This document shows positions 1 through 64,000 of a stretch of DNA of 64,000 bases, piece after piece. Source of the DNA: Bryoerythrophyllum caledonicum (lineage: Eukaryota; Streptophyta; Bryopsida; Pottiales; Pottiaceae); the NCBI GenBank assembly GCA_963971425.1, contig OZ020514.1, forward strand, positions 12,095,218 to 12,159,217, given 5' to 3'. Every line of letters begins with the position of its first letter. Within the stretch, counting starts at the first letter, position 1. The notes under the pieces are model-generated. The model did not search any database. It was not told the origin of the DNA and saw only the letters and a list, made by a program, of their open reading frames with translations. A program made the translations under genes and the position numbers.

Positions 1-235
1 GTGACATGTCGTGACGGACCCTCTCGTTACGACACAATAGAGTCAACCTAGGGTCAAAGCTGAACTTTAACCCTATGTATGGTACATATGTTACCTCGGC
101 GTCGACGTGGCCGTCCTATGTGGCATTGACATCCTACGTGTCTCTCACCACTTTTACCCTTTGCTGTGTTGTATTAACCTTTGAGTGAAAATCAATTACG
201 TTGGGGGGTTTTTCAGAGGGAGCAGTTTAGGAGCG

Positions 236-915
236 GACTGCACGCGGACATGCGATGACCGTCCGCGGACATGCCGCGGACTGCGTGCGGACACTGCCGC
301 GGACTGGCTGCGGATACGCAGCGGACTGAACTTGGACCCGCGGACTGCCTGCGGATACGCAGCGGACTGGATATGTACCCACGGACTGGCTGCAAACGCT
401 GTTGCGGACTGATCACGGACTGGCTGCGGACTCTGCCGCGGACTGGATGTGGACCCGCGGAGTGGCTGCGGATACGCAGCGGACTGGATGGGACCCGCGG
501 ACTGGCTGCGGACGCTGCCGCGGACTGATCGCGGACTAGCCGCGGACACTGCCGCGGACTGGATGTGGACCCGCGGATTGGCTGCGGACTGGATGAGGAC
601 CCGTGGACTGGCTGCGGACGCTGCTGCGGACGTTGCCACGGACTGATCGCGGACTGGCCGCGGACACTACCGCGGATACGTAGCGGACTGGATGTGGACC
701 CGCGGACTGGCTGCGGACGGTGCCGCGGATACGTAGCGGACTGGATGTGGACCCGCGGACTGGCTGCGGATACGCAGCGGACTGGATGGGGACCCGCGGA
801 TTGAGTGTAGACCCGCGGACTAGCTGCGGACTGGTCGCGGACTGGCCGCGGACACTGCCGCGGACTGATCGCGGTCACTGCCGCGGACTGGCCGCGGACT
901 GATCGCGGACTCGCA
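236..915. repeat. GCGGACTG tandem array A
   Basis: About 680 bp built almost only of short degenerate units such as GCGGACTGGCTGCGGA and GCGGACTGGATGTGGACCCG. It is very GC-rich and all in one orientation. It lies downstream of the kinase gene, near the left side of the hAT-type unit. The same unit recurs at 3,424-3,618 and 6,797-7,045. The several open frames through it are products of the repeat and are not annotated as genes. Confidence 0.9.
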
Positions 916-1219
916 CCGGCCTAGGTGTGGGGGCGCCAATGCAACGCGGATTGGGAGTGGGGGAGCGCGGATATGGTAGTTAGGATATTTTTTAATTACG
1001 TTATTCCATTTTATTTTTGAAGATACAAAGGGCGGATTGGGAGACCAATTCAAAACAATTTGTACAAAGTTGTTCTTCATTCAAAATTACAGGGAAGTCC
1101 AAAAAGGCATTCTCTTCTTGCAAATAACCGAATACAAATTAGACAACACTTCACAACATAGAGAAGATGCTACATACCCTACAGTATCTAAGGACTATGA
1201 AATCACAATATACTATATA

Positions 1220-3172
1220 CTACTCATTGCGGAAGAAATCCCATGGTGTAGCTAGGTTGTAGGGCGGTCCTTTCAACAAGTCTACTACATGCGTGACGGT
1301 TGATCTCTCTAGTGGATCGGGTTTCAACAACTCGTCCATGGCTTGCTCAAATCGCTTGGACAATGAACTCGGATCTTTGTTCTTTTGGAACAAGCTTGAA
1401 GAGCAATCGCGGTTGTAGATCCTCCTTGCCAAGTACCCCACTGCATACGCCTCAGATCTATGGTTGTGCTTATGCTTTATTCCCATTCTCCTCGGTGACG
1501 TTGGTGTTCCGGGCTTCCCATATACATAGAATAGCTCGGGGGCAGCATGACGATACTTAGCTCGGAAAGCACCGAGCTCTGTACTAGAGGGTCGACCGTA
1601 GTTTGACATCTTGTCTTCGCCGTCCCATGATGCCATTCCCCAATCACACACCCCGATGTACACTACATCTTTTTTCTCTTGCGGAAAATGAAGCATAACA
1701 TTGTTGGGGCTCAAGTCGTTGTGCAAAATGCGCTGGGAATGTATCACATCCATGATGCACAGTAGTGCCCATGCTAAATAGGCCCGATTTTTACGATACA
1801 CGCATAGTTCCATACGAGCCTCAAGGTCGATTCCAGCTGTTTTAAGAATATCATCTTCGTGTTCCTCCTCATATTTTGAATCGATCCTCCAAATAGATGC
1901 TAGTGAGCCACCGTTCCACCATAGAGTATACGACTCGTATGTTCTTCTATCCAGGTACTGGATTTTGATAACCCCTGCATGGTCCACTGGACATGCTAAC
2001 GCCTCAATTGAACGTTTCTCCCGGTTTTTTTCACGACTATCCTCCTTCATTGTTTTCCCCGCAAACTCCATGTGTGCTGGAATGCAACTTACACCGTCAA
2101 TACTCACACAACGGACAACTCCAAAGCCTCCTTCATAATTTCTAGTATCCAACGCCTTTACCTCCGCATGCATTGGAAGCCACACTACACCTTCACGACC
2201 TCTACTCGCAACCCGCGCAACCAAATCTTGATCAATCCAAGGAATAGCGAGGTTAGTTCTCCCTTTCGGCTTGATTGCTTCTACCCCCTCTTTGAGTCTC
2301 TCAAACAATAACTTCACTTCCATTGCTTGTTCGCTTACATCTTCCTTGTAATAGACATCCCAAATAGTCTTCACGGGGTTGTGAATAGCTTGTTTGGCAA
2401 ACAAGCTGGGCCATGTATCCATTGAATGTCTCAATTTATCTTCGCGAAAATTTACTTCATTGGCAATATTTTGGATAATGAGTATCAATCTTGCCTCCAT
2501 AGCTTCTAGTCCTGTAGCGCCGTTACACAAGTACCGTTTCTCCAACTTGGATAGACCTTTCTCTATCATCCAAAATAATATATCTGCTACAACCCTGAAC
2601 TTAAATTCCTTGCTCATTGCATCCAAATGGCTTGTCCTTGCTCTTTTCTTATAGGGCTCTGAGTCCTCTGAAAAAGCTGGCCGTTTACCCCGCCTTCGTC
2701 CCGCTCCAACTGAAGGTTCGCTTGGAACCAAGGAATTTGTTGCAGATGGTACCTCATCATGTCGAACAGCCCTTAGTGATGGCTCTCCTACTGCGGGCTC
2801 ACCACTTGATCTGCCTGAACTGCGAGCTCCCGGGTGTCGAAATCCGCTCAAACTTTGAGATCCTCGTGACCGCCCTCTTTCAGTGGTCCCCCGCGCTGAT
2901 CCTCGTGGAACCCCTCGAGATCCTACTGCGCCTCGTGAATGTGATTGCGACCCACGAGAATTATTTCGTCCAAGTGCATGAAATTCTTGGTGCAGTTCTT
3001 CCATGCCGTGCCTGCGACCCCTGTCACTTCGCCCACTTCCACTACCTTGTCCTCTCGCCAACATACCACCACTCACACGATCGGCTGCAGCAGTGGTTGA
3101 TTGAATTTCCACCTGATGAGCCTCGTGGAGTTGCATGTCTGCATCTTGATAATGCACCCTGCTATCGGCCAT
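1220..3172 (-). CDS. protein-kinase-like protein with RG-rich N-terminus
   Basis: A single uninterrupted frame of 650 residues starting at the ATG ending at 3,172. Residues about 35-135 are rich in RG and SRG and look disordered. A basic stretch around 158-180 (GRRRGKRP, KKRART) could be a nuclear signal. The kinase fold occupies about 345-645: glycine loop GGFGVV at 348-353, lysine in AGK at 373, catalytic loop HNDLSPNNV at 484-492 (HRD changed to HND), metal-binding DWG at 510-512 (DFG changed to DWG), and an APE motif at 544-546. These residues suggest an active or recently active enzyme; substrate unknown. There are no introns, unlike most plant kinases, and the gene is flanked by the same arrays as the hAT transposase. 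A TATA-like CTATATAAAG lies about 225 bp upstream. It may be transposon cargo rather than a normal host gene. The family is not recognised beyond the kinase fold. Confidence 0.75.
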   Translation of the reverse strand: MADSRVHYQDADMQLHEAHQVEIQSTTAAADRVSGGMLARGQGSGSGRSDRGRRHGMEELHQEFHALGRNNSRGSQSHSRGAVGSRGVPRGSARGTTERGRSRGSQSLSGFRHPGARSSGRSSGEPAVGEPSLRAVRHDEVPSATNSLVPSEPSVGAGRRRGKRPAFSEDSEPYKKRARTSHLDAMSKEFKFRVVADILFWMIEKGLSKLEKRYLCNGATGLEAMEARLILIIQNIANEVNFREDKLRHSMDTWPSLFAKQAIHNPVKTIWDVYYKEDVSEQAMEVKLLFERLKEGVEAIKPKGRTNLAIPWIDQDLVARVASRGREGVVWLPMHAEVKALDTRNYEGGFGVVRCVSIDGVSCIPAHMEFAGKTMKEDSREKNREKRSIEALACPVDHAGVIKIQYLDRRTYESYTLWWNGGSLASIWRIDSKYEEEHEDDILKTAGIDLEARMELCVYRKNRAYLAWALLCIMDVIHSQRILHNDLSPNNVMLHFPQEKKDVVYIGVCDWGMASWDGEDKMSNYGRPSSTELGAFRAKYRHAAPELFYVYGKPGTPTSPRRMGIKHKHNHRSEAYAVGYLARRIYNRDCSSSLFQKNKDPSSLSKRFEQAMDELLKPDPLERSTVTHVVDLLKGPPYNLATPWDFFRNE

Positions 3173-3186
3173 TCCTGTAAAGTAGT

Positions 3187-3214
3187 TAACCGGTCACTTA
3201 AACCGGTCACTTAA
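3187..3214. repeat. 14-bp direct duplication upstream of kinase start
   Basis: Two adjacent copies of AACCGGTCACTTA lie just upstream of the kinase start codon, in its probable 5' leader. Role unknown. Confidence 0.6.
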
Positions 3215-3392
3215 AGTGCAGTGCGAAAGTGAGTGAGTCTGGAAAAAAATGACAAGGGTTACCCCCGCATTCGTCTTTCCCAACTCCTATACCTTCGAAA
3301 TCCGTGCAATGGTGCTCACGCAACAAGGTCTTGGATTCCTATTGGGCAAGGAAATGGAGGGAGAAAAATGAGGACGTCAATGGCCTATCCGC

Positions 3393-3403
3393 CTTTATAT
3401 AGG
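3393..3403 (-). promoter_or_regulatory. TATA box of the kinase gene
   Basis: Minus-strand CCTATATAAAG, about 225 bp upstream of the kinase ATG. Array B begins about 20 bp further upstream. The transposase gene shows the same order (array, then TATA, then gene). Confidence 0.5.
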
Positions 3404-3423
3404 CTGCAAGGGGTCAGGAACAT

Positions 3424-3618
3424 TGCGGATAGGGTTGGGAACCTGGAGAACCGCGCGGTCGGGGAGCGGACGGGGCGCGGACTGGACGCGGACGGGGTGC
3501 GGATTAGGTTGGAAGAGCCCGCGGACTGCCCGTGGACTGCAGCGGATTGCCCGCGGACTGCCCGCGGATGGGGCGCGGATTGGGTTGGAAGAGCCCGCGG
3601 ACTGGCAACCGATTGCCC
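3424..3618. repeat. GCGGACTG tandem array B
   Basis: GC-rich array of the same family as arrays A and C (GCGGACGGGG, GCGGACTGCC units). It begins just upstream of the kinase TATA box and runs into an assembly gap, so its full length is not known. Confidence 0.85.
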
Positions 3619-3818
3619 NNNNNNNNNNNNNNNNNNNNNNNNNNNNNNNNNNNNNNNNNNNNNNNNNNNNNNNNNNNNNNNNNNNNNNNNNNNNNNNNNN
3701 NNNNNNNNNNNNNNNNNNNNNNNNNNNNNNNNNNNNNNNNNNNNNNNNNNNNNNNNNNNNNNNNNNNNNNNNNNNNNNNNNNNNNNNNNNNNNNNNNNNN
3801 NNNNNNNNNNNNNNNNNN
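3619..3818. other. assembly gap (200 N)
   Basis: Exactly 200 undetermined bases, a usual placeholder for a gap of unknown size. It follows directly on the GCGGACTG array, so the gap most likely reflects collapse of that repeat. Confidence 0.99.
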
Positions 3819-4026
3819 CTATGAACAGTATTCGACCAAATGGATTGCCGACGATTTCGTCCTTGTCCAATGTTTGGACGATTGTTTTGAAGTGCTACCA
3901 ATGAAGCACCGACCCCCCGTGTGGTCGCTCCACCGAATCTCCCCGCAACTACATGACTACGGGTGATCCGCCGATTTTGTATTCCAACTTGGGGAGGTAC
4001 ATCAACCTCTGTGGTTGACACATTCA

Positions 4027-6623
4027 CTACACCCTCTTCAATAGGCGTGGATAACCCTTGAACATTTGAAGTCGTAGTACATGGCAGATTGGAATTGCCA
4101 TTGCAAACCACCCTTGATGGCACAAGAGACGTATCACACGCCGGTGTAGTGGCCTCCTCATCCCTGTGATCCGGGATATGTTGCCTTTCCCCACCAAATG
4201 ATAACGAATCACTTTCAGGCTGGGATGGCAAGTCAACGTTTGCGTGGACGGCTTGGTGGTGAACGCCCCCTTCCTGTTCACGCCAGAGTCCTTGTCCTGC
4301 ACAAAGTTGTCCAAATGACGGCCCATCATCATCCCCGCGAAGGTAGATGGCCATTGAACATGTTGTGGTTCTTCACCTTCGATAAACTCAAAAACACCAA
4401 TATCTCCAGTTCTACGATCACCATCAAAGTGAAGGCCGTCATAATCCGAACTGTTATCCCCATCACGGTGACCCTCACCACCGTCACCATCTGAATCTTC
4501 ATTGTCCGAATCAAAAGTACCAACGTCCATGTCAAAATCACCAAGTCCATCATGATCGACATGATGGCCATCATCATTGGCATCATCAGAATCGTCCCCC
4601 ATTGCTTTCATCATCGGAATGCACGCCATTCAACTCAAGCCATTGAGCAACCCTCGTTCCTCTTCGATGCCTAAGGAGCCTAGAATTGGTGTAAATGTAA
4701 ACGAGGTCCTGCGCCTGACTATGTTGTAGGCGATTGCGGGATTTTTTGTGAACATAAGAGTACATGCTCCAATTGCGTTCGCATGCCGAAGCAGAACATA
4801 CTTGAGCAAAGATGCGTCTTGCTATAATCTGCAATTGCTTTGCCCCGCCTCCCATGGCATCCCACCATTCATGGGGCGGTACATTCAAGACATTTGGTTG
4901 CATGGAATCTGCAAATGTCCCTCTGTTCTCAATGAAATCTTGGTACTAATTGAGGACCAAACCTAGATCATCCTCCCCTCGTAATTAGGTTCCAAAGAAC
5001 ACCATTCAAGATTGGTCTTGCAAGCTCGTGCTCGTGCAACGGGACCCATCCACGCAAAGAAGGATTCAACATAGCCCCCGCCCAATGAAGGTCAGTAATC
5101 ATGAGCCCCCATCTTGCATTAAAGGCATCTAATGCCCTTGTTGCCAAATCTTGTTCCAAGCAGAACGGGGCATTGCGGAATCCTTGAACATGGATCCCCA
5201 ATTCATGCATGACCTTCCATGCATGACACATAGCGGGAGCATTGCCGTCAAACACACGAAGAGCACGTACCACCGGCAACACCATGTACTCAAAATTCAC
5301 ACAAACATCCCAAAATCCATCCGAGCGTATAACGCGTCGTGCATAAAGGCCTTTTGCATGTGCCCTTGTATTTTGAGTCCGCAATACCGCTAGAAAAGCA
5401 TGCCAGTCTTCATCAACCACCATTCGCTCCAATGCTTGGCGAACTTGGAGGAGGCATTGTATCGTGAGAAAGTTTGTTGCAAACCGTGTCTCATTGGGCA
5501 AACGAATAGAAAGATCGGGTGATAACCTTCGAAAGATTGCTTGTGGGGCATGGTGGTTCTTGATGAATAAACAAACAACCCTTGCCTTCTTAACAATCCT
5601 TTGTACCCACGTTTCTTTGCCCCAATCTTCCAGTAAAAGATCCAAGCAATGGGCAGCGCATCCTTGAACATAGAGATGTGGAATTTCTTGCATGATGTCA
5701 TGACATGCGGCCGCCATGACTGGAGCATTGTCCGTGCATACTTGGACAACATTTGCATGTCCAACCATTTGCAGAAAACGGTCGGATTTGAGAAGCAACA
5801 TAAAAGTGGTCTTTATAATTTCCCGATGTATCGATGGTGCCTATGAAAACATCCCTTTTGTGCATGACTGAACAACATTTAACAAAGGTCGGTTCTGAAT
5901 GTTGTCCCAGCCATCACTACATATTGTAACGCCATACTTTGATATAGCATTACCCATGGCTACATTGACAGCCGTTTGTACATCAACTTTTTTGTTTGTC
6001 AACAACTTCGTACGTACGGCATTGTAGGTCGGTGGATGGTAGGCGGGCATTCGTACGCGTGCAGTTTCCTGAACCGCTTTTACAAAAGCAGGGTGCCTAA
6101 TGATATTGAATGGAATGTTTGCTTCATAGAAAGCACTAGACCAAGCCTTGTCCAAGAGTTGCCTTTTGGAAATGTTGAAACCCTCAGGCAAGGTCGCTTG
6201 ACGTAGCTCTCGAGGTTCCCTATCTAAGTGTACGGATTCCACGCCACGACTTGTTTGGGAGTTCTGAATCTGCTCCAGGTCGTCCACCACGGATTGTGTC
6301 AATAAGTGTTCCACTCCAATCCCATTCTCGTCATCAATACGTTGTTGGGAACATGGTACATCGTTGGCAGCATCAAGACGATTAGGAACAATCCCATCAC
6401 AACTTTGAAACAACAAACGCACATGTGGAGGCACCATCCTACACAATTGGACGTCGCGACCTGGATTATTAGGATGACGGTACCCCATATGCGACAACAT
6501 CCTATCGGCTCTATAAACCATAGAGTGAGAACAAAACCGACACTTCACTTGTCGTGCTGCTCTTGAAGGAGCGTTGCCCATGTCTTCGTACCATAGATCC
6601 CATACAGAATTCCGACGCGGCAT
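4027..6623 (-). pseudogene. hAT transposase, frame-disrupted
   Basis: The minus-strand frames read in order as a plant-type hAT transposase. A BED-like zinc finger comes first (CRFCSHSM, then H and H spaced as in C2H2; about 6,510-6,560). A DUF659-like block follows (ICSDGWDN, PLLNVVQ; about 5,880-5,930), then the catalytic core part (VCTDNAPVM and CAAHCLDLLLEDW; about 5,640-5,740). Next is the C-terminal dimerisation region (WWDAMGG, ACERNWS, KSRNRL; about 4,700-4,880), then an Asp-rich tail. The reading frame changes near 5,870, between the DUF659 part and the core, and again between the core and the dimerisation block at about 4.9-4.97 kb. It is therefore probably not translatable as it stands. 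The start was chosen at 6,623 because the zinc finger follows directly and a TATA box lies about 150 bp upstream. Confidence 0.8.
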
Positions 6624-6767
6624 GGAGTCGCACTGAACTCAAAGCCAACTACGTGTCAGCAATTCCCTCCTCAGCAATGGGATTTCGAGCAATGCATTCT
6701 TGTACAAAGAATCCAAGGTCTTGAAAAGCCACTATGCAGGATTAAGCACCATCGCCTTGGAACGGCA

Positions 6768-6780
6768 CTATTTTATACTG
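6768..6780 (-). promoter_or_regulatory. TATA box of the hAT transposase
   Basis: Minus-strand CAGTATAAAATAG, about 145 bp upstream of the transposase ATG. Array C starts about 17 bp further upstream, mirroring the kinase promoter. Confidence 0.5.
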
Positions 6781-6796
6781 AAATTCAAATGGAGCA

Positions 6797-7045
6797 GGCG
6801 CGGTTGGGGCGCGGACTAGCAGCGGACGTAGCCGCGGACAGCCCCGGACAGCCCGCGGACTGCCACGGACTGCCCGCGGACTACAAGCGACAGTGGTTTG
6901 GACTGGCCGCGGACTACAAGCGACAGTGGTTTGGACTGGCCGCGGACTGAGCGCGGACTAGCAGCGGACTGAGCGCGGAAGGGCTGCGGACTGCCCACGG
7001 ACAGCCTTCGATGACGGAGTGAGGCGCGGATTGGCGCGGACACTC
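6797..7045. repeat. GCGGACTG tandem array C
   Basis: Third array of the family (GCGGACTAGCAGCGGAC units), immediately upstream of the transposase TATA box. It includes two copies of a 35-bp stretch around GACTACAAGCGACAGTGG at about 6,879 and 6,914. Confidence 0.85.
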
Positions 7046-7195
7046 CTTCGACCCAAGCTGAAAATTACTGCGACATGAATTTACCGCAGTTGATGACATG
7101 TCTGCACATGTGGCATGCAGATTCCTTTCTGAATCCAACGTGTCTCTCCAGAGGTAAATGTGAAAGTTGTGTTTTCTGCCATCAAAATGGCCCCG

Positions 7196-7300
7196 TCACA
7201 GTAAAGTCACGATCCGTCACAATGTCATGCCGTCATTGTGTCGTGACATCGTGACATTGTGACGGAAATTGTCCCCGTCACGACACAATAGACAACCCTG
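7196..7300. repeat. hAT right terminal region with subterminal palindrome
   Basis: CCGTCACAATGTCA at 7,214-7,227 is the exact reverse complement of TGACATTGTGACGG at 7,252-7,265, giving a 14-bp stem. Outside it come GTCACGACACAATAGACAACCC and the terminal CAACCCTG at 7,293-7,300. Such subterminal palindromes are common transposase-binding regions in hAT elements. Confidence 0.6.
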
Positions 7301-7504
7301 ACAGGTTTCTATGGTGTTGATTTATAACATGTTTTTTGGAAATTTTTATTGTAGATGGAACTTACTAAAACCTTTGTAGAATTATTCTATTTTCCTAAAT
7401 CCAATCTTTGATGAAAAAGTAATACTACCCAAAGCATGTTCTTTGGACGGGTTGGCAAGCCGGGCAAGGTACTAAAGAGGTGAATAGTACTATAATTGTA
7501 GAAC

Positions 7505-8429
7505 TTAACCCCTAAAGGACCATGACAATTTTTCACCAAAAGCACTTCAAGATTGTTGATTCTAGTGCAATGAGTAAAGAAGGAAACAAAACCTTATATT
7601 TATAGTTTTGACCAGAGGATCCCAATTAAGACTTACTAAGTAACATACTCACAAAATTTCATATACTTCGACCGTACAGATTGAAAGATTGTAGTGTTTG
7701 AAGTACTGAAAATGGTTCATTTTCTTCCCTACGTTAAGTGGATCATCAGACTTTGACTTCACTTCGTATCAAGTTTATGCACTATACAAGGTCTAAAAAT
7801 TTTACCATTGTGTTAAGCATGATGTTCGTTCCGTGTACACCAATTTTTAGAGCTAGAAAAGGGGTGTAGCATATTCAAAACAAGTGTGCATGGAGTTGAG
7901 GTTAAACATTTGCCATTTGCCATTTTATTTTTTTGTGAACTTAATATGTTTTAGAATGATAATAAAAATAGCCGATAAAAATTTTCTCACCACATATTGT
8001 TGCTGAAAAATAAAAAGTAAAAAATATGAAGATCTTTAGGTTTTATGTAGAAAAGATGAATTTTTTTCGTCTGCTTGCCCAAAATGTGTAAAAATGTTTG
8101 ACTTGAGTTAAAATGTTCTTTTACACTAAAGACAAGAATTTGCTTTTAGCATCTTCAAAGAAGGTAATATTCTCTACATGTGTGAAAAATCTCAATGTCA
8201 ATAGAATTTTCTAGCAAAATTTTGGAGATACGCGGAGTCATCATTTCTAACTTTGAGTGATACTTACTTTCAAACCATGAATGCAAATAAAATAATAAAA
8301 TAACCTCCACAAAGCTCTTATGAAGGAAAATCTAGTATAAAAATTTCGAATTTAAATGATTATAATTTTAGGAACCTGTCTAAAATCACAATCGTCTCCC
8401 CGAGGGACACTTGGTCTTTTAGGGGTTAA
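7505..8429. mobile_element. TTAA-flanked terminal-inverted-repeat element (non-autonomous)
   Basis: A 917-bp AT-rich segment (7,509-8,425) begins CCCCTAAAGGACCA and ends TGGTCTTTTAGGGG, so the ends form an inverted repeat of about 15 bp. TTAA stands on both sides (7,505-7,508 and 8,426-8,429). No transposase frame is present. TTAA plus a CCC start is the signature of piggyBac-type elements, but a TTA/TAA-targeting Harbinger-type element is not excluded. The right third is repeated at 62,498-62,803. Confidence 0.6.
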
Positions 8430-8877
8430 ATGGGATTGTTGTAGAGTTAAATAGTCCAATTTTTTAGGCTGGTAGGAGTGAAGGAAAGTACTTGGCACCC
8501 TGGTTTTTTTACTTTAAAATGTGTAGAAATTTGCGGAATATGAATCATTGTAGTGTGAAGCCCAAATGGCTAAGTTGATGGGCCATGACCCATACCATTT
8601 GGCAAATTCCAATTCTCTTTTTAGTCCTTACAGGTCCTCATTTAAAAAAATTCCCTTTCACTTTCTCTACTCATGATAGAGCCTAGAATCGAACACAATT
8701 TTGGCCAAAAAATCAAGAAAATTGCCAAATTGTGTATTACTTAAAAAATTCTAGTACGAACATTGCCATAGTAATTGTTACAAAACATCAATGGATGAGA
8801 TTTTTTTACCAAAAGAGAGTTGGTGAAAAATTTGCCAATCTGGATTAGAGCCATGGAGCAGCATGGAGAAGCCTACA
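8430..8877. other. intergenic, nothing recognised
   Basis: AT-rich sequence without a credible frame, RNA gene or repeat end that I can recognise. Confidence 0.5.
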
Positions 8878-8915
8878 GGATTGCTATCTTGTGAGCGGCG
8901 AGCGGCGAGCGTTGA
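8878..8915 (+). repeat. solo terminal repeat related to the 16-kb MULE ends
   Basis: GGATTGCTATCTTGTGAGCGG, followed by further GAGCGGC units, closely resembles the left end of the 16-kb element (GGGACGAAGCTATTTTGCGA, then GAGCGG units) in the same orientation. It lies about 0.75 kb beyond the 3' end of the interrupted ParB-methyltransferase copy B/C. It may be the left end of an older, related element that carried that copy. No partner end was found to the right. Confidence 0.45.
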
Positions 8916-9632
8916 GCACTAAATTTTAAAAAAAAAATTGGTAGTGTTTTTTGTTGAATTTGGAAAGGGTCACCTATGGCCGTGGGTTCTATTTAGACTG
9001 TGTTGACATACGAAAAATTAACAGAAATTTACGACGACAATGTACTTGGACATATGGAAGTATGAGTACTTTAGGATCGATTGCAACATTTCAATTGAAA
9101 TTGGAAGGGACGCTTATGGGTGAGGATTTAGAGTTCTATGTACTGCGACAAGTCAATAGACTAAGAAATTCAATGGAAAAAATTGAAATTATATGGTTTA
9201 GGGTGGCACGCAGAATTTAAGTGATACCTAGTTCATACCCTTATAATACCTTGATGATATCCATGTAATACCTAGGGGATAAAAATTAGATACCATGGAG
9301 ATACCCGTTGTGTTCGAACCACTCTAAATTGAAATATTCCAATTCTTCGACAGCAGTTGATTTAAAAATAGCAAAGCCTAAGATACGAAGAATGTAAACT
9401 CAGAGGACATGTAACGAAGTTACAAAGGATATTTATAATGAATCAAATATTTAATCGTAGATAGAACGAAATCTTCTCATCACGCATTAATGACATACGA
9501 TGTTTTTTGTTAGACATACGTGAAAAGAATGGGATATTGACATGAATGAAGATGACCAATGATGGGAAAATAATGAAGACAACCAACTGGTACTGTGATA
9601 GTAAAACAAAACAACAAACTAATGCAGAGGAA

Positions 9633-10452
9633 TTAAGATCCTTCCGCGAAAAGGTCACTCGTGTCACTATCGTCCGAAGAACTATCACTACTCTCCGAGC
9701 CACTAACGCAAGCCTCCCCATCTATGAAAGGACATGTAGTGGACCTACGTGGGACTACCGTTTGAAGACGTGGAGGGGAATGTTGTGCTGCCATGGCGTC
9801 AGCAATAGCGGCATCCCAGGGATTAAAATGGAATTGACGCGTGGGGCTCTTCACCTCCAACAACAACGGAGAAAGCACTCCAACATGAGTCCTTGACAAT
9901 GATGCCATCAACGACGAAGGCCGGCTGCACAAATTAAAGTCCGGTTTAGAATTTAAGCATGTGTAAAGTTAAAATTGTAAACCGCATTCCAAAACTAAAA
10001 TCAATTTAGGGTAGGACTTACTCACAACGTCTTTTCAAGACAGTCTTCACCTCTGGCTCGTTGTCATCAATCTCCAAGGGGCGCTTGCGAGAGCCTTCCG
10101 CCACCACTGTTGGCAGAGTTGACTCGACCTCAATAGTGTCAGGGATCACAAGAAGGAGAATTTCTTCCACCAACTCTCGGTCGTCCTCCAGTGCCAAAAT
10201 GTGCCGCTTAAGAGCCTTGCACGCCTTAATAGACGCCCTTTCATGAAAAAAAAAACATATGATGTTAACACATGAAAGCAAGAGTATAACAGAAGAAGTG
10301 GGTTGATATGAAAAAATTCTAACCAGTAGATGCTGTGAGATCCAGAACAATGTCCTCCTCTTGAGTGCAAAGATCAATCAGAGCCTCCATGAGGTTCGTG
10401 GACTTTTCTCGTGCACCACGCCATGGTATGTCACTATCCGCCCTCATGGTCA
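9633..10452 (-). pseudogene. 3' part of ParB-methyltransferase copy B/C (methyltransferase C-terminus)
   Basis: Minus-strand exons matching the last three exons of copy A. The first (10,452-10,324) encodes PWRGAREKST and VLDLTASTG, the cofactor-binding motif of beta-class amino-methyltransferases (compare PWRGPREKST and DCTAATG in copy A). The next encodes RASIKACKALKRHILALEDD and a basic end. The last ends in a Ser/Asp-rich tail (SSDSSSDDSDTSD) with a TAA stop at 9,633, like the STDDSDLD tail of copy A. The fragment starts exactly at the 9-bp target duplication of the 16-kb transposon, so it is the severed 3' end of the gene at 26,466-29,599. The junction of the first two exons is not in clean phase with the splice sites I could see. 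Confidence 0.75.
10444..10452. repeat. 9-bp target-site duplication, left copy
   Basis: TCATGGTCA, identical to 26,466-26,474 on the other side of the 16-kb element. Nine bases is the usual Mutator-superfamily duplication length. Confidence 0.85.
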
Positions 10453-10508
10453 GGGACGAAGCTATTTTGCGAGCGGGGAGCGGTGAGCGGTAAGTTCTGC
10501 GACTTTTT
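10453..10508 (+). repeat. left terminal inverted repeat of the 16-kb MULE
   Basis: GGGACGAAGCTATTTTGCGA followed by GCGGGGAGCGGTGAGCGG. It pairs with the right end after one short gap. The GAGCGG-type iterations could be transposase-binding sites. Confidence 0.8.
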
Positions 10509-11170
10509 TGATTAAAATGTAATATTGAGCAATAATTTTAGGGTATTTTTAGACTAACTTTATTTTTTGGCTTCGCTTTTCTAAACTTAGTTAATACTGG
10601 GACCTATGACCGTGGAAAACTTAGGGCTATGATACTGAATTTTTTTTAATTAAATCAGAGAATTATTTGGTAAATGTGGTTTAGTGAACAGTTGAAACAA
10701 TGACCGTGTACAATAACGGTTTACGGCCGTGGAAATTTTGAATACTACCACCGTTCAAGTGATTTGGAGACTTTCTAGATCAGTGAATAGATTCTTACTA
10801 TTTCAGAGTTGGAATAACTTATAATTTCAGAGTTATCAGCATTTAAAATATTTTGAATAGAAATTTACTGTATCACTAAGATGAGACATACTGTATTAGT
10901 TTTTTGAGACGTACTGTTTCAGTAAATGGGTCTTAAAGTTTTAGTAAAATGAGACTTACTGTATCAGTACTAAATTACTTACTGTCTCAAGTCAAAGACG
11001 TACTGTTTCAGTATAATGAGAATTAGTGCTACTCTAAAAGGGTCATGCAACTTTGGAACAGAGAAATACATGTGGTGCGTCAAATATCTTGTAGTGGCCC
11101 TTTTAGTCTCACTACATCATGATTAAAACAAATCTTGCATACATATGTTTCTTTGAAGAAACAAAAAACT
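10509..11170. other. left subterminal region of the MULE, non-coding
   Basis: AT-rich with repeated short phrases (GAGACTTACTGT, GACGTACTGTTTCAGTA) between 10,860 and 11,030. No gene seen. Confidence 0.5.
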
Positions 11171-14100
11171 CTAATAGTCAAGGTACTTCAGTAAACCACC
11201 CTCCAAAACTCGCTTCACTTCGTTGAAGCTAAAACTAGCGGCATGAATGAACGTGTCTGATTCTGAGTCCAAACCACACACTACAGTAAGCAAATAGTAC
11301 AAATGCTTACAGTTGGCCCATTGACCCCGTTTTCCAATTGCTTTAGTTGCCATCTCTTTAAAGTTATGACAACTGCGTGCTGGCAGCTGCAAAATTATCA
11401 AGTAGTATTGCTGAACCTTTGGGGACGTGCCGGAATCCAATGAGACGATGCATCCTAAGGCAGGGGCTGGAAGCATGCACAATTTGCGCACTCTGCCTTT
11501 CAGTGATAGAGCTGAGGCACAATTATTGGCGTGCTTTGTTGACGGGGCCTTCTTGTTGCGCCGAATCAACTTCCCTGAACGCCGGGTGGGAAACTCATCC
11601 GGATATGCAGGAGTCGTGTAGCTTGCTAAGTCCACATGTAATGGGTGGTCTTGAAAAAGTCTTGTAGGGGTCATCTCCTTCCGTTGGGGCAGTCTAAAGC
11701 CTGCATTTTCTAAAGAGAGGATCTCTTTGCAGGTTAAGTTGGTCCCCAACTTAACCAGCCATACCTCTGGAACATTCGGCACTGAGAGCACCCACTTCCT
11801 TTTTGTGCCCTTAATGCATTTCTCAATGTCGTCGTTGCAGAAGAAGAAGTCCATGGGGTCGGTCCTATTCTTCCAATAGTTCTTCATGAGGCCCGAGTAG
11901 GTAGGTGCAGCGGTGCTCTTCCCGTCTTGTACAATCCGAGCAACACACTTCTTCTTGGTGATTGCTTATAGAGCAAAGCAAGCCTTTGCAGATGTCTTAG
12001 GCAGACGTGCAATATGCCACTGGGCACGGTTGCATGCTGTCTCCTCAATTGCCGTGATGTGGTAAGGATCCAGCTGCTGCGGAGCGTCGAGTGTTGGAAA
12101 TTGCGGCTGCTCGTCATCTGTAGTTGTGGGAGAATCTGGAGTTATCACAGGAGGTGGAGAGTCGTTGTTCATTCGGGCAGATCTGGTTTGGACTCGTGGT
12201 CGGGATATACTGATCTTGTCTGGCTTGTGAGATTCACGTTCGTCACCAAAAACAGTATCTGGTTTACGCTTCAGAGAAACAAATACCTCTTCCCCTTCGA
12301 GGTGGGGAGTCCTGGTGCACCACTCGTCACCGCCAGGCATCTTCAAGATGGCCTCATGAAGCGGTTTGGAGTTTCCTGTTTTTAAGGCTGACCTCTGAGC
12401 ATGTCTCAGCTTCAATTCCTCTTTCGACGGTCCAGTACCAGGGTTCTCTCCCTTCACGAATTGACAATATGCTGAGCACTGCATGAAAGCACGCACGAAG
12501 TCATCGACAGTTGCCACATATAGGTCGCTGCCTCGATCGCCAGATTGCTGCTTCCACTTGTTATGAATAGATTCAGCAAGGTTACAGGATGGCATTTCCG
12601 CTAGTTTGTCTTCACTAAGATCCTGCAATGTGAATACACTCCCGAATTAGAATAATGGTGGAATTAATGTAGTAGTACTATATAGAATGAAGTATAGATG
12701 AAATATAGAGGGAAGTCTAGACTTACCAACTCCATAAATCCACCCCATTGGCGGTAACGGAAATGCCAGAAGGCTAGTCAGAGCTCCAGTCGAGGTAGGG
12801 CTTGTTCAGTTGCTGCACCGGATGACATCCACCATGCCCGAATTGCCAGATACTTCGTCTCGGCCTCCGCCATCGATTTTGCATTCTTGTATTGCAGGCA
12901 TAGTCTTCGATGCTGAGATTGCAGGTCTTGACGGATATCGGCCTTGGTATGTTTCTCCAATGACTGCGTCCAATGGAAAAGACAAGTCCTCTCTTTGTCC
13001 ACCATCTTCTCAGACGCATCTCCACTTCCGTATATGATTCGAACTGCATTCCAGTTGGCTTGGGCACTGTCGGCCATGAAACCTTTAAAATTGACGAAGT
13101 CCACTCCATGTTGAGCCATTAGAGCGTTTAGGTTCTTCCATACCACTGACTGGGCTGCAACTCTTCAGACTGCATGTCGCATACTGCGATGGTCATGACA
13201 CGGCAATATGTGGAATCGTACACATGGCAAGCCATTGTTGTCCACGACCTGACCCGTTTGACATGGTCAAACATTATCCAGGAGTTCTCCAGGTCACCAC
13301 CGGTTTGCATCCGTTTCACCAGGTCGACTCTGCTACCCGGTCCAACTTCAGACATCTTGAAGACAAAGACCTTGTCCATGTCCTCTCCTTGCCCTGGAAA
13401 CATATTCCTCTGCACAAACTTCCAATTGCTAGCACCGGGCAACTTGGTAATACTGTCCATGATTCCAAAGCGACGGATAGTCCTAAACGTGGTGGCTGCG
13501 TTCCGAATGTTGGGCGAGGTGAGGTGCTTACAGCGATAAAAAATAACTTGCAGCTCGTCCAGCTCTAAGATCTTCTGTGGTTCTCCTTTTTTAGCAAGGA
13601 GGAGTGGGCCTAGTACTACCTTCGCAGTTTCAAGCACAATAGCCGAGCGGGTGGCTGATGGAGTGCGATCGACTTGCTCACCAATCAAGTTGTCTGTCAG
13701 TTCGATGAAGTCCCGATGATCTCCTGACTTGACGGGATGGTCGTGAGATCCCAAGTGCACACAAGCCCTGGTCATGTGCGGTGTTGCTGTAACATAGTAA
13801 ATCTTCGCAAGGCAAACAACAACACAAGTGGGAGGGACGTTACAGGATTTGCAAACAACGGTCGAACCAGTGGGAGGCTTGGACCCCACCTCAAACACCT
13901 TTTCAGACAATCCTTCCCACTCTGTTTCATTCAGTTTCGAAGTCCTGTGGTCTCGCTGAAGATACTCAGAGTCACGGTTGTCGCAACGGAGGTGGCCCAA
14001 ACAAGAAGATGTACGAAATAAAAGATTCAGATCATTCTGAATATTGGATGTAATTGTGCGAGACCAAGCATGGCCATCGTACCTTCTATCCATTCCACGA

Positions 14101-14815
14101 AGCTGCTTGGCCTTAGTGTTTTGGCCATGGGCACCTATAGGTGGAAATTCGAATATAACATCCCCATCGTAATGAGGGGGGAGGTAATCAACCTGCTGGA
14201 GTTTGATTGCCTCAAAGTTAATTCGGGATATGACATTTTTGGACCGTTTACGAGCTCTAAGGCGCATCAATGAATGAACAATACTCACTACAGGACTTGC
14301 CACAACCTTGGACTGACCAAGAGTACGAGAAGGACTAATAGGAGGAGTTGATTCCTTGCGATCTACTTCTGGAGACAGCGCAGCTTGGACATACTCTATG
14401 ATCTTATAACTTCAACCTCACTATCGGAATCATCACTCAACTCATAAATTGTTTCTAGACCGGGCTCAATTTTGACCCTAGACAACACTGGTCTCTCAAT
14501 GCTAACAGTGGACGACTCTCTAGGTGTTAGAAGTTCAGTCAAACCATCTAACACAGACTCAGAGACTCCATACACACGATATTTTCCGGGCTTCAGCAAC
14601 TAGAACGTACCCACGTCATTCTCTCCTCTAGTCTGACCAACTGCATGTGAAAGTAGACCGGTTTGATCGTCAAAAACTTCTTCTTCGACAAAGATAGTGT
14701 CCTCACGAAACTGAAACCTCAAACTTAGTGTTGTACATGTGATTGTAGCATGACCGTTTTCACCACATGGAAAGAGGATCGGAACATAATGGTGATCAGC
14801 ACGAACGAGGGCCAT
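11171..14815 (-). pseudogene. MULE-type transposase with GCM/WRKY-like zinc finger and SWIM-like end
   Basis: Minus-strand gene starting at the ATG at 14,815. The N-terminal part is acidic. A GCM/WRKY-like finger region follows (CLGHLRCDN and CKSC; about 13.8-14.0 kb). Next is a DDE-type core with MADSAQANWNAV, RTCLFHW and CNLAESIHNKW (12.5-13.1 kb), resembling Mutator-like transposases. The end has a SWIM-like GQWANCKHLYY (about 11,290). An intron with good GTAAGT and CAG ends separates FMEL from DLSEDK (about 12,614-12,728). Damage: an in-frame TAG at 14,602-14,600, an in-frame TGA at 12,777-12,775, and frame changes near 14,400 and 13,150. A TATATATA at 14,931-14,938 is a plausible promoter. 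The family resemblance is from motif reading only; the 9-bp target duplication of the enclosing element agrees with it. Confidence 0.7.
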
Positions 14816-15858
14816 AGTATTCCACAGTGAAACGCACAACCACTGAATTCAATACGCATCTACAAAAGGACTTGAACAGCAGCTCGACACAACAAGTACT
14901 CTGAACATTGAAATGGCAAGTATATATAACACTGAAGGAATTACAGTGTAAATCGGTAATTCTATCTCAGAGTAATCCGGAGTTAAGAAGTAGATAGAAA
15001 GTCCAGCAGAATTAGCTAAAAGACGGCTTTAGGAGCAATTTTAAACGTCAGTTAGAGAGACTTAAGAAATCAATATCCATCTTAAGCATTGTATACAAAT
15101 ATATAGATATATAAAGAAGTGGTCAAATCATACACAATCAATAGCTGTGATACATAAATGTTCATCAAAAATTAGTTTCCAAAAACATGCATACATTCTA
15201 AACATTGATGGTCATAATATAGATTAGCAAATCAGGTCATGAGGATGACGGCCGCATCTAAATATGTGGAGAGCATGCAAATAGATCTGCAATAATAAAT
15301 TCCATACATCAGAAAGTAAGCATGCCATATTGTCATTAATGACAAACACGCTTAAGGGGCCCTTCGGCAATATTAGACCCATGCACATGCTTGAGATTTG
15401 GTGCAGAATATGCCACCGAATTTGGTTAGAATTTGGCCCAGAATTGGTCGAACCCGCACATGGTTCAGAATTTTCCTACACCCCTCGCCTCGTTTACCCC
15501 GCCCTAGCCTTGGTTTAAACCCTCCAATTATATTTTGTGTGGATTTACTGTCAAACCTACCAAAAACGTCCCGAACATACACTATGGTCTGTCCAGCATG
15601 TCAGGGGACGAATTTTAGTAAAGTGCTCCTCAAAACAGGGGTCCGGTCCCTGAAAACTCTAATCTGGGTACATTTGTGGAGGCCTATTGTCACCGTCATA
15701 ATCAGTACACCTTTCAGTACGAATCTCAAATTATTTAAAAAATAGTATATTAATTATATATATCTAAGAGAATATGAACATGATGAGAGCGAATTGATGT
15801 GGATTATGTTAGTATTGACAAAGATAAATAGGGTCTGTTTGCTTCAGTTTTGTTAGAG
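14816..15858. promoter_or_regulatory. divergent promoter region between transposase and ParB-methyltransferase
   Basis: About 1 kb between the two divergent start codons. TATA-like sequences are placed for both: TATATATA at 14,931-14,938 about 115 bp upstream of the transposase ATG, and ATTATATATATC near 15,753-15,764 about 100 bp upstream of the methyltransferase ATG. The head-to-head layout allows co-expression of transposase and cargo. Confidence 0.45.
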
Positions 15859-18800
15859 ATGATCACTAGATCGAGAGCGAGAGCAGATAGAGAAGTTAGG
15901 AGGACTATAGAAAAACAGAGGCGCAGTGAGAGAAGGCAAAGATTAGAATCAAGAGAGAACTTAGGGACGCCGTACAACTTGCGGCCAACAATGGGTAGGC
16001 GAGGTGGTAATTCATCTAGGGGAACAAGTAGAGGTACCAATGGAGATAAGTCGTTTGATGTGTCAGCGGTAGCCCCCATCATTTTATTCCCAGTTTCAGA
16101 GGAAGGAACTTTTGTTGACAAGGAAGGCAGAGAGGTGTTTTTTATTTGCGATCTTATTGATTTTCGAATTTCATGTTCACCTCAATCTTGGTTTCTTAGC
16201 GTAGTTTGGACTTATTAACTTCACTTGTGTTTCTGTTTCAACGAAATCGGCTTTATTTTGTTATTATAATGTTGGCTGTTGGAATGTGGCTTGGAATGTG
16301 TGTCGACAGGTGGACCAGGGACTTCGGCTCAGACAGACCCAACCAGGCGCAGCATCGAGTGCGTCGACATCAGCTCACACTAGGTAGCAGGTTTGAGTCT
16401 GATCCTTTGTGATGAGTGCTATTCATTGCTATCACGTTTTATTGTCAACTTCATTGCTAATGAGTGCTTGCCTTTTATTGCCGTAGACTGAACAGAGTAG
16501 GGAGGAATTCGATCGCGACGTTGACGTTGTAGACGTCGGCCACGGCAGCATGGACAATGACGCGCCGACCATCGGGGAAGAGGTTGGCAGTCACACCCAA
16601 ACTCTAATGTCTGAGTCGTTGTTTGATAATTTTTAAAACCCTAGTTGGCCCATCGACTTGTTTGGGGATGGATTCGTCCTTCCTGATTCGACCTAGGAGA
16701 GTGACAGTAGTTTAGAGTGGTGTTCAGATTTGGGTTTTTTTTGGGGTTTGTTGTAGGCTGTTTTCTCCATTTCAGATCCATTTCAGAGCCGAGGTAGACT
16801 CTCGAGCCTTGTTTGCATGTCTCAAATCGAGATCATTGAATTTGAAGATCCTGCAGTCGATGGTCGAGGTCGATGGTGAAGGCCCTTGGTTGCATTCGAT
16901 TAGTGTGTCTCGTTGAATTTGATTCTTGAGCACTCTGTCACGAATTAAAGTGGTCCTCACTGCGTAAGCCCATCACAATAAAACCCGAGCCGTGTGCATT
17001 CATTAGTGTGTCTCGGGACCGAGACACCCCTGTGGACTTAGATTCTTGAGTACTCTGTCACGAATTTAAGTGGTCCTCACTGCGTGCGCGCATCACTATA
17101 GAACCCGAGCCGTGTGTATTCATTAGTGTGTCTCGGGACCGAGACACCCCTGTGGACTTAGATTCTTGAGTACTCTGTCACGTATTTAAGTGGTCCTCAC
17201 TACGTAAGCCCATCACAAAAAAACCCGAGCCGTGTGCATTCATTAGTGTGTCTCGGGACCGAGACACCCCTGTTGAATTAGATTCTTGAGTACTCTGTCA
17301 CGAATTTAAGTGGTCCTCACTGCGTAAGCCCATCACTATAGAACCCGAGCCGTGTGCATTCATTAGTGTGTCTCGGGACCGAGACACCCCTGTGGACTTA
17401 GATTCTTGAGTTCTCTGTCACGAATTTAAGTGGTCCTCACTACGTGCGCGCATCACTATAGAACCCGAGCCGTGTGTATTCATTAGTGTGTCTCGGGACC
17501 GAGACACCCCTGTGGACTTAGATTCTTGAGTACTCTGTCACGTATTTAAGTGGTCCTCACTGTGTGCGCCCATCACTACAGAACCCAAGCCGTGTGCATT
17601 CATTAGTGTGTTGGAAACTGTTGTAAACTTGGTTGTTCATGGTGACAATGTTGTAGAGAAACAGGAGTCAGAGAGGAGCGGAGGGGGCGATTTGGCAAAT
17701 TCAGTCACCCTGTCTTGGGACACGGGACTTAGATTTTTGAGTACACTTTCACGTTGCAGCTTATCATTTGTGAGGAAAGGAGTAGATCAACAACAGGTTG
17801 CCCTCCCACAATCAGTTACTGCGAGCTGTTCCGGGTCTACTTATGTCTGAAGATTTGTGTGGTTCGGATACAGTGTATCCAAGGTTCAGCATAAAAAATT
17901 ATAGGAAACGATGCAATGGAAAGAGCCTTTCAAATCGTGTGTCAACTTGTGAAAATACTTAGTTCCCAGAACATGATATTTATCTAGAATTCTCAGTGAA
18001 TGCATTGGGGTATCCTTAAGTTCGGACATCAAATTTGAAAGAAATTTAATGAGTAAAACGCAAATGACAAGTCATAGCAGAACCTGGCAACAATGAATCT
18101 TCAGGAGCAAAGAGATTTTCAGAGATTCAGTGTTCAAGTCTGTCGTTGGAGATAAGTGTCTCGGCCCCGAGACGCAGCTTTCGTTAGATCAGTATTATTC
18201 ATTCAACTTCGCGGTGTTGTCTGGTTTTATCAGAACTCTGTTTCAATTTTTATGTGATTGGACATTTCGGTGCCGAGATAATACTTAGATGATGATCAGA
18301 TCATTGGAGTTTTCTATTTAACATGGAGTGATGGTAATGAGATGTAGCTGGGTTCTTGAAATTTCCGTCTCGGGTCCGTGACATACATTTTAGAGAAAGC
18401 GGATAGCTTCAATAAGTTTCAGATTAATACTATGTTTACATTATAGTTTAGTTGTTTCAAATTTGGCAATGTTCAGAGTACAGCTAAATGAACAGCTAAT
18501 TGAAAGTTTATTGAACAGCGTTGACTGAATCTTATGTTGGTGAATGAAGACTTATTTTGGTGAGTGAAATTCTATGATGTGATTTATGTGTGTTTCGGTC
18601 CCGAGACAGATTGGATGATGGTTTTGCAATTTCCGTTGAACTAGTAGAAATAGAGGTCTTTGGGTCACATCCTACAATTAGAGTCCAAGATATCATAAAA
18701 TATTATGTCTATATGGTCAATGAAATATCGATTATACTTACCTGAGGTTTCTCTAACTAATTAAGAACTTGTGATTTGTAGGTAGAGCACCACACGACGG

Positions 18801-21800
18801 AGGATGTACCTGCTGTATCATCACCGGCAGCGACTCAAGTTTCAGAACGAACTGCAATTGACCTAGAGAGTACTGAAGAGGGACAGGATGAGGATGAAGA
18901 GGGGGCTGATGATAGAGATCCATTTGACGGGGATGAAGATGATATCAGAACCCGTCAGAAACTGAATTCTGTGGCCACTATTTCTCATCTGAGAGTCCAG
19001 CCCCTTAGTTCTTTGAGGTTCAATATTCCCCTATGCAGAATGATGGCCATGCCTATGGTGAGGCCAACACTCTCAACTGATCTTGCTAAATTGGAGCAGG
19101 AATTCGTCCATGGGTATAGAGAGGGTGCCTCAGTTTTCTATGTCACAATAACAGATGAAGAAGGCAAAACACATGAGGTGACAGAAGCTGATAAGGCATA
19201 TTGGGGTCCCATTTGGAGTGCCAAGAATGAAGAATTCAATTCCTTTCTTCAGTCCGTTCCCGAGTTGGCCAAATTCAAGAATTTGATGTTCTTTGTGTGT
19301 GACGGTAACCATAGGCGGCAGGCTTGGTTAAATCATATTCAAAGACTTCACAAAACAGAAGAGGCCTGGCATTATTTGGTGGATAGCATCCTCCTGGATA
19401 CGAAGGGAAAAATTGGTGTTGTTATGCAAGTTATGCATAACATCAACAAGTAAGTATAATCTACTCAGTAGTATTTTCTTTGAAATGTACTTAAAACCTA
19501 CCAATATTATGATGTGCTAATCTCTTCTCTATGATTGTGAACTGCAGACATACGGAAGACTCTCACGTCAAGACCAACACAGTTCACACCTTATTTCGGG
19601 TTCAGAAGTACGGTCTTATGCCGCTTGATCAGTATCAAGACATATTGACACCATCGGAGATCAAAAGGTGCAAAAAATCTCAAAATGCGAAGAAAACGTG
19701 GTATACATTGAATCTACATGTATTTACGAACTTCATCTTCCAGGTATGATCTCTATCATCTAAATGAGCTATTCCCTCGGATTATATTTCTTCGGATACT
19801 AATTCCTCGGAATTCTCATGTATCAAGCTGCGGTTTGTGTGTATAGACCAGGCCTAATTCAGGAAGTAACGGTTGAATTCATTTCTTTATGCATTTGCTG
19901 CATTTGCATCTTACTTGATAATCTATTACGGTGGACAAGTATTTGATGAAACACAAATATCTGCGTCCAATATAGAAGCCACGTACCTCATGAGTATGAT
20001 GCATTATTTTTCAAAACCGGTTGCTGGACAGTCTGTGGTTAGCTGCATGTGACTCTCGGTCCTGAGACAAACTTTGAGTCATGTGGTTCATGCGTAAACT
20101 TTTCGCTGGCTGCATGTGACTCTCGGTCCCGAGACCTACTTCGAGACATGTGGTTCAAAAGTAAACTCTTCGTTGGCTGCATGTGACTCTCGGTCCCGAG
20201 ACAAACTTCGAGACATGTGGTTCATGCGAGAAGTTTTCGTTGTCAGTCATTAACTGGCGTACAATTATATGTACGTGTCGAACCTTTGAGCGGAGCGCGT
20301 CAAGAGTGATTAAATTCGTCGAATCCCACAGGGAGTACTATGTGGGGAAAGGTCTCCTCGGGAAGACTCCTCCGCCTTGAACAGTTGCTGACGACCCGTG
20401 AAAGGCGCGACCGCACGTTGGAACTGACGGCGTCACCCTTGGTTGGTTTACCTGGTAGTGTTTGTCATCGACGTAAACTTCTGAGTCGCGCTGGCGGGCC
20501 TCGGGGCGACCGGACCCACTGTCCCGATTGGCGCCTGGCGAATGCCCAGGTGCGTTGTCCTTTCAGTTGTGGGTTGCCGAGCCCAGTGTTCCGCGTGGTC
20601 ATGGCTGCTGATTAGTCCCCCGCGTCCGCGCCAAGGTCGTGGTCGGTTGGTCTTGTGGCTATAGGCGGATTGGCTGCATCGTGTGACTCGAGCTCGTAAT
20701 GGCTTTGCGGGAGTCAACGCCTTCACTGTTGTGAAATCGTCCCTCGTGTAGAGGTTGTCGAGGAGAAGTGTTTGCTGCTGGTGCCAAGGTCCGCCAGGTC
20801 GGCCCCACGACGTCCACCATCGGCGCCTACTGTATTGTCGAATCGTCCCTCGTGTAGAGGGGGTCGAGGAGAGGTGTTTGTAGTCGCAGGCTGTCCATTA
20901 CGCGGGCGTAGTGTGGGCCGTCGTCATGCGAGAGAGAGAGGCTTTTATGAATCCTACGTAATTTGTTTTAAGCTATTCGTCAGCGATATGTTTGGGCTTC
21001 GCAAGGAACTATGTTGTGTAGAGAATTAGTAACCTTAGCGCCCTTCAAGACGGCGTATTGTTGGTTCATGCGTGGACATAATTTGGATGGCAGAGCTATT
21101 CAGATCCGTTTGGTTCTGCGGTGCTCGTTTTTCTATGAAGCTGTAGGGCTACTGGAGTATTTTGATTCGGATTTAGATCAGGAACCTGCTAGTCGAGCTT
21201 TTCTGAAACTCTACGTCGTTGAATTTATCACTAGCGTTGTATCATTTGAGAGCCCCTAGTCATGTTATTCTACAATTCAAAATGATCTCTATAGTACTTA
21301 CTCTCAATGACATATCCCCTCGAATTTAGTTCACATAAAACAGGCTGCGGCTTAAGTGTGTAGACCAAGCCTAAACCTCAGGTCACACCTCTACAACTTC
21401 TATGTTATTTCCCTCTCCGTTGACCTAGTTGACAGTTGTTGTTTCGTTGCTAGACATTTGACTCTCGGTACCGAGACACACTTAGAGGTACATGTTTAAC
21501 TCCGTCTGTTCAACTCAGCGCCATGCATGGATGACTAACTAAGACAATCACTTTGCAGCACGAACTCGGACTGGCTGCAGATGAGGGTGTTCGTCAACTT
21601 GTAGAGCAATCAGATGGAGAAGTGTCTTCTGCTGAAAAAGCAACCGCTATGAAAGTTGCTACTAAAAAGAGAGCCGAGGCACTTCATAAGAAAATGTCAA
21701 AACTCGTTGCCGTGGCAAACCCTGAGATGACAGACGGATGGCTTCGAGAGGTATGTCCACTACTTCTAAAGCATATTATTCATTCTTCAAGTACTTTAAT

Positions 21801-24800
21801 GAACTACGTGATTCTAATAAATCCCTCTATGGTTCACAGATTGAGCGTCACTATACTCTTAACTCAATTACATCCGAGCTCAACTTAGAGAAGTTGCAGT
21901 TGATTGTTACTGCAAAAGCATCATCCACTTCTGAAATCAAATGGTTGGAATATTTCAATTCCTCTGCATCAACACGTGAAGCCCGCAAACTGCCAACGAA
22001 GCCCACCAACGAGGAGAAATTGTCGACTTTTTTAGCCAAGGCGTGTTTTTGGGCCGGAGTGAGTAAATAATCCTTAATGTTATCGTTTAATTCTCTGTGA
22101 GCTGATTTTAGAAATTGCATGTGTATTGTGTGCAAGCTCATTTTGATATTCATGTGAAGTGCATGCAAGCTCATGTCGATAAGCATGTGAGTAAATGCAT
22201 GTGAGCTGTTTTGAGTAAATGCATGTGAACTTAAGTATGGTCTCATTTCAATAATCATGTGAACTTCTTGCAAGCTCATGTCGGTACTCAGTCTTGCTCA
22301 CGCTTTTCACTCTGTTTTCACAGATATCCGATCAGGCTTCGATTATCTTTGACGACATCGTGCGTCAAGACAGACTGGTTATCAATTTTGATGTACCCAA
22401 CGAGCCTTTGACCTTGGCGTCTTACATCGAGGACTGTACAATGAAATTATGGGACAATGCATTCCCCACCTTTTTCCGAGGATAGGACGCTTTTAAAAAA
22501 ATTGACGAATTTGTGGGCTTTAACGGGACTGACTTGATTGTGCGTCGAGTACTCTATCGGTGAGTTATTTTCTTCAACTACTGTAGTTGTTAGAGTTGAT
22601 CAATCAGAATTGGTTTTCCAGATGGAATGTACTTCGATTGTTTCGCATATAATAATGTGGTGTTTCATACCCACAGGTATTTCAAGTACGAGCTCCTTGC
22701 AAAAGGAGCAATAAAGAAAGACGATCTCCCCGTTTTTCTTACTGCATGGCTTGATAGGTCGAACTCAACGTGCATGTTCTCGGCACATCAACAACGGACG
22801 TGGTCAACCTCACATCTCACAGGAGGTGGATGGTACCTTGACTGTCCTCTCAGTTTCACTCCTTGCTTTGAAACTGAACTTAGAAAGTCAAGGGAGGCAG
22901 TTGGAGAATCTGGTGTTGAGATGGTTGACTTACAGGGTATAGAAGACGAGCACGAGAGGGCAAGGGCCCTCTCGCAACGTCTTGATGAGGATAGGAAGAA
23001 AGCGCTTAGAGTGAAGGAAGCACAGGAGAAAGCGGCACAAAAAGAGGTGGAAAAATTACAGAAGGCATTGGAGAAGACTAACAGGAGGGGGAAAAAGAAG
23101 ATGAACCCCCCTCCCGAGCCAGAAGGTAAAAGTCCTCTTGCTCCAAGCCCAACTTTCGATTCTGGATCTCAAGCTCCTACTTTCTCTCGAGGTACAAAAC
23201 GGGATTCCTCATACGAACAGTTGAGTCAAATTACCGTTTTTAATTTGGGAGAGGAGAACGACAGCCAGATTGACGAGCTCATTATCAATGTCTCCATGAA
23301 GGAAGTCCTTGGCGATAACTCAGATGACTACACCTCTTATTACAAGGACTTAAAAAGCTTCATGATTAAGGTATTTTGACTTTGACCTGTTGTGTCAAGA
23401 CTCGCCTGTCAAATTTTTTTAGTGTACAAACTCACAACACCTATCCTAAAAATAAGCACACTTTCGAAAACATCGAAGCACGAATGTTCAGATGCTTGTT
23501 TTCTACTATAACCATGGCTTGACTGTTGAGGGCATACTGCTTGTTTGGTCGTTGATTGTCGAGGGCATTCAATTCAGGTTATAATCATGTTTACGTACCA
23601 CTTTAGGTAATGTTGATGTAGTTCAATGTTGCAATTTCAAAGCCATTATTCTAGTATTTATGTACTAATCTCTGAGTGTGTTTGATTATTGGGCAGCATT
23701 CCAAAAGCAAAGCTCGAAACTACAAGGGGACTGTCAGGGTCCAGCCCTGCCTAGACCTGATTCTTGCTGATATCCCAGAAGGCTTGCCCGTTCCAGGGAT
23801 CTCCAATCCTCCAACGTCCATTCCTGCCTGGAATCAAGAAACTCAGGAGTGGCTTCACCCAGTCTTTGATTTTGCAGATAATCATTTGCATGATGACGGG
23901 GCCATCATTTTGTTTCATCCTTTTCGTATGACTACGAAAGCAAACATCCTTGGATATTGTCAGTGTTTCGGTTTTGAAGTTCGCAAGGAGTGGTGGGGGA
24001 TGAACCGCCTCCATCTCATGTCCCCGATTAATCAGAGCGTCACTGTAAGTTAATTTTCTAATTACAGTTCTTGTTTATCCTCTAACATTTTCATATATTA
24101 TTTGGCACAAATGCTACGTAATGAATTCTTGAGATTTTTTAATCTCAGTTTTGGGTTGAGTTTGCTGCTTGGATAGACTGGATTATATCTGATTTCAAAG
24201 GTCGAAGAATTTCATTGGCTGATCTGAAGCTCTGTACTGGTCTACTTGGTATAATGATACTGATTACATTGATGGTGTCTATGGTGATTGCCTGATTAGA
24301 TTGATGGTGACTATGCTTGGCAGACTATGCATTTCGGGATTACATTGATGGTGAGGACCATGCCTGACAAGCCTGCTTCCAGATTTTCATTTCAGCCTAT
24401 CCCCGCTCTTGTCCGACACGGGGTAGATGTATCAAGAGATGATATTCTACAAAACCTTGTCTCTCGTGATGATCAGCTCATGCATGGACCCACGCCGTGG
24501 CGAGGTCCGAGAGAGAAGTCTACTCTTTTAATGCAGATGTTAATTCAGTCTTCTACCTCCCCTGGAGATGTTGTTTTAGACTGCACTGCTGCTACGGGTA
24601 CGTTAATTCAGTCATTCATATCACAACGTTAACTACTTCTACTTGGTTATTGAGAAATCACACTAATTTATTTGTTTATTGTAGGATCTTCCATCCAGGC
24701 GTCCCGCAACGTCGATCGTCACATCGTGGCGTTAGAGGCTCATGAGGCCATTTTTCATGCCTTACTTAAACCCTTGATTCGTTCTAGTGTTGCTCCTGAG

Positions 24801-25265
24801 GTCACTTCTGGAGCAACGACAACTAGTGAGGATCCAGAGGGCGATGTTCTTGTGGTCCCGAGAATCGTGAAGAAGTCTCGATTCAGTAAGTGAGTTTGTT
24901 GAACATTAATTCATTTGTTATACTTTTTAGTATCATTGTATCAAAGATTGAGTTATAAACATGGTACTTTTGGCATTTGTAGATATGGTCAAGTGAGCTA
25001 TCCTAGTCACCGCCCTTTCTTTTGTGAACCTACGTTTTATCGAAGTCCTCCAAAGACTTGGGAACTCCCTTCCTACGCAAACGACACTGCTATTGAACTA
25101 GCTAGTGGATCTTATCGTACTGTTATTCCTAAATCTTATCCGGGAAGATCTATAGAATTTTGTGATATTGAAGCGGTGGAGTCTGATCGTGAGTTATCCT
25201 CAGATGGAGTGTTTAGTGATTCAAAGGACTCGGCATCATCCACCGATGATAGTGATTTGGATTAA
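15859..25265 (+). CDS. ParB-like domain plus beta-class amino-methyltransferase, copy A (transposon cargo)
   Basis: Thirteen exons by splice consensus. The first three are approximate: from 15,859, around 16,308-16,385 and around 16,498-16,608. Then 18,781-19,449; 19,548-19,743; 21,559-21,750; 21,840-22,058; 22,324-22,559; 22,677-23,370; 23,697-24,044; 24,324-24,597; 24,685-24,889; 24,983-25,265. Order of parts: basic N-terminus; acidic linker; a ParB/sulfiredoxin-like block with FFVCDGNHRRQAW (exon 4), where DGNHR fits the GxHR motif of ParB-type domains; helical middle; Lys/Glu-rich coiled coil (exon 9); a motif-IV-like LILADIPEGLP (exon 10) in place of the usual DPPY; then PWRGPREKST and VVLDCTAATG split over the exon 11/12 junction, fitting the cofactor motif that lies C-terminal in beta-class N4/N6 methyltransferases. 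The Ser/Asp tail ends in TAA at 25,263-25,265. Homology with copy B/C over all exons supports the model. One in-frame TAG lies at 22,483-22,485. Methyl target and activity are unknown. Confidence 0.7.
16890..17610 (+). repeat. 120-bp tandem repeat array in intron 3 of copy A
   Basis: Five full units of exactly 120 bp (16,921-17,520) plus partial units at both ends. Each full unit holds the perfect palindrome GTGTCTCGGGACCGAGACAC and a conserved GATTCTTGAG phrase. Units differ at only a few positions. There are no unique spacers, so this is a satellite-type array and not a CRISPR. Confidence 0.9.
20041..20241 (+). repeat. 67-bp tandem repeat, three copies
   Basis: Three units of 67 bp (20,041, 20,108, 20,175) in intron 5, each with GCATGTGACTCTCGGTCC and a CCGAGAC arm. 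The palindrome is shared with the 120-bp array although the rest of the unit is unrelated. Confidence 0.85.
20272..20945. other. GC-rich island inside intron 5
   Basis: About 670 bp of clearly higher GC than the AT-rich intron around it. It holds a duplicated phrase AATCGTCCCTCGTGTAGAG 106 bp apart (20,735 and 20,841), followed each time by GTCGAGGAGA. No convincing protein domain. It may be a separate insertion. Confidence 0.5.
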
Positions 25266-25694
25266 TTGTGATAGCTATGTCACAGTGTTGGTTCACCTTT
25301 ACAATGGAACTCAGAGACCTGGACGGTCATTCATTTCACATTGTATACTTTATTTTCTTGTCAGTTATACGATAGTCCTTCAAGATATGTAATGTTTTCC
25401 CGATATGAACTACATGGCATATCCTTGAATATTTTTCTCTCACATGATTTATTTATGTTATGCTGTTCTACATGTGTATCGTGATGGTTTGTGTGTACAG
25501 TCTCGGTGAATATTGAAGGATCAGTTTCCCCTTTCTCTCTGCAATTAAATTGTTCATTTGCGTTAGAAAAAAAATTAAAAAATATTTAATGATCATACAT
25601 AAAAGCATTCCTAGACGTAACACATGTGTTTACGTTATTTAGTTCTGACATTTGGAACTGCATTTATGCATCCTTCCAATTAAGAGGATACCTT

Positions 25695-26253
25695 GGGGTG
25701 AAAGTACACTACACCCTACCTCTTTTAGTGTCACAGTGTCACACTTGAGGAACAAACTTATTTTAAATTTACATAAATGCACAAAATTACATGCATGAAC
25801 ATGGTTCAATGATTGATATTACTCATGCATCCTAGGGTCCAATGGCATTTTTCCATGTCTAATCTATATTTATATATATTCACTAAAATTCACAACAGAT
25901 GAGAAATTTAATAAAAAGTTGAGAATAAGGTTTTTAACACTTTGGTTGGTTGATGGAGGAAGTGTACAAGATTCTAGAGGTGGGCCTAATTATATTACTT
26001 TTTAATTCGTCTTTGGAATAATTCTTAACTTAGGTTTAGAAGAAATTACAAAATCACGTTGTACCCCCTTCTAAGATTTAGTATTTGTAAAAATCCCTTG
26101 AAGAAAGAATAAAACAATGAAAAATAGTCCAACATGTAGAATGTTTTTAGCTTCCTCCACCAACCAACCAAAGTGTTAAAAACCTTTTTTACATTTTTTT
26201 ATTGAATTCTCTGTTTTTGCCCAGAAATGGTAGGTGTAGTGTACTTTCACCCC
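25695..26253. mobile_element. foldback MITE in the right subterminal region of the MULE
   Basis: Ends GGGGTGAAAGTACACTACAC and its reverse complement (21 bp or more). A second inner inverted pair spans 25,929-25,968 and 26,148-26,190 (TTAACACTTTGGTTGGTTG and complement). TTG stands on both outer sides. No coding frame. Confidence 0.65.
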
Positions 26254-26410
26254 TTGCAAGACTAACAATGACCGCTGGTTTTGCTTTTGATATGTGAACC
26301 TTTATAATTGAATGGAAAAATTCATCGTCAATAAATCTGTAACATATTCAAAAGTACTTCCTAAACCGCGGTCATAGGGTATGCTTCACCTAACAGAAAT
26401 GATCAAAATT

Positions 26411-26465
26411 ACAAAAAAGTTACCCCTCACCGCTCACCGCTCACTGCTCACTGAATAGCTTTTCC
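26411..26465 (-). repeat. right terminal inverted repeat of the 16-kb MULE
   Basis: Read on the minus strand from 26,465: GGAAAAGCTATTCAGTGAGC, then AGTGAGCGGTGAGCGGTGAG, then ACTTTTTTG. This matches the left end apart from a 3-base gap and scattered changes. Confidence 0.8.
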
Positions 26466-26474
26466 TCATGGTCA
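26466..26474. repeat. 9-bp target-site duplication, right copy
   Basis: TCATGGTCA, identical to 10,444-10,452. Confidence 0.85.
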
Positions 26475-29400
26475 AAGTCTCCTGAGTAATGAGATTGGTC
26501 ATGTGACCATCTGAAGACAGCTGAATCCCATCTCGTTGCAGCTCCATCCTATCAAAGAAAGAGAATGGAACCCCTGGATCCAATTTCTTCACGAAGCACT
26601 TCACAAGGAAGCACTTGTGAGTGCGCCCATGGTGGCCATCGCAAAATAGTGGCAGCCCGTTGATGGCGAACCACTTCGTGTCCTCGACAAAGCCCGCCCA
26701 ATCGACCCACGCTACAAGTTCATTGGAGATGAACTTCGAATCTGGGTAGAAAACTATAAGCGGCGCCCCGTCACAAAGTAATGCCCCAACCATCTCAAAG
26801 GCCCTGTAAATCCAATGGGATTCTTTCTTACCTCCGTCTGATAACTAGGTTGGAAGCTTGTTCCAATTTGGTACAACGATGCCGCTGTCAATGTCGGGGA
26901 CTGGTAAATCCATTGGAACGTCGAACAATACCATATCCGCCAAACCTAGAGTGCAATCCAATGCCTCATGTCGCCGATGTCGTGAGCCCGAGTGCTCCTT
27001 CAAAAACATGCGAAGCTCCTTCCATGCTGTAGGTTCGTCATCCTCTACAACGACACTATCAAATAGAGACATGATGGAGAGGGCACTCTCACACATGACC
27101 TTCACAACAGCAGAAGACTGAGGACGATCGAATATCGGAATCAAGTACACAGTCTGCGAGGGCTTCACATCAAAGGTTGAAGGTCGACTGCTAGCAGAGG
27201 GTGAAACGCCCATCGTCAGTGTCACCGCTGGAGGGACTGCGAATCCTCCAAATCCTCCTAGTTGAGTAAACAACTTCTGAGGCCCTTCCTTCGCCACCAA
27301 CGCCGCGAACTCCTTGTACCTCTCCTTCGTCTCTTTCTTCTCCTTCTTGGAACTCTCCTTCTCCAGCCTACCAGCCTCCCTCTCCTATTCCTTAATTACT
27401 GCCATGGCTGCTTTCTCAGCAGCCTTGGCTTTGGCCTTCTCAGATTGCTCCTCAGACGCTGCCAAGGGAGCCGCCAACAAGAAAAGGACGCTGCCAACAA
27501 CAGGAGGAACCGCAATGGATTCGCAGGCCACTCGTAGTTGGACCTCGTCTCCAGGGGTTGGATCCACCTCCCGCATCTCCAAGTACCAGGGGCATTGGAG
27601 GAGGTGGTGCACAGAAAACTGACGCCTCTGTGTATCTGTGAAGATACACTCTGAGTAGATGTATTTATCCACTTTGTGAAACGGATGGGTAGATCTCCAG
27701 TCAACAAGGATCCCTGGGCCACGAGCACCCTCCAAAAATATCGCATCACTGCTCGCTTGAGAACCTTCTCCCATCCGTCTTGTGCCATAAACTCCTCGCC
27801 CTTCGTGTAGGAGCTCCCCTTGCCGATGTGAGTAGAGAACACCTTTGTCCACAACGTCATACTCTTTGCCTCAATCTATTTTCCAATGGCAGGAATGGGA
27901 TTTAGAAGCCCTTCAGTCTGGAGGACAATGTTGTCCTCAAGGAGAATCTCTGCGTAGAGTTTCTCAGACTCTTCTTCTAGCTGTGAAACAAAATCCACAT
28001 AGTTAGGAATTGATCTTAAAGCAAACATTCGAAAATAATGAGAATATCAATAAAGATTGGACCATACCCCAGCCCAGTACGTTGCCTTGTCAATCCAGCC
28101 ACGAAGAACCTTATCAGACGCGGGGAAGGTATACTCCATCCTGCTGCCCTTGCTCATGTTCCACCACCTGCACTAGCGCGACTTGAACTTCGCAGCTACC
28201 CTAGCCGTGGCGATGAACTGGAGTTTTTCGGGAGTCATCTCGGGTCGCACCTGGTAAACATCAAAGTGACGATTCACCTACATTCCAATATCAATAATTA
28301 GAGTGAAATTTACAAGGCCAGAAGTTAGAAATTCAATATGAAAAAGATTGGAAAAAATACATTTACCCTACCTATTTGAAGAAATCCTCCCCGTTTGCCG
28401 GGTTGGCAATTGCCAACAACCGAGTGAGCATGGTCTGGCAAGTCGTCTTCTTCTTTTGCACAGCTTCAGTGCAATGGCTCACCAACTCTGCAACACTTCC
28501 ACGCCGATCTTCACTAACACCCGTGACCAAGTTGTCCTTAAATTTTTGGATCTGCTCGTCTTGAACAACAATCAGGTCCCGTTGTGGACAACATAAGGTC
28601 GTGATCAGTATTAATATTTTGAACTGGAATATTAAAAGGAGAGGAATGGCAAGTGCTACCTGGACAAAGTGATCATTACGTACCTCATACATGAGCTTCA
28701 CAAATGCTTCGAGAGTCATATGATACCACTTTTGTTGTCCCTTCTTTGACCACTCAAGGACACTCAGTTTGTAATCTTCATCGCTGATGAGCCCCTTCAG
28801 TTGCTCAAACTCTAAGAGGCCGAAATGTTGAACACGCTTTAGGTCGTGTGTGAGGTGTTGCACAACGTGATCTGATTCTTTTTGCCTATGACAAAAGAAT
28901 ATTTCAGTGTCATTAAATGAAGTACAATAGTAAAAGCAACTGAAACAAACAAAGTTTGGAGTATCTTAGTTCGTGCATACCTGTTCAAGTCGGTCATCAC
29001 GTTGAGCAAAATGTGTCGGTTCTCGATAGTAGGCTCGATAACCACGGCTCTAATGGGCACGTGAAAGGTGACATCGGATGGGTGTAGTTGGGAAATCACC
29101 TCGGTCCAAGCCATATGGCGATGATTGCCATCCCACAGGAAGAAGAACTTCTCTGAAAACGCCGAGTACTCCGGTCGAGTCTTCAACAACTCCTCGAACT
29201 TCCGGTCCTCTTCAATCCAAAGCTCAGACCACGTTGACATGTCTAGTGGTTGCACCCGCTTCTCGACAAGGGAGAAACTCTTCACCGACATATAAAAACA
29301 TGCAGAACCAGGCCGATACCCATTGACAAACTCCCCCTTCAATTTCTCGACATCACTTCTAAGAGGTAACCTCACCTCAGTCATGGGCACCATCCGGCAG

Positions 29401-29599
29401 AGAGGAATTGGGAGATCACCAGCGAAAGAGCAAATGCTACTCTATAGGATGTTGTATGAGGTCCCACGGATGGACCTCCGCAAAGATTGAAGTGTAGGAG
29501 CCAGCCCATGCTCATCAACAAGTTCAGTGATGCGTGCTTCGTCCTCCATAATCTCAAGGTCCTCACGTGAAGAAGTTGTTGTAGGTCCCAAACTCTCAA
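26466..29599 (-). pseudogene. 5' and central part of ParB-methyltransferase copy B/C, split by the MULE
   Basis: Minus-strand exons about 29,599-28,981; 28,874-28,684; 28,563-28,372; 28,277-28,068; 27,980-26,466. The parts follow copy A: IPLCRMVPM, KLKGEFVNGYRPG, the ParB-like FFFLWDGNHRHMAW, NVMTDLNR, a WYHMTLEAF exon, the AIANP exon end, a YWAG exon end, the Lys/Glu coiled coil, and the motif-IV-like MVLFDVPMDLPVPD, then GALLCDGAPLIVFYPD. Coding sequence stops at the target duplication; the rest is at 9,633-10,452. Six in-frame stops, all TAG (29,444-29,442; 28,374-28,372; 28,175-28,173; 27,878-27,876; 27,387-27,385; 26,847-26,845), and one frame change near 27,655. N-terminal exons matching exons 1-3 of copy A were not found. 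It is clearly a diverged paralogue, not a recent duplicate of copy A. Confidence 0.75.
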
Positions 29600-29777
29600 C
29601 CTGCAATAAGTATGCATGAGAAACTGAAGCAACAAATTGCATCCACCTGAACTAGAAACTTGAAATGAATTAAGATTAAAATCTAGAACAGACGAGTAAA
29701 CTAAATTCCTGCTCATGCAATCCAACAAGTATGGCCAAAATGGTCATGAAAAAAACTTATAGCAAAATGAATCAATG

Positions 29778-29895
29778 TCCCTCCCCCACCCCAGCCTAGA
29801 CCTCACCACCCACTCACTCACTACTCCCCACCCCACCCACCCCACCCACACACCCCAGCCTCTCACCCACACTCCCCACCCTCACCACCTCTCGC
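29778..29895. repeat. C-rich simple sequence
   Basis: CCCACCCCA-type low-complexity tract. The phrase CCCCACCCCAGCCTAGACC recurs at 30,228, on the other side of the MITE at 29,998-30,161. Confidence 0.7.
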
Positions 29896-29997
29896 ATCTA
29901 CAGTCCCTCAGCTCATTGACCAGGATCAGGTAGAGAGAATTACAGAAACCGTGAACACGATCTCATGAACGTGACCATCAGAGGAAGAAGAATTATA

Positions 29998-30161
29998 CAC
30001 GCGCATCGAAGAACTCTCCAGCAGGGAGAGGATTCTCATTTTTTATAAGAATCAGTGACCCCTAAAAATGGCTTTTGGATCCGAAAGCCAAAATCAGGGG
30101 TCATTGATTTTTGTAAAAATTCACGATTCCCTCCCCTGCTGGATAAGGTCCTTCGCGCGTG
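29998..30161. mobile_element. 164-bp foldback MITE
   Basis: The two halves are imperfect reverse complements almost to the centre (CACGCGC at both ends; CCAGCAGGG, ATCAGTGACCCCT and GGCTTTTGG pair with partners on the other arm) around GGATCC. TTA lies near both outer ends, which would fit a Tourist-type target. Confidence 0.65.
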
Positions 30162-30260
30162 CACTCTTAACAACAAGACTCACACACTTTCATGCAGTTG
30201 AGGCAGAGCATAAATAAAATCCTACCCCCTCCCCACCCCAGCCTAGACCACACATAATAC

Positions 30261-33200
30261 TCACTTGCTACAGAATATCTCCCCTGGACCTCCCCCGCGC
30301 CTCTTAATTATGCATAGTTCCTTGTAGAATTTTACAACTCTTCTCATCTTCCCAAAGAAGGTCAGGTTTGAGTGGCGTTCCCACACTATTTTAATTCCGC
30401 CCTTTGCTTCGATATCCTGTTGGAGGAATGCGTTCATGACATATGGTGACTTATGCTGAGTTTGAGGCTCCAGCCAGACCTCCCTCCACATCGGCAAGTG
30501 GTCAGAGTGTGCGGAGTCGCCGAGTATCTTATAATTGTCGCTTGAGGAGGTTGGATTACAGCCTATAAAGGTGTATGTTCTGTCGAGCCGCGCTAACACA
30601 CGACATCTATCTCGTTTCTTGTTGTCCTAGGAGAATCTAATCCTGTTGCTTCTCGGAAAACTATCTTCTATGTCCAGCACCGATTTCAGTTCTTGAAACA
30701 GGTGTTGTTCTTCTTCAGTCCTATAGGATTCGCAAAAGTCAGATTTGTCTACCCTTGATTCTACAAAATTCCAGTCGCCTGTTAGCAGCCACCAACAGCC
30801 ATGCGAGAGCGTTTGTAGTAGTTCTTGCCATAGCTGACTTCGTTCTATCGGTGTATGCAGACAGTACACATTAAGCACCGCTAAGTCGCCACCAGGAGTT
30901 CCTATAAGCCGCAGCCATTGAGCGTTTCCATCCCTCGAATGGCCTTGATCACCTATCAGATGTGATAGTTTGGGTGACACCCACATTCCTATGCCCCACT
31001 TCCTGCTCCATCTTCATTTTCTTTGTTGTTGTATGCTACCTTAGCCTCTTGCCCTATAAAGCGTGCGCCTGTCCAGAATAAATCCTCCAAGGCTTTGAAC
31101 TTATTACCTCTGAGTTTTGTCTCTTGCAGACAAATAATGTCAGTTCTTCCCATTAGACGATGATAGTACTCTTGGATCACTCCCCTTTTCACCATACCAT
31201 TTATACCTTGAACATTTTGTGAGATAATGTTTACTCTCATGAACAAGATGGGGGGGAGGGGATAGTGACTGCTCAACTGTGTTAGAGGGGGCTCCTCTTG
31301 CTCGGAAACTTGCACCTGCTGGTTGAATAAACCTCACGCTTTTGTTACGTTGCGGGGAATGGATGGACACTGAGTTCTCTTTAATTTCCAGGCCGCATTG
31401 TCGGGGTTTGAGTTATGGTTGTCTCAGCCGGTTTGGTAGGCGAGGGTCGTTGCTCCGAAGGGATGGACGAAATTTCACTAGTGAGCTTGGAAGATGCAAA
31501 TTTTCTATACCTTGGTTGCGCAGCGAGTCCTAAAGAACGGGTCCTAAGTGTGCTGGGATCCGTCGCCTCTGTTCCTTCGGTCTCTGTTCCTTCGGTCTTT
31601 GTTCGCCCGAGTAGAGCTCTTCCTCATTGTCCATTCCCAGGCTCAGGTCATCTATCTCGCACGTTCTACCTGTGAGCTGAGGGTGGTCACCCCCATTCAA
31701 GTCCGGTACCTGTTCGCCGAGAGGACTTAGGGTAGTTGGCTGATGCTCTACGTCCATCATGGCCAGATCGTTGTCTTCATTGGAATCCCCACCATGTCTG
31801 CTGTCAGCGCCAAGTGCCGAGAATCTTGTAATTGTGTCTGCAGCCGCGGCAGTAGTTGAGTGGCTAGGTGCCGCTACCGCCTCTTCCTCTATAGCCGAGG
31901 TAGCTGAAGAGGCGCTGTCCGAGTTCTCGCTCTATGGCAAACAGCTTAATCTTCTTGTAGTTGAAGTGCGGTGGTCTACTGGATTGCTCCTCCCCGCGCC
32001 CCTGTGGTTGATTGCCTTTACCATGGTTGCCTTGTTGTGGCCGCTTGCCACCACTTGCATATGCGTGTCGAGACTGCGCCTCAACTCCCTTGCTTGAACG
32101 TTCCCTCCATCTTTTGTAGTGCTTGTTTTTTGTCTTGGTAGCTACCTCCGTTCTCGCCAATCCTTACGCGCTAAGTTGATTTCGTTTGTTTCAGAGAACT
32201 CTGAAGTGTTGGGAGAAGAGTTGTACCCGCCTTCTTGCTCTCTCGCCTTCCATGTCTCCCAGTTTAAGTAGTGTTGTCAGATGCGCGTCGACGGGCCTGC
32301 CTCCATGGACATGTATTGTTGTGCACAATTCACCATCGTGGAGGAGGATTGGTTACTTGTGAGTGGAGCGGCAGCTGTCTCCTTGTTCTCATGTTGCTGC
32401 AGTTGTCTTCCTGTTATGGATGTCCCTTCCATGCCGCCGTGCTGGATAGTTCTTTGATCCATGGCCGCCCTTATGCCTTCTTCAACTTGAGTTCCCCCGT
32501 TCCTTCTCTGTTTTGTGGGTGTTTGCTGCCCGTGTTTTTGGGGATGTCATCGTGGATTTTGCAAGACTTTGCAGTCCTTGATCAGGTGAGATGTTGCCAT
32601 GCAGAATCGGCATCTAACAGGAAGATTATTGTAGTCCACAACCACTACAGTGACTTCCCCTGTTATGGGGTTCGTGACGTCCACTTCGACCACAAACGGA
32701 TCACTTGTTGATACTATCATGTAGAAACGTTGGTCCACGATCCACCGCATGCGCATTTGCTTTATGTCACCCCACTACTGTCCAAGGCAATGTGCTATGT
32801 CTTGAGCGTTGCTCCGCAACTCATCGGGGATAGCCTTAAGTGTGATCCATACAAGCATCTGAGTTTTTGTTGGTTTGCTCGAATTAAAGCCTACTGTCCA
32901 TGGTTGCATTATGCACGTGCCCCACCTCGAAAGATGAGGTGTAAGCAGTAGCAACTCCTGCGTTGTGGCTTCATCTTTAGATAGGATCTGGAAGAAACTG
33001 TTGCTGAGGTCACGTCCGATCCTACACTCTACTTGAACTTCCTTGCACACTTCTGCTAACCATGCTTGGAGTTGATCCCACTTCTGCTTGCCACCTACAA
33101 AATACACAATGGTGACACTTTTCTCAAAGTGTTCCATTTCTTTCTTCAACTTACCCTCGTCGATGGTGATAGTAGCCGCCTATTTTCTTATGATGAAGCC

Positions 33201-33494
33201 TGCTTTGCTACGGAAGAGGGTGTCCGGGAGCTCCTCTCCAATTACAGCCTTGGTAGGGTTGTAGAGAGTATGTTGTCCTAGATGTGTTGCTGCAGCTACC
33301 ACCTCCGGTTCAATGCGTTCCTGCTTCTTGAGTTCTTCTGCTCTCTTGTGATTCTCCTCAGTAGTGGAAAAAATAAGTGCGTGTGCCATTTGCGTCAACA
33401 AGGTGGATGCATAGCTCGTCGACAGACCGTAAGATATAGGCCAATCTGATGTTGAGGTCGTCGAGGTGTGTGTTGTTTCCTTCTCCATCGACAT
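30261..33494 (-). mobile_element. plant L1-type LINE, 3' part missing and decayed
   Basis: Minus strand. The ORF1-like part (about 33.5-32.5 kb) has a DUF4283-like block (GRDLSNSFFQI, LTPHLSRWG, MLVWITLKAIP) and a CCHC knuckle (CRFCMATSHLIKDC, about 32,590). The ORF2-like part (31.3-30.3 kb) has the apurinic-type endonuclease: NIISQNVQGING, CLQETKLRG, TGDWNFVES and SDHLPMWREVW. No reverse transcriptase follows; the element stops at about 30.26 kb. LINEs normally lose their 5' end at insertion, so loss of the 3' half points to a later deletion. Breaks: in-frame TAG at 33,182-33,180, and a frame change near 31,000 inside the endonuclease. Confidence 0.75.
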
Positions 33495-34210
33495 CCTCCA
33501 ACCTTGTTTGCCCTCGGTTCGTGACGCCCACTGCGCACAATGCTCTGTAGATGCGCGCAGTCGTCACTCGCATGGAGGGTCGGGGTTGAGTTTCAAACGC
33601 CAACCTCTTCACAACCTCCGGCGCCGCGTCTTCTTTATGCCGTGTTTCCTTGCGCGAGGAAGTATGTAGATGCACGTAGGTCGTATGATCGCGTTCGACC
33701 AAGGTACCCCTGTGCACATACTCAGGAGTACTGTGAGTTCCGTTCATGTGACCTAGTACAAGGAAACCCTAAAAGGAAAGCTCAAGAGAAAAAACCTCAA
33801 ACGAAAAACAAAACAAAAGAAAAACCCCTAATTCAGCTCCACTCTTTGCAGTTCGATCATAGCCAGGTTGGCGCGGTGCAACCGAAAGGCTAAAGCGGCA
33901 TTGAATTGAGCAAGATGTAGACTTAGACGGCGATCTGCATTTGCATGTCTTTCGTGAGCTCGCGGCGACGTCGCTGATACTCACGCGACCTCATCCCCCC
34001 CAAATCTCACCTTCATTATAATGGCAAGAAGGTTCCACAAGGACCATGTCAACAAAACTTGACTCCTATATATGGTTGGATGGCGCCCCTTCAAAAATAT
34101 TAAAACCCTCCATTGATGGTAAAGCAAACATGCGGAGGCCCCTCCGGAAAATTGAGGTCGTCGACCCCAAATTTGGCATTAAAATCCCCTAGATAACATT
34201 AAGACGATTT

Positions 34211-34488
34211 GACAGGATATCCCCTACGCTCGGACTTACCGCGTGGGGCTACAAGGTGGTGGGGCCAAACCCAACCCCTATTTTGTTTTTGGATGGGGCC
34301 TTACTTATAGCGAGAGTGAGGCCTCTACGGCGAACAAAGGCCCTAGGCTCCAAATTTGTCAAAAAAAAACTCCAAAAAAAGCCTCTGGACCCCCCAAAAT
34401 AAGAGGGCCACAAAACTAACCCCATGCACTTAAGATGGGGCCCACCTCGCGTACGTCCGAGCGTGGGGATATCCTGTCCGCGCCGTCA
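34211..34488. mobile_element. 278-bp MITE with GACAGGATATCCCC ends
   Basis: The left end GACAGGATATCCCCTACGCT pairs with the right end (reverse complement GACAGGATATCCCCACGCTC) over about 30 bp. Non-coding. Confidence 0.6.
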
Positions 34489-34528
34489 AAAATAAGAGGC
34501 CCAGAAAATGAGGTCATGAGCCCTATCT

Positions 34529-34992
34529 ACTGTCTACCCTCTTTAAATGATACTCCTCGGGAGCGATCAAAAGCATAACACTTATCGAGGTATAACACAT
34601 ATCGAGTTCTGACCTAATTTTTAAGCCATTTTCCATTCATTTTTCATCAAATTTTCATCCACCAATATATTTTACATTCATTTTTTTCATCCATTAAGAC
34701 ATTTTCATCCTAAAGAATCACCATAAACCCTAATTTGCATCCTACTTGGCCAATTTTACTACCCTGCATTACATTTTACTAGCCTTGCTCCTATTTATTG
34801 CCCCATACTTTCTCCGATTTTACTAACTTTAACATTTGTAGAGGTGAAATTAACAAAGGAGGGAGCGGATAATGTCATAACACTTAACATATAACACTTA
34901 GTAGTGTTAATTTTTCGGGAGCGAGATTTTTCATAACATTTATCGAGGAATAACACTTATGGAGGTAACATTTAAAGAGGGTGGACTGTATT
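34529..34992. mobile_element. mariner/pogo-like MITE
   Basis: Left end TACTGTCTACCCTCTTTAAA and right end, read inward, TACAGTCCACCCTCTTTAAA: inverted repeats of about 22 bp beginning with TA, as expected for the TA target of mariner-type elements. The interior is AT-rich with iterated TAACACTTAT-type words. Confidence 0.6.
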
Positions 34993-35116
34993 GGGCCCCA
35001 AAATTAACGAAGCAGAAATAGCCCTTGCACTATACACGACTAGGTCAACACGTCTGCAAACATAGGATTACTTTATTAACAGGGATCGAAGGAATTTGCA
35101 GAGCAAATTGGGCATA

Positions 35117-36267
35117 TTAATCAATAATTAACACGAAATCAGGAAATCCATTCGACTCGAGAGTCAACGCAACCCATGCGGATGGCCTGGCGATGCACAA
35201 AATATTGAAATAATAGGGCGCCGACGTCACACACAACTCTCGTTGTTTTGTTGTACTCAACATTATTTTGTTGGCCAACTGATCAAGTCAATGCAGGCCG
35301 GTTCGCGAACGAGGAGTTCGCTTCGTTGGAGGCGTTCCGGTTCCACCAAGTGCTCCTCGCTCTTGAGGTACTACTGCCCCACTCTTGAATAGATAATTGA
35401 TATCATCGTCACCTCAGGGATGATGTGATCTGATTGTCGATCGTGTGCGTGAGTGCAGAGCGCGGAGCTCGAGGACGGTACCTTGCTCGACCAGAACGAC
35501 ACCAACGTGGAGTACATGCGTCCTAGGCGCTGCGTCACATTTCTGACAACTCCAGGTGAGATCGCGTGGCAATTTTTCCGTAACAAACCTGCAGTTCCAC
35601 CCATTCACTGCAGTCGCCCATCGGTGGCAAAGTCCCAGTTGCTTTTCTTGCAGCGACTGCAGTCTCTTCTTGGTTGTGACGTTTGGTTGTGCATCGATGG
35701 TCCTCACAACTTTCTTGGCACTGTATTCATCTATAGTAAAATGATATTCACGTTCAAGTTCCTGACCTTGAAGGATATATCCATGAAAAAGGTTTTAAAC
35801 ACATGCTTCCAGTGGTATACGGTATTGACTCGGCTGGCCAGTTGAAAGACTGCAACAAGATTATGCCACCGTTTAACCGCTCTAGCGGAAATGAGATGCA
35901 GTATTATTCTCTCGTACCATGTTTTGCTCATGCGCTCTTACAAGAGATGATACGGTTTTAAGAGATGACCTAACTCAGCTGGGTGTTGTGTGGCAGCAAT
36001 CACCCATCATTACAACACCGGCGCAACCACTGGTGCGCAAAGGGCAGACATCATCACGAAGCTCCGAAGATGCTGAACAAGGCGCACCGCAAGAAGCTGA
36101 ACAAGATCACGGTGTCGGCGCAGCAGGTGGGGCGCGACTTGGGCGCGTTTGCGCGAAGCATGGCCGATTTTCCGTAGTCATAGGCGTACTAGTACAGTAG
36201 TTGGATGGACTCTAAATCCATGACTTGATTTCACTCGCCTTGTATATATCCTTCGTGTTTCCATTGA
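35117..36267 (+). repeat. duplicated locus, copy 1 (unrecognised gene fragment)
   Basis: Nearly identical to 62,804-64,000. It contains exon-like stretches on the plus strand: one ending FRFHQVLLALE before GTACTACT (about 35,292-35,366), one starting AELEDGTLLDQNDTNVEYMR (about 35,460), and one near the end encoding KKLNKITVSAQQVGRDLGAF with a TAG stop at 36,176-36,178. I do not recognise the protein. Copy 1 lacks about 30 bp near 35,750 and a few bases near 36,060 that copy 2 keeps, so copy 1 is the more damaged. The first copia element inserted about 50 bp past its right side. Confidence 0.75.
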
Positions 36268-36315
36268 CATTTTTCAGATTCAGAATGCACTCAATGTCAC
36301 GTCCATAAAATATGG

Positions 36316-36320
36316 GAAGC
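36316..36320. repeat. 5-bp target duplication of copia element 1, left
   Basis: GAAGC, repeated at 58,087-58,091. Confidence 0.9.
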
Positions 36321-36674
36321 TGTGAGATTTCCTACCGCTCAAATCACTTAAACAATCATATATACTAAGAAACACACTAAAGAACACACTCTGCAATTAC
36401 TTACTTGAATGCACAAATGCTTCTGAAGAGCTCTCTTTATTGAACTAGACCAATTGGATAAATCCAAGAGTCAATTAACTAAACATCAGACTGTAGTTCA
36501 ATTCACCCTAGAACCTTTCCCTACACATCTACGTGCTTACATTACAAAAACTAAACTACAGCAATGCAGACAGAAAGCTTATATGTGGAACACTAAAACC
36601 CTAATTAAAAGGATGAAAAACAAACACATCCAACTAACGGATGAAAAACTAAAGGACGTACTTAGAATACAACA
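36321..36674 (-). repeat. copia element 1, 3' LTR
   Basis: 354 bp, TG...CA type ends (TGTGAGATTTCC ... AATACAACA on the plus strand). About 99 percent identical to the other LTR by eye. Confidence 0.9.
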
Positions 36675-38984
36675 CTCCCACTCGTTCTTTAGTTTTAAAA
36701 AGAAGAGAGAGGTGAAGTAAACTGAAGTCGACAAGAACATATCAGAAAAGGAACGCAAGACACATAATCTCCCACTCGTTCATTTTTGTAAAGACATTCC
36801 GATCATGTCACGAAGTTGAATAAATTTCTCCTTGGGAAGTGCCTTAGTAAAAAGATCCGCAAGTTGAGCGCTGGTATGAATATACAGGACATCGATTTCT
36901 CTTTGCTCATACTTTTCCCGAGAGAAGTAATACTTCCGCTCTATGTATTTTGTCCTCTTATGAAACTCTGGATTCTTCACTAGACGGATTGCAGACTGAT
37001 TGTCACATAGAATAATCGTGCGATCAACTTGAGGAAGCCCGATACTCTTCAGCAAACGTCTAAGCCAGATAGCCTCCTTTACAGCTTCAGCCAAGGCCAC
37101 AAACTCTGCCTCGGTAGTTGAATCTGCCACACACCCCTGTTTCTGTGACAACCATGATATTGGCCCATGTGCCAGTTGAAATACTGTACCGGTCCTGGAT
37201 TTCCTGTCAGTGGCGTCATTGGAATAATCAGCATCGACGAAACCAGTAAGCTTCAGAGCAGAAACATCTCCGTAGAAGGTGATGCCAAGAAAAATAGTTC
37301 CTCGCAAGTATCGAAGGATTCTCTTCACAACCATCCAGTGAGAGACACGAGGTCTTGAAGAATACTATGCACAACGTGTAACTGCGAATGTAATATCCAC
37401 CCTTGTGAGTACCATCGCATACATAAGACAACCGATAGCTTGTTGGTACGGTCCGGTAAATTCCGGATCATCGTCAGATAGCTTTTCACAAAGAATACTT
37501 TGAGAATCTGCCGGAGTAGAAACAGGGTGACAATTATACATGTCAAAACGATGGAGAACATCTGTAATGTATCGCCCTTGATGAAGCGTTATAGCATGGG
37601 TCTGAGGATCTTGATACACTTGAAAGCCGACATAGTAATCCATGAGGCCTTGAACAATTTTAAACATTGTCTCCAGGTACTTGATAACAGCGGATAATCT
37701 GTGCTTGTCAGTAGTGGCTGCAAGGCCATCGTCAATGAATATCCCAATGATAATCTTCATGCTAGCATCATGATATACACAGGAATCAGCTTCACTCGGT
37801 GTGAGATCATAAGTCCGCAGAAATTGATCGAACTTCAAATTCCACTGTCGGGCACTTTGTTTCAGTCCGTAGAGGCTTTTCCGTAATTTGCAAACTAGTT
37901 TCTCACAGCCAGATGTGACGAAACCCTCGGGTTGCGACATAAAAATATCTTCATGTAAATCGCCGTTTAGAAAGGCAGTTGCTATGTCGAACTGTAGAAA
38001 ATGCATTTTCAAAGCTGCAGCTATCAAAAAGATGACTCGAATAGAGGAATACTTGACCACAGGTGAGAAAGTTTCTGTGTAATCGACTCCTGCACGTTGG
38101 GAATAACCTTTTGCCACCACTCTAGCTTTAAACCGATCAATTTCCCCAGAAGACTTATACTTGATCTTGTACACACATTTGCATTGTACCTTAGTACGGC
38201 CTGCCGGTAGAGCAACAAGGTCCCACGTACGATTCTCTATGAGAGAATCAAATTCACGTTGCATAGCTTGTTGCCAGTCGTTGGAATAGTCAGATTTCAT
38301 TGCCTCTTTGTACGTAGCTGGCTCCATGCATGCTTCCTCTGTCTGTATTATGTCAGGTTCGACGCGTTGGAGGGTTTGTGGAGGTTGGTTTACGCGTTGT
38401 AAACCAACTAGGAGGTTAAATGGCCCAAGGAAACCCTGGATGCTAGCTTTAGTTGTTAATTAGAGTTAGTGTTAGTGTGCTTTGACTTTTAGGGCCTTGG
38501 TGGTGTCTTTTGACACCTCATTTGGGACTTGGAGTCCAAATGACCTCCACGTGTAGTGTGGGGAGACTCATCTTTCTCAAGTTGAGTCTCCCACGTGATG
38601 GAGTGAGAGAGTGCGTGCTTGCGTGCACTTCTTAAACTTCATTGTTATTATGCGACCATTCTTTAAGAATGGCATTGGCTTGACTATGTGTAGTTTATGA
38701 GTATTTTCTACTTGTTTATTACTTGAGAAAGATCACCACTTTGATAATGAGTGTAGTCTTAGTGGATTTTTAACACTTAAAACCTTCAAAATCTTGTGTT
38801 TGAGGTGTTTTTGAGCAATGTTTTAGTGCTGAAATTTTGATGCAAAACCTCAAGCATACTTAGAAAAGATGGATGAGGTTCATTAGATAAGGTTAGAGGA
38901 GGGGTGGTGGAGAGTGACTTTCCACTACACGCGGATGAAGATCCGTTGACTTGTCGTCATCCGAGGATGAAAAAGTAGATCCAC

Positions 38985-39407
38985 TTTGTTAGGAGCCTGT
39001 TGACGTTGAGAGGCTCTGCGGGGAAGCGGACAAGCTGGTGCTTGCGGAACCTGGTGCTGGCGAAGGCGGCGTTCGGTGGTTGCAGGTGCGGCTGGTGGTG
39101 CGCGCGTTGTATGGGCTTGGATCTGGAGCAGCCGGTGAGCACGTCCGCGGCGACGTCGTTACAGGGTACTGGCTGTCTTCCGCGCCACTAGTCTCCATCC
39201 GGCCTGGGTGACCTTGACAGTGCACCACATCAGGGAAGACACGTATCCCGCGATGATATCCGTGAGCAGCATTCCTCGAGACGCCGAGGACGTGAACCCC
39301 AACACTGCGAACAGGATGGCCAGAATCTGGACTCCGTCGCCCACCACTACGCAGAGCAGCAGAGGGTTCTGCGGAACACGGAAGACGTCACCAACTACCA
39401 ATTCCAT
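38985..39407 (-). pseudogene. TM9SF (EMP70/nonaspanin) gene fragment
   Basis: The minus strand encodes VVGDVFRVPQNPLLLCVVVG, DGVQILAI, ASRGMLL and IIAGYVSS, which follow the conserved membrane region of transmembrane-9 superfamily proteins (GDVFR-P, VGxGVQ, the RG motif, AGYVSS). Further on, AAFASTRFRKHQLVRFPAEP resembles the later conserved segment EFxAPCRTxxxxREIPP, in a different frame. Only a piece of the usual protein of roughly 600 residues is present, with frame changes and internal deletions. It lies upstream of and antisense to the Ty3-like gag, so it may have been captured or be debris. Confidence 0.65.
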
Positions 39408-39995
39408 CCTGAGAGCTCCCGGTTCATGAGGGCGAGCTTGTGCGCGCTTGCATAGAGTGTCGGTTGAGTGAGTTTTGGGTGATAGGGTTTGGGGCGTTTG
39501 AGAGGGAAATGGGCTCCACGAAGCGCACCGAGGTGCGCTGCTGCGGGAGACAGTAGGTGCGCTATGGCAATGGAGGGTGTCGGTAGGGACCTGCTTGGGA
39601 GTCCGATCAACGGGGTGCCACGGCCGACACACGTTTGAGCGAGGTGCTTCATTTTAAGTTTGGAGCGCTCCTAGGGCGAGTGTGTGGGGACCGAGTGTGA
39701 GGACCGAATGTGAAGACCGAGTGTGTGAGGCAGCGAGGGAGAAGCACAGACATGGGAGGTGAGACGCGGTAAGTGACGGAGTGAGTGTGCTCTTGGAGTT
39801 GTTGCGAGATCGGCGGGTGTGTGTGGATTGAGAGGAGAGCCGATGATTTTAGGAGTGGGATTTCGTAGTTCCTACGAGTGCAGATGTTCGGGATTTTTGC
39901 ATCATCGTATCTGTGCGCACAGACAGCCGTTGACAGGGCGGCACAGACAGAGTTCGTTCGACTGTATCCTACCCGACACTTATTGCTACTTGGCA

Positions 39996-40745
39996 CTAAC
40001 CTATACCCTGCCCCTCCAAGTACCCGGCATTGAGTTTGATAACCGGTAATATGTTTGAGACCCGGACCTTGTTCTTGAGACCCGGACCTTGTTCTTGAGA
40101 CCCGGACCTTGTTATTGAGACCCGGTTCCCATCTGATACCCGCCTTTTGGACTGATACCCGTACCCGTTGCTTATACCCGTATACGCGACTGATACCCGT
40201 TCGTCGGCTGATACCCGATCCACTCGATACCCGGTTTGTGCTACTGGTACCCGGCTGATTATAGTTATACCCGGTGTGGGGGTTCGATAACCGGGCAAGT
40301 GTTTATACTCTGGGTAGAGTATATACCCGGGGCAGTGTTTATACTAGGGGTAGAGTGGATATCCGGGGCAGGGTTTGTACCCGGGTCTATGGGTTGATAT
40401 CCGGGTTTGGGTTTATACCCGGACAAGTGAGAGATACTCGGCAAGAAGAGCCGGTACCCGCCCGTGGTACGATACTCAATTTGAGCTTATACCTGGTTGT
40501 GATTGATACCTTTATCCGCATTTACACTTGGTACCCTGATACTGGTGTAGAAACCCGGTGTTGTGATGATACCCACCTGGATTAGTGACACTCGTATATG
40601 TGACTGATATCCGGTGCTTGGTTTAAACCCGGTCCCTTGGTTGTTGACCGGCTGTGGGATTGATGACCTGCAGTCGTGTTGATAACCAGCAGTCGGGTTG
40701 ATGACCGGCTGTGGGGGTTGGTAACCGAGACTGGGACCATATTAA
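39996..40745 (+). repeat. degenerate TACCCGG-rich tandem repeat
   Basis: Dozens of short units around GATACCCG and ACCCGGT with irregular spacing, including three adjacent copies of GAGACCCGGACCTTGTTCTT. It precedes the Ty3-like coding region, where a leader or LTR would be expected. Confidence 0.8.
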
Positions 40746-43700
40746 GTGGTAGCCATACCCGCATGAGGTTTAGGTAGGGTTTGCGTATGAGATTACCCGA
40801 GTACCAACATTGACTACCAGGAGATTGAAGCTGATTTCATATTCATAGCACCTGGTGGAGGGAAAAGTGGATTTGTGGAAGCTTGCAGGAACACTATTAC
40901 CATGGTTTGAGGGTTTCAAGGTTAGTTGGCACTCTAATTATGGACCATGGACGGAAGAGGTAAGTCCAAGAAACCCGAGAAGGCTAGTGGGCCGAAGGTG
41001 GAAATTGATGGTGAGGTGTTGGACACCTTGATCGATTGTTTGCAGAGCCTACGAGTGAAAGGTTCCCCAGCCACAGCAAGTGGTAGCCACGGGAACTTTG
41101 AACTTTCTCCCATAGCAAAATCTCGCTCGGGGCCTCAGAGTTTGCACAAACCAGGCACGAAGGTGTTGAGTGCGGAATCCGTAAAGTACTGGACTTCCTT
41201 AGGTGGGGTCCAGAAAATCCGCTCACTTCGGGTGAAGGAGGGAATTTCAGCACCGTTGTGCCGTGCTCGTGGGCAAGTGGGCGTCGAAGATTTGGTAACT
41301 GGAGGTAAGGCCGTGGTTCTTCGAAATTCTGGATCCAGATATGGTGTAGAGGTCGAGGATTTCTCTTCAGGCATCCAGTTACCCACCTTCTCACTCATTT
41401 TCACGGAGTTCGAGAGCGAAGGATTTTTATTCCACACTACCTGGCAGTGGGAGGTTAACACGTGGCAGGAGCGTGCCTCGAGTGTGTGGGATACTCTTAC
41501 CTTAGAGTTATTGGACTGGGAAGTCACACCTACGATTTATGCTCCAGAGATGAGAGGAACCCATGAGGCTTGGCATTTGTTCGAGTAGATCACGAAACTA
41601 GCAATCTGGAGAACTGGAAGGGTCCCGGGTTTACACGTAGAAACACCCCCTTCTCAGTAGATGCTAGTGAGAGAGTGTTGTCTGAAATTTGTGGTCAATC
41701 GGAAGAGGTAGAGGAGAGCACTTTGCCACTGGTAGAAGAGGAGGAATTTTTAGAAAGCCCGCAAGTGAGTGTTCAGGTTCCAGTCTTACCCATAAAGCCT
41801 TACCAATCATATTTTGATTGGGAGGAAATGGCTTCACCATATGGAGGTGGAGAAAGAGGGGTGCGAAGATTTTCAGGTGCCACGGGCACCATCGAAGTCG
41901 ATGACTTCAAGAGGGAGTTCACCATGTGGTGTGAACTCCAGAAGTCACGTAACCCCAACTTTAATCCGTATATGGTGTGGAGGGCCTTGTTTGGGTGTCT
42001 AGAGGGAGCGCCACTGGCGGACTACGGAGAGTTCGAGGCATCTCATTTCACCGAAATCATGGCCTGGAGGGACTTCTATGCACCGAACTACGTGGACGTG
42101 TTCGGTGGAGCACCGAAGGTGACACCCCCACTGTTGTCTAAGGGGAAGATGGAGGAAGGCACGAGCTCAACGGAGGATGTGGAGCAGCCAGAGGTACTAG
42201 TAAATCATCCACCTCCATTCAATCCCACCTTGGGATTCTTCGTGCAACTCCATAGAGATTACCAGGGACAGAGGGCAGATAAGATGAAGGCCCTTCGTTC
42301 CTTCACACGTGGAGGTGACGAGTCTCTGAGAGAGGCTCATGCGAGATTAAGGAGACTAATTTCAGCCACTCACGGAGTTACAGAACAACAGGCAGTGCAA
42401 CATTGGTACAGTATCCTGGATAAGGAGTTGAAGACCTTGGTTCGCAATGAGGCGTTGCGATTGGGTGTACCCACGACACTACGGTTTGTTTTTGAGACCT
42501 CGGAGCGGATTGAGATAAACTTACTGGAAGAGAAGGCAGCCATGGATTTTTTCAAACGTGAGGAGAAGGTCCCAGAGAAGGTTAAGGTGGCCAAGGTGGC
42601 CATTCCTTCGTATACTGCGGAGTCTGGTGCCTTGTGCTTCAAATGTGGGAAGCCAGGACATCAGAGGAAGGATTGCAAGGAAGGCAAGACCTCCACACCT
42701 CAGACTGGAGGTTTTTGCTCGGGTTGTGGTGCCAAGGGGCATGCAGAGGCCAGCTGTTGGAAGCTCCATCCAGAGTTGAAGCCCACGGGGAGTAAGGGAG
42801 CTAAAGGAGGCAAGGACAAGGAGTCCAAGACTACTGGAGGGGAGAAGAAGAGTTGGAAGGCCAAATTTGCCGAGTTGGAGGCCAAGATGGAAGCTATGAG
42901 TGCCAATACCAATGTGGTAGGTAGCAAGCCTCAGGTTACTCCCAGCTTTCATGCTGGGGGCGGGTTTAGCTCCGTAGATGATGAATTTGGAGACTTTATG
43001 TTAAGTGGTATGGCACTTGCCATCAGGGATGGCACACAGGAGGCCTATGCCCTCACACGGAGTCATACTTCAAGTTCTAAGGATGTTCCACGTGGAGCTA
43101 GTTCAACTCTGGATCCTCACCATGGAAAGGATAATCGACAAGCCAGGTTGCCTCAATCCTTCACGTTAGAAGAGATGGTACCAACGTCATCTATGGTACC
43201 TCCACCACGACTAGTGGCAACCTCCACACAAGCCTTACCACGAGCTGGAGGACTCAGAGGAGGTTCTGGAGCACTTATGGAGGCAACTACTTCCGTGTGG
43301 GAAGCCTCGTTATTTTCTGCTAAGATGTTGTCACAGGATGGCTTCAGTGTGGCAGAGGTCTTCAAAAGTGTGGCCTCAATGTGTGAGTTAGACAACTCCC
43401 CGGGCGTTAATGTGTTGAAGACAAAGATAATCCAGGCAGAGAAGAGCCAGAGTGACAACGTGGAGGGGCTGCTTTCAGCAGCCATGCGTGTGAAGACAAT
43501 GGCCGCTAGACCTACGATTGAGAGATCATCCATTACCCCTGGTGTGGTAGTGGTTGATAATTCCCAAGGTATTTTCCAACTCGTTGGGCCTAAGGGGAAG
43601 ATATTTGTACCTCGACGTGTGCTTCTGGATTCGGGAGCTCAACCTTTGATGTTGGGAGCGTCAGCTATGGAAGGGTTGGGATTAACTGGGGATACTTTGG

Positions 43701-44328
43701 AGAAGTATCCCTGGACCATTAGCACATCCATGGGGGGTACTGAGCAAGCCACAGGGATCACAAGGGCTGAGTTGGTGTTACAACTCAACCACAGTGATGT
43801 GGCAGATGCCAGTTCTATGAAGGTGAAGGCAATCGTTACAGAGGCCAAGTCGTATGATGTCTTGGTGGGCTCGGCGGTGCTATACCCTATGGGATTCACC
43901 TTGGATTTCTGGGAGGAGTCAGCAAGCTATAGACCAGGATGGCAAGCAGGAGATGGGCGGAAGGCTCAGCTGCCAGCTCGATTTGTTCGAGTTCTTACTG
44001 GTAACTTCGCTGATCTGTTTGCCTTCTCTGGATGTATGAACATGAAACCTTCATGGTTTCAAACAGGTTTTGAGGATCCGTCTATGGGTGACCACATTTC
44101 AACGAAGGTGGATGTCTATATGGGCAACACAAGTGGTGGAGAGGAAGAAGGATACAAACCTGGGATTGAGGCGGCGTGGAGTAACACCACCCAGTTGAGG
44201 GAGGCCGCGGAGTTAGCAGTGGAAGAGGCATGGCAACAATCTATGCTACCACAGATGCAACATGAGACTGGAGTTGACCAAGACATGAGACCTCCGTTAG
44301 ACATTGCTACTATCCATTGGAAGGCACC

Positions 44329-45300
44329 AATGGATGGTATCGTATTATTGGAGCTCTTCGGAGGAATTGGCACAGGCTTGGCAGCTGTTTTACAAGCTGG
44401 GATCAAGGTTAAGCGCTACATTTACGTGGATGTGGATGAAACAGCAAGGCATGTGGCCAAACGTCACACACGGAGGCTGAGGACCCAATTCCCAGAATTG
44501 TTGGCCACTAGTGCCATCAAAACCTCCTTCTCTACACTTGTGAGTGATATTTCCTTGTTGTCAGACGATGACATTCATCGAGTGGGTCATGTGGACCTTG
44601 TAATTGCAAGATGGCCTTGCCAAGGCATGTCTATGGCAGGCAATCAGAATGGGTTAAAGGATTCACGTTCTTCCAGGTTCTTTGACATGATTCGAGTGAT
44701 TCGAGTGCTTCAGACTTCCCAGAGGCAACCGCCTGGTTATATTGTGGAGAACGTGCCCGTGGTGAGCAGTTCGAGGTCCAGGACACTCGAGAGTATGCAT
44801 AGGATCCATCAGACTCTGGGATTGCCAGTATTAATTGATGCGGCTGCAGTAGGGTCCAGGGCACATAGACCCCGCTTGTGGTCGACAAACCTGGCACCAG
44901 CAGAGTTGCTACAGTCCGCGGTGGGTCGTATTAAACGCCCAGATGTGTATGTGAGTGACATTTTGGATCCTCACAGGACACCACGGCGCGTGTATCACGA
45001 TGACCAGGCCCCATTAGCGTTGGTTAACCGCAAGGGAGAACCACGTAGGGCCTTGCCCACGTTGGTTAGTTTTGCAAGGTTTTATGCTTTCAAGGATAAT
45101 GGACCTGGACTTGTATGGGATTCAGTGTCCCAGGAGATGGTGGAGCCAAATGCAAATGAGCGAGAGAGAGCCATGGGATTTCCCACTGGCACCACCGATG
45201 TGCCCGGGATTTCAGAACCACAGAGACGATTTTTACTTGGTCAGGCCATGGATTTAAATTGCTTGACTTGGATTGTTTCATTAGTGGTTGCAGAACAGAA
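44329..45300 (+). other. C5-cytosine DNA methyltransferase domain inside the Ty3-like element
   Basis: Motif I VLLELFGGIGTG (about 44.34 kb); motif IV PCQ in ARWPCQGMSMAGNQ (about 44.61 kb), with W where the family usually has P; motif VI VENVPV (about 44.74 kb); motif VIII-like GSRAHRPRLW (about 44.86 kb); motif IX/X-like RERAMGFPTGTT and FLLGQAM (about 45.16-45.25 kb). The spacing and the C-terminal GFP...LLG block resemble DNMT3/DRM-type enzymes more than DNMT1/MET1. Key catalytic Cys and the ENV Glu are present. It sits between protease and reverse transcriptase, in the same long open stretch as gag. Confidence 0.88.
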
Positions 45301-48300
45301 GCGGTTAGCTTCTAGTTTGACTAGTTACATGGGTTATTATGAGTTGCGGGCGGCAGGAGAACCACTTGCCTCTGTCAGGGTGACAAGCAAGGTGGTTGGG
45401 GGCGAGAGGGCCCTTGCACCTCATGCATGGAACATGTGGAATAACGCAAATATTTTTGCGACCACCAAGGCAACAGATCTTCACTATGGAGGGGAGAACT
45501 GGAGTGAAGGCAACAGATTGGCTCACCAGAGGATGGATTTGGAGGATGTTGTGGAAAAGATCTTCTTGGAAGAACACACAGCTCTTCACATGGAAGAAAT
45601 TGATAAATTGGGTCAATTGGAAGGACTTGGGAGTGTTATTGAGGAGGAAGGAGGGGAGTCTCCTTCACTGGGGATTCAATAGCAACCAAGGGTGGAAAAC
45701 CCTGCTTCAAAGGAACCGAAGGAGGTGGTGACCAAGGACACTTGGAAACCAAGAGTAGGCCTGGCAGATGGAGCAGTGGAGGTGGAGGAACATGAGTTCC
45801 TGAAGGAGTATTTAGATTGTTTTGCTTTCAGTTTACATGATTTGGGAGTGTTGAAGGGGCAAGAAGTGTGTATTAACTTAACCGACGAAGCACCAATTTA
45901 TAGAAAGCCATACAAGTACAGCGACATGGAGCGGAAGATGATTCGTGCTCGCACTGAAGAATTGATGGCTGCAGGGTTGGTGGAGTTGGCTCCTCCAGAT
46001 TGTGAGTATGCATCAGCAACGGTTATGCCATCCAAGAAGGACGTTTACGGTAATTGGACTGAGAAAAGGATGTGTGGTGACTATAGGAGAATTAATAAAT
46101 TCACTAAATCAGACCGTTATGCAATGCCAACTCCTGAGGAGAACTTTGAGGCCATTGGCCATGCCAAGGTGTTTAGTACGTTGGATTTACGCTCTGGATA
46201 CCACCAGATTGGATTGTGAGAGGAAGACAAGGAGAAAACCGCGTTCTGGGGCATTGATAGGGATGGGAAGGACCGGTTGTTTCAATGGAAGTTTCTACCA
46301 TTTGGATTGAAGAATGCTCCAACAGAATTTCAAAGGGTCATGGACAGAGTATTCTCGGGGTTGGATTTCGTGAGATGCTATATTGATGACATCATTGTCT
46401 TTAGCAAGAATCGAAAACAACATAGACTACACTTGATGGAGGTTTTTGCTAGATTGAGGCTTCATGGATTAAAGTTGCACCCTGGTAAGTGCAAATTCTA
46501 CTTTGATCGCATTGAATATTTAGGCCACATGATTTATCCAAGTGGATTAGGTGTGGTAGCTACCAAAGTGGAAGTAGTGATGTCTATTCCTAGACCACGA
46601 GATGTTAGTAGGTTGAGAGCATTTCTGGGGTTGTGTAACTATTATAGAAAGTTTGTCAAAACTTTCAGTGCCATTGCCAAGCCATTAACCATGTTGACAA
46701 GGAATGATCAACCTTGGATCTGGGGAAATGAGCAAGAGGCGGCCTTTCAACAATTGAAAGATCGTTTGGCATCAGCACCAATACTTCGAAGGCCTATAGC
46801 AGGGAGGACATACCAACTACACACAGATTGGAGCTCGTTGGGGATTGGTGCAGTCTTGACGCAAATGGATGATGATGGTAAGGAATTTGTGATTGCGTAT
46901 GCCAGCCGGTCCAACAACAATGCTGAGGCTCAGTATAGCTCGTATGAGGGAGAATGCTTGGCTGCGATATGGGCAATTGCTCATTTTCGATGTTATCTTT
47001 ATGGTAACGAATTTCTGTTAGTTACAGATCACCAGCCGTTGAAATGGTTGATGGAGTCTGATAAATTAACAGGAAAATTGGCACGATGGGCCTTGATGTT
47101 GATGGAGTATGATTTCAAGGTGGTTCATAGGGCAGGTTTGGTTAATTTGGATGCAGATGGCCTTAGCCGCAATCCAATTCCAAACCAAGAGGATGATACA
47201 GGTGCCAGGTGGCATACTGAAGGTGAAACCGATCCGTTGCCAGGTTGGCATTGTTCGGGTTTTCTGGGAATATTGGCATTGAATGGAGACACCACCGGGG
47301 AAGCTACTGTGGCCACAGTAGATGAGGATGGAGGTGAGGAGTCTGGGGGCGCCAGAGATATTCATGAAGACACGAATGTGATGCAGTTCTTGCAAGATGG
47401 AGAAACGGTGGCTTCATGGTCTCATAAGGAGAAAGATAGGGTTCTACAACGAGCTAAGAGGTTTGTGTGGGAGAGGACTCATCTTGTGAGAGTGTGGCCA
47501 GATGGTACTAAGAAGGTAGTACCAACTCCAATAGAAAGAGTGAAACTGATTAAAGACACACATGAGGACCTTGGACACTTTGGAGTGCGGAGGACTTATA
47601 GTCTACTTCAGATTCACTACTGGTGGCGTGGAATGCAATCCCAAGTGCAAGCTCTAGTGGCTCGGTGTATGGTGTGTGACCGGGTACGAGCGTCTTTCAA
47701 CGCTCCAATGCCTCAGTTACAACCTTTGCCAATTATGGGCTTAGGATATAGATGGAGCTTGGATTTTACAGGTCCATTGCCAGTGACACCTCGACACAAC
47801 AAGTATGTGTTGGTAATCATCGAGCATTTCTCGAAATGGATAGAGTTAGTGGCATTACCTGATAAGTTTAGTGAGGGAGCTGCATATTCATTTCTTGACC
47901 GTGTTCTGAGTCGCTTTGGAGCTCCAGCAGAGGTACTTACAGACCAAGGAAGAGAATTCTTGGGTGAGTTTCAGACGTTGTGTGAGCAAGCGATGATAGA
48001 TCATCGCACTACTTCGAGGGATCACCCCGAAGCAGATGGATTGGCGGAGCGTATGGTGCAAACCGTCAAGAGGGGGCTCCGGAAGTACAGCTTGAAGAAA
48101 GGACATCACCAGGATTGGGATTTACAGCTACCATGGATAGCAATGGGCTATCGGTTCAACAAATAGGCATCCTTGGCGTCTTTTTCACCTTACTATCTAT
48201 TGTTTGGAAGGCACCCGGTTTTACCGAAGGCCATTCAAGCAGATGCTGACACCGTGTTGGCTAACATGGACAATCCAGACACGTGGGCTCAAGTGTGTGA

Positions 48301-48648
48301 GCAACGTGCAGAGTTGTTCAAAAGGGTGATGCCTATGGCATTGGAGAACCTCTCCATTGCTCAACATCGAGATACGTTGCGCTATGCTACAATTCGGGGA
48401 GGTGGTTATCGACCGCAGGTGCGGCGTTTCACACCTGGAGACTATGTGTATTTGCAGCAAGCAGCGCCCACCACCTTGGATGTGACAGCAGGAAGGATAA
48501 TCTTGAGAGTTCGTGAGGTGAAGGACTCAGGAGTGTTAGTGTTGGAGGGTCGTGATGGCAAGAAGTGGAAGGATCACACACGTAATTGTGCACCTTGTCA
48601 CTTGCCACACATTGATGGGACAATACACCCTGGTCTCTCTCACATCTC

Positions 48649-48806
48649 TGCTGGATTACGTTGTCGGTTGTGTGGTAGTGCCAAAAGGGCAGCCACTATG
48701 GTTATTTGTGACTTATGTTCTACGGGGTGGCATTTAGAATGCTTAACTCCACCTCTGTTGGAAGTACCAGTGGATCAATGGTCTTGTCCTGAATGTTTAG
48801 CACGTT
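48649..48806 (+). other. PHD finger at the end of the Ty3-like integrase
   Basis: CRLCGS, VICDLCSTGWHLECLTPP and WSCPEC give the C4-H-C3 zinc pattern of a PHD finger as the last part of the element. In many plant Ty3 elements this position holds a chromodomain; a histone-reading PHD finger could play the same targeting role (inference). Confidence 0.85.
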
Positions 48807-48830
48807 GACGGTCTGAGTGGACAAGGTCTA

Positions 48831-49267
48831 GCATTAAAAATATGTTAGAGGCGATTAACGATGGGGCTCTACTTGCACCCGGCCTACCCTTTGTTTGTTA
48901 AGTCTTTTAGCGCCTTTTCATGTGGATTACAGTGATTCTATGGTTTTGAGAGGTTTTCATTCGCGGTTATCATTCAGTTTACATGTAAACTGTGTGGTTC
49001 GCCGGTGTGAAAGGGGCTTCAGCACGGGCGAAGGGGGCGAGTAAAGGGGTACTTGGAGACCGCTTACTACTTCTTGGTGTACGAGGTCATGGGTCATTTA
49101 TTTCTTTTTCCCCAAGTCTGGATTGCTGAAAGTGTGTAAGTGTGCATTGTATTATTGTTTTATAGAGGTAACGGTGGTGGTTATGTCACCGTTACTCTCG
49201 AGTTGTCTCTGACTGTGCGTTCTCACCTGATTAGCACGATGTTATCTTGGCACAATGTGGTTGTGCA
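48831..49267. other. non-coding right part of the 10.9-kb insert
   Basis: Contains a purine-rich stretch (about 49,006-49,047, GGGCGAAGGGGGCGAG) that could be the polypurine tract before a 3' LTR. The following 220 bp have no partner that I could find upstream of gag. Confidence 0.4.
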
Positions 49268-52099
49268 CGACAATTAAATATGCATGAGAATCGGATCCTG
49301 TTTGGTGCAGCGTTAAAACATGATGAGTTGGTTCATCAGCTGTCATTGTGGATGCATACAGGTCTTCAATAGATCGAAACCGGGGATGAATAGGTTCACT
49401 GGAAAGCTCAGAAACAGGATCATGTACATGACAAGGTGTTGAAACGCTAGAATTTATAACGCCAAAATCTCCCACTGCTGGTAACTGCGAATTTAGTTCA
49501 GACAAAGGACTTGGGTGATAAGGTTGCTCGTTATCAGAGAAAATCTCAGAAATCGGTGGAATGAGGTTGACAGAAGTTGGCAAATCTGGGAGACTGAAAA
49601 GAACATGGTTTGAGGTGGGATGGCTATCGATATTCTGAAACTTTCCACTAGTTTCATCAAAAAGCACATCTGAACTCTCAATAACCTTGTTTGTAGCTGG
49701 ATCCCAAAACCTCCATCCTTTGCTGGTATTACTGTAGCCTATAAACCGAACTGATTTGCCTGAAGGATGGAATTTCTGACGGTGTTTCTTGTCTACAAAA
49801 ACGTAAGCAAGAGAGCCAAAAATTCTATAGTGAGCAATAGATGGTTTGTGCCCATACCATAATTCATATGGTGTCTGATCTTTGGTTTGAGTATTTATCG
49901 TCCTGTTGAGTAAATACACGGCTGTGCTTACAGAATCTGCCCATAGGAAGAGGGGAATATTCACAGCCGTCATCATGCTCCTGGCAGATTCGCAAATTGT
50001 CCGATTGTCTCTTTCTATGTAACCGTTCTGCTGCGGAGTAAAGGGTGTACTGTTGTCCCGCTTTATCCCATTGAGGTCCAGGAAGTCATCGAATTCTCGA
50101 TTGCAGAATTCAGATCCACGATCTGATCGAAATTTTTGCACTAAATTCTCTGTGTCCCGGTGAACTATCCGTGTAACTTTCTTGAAGAAAACGAAAGCCT
50201 CACTCTTCTGGCGAGCAAAGTGAACAAATCTAAAAGAAGTAGCATCATCCTTGATAAGGATGTAATAAAGAGATTTTCCAATGGATTCAGCTGAATTCTT
50301 CCCTGATACATCGGAATGCAGAAACGCTCCTGGAGTCAAGGACCGTTATTTGTCTGGTACACGCTTATAACTCGCTTTGTGTTGTTTTCCCAGGGCACAG
50401 CCTTCACAAATGGTTTGATCATGTTGTTCATCATGGATAATAGGAAAATCCAGTACAGACTTCTTGGTAAACATCTGATGCATGGTATTAGTGTTTACGT
50501 GACCCATTCGCTGATGCCATAGGGCTGATATACTTTGCTTAATAACATGATCATCAGGATTCGAAGAAGTAGCAATCTGAGCCACTGAATCGGGAGAGAT
50601 CACCTGAAACGACATTAAAAACAGCTTCCCTTGTCTGGTGCCTTCCATAACTGTTGGTCCATGTCCTGCGTTTAATTTTAAAGCACAGGTTGAACCACTA
50701 GATGTGAACGATAGACCCTTTTCTATAGCGAGGCCTATAGAGAAAAGATTACGTTTCAGCTGAGGCACAAATAACACATTCTCAAGTGATCCTCGTTTAC
50801 TAGCGCCCTTGATGTTACAAAGTATAAGGATCGTCCCTGTTCCGAGAACAGGAAGCTTGCGATTGTCTGCCACAGACACAAACCAGGAACCTTCAGGGAT
50901 TGGTTTAAATGTTGAAAACCAAGATTGCTTATTGGTCATGTGTTCTGTCGCGCCAGTATCCCCAAACCAGAGGTCATAAATCGATTCGACATTGACAGAA
51001 AAGGCCGCAGAATTTGCAGATATCACCGTGAAAGCATAGTCCTCGCAGGAGGAATCTCCACTCATATTCTGGTCAGATGACGCATGATCTTGGTCAGAGT
51101 GAACTGTGGTAACTGCACACGCATTGCTCCTCTGATAAGGTTGTTTGCCCCTGTCGTGATGATAATCACGATGGGGCTGTCTTGATGAAGATTGTCGAGA
51201 TTGCCTGGGATCATTGCGAGACTGCCTGGAGTCGTGCCGAGACTGCCTGGATTCGTGCCGAGGTTGCCTGGAATCATACATTGAACGACTAGAATGACTC
51301 TCCGTCCCATCACGATGATTATGAGGTTGGTTTGGATCCGGTTCAGTACAGTCTCTGGCCCAATGACCATATCCACCACATTTATAGCATACAGTCTGGG
51401 ATTTCAGTTCTTTCACATAGAGATCATCATGTTCCCGTTTGAAAAGCTTGGTCAGCTTCTTTGTTACAGGCTGTGACCGGGTGAAATAAGCCGTGTCAGT
51501 GGAATTCTCTTTATCCTGATGATTTAGGATATGCTCCTGCTGTAATAACCGAGTAGTAATAGCACTGACAGTTTGTGCTTCGATAGGCACATTCGCCCAA
51601 GCCGCTACAGTACCATTGTAGGCAGGAGGTAAACTCATGATGATTTTTGTGATAATCTGTCTATCACTCAGAGGCTCACCTAGATCCTTTAGGATGCTTG
51701 CTTTGTGAACTATACTGTTGATATGGGTTTTAATAGAATCTGTCTTCGTCATCTTATAGTCATAAAAATCTGCATGAATCATGTACACATTTTCTGCTGA
51801 CTTCTGTTGATGGATGGATCTAAGATGTGCCCACATTTGAGCAGCCGTGTTACACGATATGAGATCCTCCATGACAGATGATGAAACTCCTTGCATAATC
51901 AACATCCTCGCATGATTATTCTTGTCCTCCCAGCCTGATATATGTTCGGGTGTAGAGTCATCTCCTGGTCGCTCATACGTTCCGTCAACTACTCTGGCTA
52001 CCTTCTTGTAAGCGAAGATGATATCCATCGAGCTCTTCCAGATATTGAAATTCGTCCCATCAAAAACCTTGAGGCCAGCCATTTCTGACTTGTCCATGG

Positions 52100-52419
52100 C
52101 TTGTTCCGGATAGAAACAGCTATGGATATACTGTAAATCTTAATGGTTCTAGGGTTTTAATTCTAAGATACGTATGAGAACCGAAAGAGTTCTACTCTGT
52201 GTAGAGGTTTGAAAAGATAAACAAGAATAAAATTCTCCCACTGAAAATCCTAGAGAAGAGAGAATATAGGTAGCGACAGAAAGAAAACTAAATACAACAA
52301 CGTACCTGCACAGGAAAACACGGAAGTGTGTAATCTGTGTAGAGTACAGAAGTGAAAAACCTGGGAATAAAACTCCACGCTCTCCAAAAATCAATCAGGT
52401 GCTCAGCCGAATAAAAAAT
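52100..52419. other. leader of copia element 1, gag-proximal part
   Basis: Non-coding sequence between the gag start and the site where copia element 2 inserted. It contains two copies of a phrase around CTCTGTGTAGAG (about 52,194) and CTGTGTAGAGTAC (about 52,336). The leader continues at 57,574-57,732. Confidence 0.6.
52415..52419. repeat. 5-bp target duplication of copia element 2, left
   Basis: AAAAT, repeated at 57,569-57,573. Confidence 0.8.
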
Positions 52420-52654
52420 TATTGAAGAATGAAATGAAAGGATGACAATGAAGAATGAACAAGTTGGTGGTAAAGCTTGCAATGAGAGAGGTGAATTCTC
52501 CCACTTCCCATGCTCTTCTTATCAATGGAAAACATCAGCCCTTGATTGTAATCCTTATGGGACAATGACACCAAGCTACCCTTTTCTACTTCTTATCTTC
52601 TAAGGTAGGGCTGGTCCTACCTTTCTATACTAGTTAAACACTCTATACTCAACA
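52420..52654 (-). repeat. copia element 2, 3' LTR
   Basis: 235 bp; on the minus strand it starts TGTTGAGTATAGAG and ends CATTCTTCAATA. Confidence 0.9.
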
Positions 52655-55600
52655 CTCCCACTTAGCGAGGTGTCCTTGGACTCTAAGCGCATTGCCTTGC
52701 TCAACATCACATGTCGTTCTCTTCCAAGTGCCTTTGTGAGCACATCAGCCACCATGTGCTCCGTGGGGCAATACCGCAACTCAATTACCTCATCTTCAAT
52801 CTTCTCTCGAATGAAATGGTGTTGCACATCTATGTGCTTCGTTCGTGAGTGGTGCTTGGGGTTCTTCGCGAGTGCAATGCAACCTTGGTTGTCGCACATG
52901 ATGGTGGTTGCCTCCCATTGCACATACCCTACATCAGCCATCAATTGCCTTAGCCAAATGGCCTCCTTGGCGGATTGGCTCGCCGCCATGTACTCCGCTT
53001 CCGTGGTTGATAGAGCCACCGTTGGTTGGCGCTTGCTATTCCACGATATGGCGCCCACTCCAAGGAAGAAGACATAGCCCGTCGTGGACTTCCTTGTGCT
53101 TGCATCGCCTCCCCAATCCGCATCGCAATATCCTTCAAGGTTGATGTCTTTGCCTCCAAGAGTCAACTTCATCTCCATGGTGCCCTTCAAGTACCTCATG
53201 ATCCTCTTCACCGCTGCCCAATGCATAGGACCGGGCTTGGACATGAATTGAGACACCACGCTTACCGCAAATGCAAGGTCAGCCCTTGTGGCAACCATTG
53301 CATACATTAGACAACCCACACTCTCCTTGTAGGGGATATCCAACATACCTTCCTCATGCTCTTGAAACTCTTCATCGCCAAGCTTCACCAATGGCGCCTT
53401 TGCATCCAAAGGTGTGCCAATGGGCTTGCAATCCTCCATGCCAAAGCGTTGGAGCACACCCTCGATGTAGCTCCGTTGGTGCATGGTGATGGTGAGGGCT
53501 GCCCTATCCCTCTCAATGTGAACTCCCAAGAAGAAATGCAACTCACCTAGATCACTCATGTCATACTCCTCTTCAAGGCTGCCCTTCAACTTCCTCATCA
53601 TCAACATGCCACTTACCAACAAGATCACGTCGTCCACGTAGATGACCACCGCCATGAAGTAGTCCGTTGTTTGCTTGATGTACAATGAATGGTCAGCCAT
53701 GCTCCTTGTGAAGCCCTCCCTTGTGAAGAATGCATGGAAGCTCTCATACCAAGCACGTGGAGATTGCTTGAGCCCATAAAGGCTCTTCTTCAACTTGCAC
53801 ACAAGGTGGGCTTGGCCTTCTTGCACAAACCCCGGTGGCTGGTCCATGTACACATCCTCCTCCAACTCTCCATTCAAGAAGGCCGTCTTCACATCCATTT
53901 GATGGATCTCCAAGTCCATGGCTGCCCCGAGCGCTAACATGCACCGAATGGTGCTAAACTTCGCAACGGGAGCAAAGGTCTCATTGAAGTCCACACCTTC
54001 AACTTGTGAGAAGCCCTTTGCGACGAGCCTTGCCTTGTACCTCACGATGTCACCATTGGCATCCCTCTTCGTTCGAAAGACCCACTTGCACCCTACACGC
54101 TTGCGGTTTGAAGGCAATGGTGCCAACTTCTACGTTCCATTGGCCATCAAGGAGTCATACTCTTCTTGCATGGCTAGCTCCCACTTGCTCGCATCTTGCG
54201 AGTGTATGGCCTCACTCATGGTGTGAGGCTCCGCAATGGCAGCCACGTTTGCACGCTCCACATCACGTGGGGGCAAGATGTGGTTCTTCCACCACTCTCC
54301 AAGTGGCTTGCGCACCCTCCTCGAGTACCGAGACGCCTCCGTGGTGTCGTTGTCATCTTTCCTTGGTGGTGGCTGCGGTGGAGCCTCCCTTGCAATCCTC
54401 CTTGTCCTCGCACGAAGAATAGGAGCCGATTGCCCTCCATGCTTGGGCTGGCCCTCCACCTCTTCATCAATGGTGCCTTCCCCTCCCTCCACAAAGCTCT
54501 CCGAAGGGCCACAAAGGGCTGGTTGCACCACCAAAGGCTTTGGCTCTTCTTCAAACTCTGCATCATCATCGGATTTGAAGGAGCCGTCCACCTCAAGGGC
54601 TGGTCCTTCATCAACACTCCCACTTGGATGCTCCTTCAAAGACTCCTTGTCTTCGAAGAACTCCACGTCCGGGCTCTTGATTATCTTCTTCGTTGCCATG
54701 CAAATCAGCCTATACGCCTTCGTGCCCTCACAATATCCAAAGAACAAGCACTTGATGGCCTTTGCATCAAGCTTGGTCCTCCTCTCATCGGGCACCTTTG
54801 CATAAGCCACACAACCAAAGACACGCATGTGGGAGATGGTGGGACGCTTACCGCTCCATGCTTCTTCGGGCGTCACACCTTGGAGAGCCCTACTAGGGCA
54901 CCGGTTGCGTGTGTACACCGCGGTACACACCGCCTCAGCCCAAAACTCACGCCCAAGCTCTTAGGCATACAACATGGACCGCGCCATCTCCACAATGGTG
55001 CGGTTTGCACGCTCCGCAACACCATTTTGTTGTGGAGTGTAGGGGGCTGATGTGTTCCTCGCAATGCCATGCTTGCGCAAGAACTCATCGAATGCCTTGC
55101 CCGTGTACTCGCCGCCATTGTCGGAGCGCAATACCTTCACCTTGTGCTCCGATTGCTTCTCAACCAAGCTCTTCCACTCCTTGAAGCGTGGTAGCACCTC
55201 ACTCTTGCACTTGAGCACATACACCCACACCTTCCTTGAAAAGTCATCAATGAAGGTGAGGAAGTACCTTGCTCCTCCAAAAGATGTCGTCTTCATCGGC
55301 CTGCACACGTCCGAATGGACCAGCTCTAACACCTTGGTGGCACGCTCCGCATCATCGGTAGGGAAGGGCTGCCTTGCAAGCTTGCCTTCAATGCACCCTT
55401 CACAAGCAAATGGCACCACATTGGATGGAGCCTTGCCTAGGTCCATGCCGTTTGCCATGCCTTGCAACGCCTTGACTCCCTTCGCATTGAGATGGCCCAT
55501 CCTTCTATGCCAAAGCTCCATGAGTGGCCCGTTGGTCGATGTGTGTGCTAGGCAACCCACATCAGCCCCACTCACCACCTTGAGCTCCAATCGATACAAG

Positions 55601-57319
55601 TTGGCCTCCATTGAAGATGTGGCAATCAAATTACCTTCACAAGAGCGCACCGCACATCCTTTGGTGTTGAATTGCACCACCAACCCTCTTGATACAAGCT
55701 TGCTCACCGATAGTAAGTTGGCATGCAACTTGGGTACATGGAGCACGTCGTGCACCACGATGCGCCTCCGCTGGCCCTCCACGTTGCTCTCCACCACGAT
55801 GGAACCCTTGCCCACCACCTCGACCACGCCGTTGTCTCCCATAAACACGTTGCGCCCCGAAATGGACTCATACGTGTCAAAGGCATGCTTGTGGGGTGTC
55901 ATGTGTTGTGTGGCCCCCGAATCAACAATCCAATTGTTGATGGAGGTGTTGGCTGCCCCGCCATTGGCCACAAACACAAAGTCATTGTGGGTTACCTCAT
56001 CTCTTGCATTGTTGGCCACTTCCTTGTTGCTCCAACAATTGCGAGCAATGTGGCCCGGTTTGCCACACTTGTAGCACGTACGCGCCTCTTGCCTTGTGCT
56101 AGAGCTGCCCTTCTTGTCTTGACGTGAGATCATTGCCGCATCTTCACCTTGAGGTTTCCTCTCCTTCCTCTTGGACACTTCATGCATAAGTCGTGCGGTA
56201 ATGAACTCCACGGTGAGCTCCTTCACAGGCCGCGTCTCCAAGGCCGTGATCAAGTGCTCGTACGATGGTGGAAGGCTTTCAAGCAAAGTCATAACAACAT
56301 CTTCGTCTTTCACGGGCACATCTAAACAAGTGAGCTGGTCCGCAAGGGACTTTACCTTGTTGATGTGATCCAACATGTCGCCGCCTTCCTCCATCTTCAC
56401 CGTGAAGAACTTCCTTCTCAAAAACAAGATGTTGGAGAGGCTCTTGGTCTCGTGTATGTTGCACAACGTGGTCTACGCTTCCGCTGGTCCCTTGCAAGCC
56501 TTGATGTGCGCCATCTCCTTGTCCACCAAGTTGGTGGCAATCACCGCAAAGGCATGCTTGCAACGCCGCTCATAGTCTTTCTTGTCCTTCTCATCGGCCG
56601 TGGGTGGTGGGGGCAGCTCCGTTTGATCCACGATGTCCCATAGGTCCTTGGCGGAGAGGATCATCTCCATCTTAAACTTCCATAGGCTGAAGTTGTCTCC
56701 ATTGAACTTGTCCACGAGCCGTAGCCCCTCTCATTCACTTGAAGCCATAGCTTGGTGTGGAGTAGCTCCCACTCACTCCAAGCACTTCAGCCCTCTTCAC
56801 AAGACCCTCACAACTCCTATGCACTCAAAACACTATACCAAGTGCACATGCAAGTGCAAATCAGCCCTACTAGTGTCACTTGCAACCCTAAGCTCTCCCT
56901 TTAGCACCTCTAGGATAGATGACCACTCTAAACACTCAAATCAGCACCTCTAGTGCTACACACGACCCTAGGCACTCACCTTGGCACCTCTAGTCCACAT
57001 CAGCCCCTCTTCAAGTGCACATCCACTAAACTCACTAGTTTAGACACTAGTGCAACACCATGCACTCTAATGCACTCAAATGGGCACTCCAAACATCAAG
57101 AGCACAATCCCAAGGTCAAATGTGCTGACCTAACCCTAAATCAAGACACATGAAACCCTAGTTGCTCCAATGAGCCTCAAATCCACCCAAACGACCTCTC
57201 AACAACACAACAACAAGCAAACATTCACCAAGGCACAATGTTGAGCAATCCGGCTCTCCCAAGGTGCTCCAAGCTTGCTCCAAGTAGATCAGCCCTCCCC
57301 TCCTTCGCAACTCACGTTC

Positions 57320-57333
57320 GTGGGCCCATAACC
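57320..57333 (-). promoter_or_regulatory. primer-binding site of copia element 2 (initiator tRNA-Met anticodon region)
   Basis: GGTTATGGGCCCAC directly follows the 5' LTR on the minus strand. It is complementary to GTGGGCCCATAACC, the anticodon stem-loop of plant initiator tRNA-Met (anticodon CAT), and not to the tRNA 3' end. This is the half-tRNA priming known for Drosophila copia. Confidence 0.75.
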
Positions 57334-57568
57334 TATTGAAGAATGAAATGAAAGGAAGACAATGAAGAATGAACAAGTTGGTGGTAAAGCTTGCAATGAG
57401 AGAGGTGAATTCTCCCACTTCCCATGCTCTTCTTATCAATGGAAAACATCAGCCCTTGATTGTAATCCTTATGGGACAATGACACCAAGCTACCCTTTTC
57501 TACTTCTTATCTTCTAAGGTAGGGCTGGTCCTACCTTTCTATACTAGTTAAACGCTCTATACTCAACA
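57334..57568 (-). repeat. copia element 2, 5' LTR
   Basis: Same length as the left LTR, with two visible differences. Confidence 0.9.
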
Positions 57569-57722
57569 AAAATATGCTCCATGGGAATACGCTATGGCCG
57601 CAAATGATCAAGAGTTTCGCAGCCGTTCTAGAATGGTGGGTTCTCCAAATTCGATAGAAAACAAGAAACCCATAAAATTGTCTTTGAATTTTGTGAAAGC
57701 GATAGGAAAAAGAGAACTACTA

Positions 57723-57732
57723 GCCCATAACC
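57723..57732 (-). promoter_or_regulatory. primer-binding site of copia element 1
   Basis: GGTTATGGGC adjoins the 5' LTR on the minus strand, the same initiator tRNA-Met anticodon-region match (10 bases) as in copia element 2. Confidence 0.65.
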
Positions 57733-58086
57733 TGTGAGATTTCCTACTGCTCAAATCACTTAAACAATCATATATACTAAGAAACACACTAAAGAACACA
57801 CTCTGCAATTACTTACTTGAATGCACAAATGCTTCTGAAGAGCTCTCTTTATTGAACTAGACCAATTGGATAAATCCAAGAGTCAATTAACTAAACATCA
57901 GACTGTAGTTCAATTCACCCTAGAACCTTTCCCTACACATCTACGTGCTTACATTACAAAAACTAAACTACAGCAATGTAGACAGAAAGCTTATATGTGG
58001 AAAACTAAAACCCTAATTAAAAGGATGAAAAACAAACACATCCAACTAACGGATGAAAAACTAAAGGACGTATTTAGAATACAACA
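57733..58086 (-). repeat. copia element 1, 5' LTR
   Basis: 354 bp; four differences from the left LTR by eye. Followed by the target duplication GAAGC at 58,087-58,091. Confidence 0.9.
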
Positions 58087-58091
58087 GAAGC

Positions 58092-58633
58092 AGGTCTCCC
58101 CGGCTTGCACCTTGGTGAAGTCACTGCCATAGGATAATCTGGAATCTTATTATACACTATAAGGTTGGATGACCTATAACCACCAACTTAAGCTTGTTGA
58201 CCTATTTATAGCGTTTGTATACGTGGTAAGACAATTTTTGGGAATTCAAAATAGGATTTCATGAATATTGCAATTGTCGTGACCATTTATTTCTTCATAT
58301 TGAAATTGCTACAAATTTTCAAAGTGGATAGTAAGCCGTGACCCATTCCTCGACTTACCATACTCTCTATTTCCACACTAAGTTGTACCAATAACCACTT
58401 CTGCATTGACTAAAAACCGGCAGCTTTGAACCAATCATGAACTAACACCCAATCAAATCTCACTTCCTAAAATTTCGGAAATGGGGTGGGTCTGTCGTGG
58501 TTTTGGTACACTTTACCTTCACCATTATGGGGTTCGTGGTGGTTATGGGTCATCCAACCTTAGTAGGCTCATGAGGCACACTTTCCACCTGAGAGTCAGA
58601 TTTATGAAGAGCAGGACAGCTCATCAGAAGCAT
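58092..58633. other. intergenic, nothing recognised
   Basis: AT-rich host-like sequence continuing the locus into which copia element 1 inserted. No credible gene. Confidence 0.5.
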
Positions 58634-58717
58634 GATGAATAAGGTTTTGCCTCTCGTAGAGTCAGATTTATGAAGATCAGAAGCCATGTCTCTACGAGAA
58701 GCAAAACCTTATTCATC
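58634..58717. repeat. 28-bp-arm hairpin
   Basis: Left arm 58,634-58,661 starts GATGAATAAGGTTTTGCCTC. The right arm 58,690-58,717 is its reverse complement except for one base, with a 28-base loop. The loop and the left flank share a direct repeat (GAGTCAGATTTATGAAGA). It could be a small foldback element or a short small-RNA precursor. Confidence 0.6.
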
Positions 58718-61127
58718 CCTCCAACTACACAGAGCGGGGAGTAAAAGCTGCTTGGTTACACGCTTCACGAGCTACCCTCCAATGTAACACCGCGACAGCC
58801 TCACCGTCCCCCGGGGAGGTGGCAGCGGCGACTCCATGGTCAGAGTGAGCAGGCCTTCCCATACACCTCGTCAGGCCCAGCACCGGCGCTCCAGCTCCAC
58901 ACCTTCCTTTGCCACAAAGGGGCAAAGACGGTCGCTACCCTGCCCAGATGCAAGGAAACGACGTAGAAATGTATTATATCTTCACCTACAGAGACCACGC
59001 CAGTCCATATCCTGTTAGTCTTACCCGACGAAGCTTGTCGAAACCTCGCCGTCCCAAGTTCCTCCCCGCTCGACGACCGCCACCCGCCTCTGCCCCGGTC
59101 CACACGATGCCGCTCAAGATCCAGCCAACGCCCGGGTCGCTGTCAAGCATGAAGAAAGAGTCTCTTGTGTTAGCGCTACTACTCAGGTCACCAAGACCTT
59201 TAGCACATACTACCCTTTCAGCCTCCTCTTAAGCATGGACATAGTTAATTACAACAACAACCAGCACGATGCAGTACCAGTAGAAAATGTCCTGAAACAA
59301 ATACAATCCTGACCTTCATGTAGTTGATACGGCAAAGAGTGCTGAATTATTGTACTGCCGCATACATGTTGACTTCAATCCTGAATCAACTCCCTTTACA
59401 ACAACCCTGTCCGTTCTGCCCAATATGATGAAATGGTTTTGGTCTTAGAATGTGCAGCATGTACTTGGCAAGCTGACTGTTATAATAAAAATAGCTGTTG
59501 TAAAGGGAACTTCCTTAAAAAATTTGCACTAACACAAAATTGTTGTTTCACTTAACCATAAACGATGTCCATGCACAATCCTCTGCTGGAAAACAAAGAT
59601 GCAAGACAATGCCACTTGACAACAGCAAATGCATCACACAAGGAAAAGATGAAAAAAAGACGCATCACCAGTCTAATGGATGCTAGCATATTTAACTCAT
59701 TCCATACTCTACATAAAACGTAGACACTAACCTCACAATGAAAAAGGATACTAGATCACACAATAAGATGATAGCATCCACACCCGAACATTGAAGTAAC
59801 GGTAAAGCAGAGCCTTCGCTGAAAACTGTAAGCATTCAAGAATTTGTAATAGCTCCAGACATGAGACCACCTGTAATACTACGCAACATATCCAACACCC
59901 TCAACTGCTTAAGCCACCACTTGGCATTGGGACTCATTTAGTACAAGGTGCTGCTAACTGTGCCACACGAAAGCAGAATTCCGTCAGTCCAGGAGGACGA
60001 AAACTATCAACAAAAAATTTATTGAAAAAAAGGAAATAAAAAGATTTACTCTTCACACATCTACTTCCTTGTGTAACCCTCAAGTGCTAATCCATCAAAC
60101 CCTAAAACCTGCAGGGCTTATTTCCTGTTTCAGATACAAGAAATCAGCTCTACGAAATGACATAAACTGCAAGCAAGATGGGTTCTCCTTTTTGGTGAGG
60201 TACTACTCTCACCCGAATCTAACAACTGAAGCATACACATGCCAGAATTTTCCGGGCAAGGATTAGGAACTGTAACTCTAAAACAACGAAATCCGAGTAA
60301 GGAGTTGGTGCCGACTAATTTGGATATCGCTGAGCACTGATCTGAATCTCCACAAGCTAATTCGGTGAAAACAACACAGATCCTTGAAGAAGAGAGACAG
60401 CAGTTATGATCGGTGCTCTCGTTGAAGAAGCCTGGGTTATAAGCGAGCAGATGACTGATACTGTTGAAGAAGCAGAGGCCCTACGCTAGCAGAGGTTTTT
60501 ACTTCAGCAGTGTTAATTAGTTAGTTAGTTGAAGATATAATTAACTGAGGTTCTAAGCTAACGGCATTATAACTTATAAAGGTATTACTTATGCGAGGGA
60601 TGAGTGTGTAACTTGATGGTGAACCGATCACACACGTAAAAACATCTTGCTTACCCAATTAGGGCTGAAGATTCAACAGTGGAACAGAACAATGTCAAAG
60701 CTACAAGAACTACTCCACTTTGCTCCACCGCGCTTGGAAAAGAGAACTCGGTCCGTCAATGAACATCATGTACACCACCATCACCAGGTGATCACAAACA
60801 CGAGATCATCAAAACGAAGAATCACAGCACCGACACGACGGTCATAACAGGCCGGCTTTCTGGAATCGGAATCCTTTCATTCTCACCCCACGGAAGTTTA
60901 ACAATATCATGCTTATTGTACACAACAAGTTACATGCATGTGATCAATCCGAATCGGAATCAACCTCTTGACATGTGCAAAAGAATCGATTATTGCAGCC
61001 GACTAGCGGCTTCATTCACGTCGGCGGCGACGGACTACACTACGAATCACCGGGCTGCCTAGCATGACTAGCTAGACACGAGGCGTGCACACAAAACATA
61101 AGTAGGTCCGATCACCGGTGAGAGCTT
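58718..61127. other. intergenic, no gene supported
   Basis: A GC-richer patch at 58,740-59,130 has open stretches on both strands but no domain I can name; it may be a decayed gene fragment. 59.2-61.1 kb is AT-rich without recognisable features. Confidence 0.4.
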
Positions 61128-61767
61128 CTACTTCTTGAGGTAGAAAACCCACTTGTACACGAAGCGAGGCGCGACGGTGGTGGCGAGGTAGGGCTCGGAG
61201 GTGGCGTACCCGGTGATGCCCCGGAAGTGGCCGGTGCCGCCCAGCACGATCACCTCCCAGGGTCCCGTGGGGAGGCCCTCCTGCACGAGGTTGCCCGTGA
61301 AGGTGATGCTGGAGCCGTTCCACTTGGACTTCGGGCCGAATCGGATCTGCTCCAGCACCAGGGTGCCGCCGGCCAGGAGGCCGCCCTTGGTGGTCAAGGC
61401 GGCGAACCCCGTGAACCTGCCCAGCGCCGTGCTGTCGAACTCGGGCCCGGACGTGATGAAATTGTCGATGGTGAGAAAGCTGCCCCACCCCACCGCCGTG
61501 GCGTTGCCCTGCCCCGTCCCCGCCGCCGGAAGCAGCGTGCCGTTGGGGCCGCCACGAAACTCATGGACGTAGATCACCAGCTCCGACGTCTTCTTTCCTA
61601 CAGTCGCCCATCACGCAAGTTAATACTCTCCAATCTCCCTAGGCCCCCATCTACAGTCACGAAATCCATCCTGTGTGCTTACCGTCGTGCGCTCCGGCGA
61701 CCACGGACTGCACGCTGCAGATGCAGAGCATTATGCACAAGGCGAAAGCCAGCGACGACGACGCCAT
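61128..61767 (-). CDS. dirigent-like secreted protein
   Basis: Two coding exons on the minus strand: 61,767-61,683 and 61,597-61,128 (GT-AG intron, donor GTAAGC, acceptor TGTAG), together 184 codons plus stop, the usual dirigent length. Residues about 1-25 form a signal peptide (ALCIMLCICSVQSVVAG). The mature part has the dirigent hallmarks: ELVIYVHEFRGGPN, GWGSFLTIDNFIT, LGRFTGFA, and VLGGTGHFRGITGYA near the C-terminus, ending VFYLKK. Dirigent proteins steer stereoselective phenoxy-radical coupling in the cell wall. The specific reaction cannot be told from sequence. A leader intron (62,080-61,798, donor GTAGGT, acceptor TGCAG) and a TATA-like GTATAAATG near 62,190 are visible. It is intact and is the only ordinary host gene in the window. 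Confidence 0.92.
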
Positions 61768-61797
61768 GGTAGCAGCTGCTCCTGTCGATGCAGTGAC

Positions 61798-62080
61798 CTG
61801 CACAGAAACTGATGCCATGTTAAACACATATTGAACGAGAATCCAATAATCTCTAGCACCGATCGCTACTCCAATCAAACATCCTGGCTTGAGTAACTAC
61901 TTCACTAATGTTTGTTGATCGATCGTATGTGAGCCATGCATACATCGTCCCCCAGACAAAGTACAAGAAGTACAAGCATAAACCTGCAAGGCTATGAATT
62001 TGCACAGATGAGCGTGCAACTGCAAGTCTATCAAGTAGTTTAGAGGAATGATAGTGATCTTAGGTGAGCTGTGTACCTAC
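61798..62080 (-). other. leader intron of the dirigent gene
   Basis: Minus-strand GTAGGTACAC donor at 62,080 and TCTGTGCAG acceptor at 61,798, upstream of the start codon at 61,767-61,765. Leader introns often raise expression of plant genes. Confidence 0.5.
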
Positions 62081-62183
62081 CTTAGATGCAGAGAGTGGAA
62101 GAGTGAGAGACAGAATGTTCCGTCTGTTGATTTAGCTCACGATGGAAGCAGTAATGGTGTGATTGGGAGATGAAGTGGGGATA

Positions 62184-62195
62184 TACATTTATACA
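62184..62195 (-). promoter_or_regulatory. TATA box of the dirigent gene
   Basis: Minus-strand GTATAAATGTAT, about 110 bp upstream of the leader-intron donor. Confidence 0.45.
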
Positions 62196-62497
62196 CACGA
62201 GTTTTCAGCTTTGAAAAAGTGATAACACAGTGACCATGTGAATATTTCAACGAAGTCCTGCTCACTGATTGACCTGGGGCGACTCAACGTCGATTACGAC
62301 ACGACGATTTCATTGTCAACTCGACTATTCCTGATGCCATTTAGAAGTCAGCACTACTATATACCTTTAAAGACAAGCTACCAATGTCGAAGGGTTTTTA
62401 CTTTTGTTGTAGACCATATGTGTACGTGGCCTTGATTTACTAAGTGAAAGATTTTACTGTACACTCATCCATCCCATGAGGTATAACTAATTTAAAT

Positions 62498-62803
62498 GGC
62501 ACTGAAGACAAGATTTTTTTTTTTAAACTTCCAAAGAAGGAAATATTCTTTATGTGTGAAAGATCTCAATGTCAATAGAAACTTTTGTCAAAATTTTTGG
62601 CGGTGCCCGGAGTCTTTACTTGTGGCTTCAAGTGGTACTAACTTTCAAACCACAAATCTGAAAAAGAAAATAAAAAATATCCCCAGGGAGCTCTTATCAG
62701 AGGCAATCTAGAATAAAAGGTTCAGAGATAAAAGGATTTTTTTCGAATTTTCGGAACCTGCCCAAAATCAGAAATCTTTGAAGGAGATTTGGTCTTTTAG
62801 GGG
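62498..62803 (+). repeat. right-hand fragment of the TTAA element, second copy
   Basis: Similar over its length to 8,122-8,425 (shared GAAGGAAATATTCT, ATCTCAATGTCAATAGAA and GGTCTTTTAGGGG phrases). It ends AGGGG at TTAA (62,804-62,807), where the duplicated locus copy 2 begins. The left part of the element is missing. Confidence 0.7.
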
Positions 62804-64000
62804 TTAATCAATAATTACCACGAAATCAGGAAATCCATTCGATTCGAGAGTCAACGTAACCCATGCGGATGGCCTGGCGATGCACAAAATATTGAAATAA
62901 TTGGGCGCCGACGTCACACACAACTCTCGTTGTTTTGTTGTACTCAACATTATTTTGTTGGCCAACTGATCAAGTCAATGCTGGCCGGTTCGCGAACGAG
63001 GAGTTCACTTCGTTGGAGGCGTTCCGGTTCCACCAAGTGCTCCTCGCTCTTGAGGTACTACTGCCCCACTCTTGAATAGATAATTGATATCATCGTCACC
63101 TCAGGGATGATGTGATCTGATTGTCGATCGTGTGCGTGAGTGCAGATCAGCGCGGAGCTCGAGGACGGTACCTTGCTCGACCAGAACGACACCAACATGG
63201 AGTACATGCGTCCTAGGCGCTGCGTCACATTTCTGACAACTCCAGGTGAGATCGCGTGGCAAATTTTCCGTAACAAATCTTCGGTTGCACCCATTCACTG
63301 CAGTCGCCCATCGGTGGCGAAGTCCCAGTTGCTTTTCTTGCAGCGACTGCAGTCTCTTCTTGGTTGTGACGTTTGGTTGTGCATCGATGGTCCTCACAAC
63401 TTTCTTGGCACTGTATTCATCTATAGTAAAATGATAGTCACGTTGCACTTGCAACTTACAGCCAAATTCCTGGTTCAAGTCACTGACCTTGAAGGATATA
63501 TCCATGAAAAAGGTTTTAAACACATGCTTCCAGTGGTATACGGTATTGACTCGGCTGACCAGTTGAAAGACTGCAACAAGATTATGCCACCGTTTAGCCA
63601 CTGTAGCGGAAATCAGATGCAGTATTATTCTCTCGTACCATGTTTTGCTCATGCGCTCTTACAAGAGATGATAAGGTTTTAAGAGATGACCTAACTCAGC
63701 TGGGTGTTGTGTGAAGCAATAACCCATCATTACAACACCGGCGCAACCACTGGTGCGCAAAGGGCAGACATCATCACGAAGCTCGTGCAGATGGTACCGA
63801 AGATGCTGATCAAGGCGCACCGCAAGAAGCTGAACAAGATCACGGTGTCGGCGCAGCAGGTGGGGCGCGACTTGGGCGCGTTTGCGCGAAGCATGGCCGA
63901 TTTTCCGTAGTCGTAGGCGTACTAGTACAGTAGTTGGATGGACTCTAAATCCATGACTTGATTTCACTCGCCTTGTATATATCCTTGGTGTTTACATTGA
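62804..64000 (+). repeat. duplicated locus, copy 2 (unrecognised gene fragment)
   Basis: Matches 35,117-36,267 and runs to the window end. It keeps the longer version of the exon around 63,440-63,490 and of the terminal region (ADIITKLVQMVPKML, then KKLNKITVSAQQVGRDLGAF, ending MADFP with TAG at 63,908-63,910). Exon-like part with splice-like ends: ISAELEDGTLLDQNDTNMEY from 63,147, donor CCAG-GTGAGA near 63,244. Function not recognised. Confidence 0.75.

Follow-up and report, generated by a model that had tools for sequence, protein, structure and literature searches.

The window that we analyzed, a 64,000-nucleotide stretch of the Bryoerythrophyllum caledonicum genome, contains a 16.0-kb element (positions 10453-26465) with two genes placed head-to-head between inverted ends. 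Together with related copies in the same genome, this element almost certainly represents a two-gene arrangement in which a transposase gene and a DGNHR-methyltransferase-like gene direct their 3' ends toward the termini and in which the second gene is a regular part of the element.

Structure of the window element and of the copy that it interrupts

The observation reported in the earlier note was confirmed. The sequence TCATGGTCA directly flanks 10453-26465 as the 9-bp target duplication described there, with the identity extendable to 11 bp (CCTCATGGTCA). The two ends, previously noted as GAGCGG-rich terminal inverted repeats, match at 83% over 36 bp, and the pattern GAGCGGYGAGCGGYGAGC occurs 6 times in the window when three or fewer mismatches are allowed, versus 0.07 expected from shuffles. 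The multi-exon gene noted as joining a DGNHR block to a methyltransferase module was also recovered, with plus-strand exons spanning 18782-25265 (Table 1). In the window copy, neither gene is intact. By our reading, the transposase gene (about 14848-11171) carries one frameshift and two in-frame stops, and the best enumerated splice path through the second gene, with GT-AG junctions required, contains a single in-frame TAG (near 22484), compared with four stops in the runner-up path.

Beyond what had been noted before, the element interrupts another, diverged copy of the methyltransferase-like gene; this outer copy has a GAGCGG-type end of its own, and the family occurs genome-wide. Neither the window nor the adjoining 20 kb on its right side yielded a second transposase for the outer element. 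A dirigent gene, which points to a land plant, was also among the profile-search (Pfam) matches.

Table 1. Features of the window element and of the interrupted outer copy
Feature	Position	Strand	Basis
Left target duplication, TCATGGTCA	10444..10452		directly outside 10453-26465
Right target duplication, TCATGGTCA	26466..26474		directly outside 10453-26465
Left inverted end, GAGCGG repeats	10453..10497	+	pattern matches and end alignment
Right inverted end, GAGCGG repeats	26425..26465	-	pattern matches and end alignment
Transposase gene, broken in window copy	11171..14848	-	open frames; 73 relatives in protein collection
Candidate first exon of methyltransferase gene	15832..16218	+	open frame; similar piece in E1 and E4
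Tandem repeat, about 120-bp units, five TCTCGGnnCCGAGA palindromes	16912..17611	+	repeat and motif scan
13 TCTCGGnnCCGAGA sites (one or no mismatch)	17011..21476		motif scan
DGNHR exon	18782..19449	+	splice path; 382 relatives
Middle exons 19548-19743, 21559-21750, 21840-22058, 22324-22559 (with TAG), 22677-23370	19548..23370	+	splice path
Methyltransferase module: exons 23697-24044 (motif IV DIPE), 24324-24597 (motif I), 24685-24889	23697..24889	+	splice path and Pfam
Last exon	24983..25265	+	splice path
Outer gene copy, 5' part, interrupted by inner element	26467..29600	-	similarity and Pfam
Outer gene copy, 3' part	9636..10443	-	similarity and Pfam
GAGCGG-type end of outer element	8879..8917	+	pattern matches

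The transposase had been assigned to the MULE type, for which the anatomy and the profile searches gave different answers. The window transposase matched 0 Pfam families at an E value of ≤10, so neither a MULE nor a Transposase_mut profile was found. Among 42 transposase relatives, PF10551 did not match any at E≤10, and PF00872 matched one at a nonsignificant E value of 0.18. Conserved D, D, C, and H residues are present in A5, and a candidate E lies in NLAETVHNKW, giving a possible D-48-D-218-E spacing in P0003 for a putative RNase H-like fold. According to the available text of PMC6446971, Mutator-like elements have target duplications of 8-11 bp, a range that includes the window duplication of 9 bp (extendable to 11), and second open reading frames occur in them (mudrB and MutB); the term “methyl” has 0 occurrences in its main text. 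The window family has in common with Mutator-like elements, as described there, duplications of this size, inverted ends, a block rich in Cys and His, and a candidate D..D..E pattern, but no MULE profile match accompanies them here. MULE-type membership is plausible from anatomy, with the profile match not obtained.

Linkage of the two genes, selection, and exchange

We read the linkage of both genes in the window's own 437-Mb genome. A search with the termini, as the earlier note had suggested, recovered the two genes head-to-head between the ends in 7/7 fetched end-to-end intervals, consisting of E1 to E6, selected by eye among the first 100 matches listed as pairs of ends that face each other at a spacing of 13-33 kb (another facing pair, spaced 46 kb, was left out), and E7, which was picked with the knowledge that the gene was there. 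The outcome that the earlier note had named as refuting it, ends that always lack the methyltransferase gene, was contradicted by these intervals. The most diverged pieces in these intervals have about 40% identity for the transposase and 22-38% for the methyltransferase. In E1, E2, E3, E4, and E7, the ends are adjoined by exact direct repeats 10-12 bp long, which may include some bases of the ends themselves; the E5 duplication is ambiguous, and E6 has no duplication next to its ends.

Furthermore, the DGNHR exon is head-to-head within 30 kb of 31 of the 33 transposases of at least 84% identity, compared with 0.5% at random. Weaker transposase groups included 52 places without a scored exon, and a diverged gene was present in all four that were fetched. 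Along contig C1, 27 places with GAGCGG ends, which are not a random sample because they were taken in order along the contig, were analyzed within about 1.5-2 kb: nine face a methyltransferase exon, nine face a transposase piece (one of them, L044, in the wrong orientation), and nine face neither gene. These places are the first C1 matches (L001 to L008, with L008 being the same place as L007 and counted once) and the next 20 in order, excluding places that belong to E1 and E4. Two of the first matches, L002 and L007, are the places also fetched as E7 and E1. The exon queries c_19550, c_22324, and c_24684 were out of frame in the window, interval, and C1-end similarity searches. An inward-facing motif IV was found within 6 kb of 19 of the 67 C1 end clusters, mostly at about 2.0 kb (random, 0.4%), and one cluster had the motif in the wrong orientation. 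For 5 of the 17 scored C1 transposases, neither marker was within 30 kb. The terminal inverted repeat (TIR) transposon family is large and apparently recently active.

Because the second gene is regular in the family, “cargo,” as the earlier note had called it, is the wrong word. We rejected captured cargo on the regular presence and geometry of this gene in the intervals and beside close transposases.

In the six pairs involving neither the inner copy nor E4, dN/dS of the methyltransferase gene was 0.13-0.20; it was 0.46 (0.30-0.68) between the inner copy and E4 and 0.27-0.65 in the six pairs of loci L049 to L052, with an interval of 0.32-1.47 for L049-L051. The inner-E1 and E4-E1 comparisons were saturated at synonymous sites. 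These ratios indicate that purifying selection acts on the methyltransferase gene. L049 and L050 have 97% of the methyltransferase half in common, and also the TTCGGnnCCGAA motif, even though identity to the query is 76% for the transposase of the former and 62% for that of the latter. Such comparisons indicate that the methyltransferase gene has been exchanged between transposase lineages.

The methyltransferase-like protein and its possible role

A profile search, also proposed earlier, placed the methyltransferase module in the N6_N4_Mtase family (PF01555). The inner copy (E = 8.3e-9; 36.2 bits; profile positions 27-217) and the outer copy (29.0 bits; positions 165-219) both exceeded the cut-off of 26.7 bits, and motif IV lies outside both matches. 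The canonical catalytic motif IV of N6_N4 methyltransferases is [DNS]PP[YFW], which is absent from all nine readable copies. Eight of these have D[IV]PE and the decayed outer copy has DVPM; the D and second P are retained, whereas neither the initial proline nor an aromatic residue is present. The codon pattern for D[IV]PExLxx[VI]P had 634 matches in the genome versus 9 for a reversed control. AdoMet motif I (DxxAxTG) is retained in the copies read. Catalysis is uncertain because motif IV is noncanonical, and the methyltransferase-like protein may not methylate.

By sequence, the nearest relatives of this protein are DNA adenine methyltransferases. As in the beta-class enzymes DpnA and CcrM, motif IV precedes motif I, and alignments were obtained around motif I (5hfj/5hek, E = 5.9e-5; 6pbd, E = 2.8e-4); the NCBIfam CcrM model matched at E = 4.6e-6, below its cut-off. 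Motif IV of beta-class adenine methyltransferases is DPPY. In contrast, the module here has D[IV]PE and is fused to the DGNHR block and a long middle region.

The proposal that the DGNHR block is ParB-like was not supported by profile searches. At E≤10, Pfam gave no match to a ParB family, and the leads were nonsignificant (PHROG_1033, ParB-like, E = 0.34; PF06245, DUF1015, matched by 2 of 25 members with E = 0.061 at best). An AlphaFold2 model of the DGNHR exon had a pLDDT of 67.4 and a pTM of 0.67. The spliced methyltransferase protein as a query found no relatives, in our view because of introns and the length filter, and the single DGNHR exon found the 382 listed in Table 1. Phage records gave 43 distant matches, all with <60% identity, and IMG/VR scans with the DGNHR or the transposase alignment yielded no confirmed relatives. 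Overall, the interpretation in the earlier note is partly supported.

Palindromes are clustered in the family. In 10 of 12 regions, with clusters chosen after inspection, a single palindrome is present in more copies than in any of 20 shuffles (maximum, 2); L049 (2 copies) and E6 (1) did not exceed the shuffles. Five of the nine exact TCTCGGnnCCGAGA palindromes of the inner element are in one tandem repeat, and at least 20 of the 21 palindrome copies in E5 are within a satellite. The clearest palindromes of the family are found in the genes and in the stretch between them rather than at the ends. Since palindrome motifs are located in or near the methyltransferase gene's own introns, they would travel with the gene even if they are not its target. 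Candidate subfamily palindromes include TCTCGGnnCCGAGA, TGCCGnnnnCGGCA, and TTCGGnnCCGAA.

A two-gene transposon with an element-specific helper is probably the best explanation overall. That the protein itself acts as such a helper is a more tentative proposal, for which we infer the target, chemistry, and benefit. Most likely, it would be a DNA-binding or DNA-modifying helper acting on the palindrome clusters of its own subfamily. The DGNHR part, the middle region, or the transferase module would recognize dyad-symmetric sites in the noncoding stretch of the element, which would be kept between and within the two genes. The transferase module would flip and modify a base (adenine at N6 or cytosine at N4) or, if the unusual motif IV makes it inactive, would simply occupy the sites. 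Labelling of the element's own DNA may then counter host silencing or license transposition on labelled copies. We regard as rather unlikely the specific form in which the protein would be a non-5mC epigenetic writer for subfamily-specific palindromes, a self-labelling module traded between transposase lineages that shields from silencing.

Some of our findings could be read in other ways. A passenger captured in one pick-up event, from which the copies descend and which has no role in transposition, would fit both the broken window copy and the uptake of host gene fragments by MULE-like elements described in the available text of PMC6446971. We consider this scarcely credible: lineages whose transposase pieces are as low as about 40% in identity have the same head-to-head layout, purifying selection acts on the gene, and 31 of the 33 close transposases are linked to the DGNHR exon. 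Its distribution over diverged lineages largely refutes the passenger reading. It is somewhat unlikely that the D[IV]PE module is a noncatalytic DNA-binding or base-reading domain that recruits the transposase or activates transcription. The departure of motif IV from the canonical form in all nine readable copies, with the rest under purifying selection, would suit such a domain, but retention of motif I and of the D and second P of motif IV argues against it.

Dam methylation state times transposition of bacterial insertion sequences after replication. A comparable regulator that methylates ends or promoters would be consistent with an N6/N4-type module in a cut-and-paste element and with the repeated GAGCGG units, which are concentrated at the ends in several copies. 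However, in E4, E6, and E7, about half or more of these units lie farther than 300 bp from the ends, and the positions of the clearest palindromes also argue against this regulator, making it distinctly improbable. Folds like PF01555 have diverse substrates, and the catalytic motif here is unusual, as might be expected of a protein acting on RNA or protein, such as element transcripts. With DNA adenine methyltransferases as the nearest sequence relatives, we consider action on such substrates instead of DNA very unlikely.

Relation to known systems

KDZ transposons in fungi are reportedly linked with TET/JBP genes, in which case they would be, as here, eukaryotic DNA transposons linked to DNA-modifying genes, but with another transposase superfamily and an oxygenase rather than a methyltransferase. 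In Arabidopsis VANDAL elements, the transposon-encoded anti-silencing protein VANC acts on its own family, as described in the available text of PMC5735166 and PMC10398659. The window family resembles that system, as presented there, in having a putative accessory protein and short noncoding repeated motifs that differ between related elements, whereas its PF01555 module and dyad-symmetric motifs set it apart; the term “methyltransferase” does not occur in the main text of PMC5735166. KnitGypsy-Dnmt3, according to the available text of PMC5890265, is a DNMT-bearing retrotransposon whose DNA methyltransferase is under purifying selection, as is the methyltransferase-like gene of the window family. 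On that description, it encodes a C5-cytosine enzyme in a retrotransposon frame, whereas an N6/N4-type module is encoded here by a separate gene of a TIR element. Our searches of open-access papers gave no precedent for such a transposon.

Some retrotransposons are known to carry C5-cytosine methyltransferases, and with VANC a plant DNA transposon encodes an anti-silencing helper; an amino-methyltransferase-like gene as a regular, selected partner of the transposase would join both ideas. If active, the reworked motif IV would constitute a new form of a catalytic center that has been studied in detail. With hundreds of copies and candidate sites, the family would allow a direct test of targeted 6mA or 4mC in a plant.

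Structure of the inner element and the gene that it interrupts

The earlier note had proposed a transposon at 10453-26465 with a target duplication and GAGCGG-rich inverted ends, and our analysis upheld this proposal: TCATGGTCA flanks the interval on both sides with identity extendable to 11 bp, the ends form an inverted match over 36 bp at 83% identity, and GAGCGG-rich end repeats gave 6 matches in the window versus 0.07 in shuffles. Splice paths of its second gene, the methyltransferase gene that lies head-to-head with the transposase gene, were enumerated with GT-AG junctions obligatory, and the best path contained a single in-frame TAG compared to four stops in the runner-up. The anatomy fits the MULE type that had been claimed, but the transposase failed the MULE profile test, and we therefore refer to the element as MULE-like rather than as a MULE.

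The inner element splits a minus-strand gene that is another member of the methyltransferase gene's family. The two copies share 34% identity in the exon named for its DGNHR motif (18782-19449 in the inner gene; E=5.9e-27) and 63% identity over 35 residues in the piece with motif I, the AdoMet motif. This arrangement reads as an element nested within an older relative. We did not find a second transposase in the window or in the 20 kb to its right.

Features of the window
Feature	Position	Strand	Basis or remark
Transposase gene, inner element	14848-11171	minus	one frameshift and two stops by reading of the inner copy
Methyltransferase gene, inner element, ten exons	18782-25265	plus	splice enumeration
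Outer methyltransferase gene, two parts	29600-26467 and 10443-9636	minus	comparison with inner gene
Further GAGCGG end	about 8879-8917		just past 3' end of outer gene
LINE-like sequence in 5' region of outer copy	about 30300-34200	minus	presumed LINE, from resemblance on reading the sequence
Ty3/Gypsy-type element	41567-48808	plus	C5-cytosine methyltransferase domain (PF00145, E=1.3e-11) upstream of reverse transcriptase
ORFs	4586-6638	minus	presumably hAT-type transposase, by resemblance
657-residue ORF	1220-3193	minus	protein-kinase-like look, presumed from resemblance
Dirigent-like gene	61128-61610	minus	PF03018, E=9.3e-18; chief clue to a land-plant host
1.2-kb direct repeat	35117-36267 and 62804-64000		93.7% identity; runs to the window's end
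358-bp pair	36317-36674 and 57729-58086		98.6% identity; between the 1.2-kb repeat copies

The Ty3/Gypsy-type element contains the motifs FGGIG, PCQ, and ENV in its C5 methyltransferase domain, and the Cys/His end after its integrase is one that we take to be PHD-finger-like. A flanking repeat pair was not found between 38501-41600 and 48701-52000. KnitGypsy-Dnmt3 of Klebsormidium is similar in kind (PMC5890265).

Domain identity of the second protein

An amino-methyltransferase module in the second gene was borne out by the Pfam N6_N4_Mtase profile (PF01555), which matched both the inner spliced product (E=8.3e-9, 36.2 bits) and the diverged outer copy (1.3e-6, 29.0 bits), both scores exceeding the 26.7-bit cut-off. 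The closest solved structures by sequence were DpnA (5.9e-5) and CcrM (2.8e-4). NCBIfam returned CcrM at 4.6e-6, under that family's cut-off, PHROGs returned a DNA methyltransferase family at 1.4e-7, and phage records contained 43 distant matches.

Motif I is D-x-x-A-x-T-G in the methyltransferase copies read. The catalytic motif IV of such methyltransferases is usually [DNS]PP[YFW]. We observed D[IV]PE in eight of nine readable copies (the inner copy; E1-E6, six related genomic intervals; and L050, a further place in the genome); the outer copy, which has decayed, reads DVPM. Since the codon pattern D[IV]PExLxx[VI]P also had 310+324 genome matches versus 3+6 for the reversed control, the unusual motif IV is common in the family rather than a defect of a single copy. 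The second protein thus scores as PF01555 by profile but lacks the usual catalytic motif IV, and its methyltransferase activity is putative. A search of the protein collection with the DGNHR exon gave 382 relatives, and all five letters are invariant across the 25 aligned rows. Profile searches found no significant link of this exon to ParB or sulfiredoxin, and the affinity suggested in the earlier note was not sustained.

Pairing of the two genes across the genome

In the 437-Mb assembly containing the window, the end pattern GAGCGGYGAGCGGYGAGCGG had 456+508 matches versus 24+36 for the reversed control, with overlapping matches counted. Seven intervals were fetched, six from facing end pairs (E1-E6) and one known beforehand to hold a methyltransferase exon (E7). 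All seven carried pieces of both genes, arranged head-to-head and with the 3' ends pointing to the termini, as expected if other copies with the same ends enclose the gene, and their transposase pieces were about 40% to 96% identical to the window's. Among 27 end places on one contig, C1, nine faced a methyltransferase, nine a transposase, and nine neither within about 1.5-2 kb; one transposase-facing place (L044) was in the wrong orientation.

Genome-wide, the DGNHR exon was scored at no fewer than 150 places among 1761 candidates (stop-free in 25 of the best 30 rows) and the transposase at no fewer than 98 among 2608. Eight transposase rows with an identical score (573.1 bits) and a 730-residue open frame point to recent spread. 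A DGNHR exon was head-to-head within 30 kb of 31 of 33 transposases at ≥84% identity, 4 of the 34 in the 68-83% group, and 9 of the 31 in the 59-62% group, and was in another geometry for 3 of 98 (random positions, 0.5%). The low linkage in the two weaker groups arises at least in part because exon counts cover scored places alone (at least 150 of 1761); four of the 52 places in these groups without a scored exon were fetched, and each contained a diverged methyltransferase gene. On C1, 12 of 17 scored transposases had either marker (DGNHR exon or motif IV), and exact-pattern motif IV lay within 20 kb downstream of 10 of 24 scored DGNHR exons. Motif IV faced inward within 6 kb of 19 of 67 C1 end clusters, usually at about 2.0 kb, compared to one in the wrong orientation and 0.4% at random.

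The dN/dS of the methyltransferase gene was 0.13-0.20 in six pairs excluding the inner copy and E4, the E5 pairs being close to saturated at synonymous sites, and that of the transposase was 0.08-0.23 in the four of these pairs having one. For the inner copy versus E4, values were 0.46 (0.30-0.68) and 0.39 (0.25-0.59), respectively. Six pairs among places L049-L052 gave 0.27-0.65 for the methyltransferase gene, with the L049-L051 interval reaching 1.47. In the transposase half, the inner element and E1 share 87% identity along 3.9 kb, whereas only two exon pieces of their methyltransferase halves can be aligned. For L049 and L050, 3.9 kb of the methyltransferase half match at 97% identity, although their transposases have 76% and 62% identity to the search query. 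We read these differing histories of the two halves as an exchange of modules between element lineages.

Palindrome clusters and a possible helper function

With one mismatch allowed, TCTCGGnnCCGAGA occurred at 13 sites in the inner element (17011-21476) and nowhere else in the window, versus 0.08 in shuffles. Among the regions compared, exact copies numbered nine in the inner element and eight in E4. Other regions contained TGCCGnnnnCGGCA (E2, 5; E3, 10; E7, 9), TTCGGnnCCGAA (L049, 2; L050, 4; L051, 3; L052, 4), ATCGGnnCCGAT (E1, 3), or CTCGGATCCGAG (E5, 21), and the E6 region had no repeated palindrome; maximum recurrence in 20 shuffles was 2 for every region, the palindromes having been chosen after looking and close relatives among the regions not being independent. 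In E5 (L018-L020), the space between the two genes is largely taken up by a satellite with about 38 units of 276 bp (interval coordinates 7279-17784); it holds the 20 CTCGGATCCGAG copies among the matches listed and another palindrome that is even more frequent. Constant arms with varying spacers are the pattern expected of a dyad-binding protein, as the second protein may be, and these candidate target sites would move along with the methyltransferase gene whether or not it acts on them.

Because of the regular pairing, selection, and motif clusters, we suggest that the second protein is an element-specific helper. Dam methylation, which regulates bacterial transposons, provides one model. 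The closest working model is VANC of Arabidopsis VANDAL elements, which binds short motifs, often tandemly repeated, that differ between related elements (PMC5735166). C5 methyltransferase-bearing retrotransposons are a third model (PMC5890265). A described DNA transposon with such a methyltransferase gene was not found in searches of open-access papers, in agreement with the earlier note, which knew of no plant DNA transposon with this cargo. Transposons that carry epigenetic accessory genes are already known as a kind, to which this element would add a variant. The helper would bind its own element and methylate adenine at N6 or cytosine at N4 there or, as an alternative given motif IV, would simply occupy its sites without methylating. 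Either marking or occupancy may counter silencing or license transposition.
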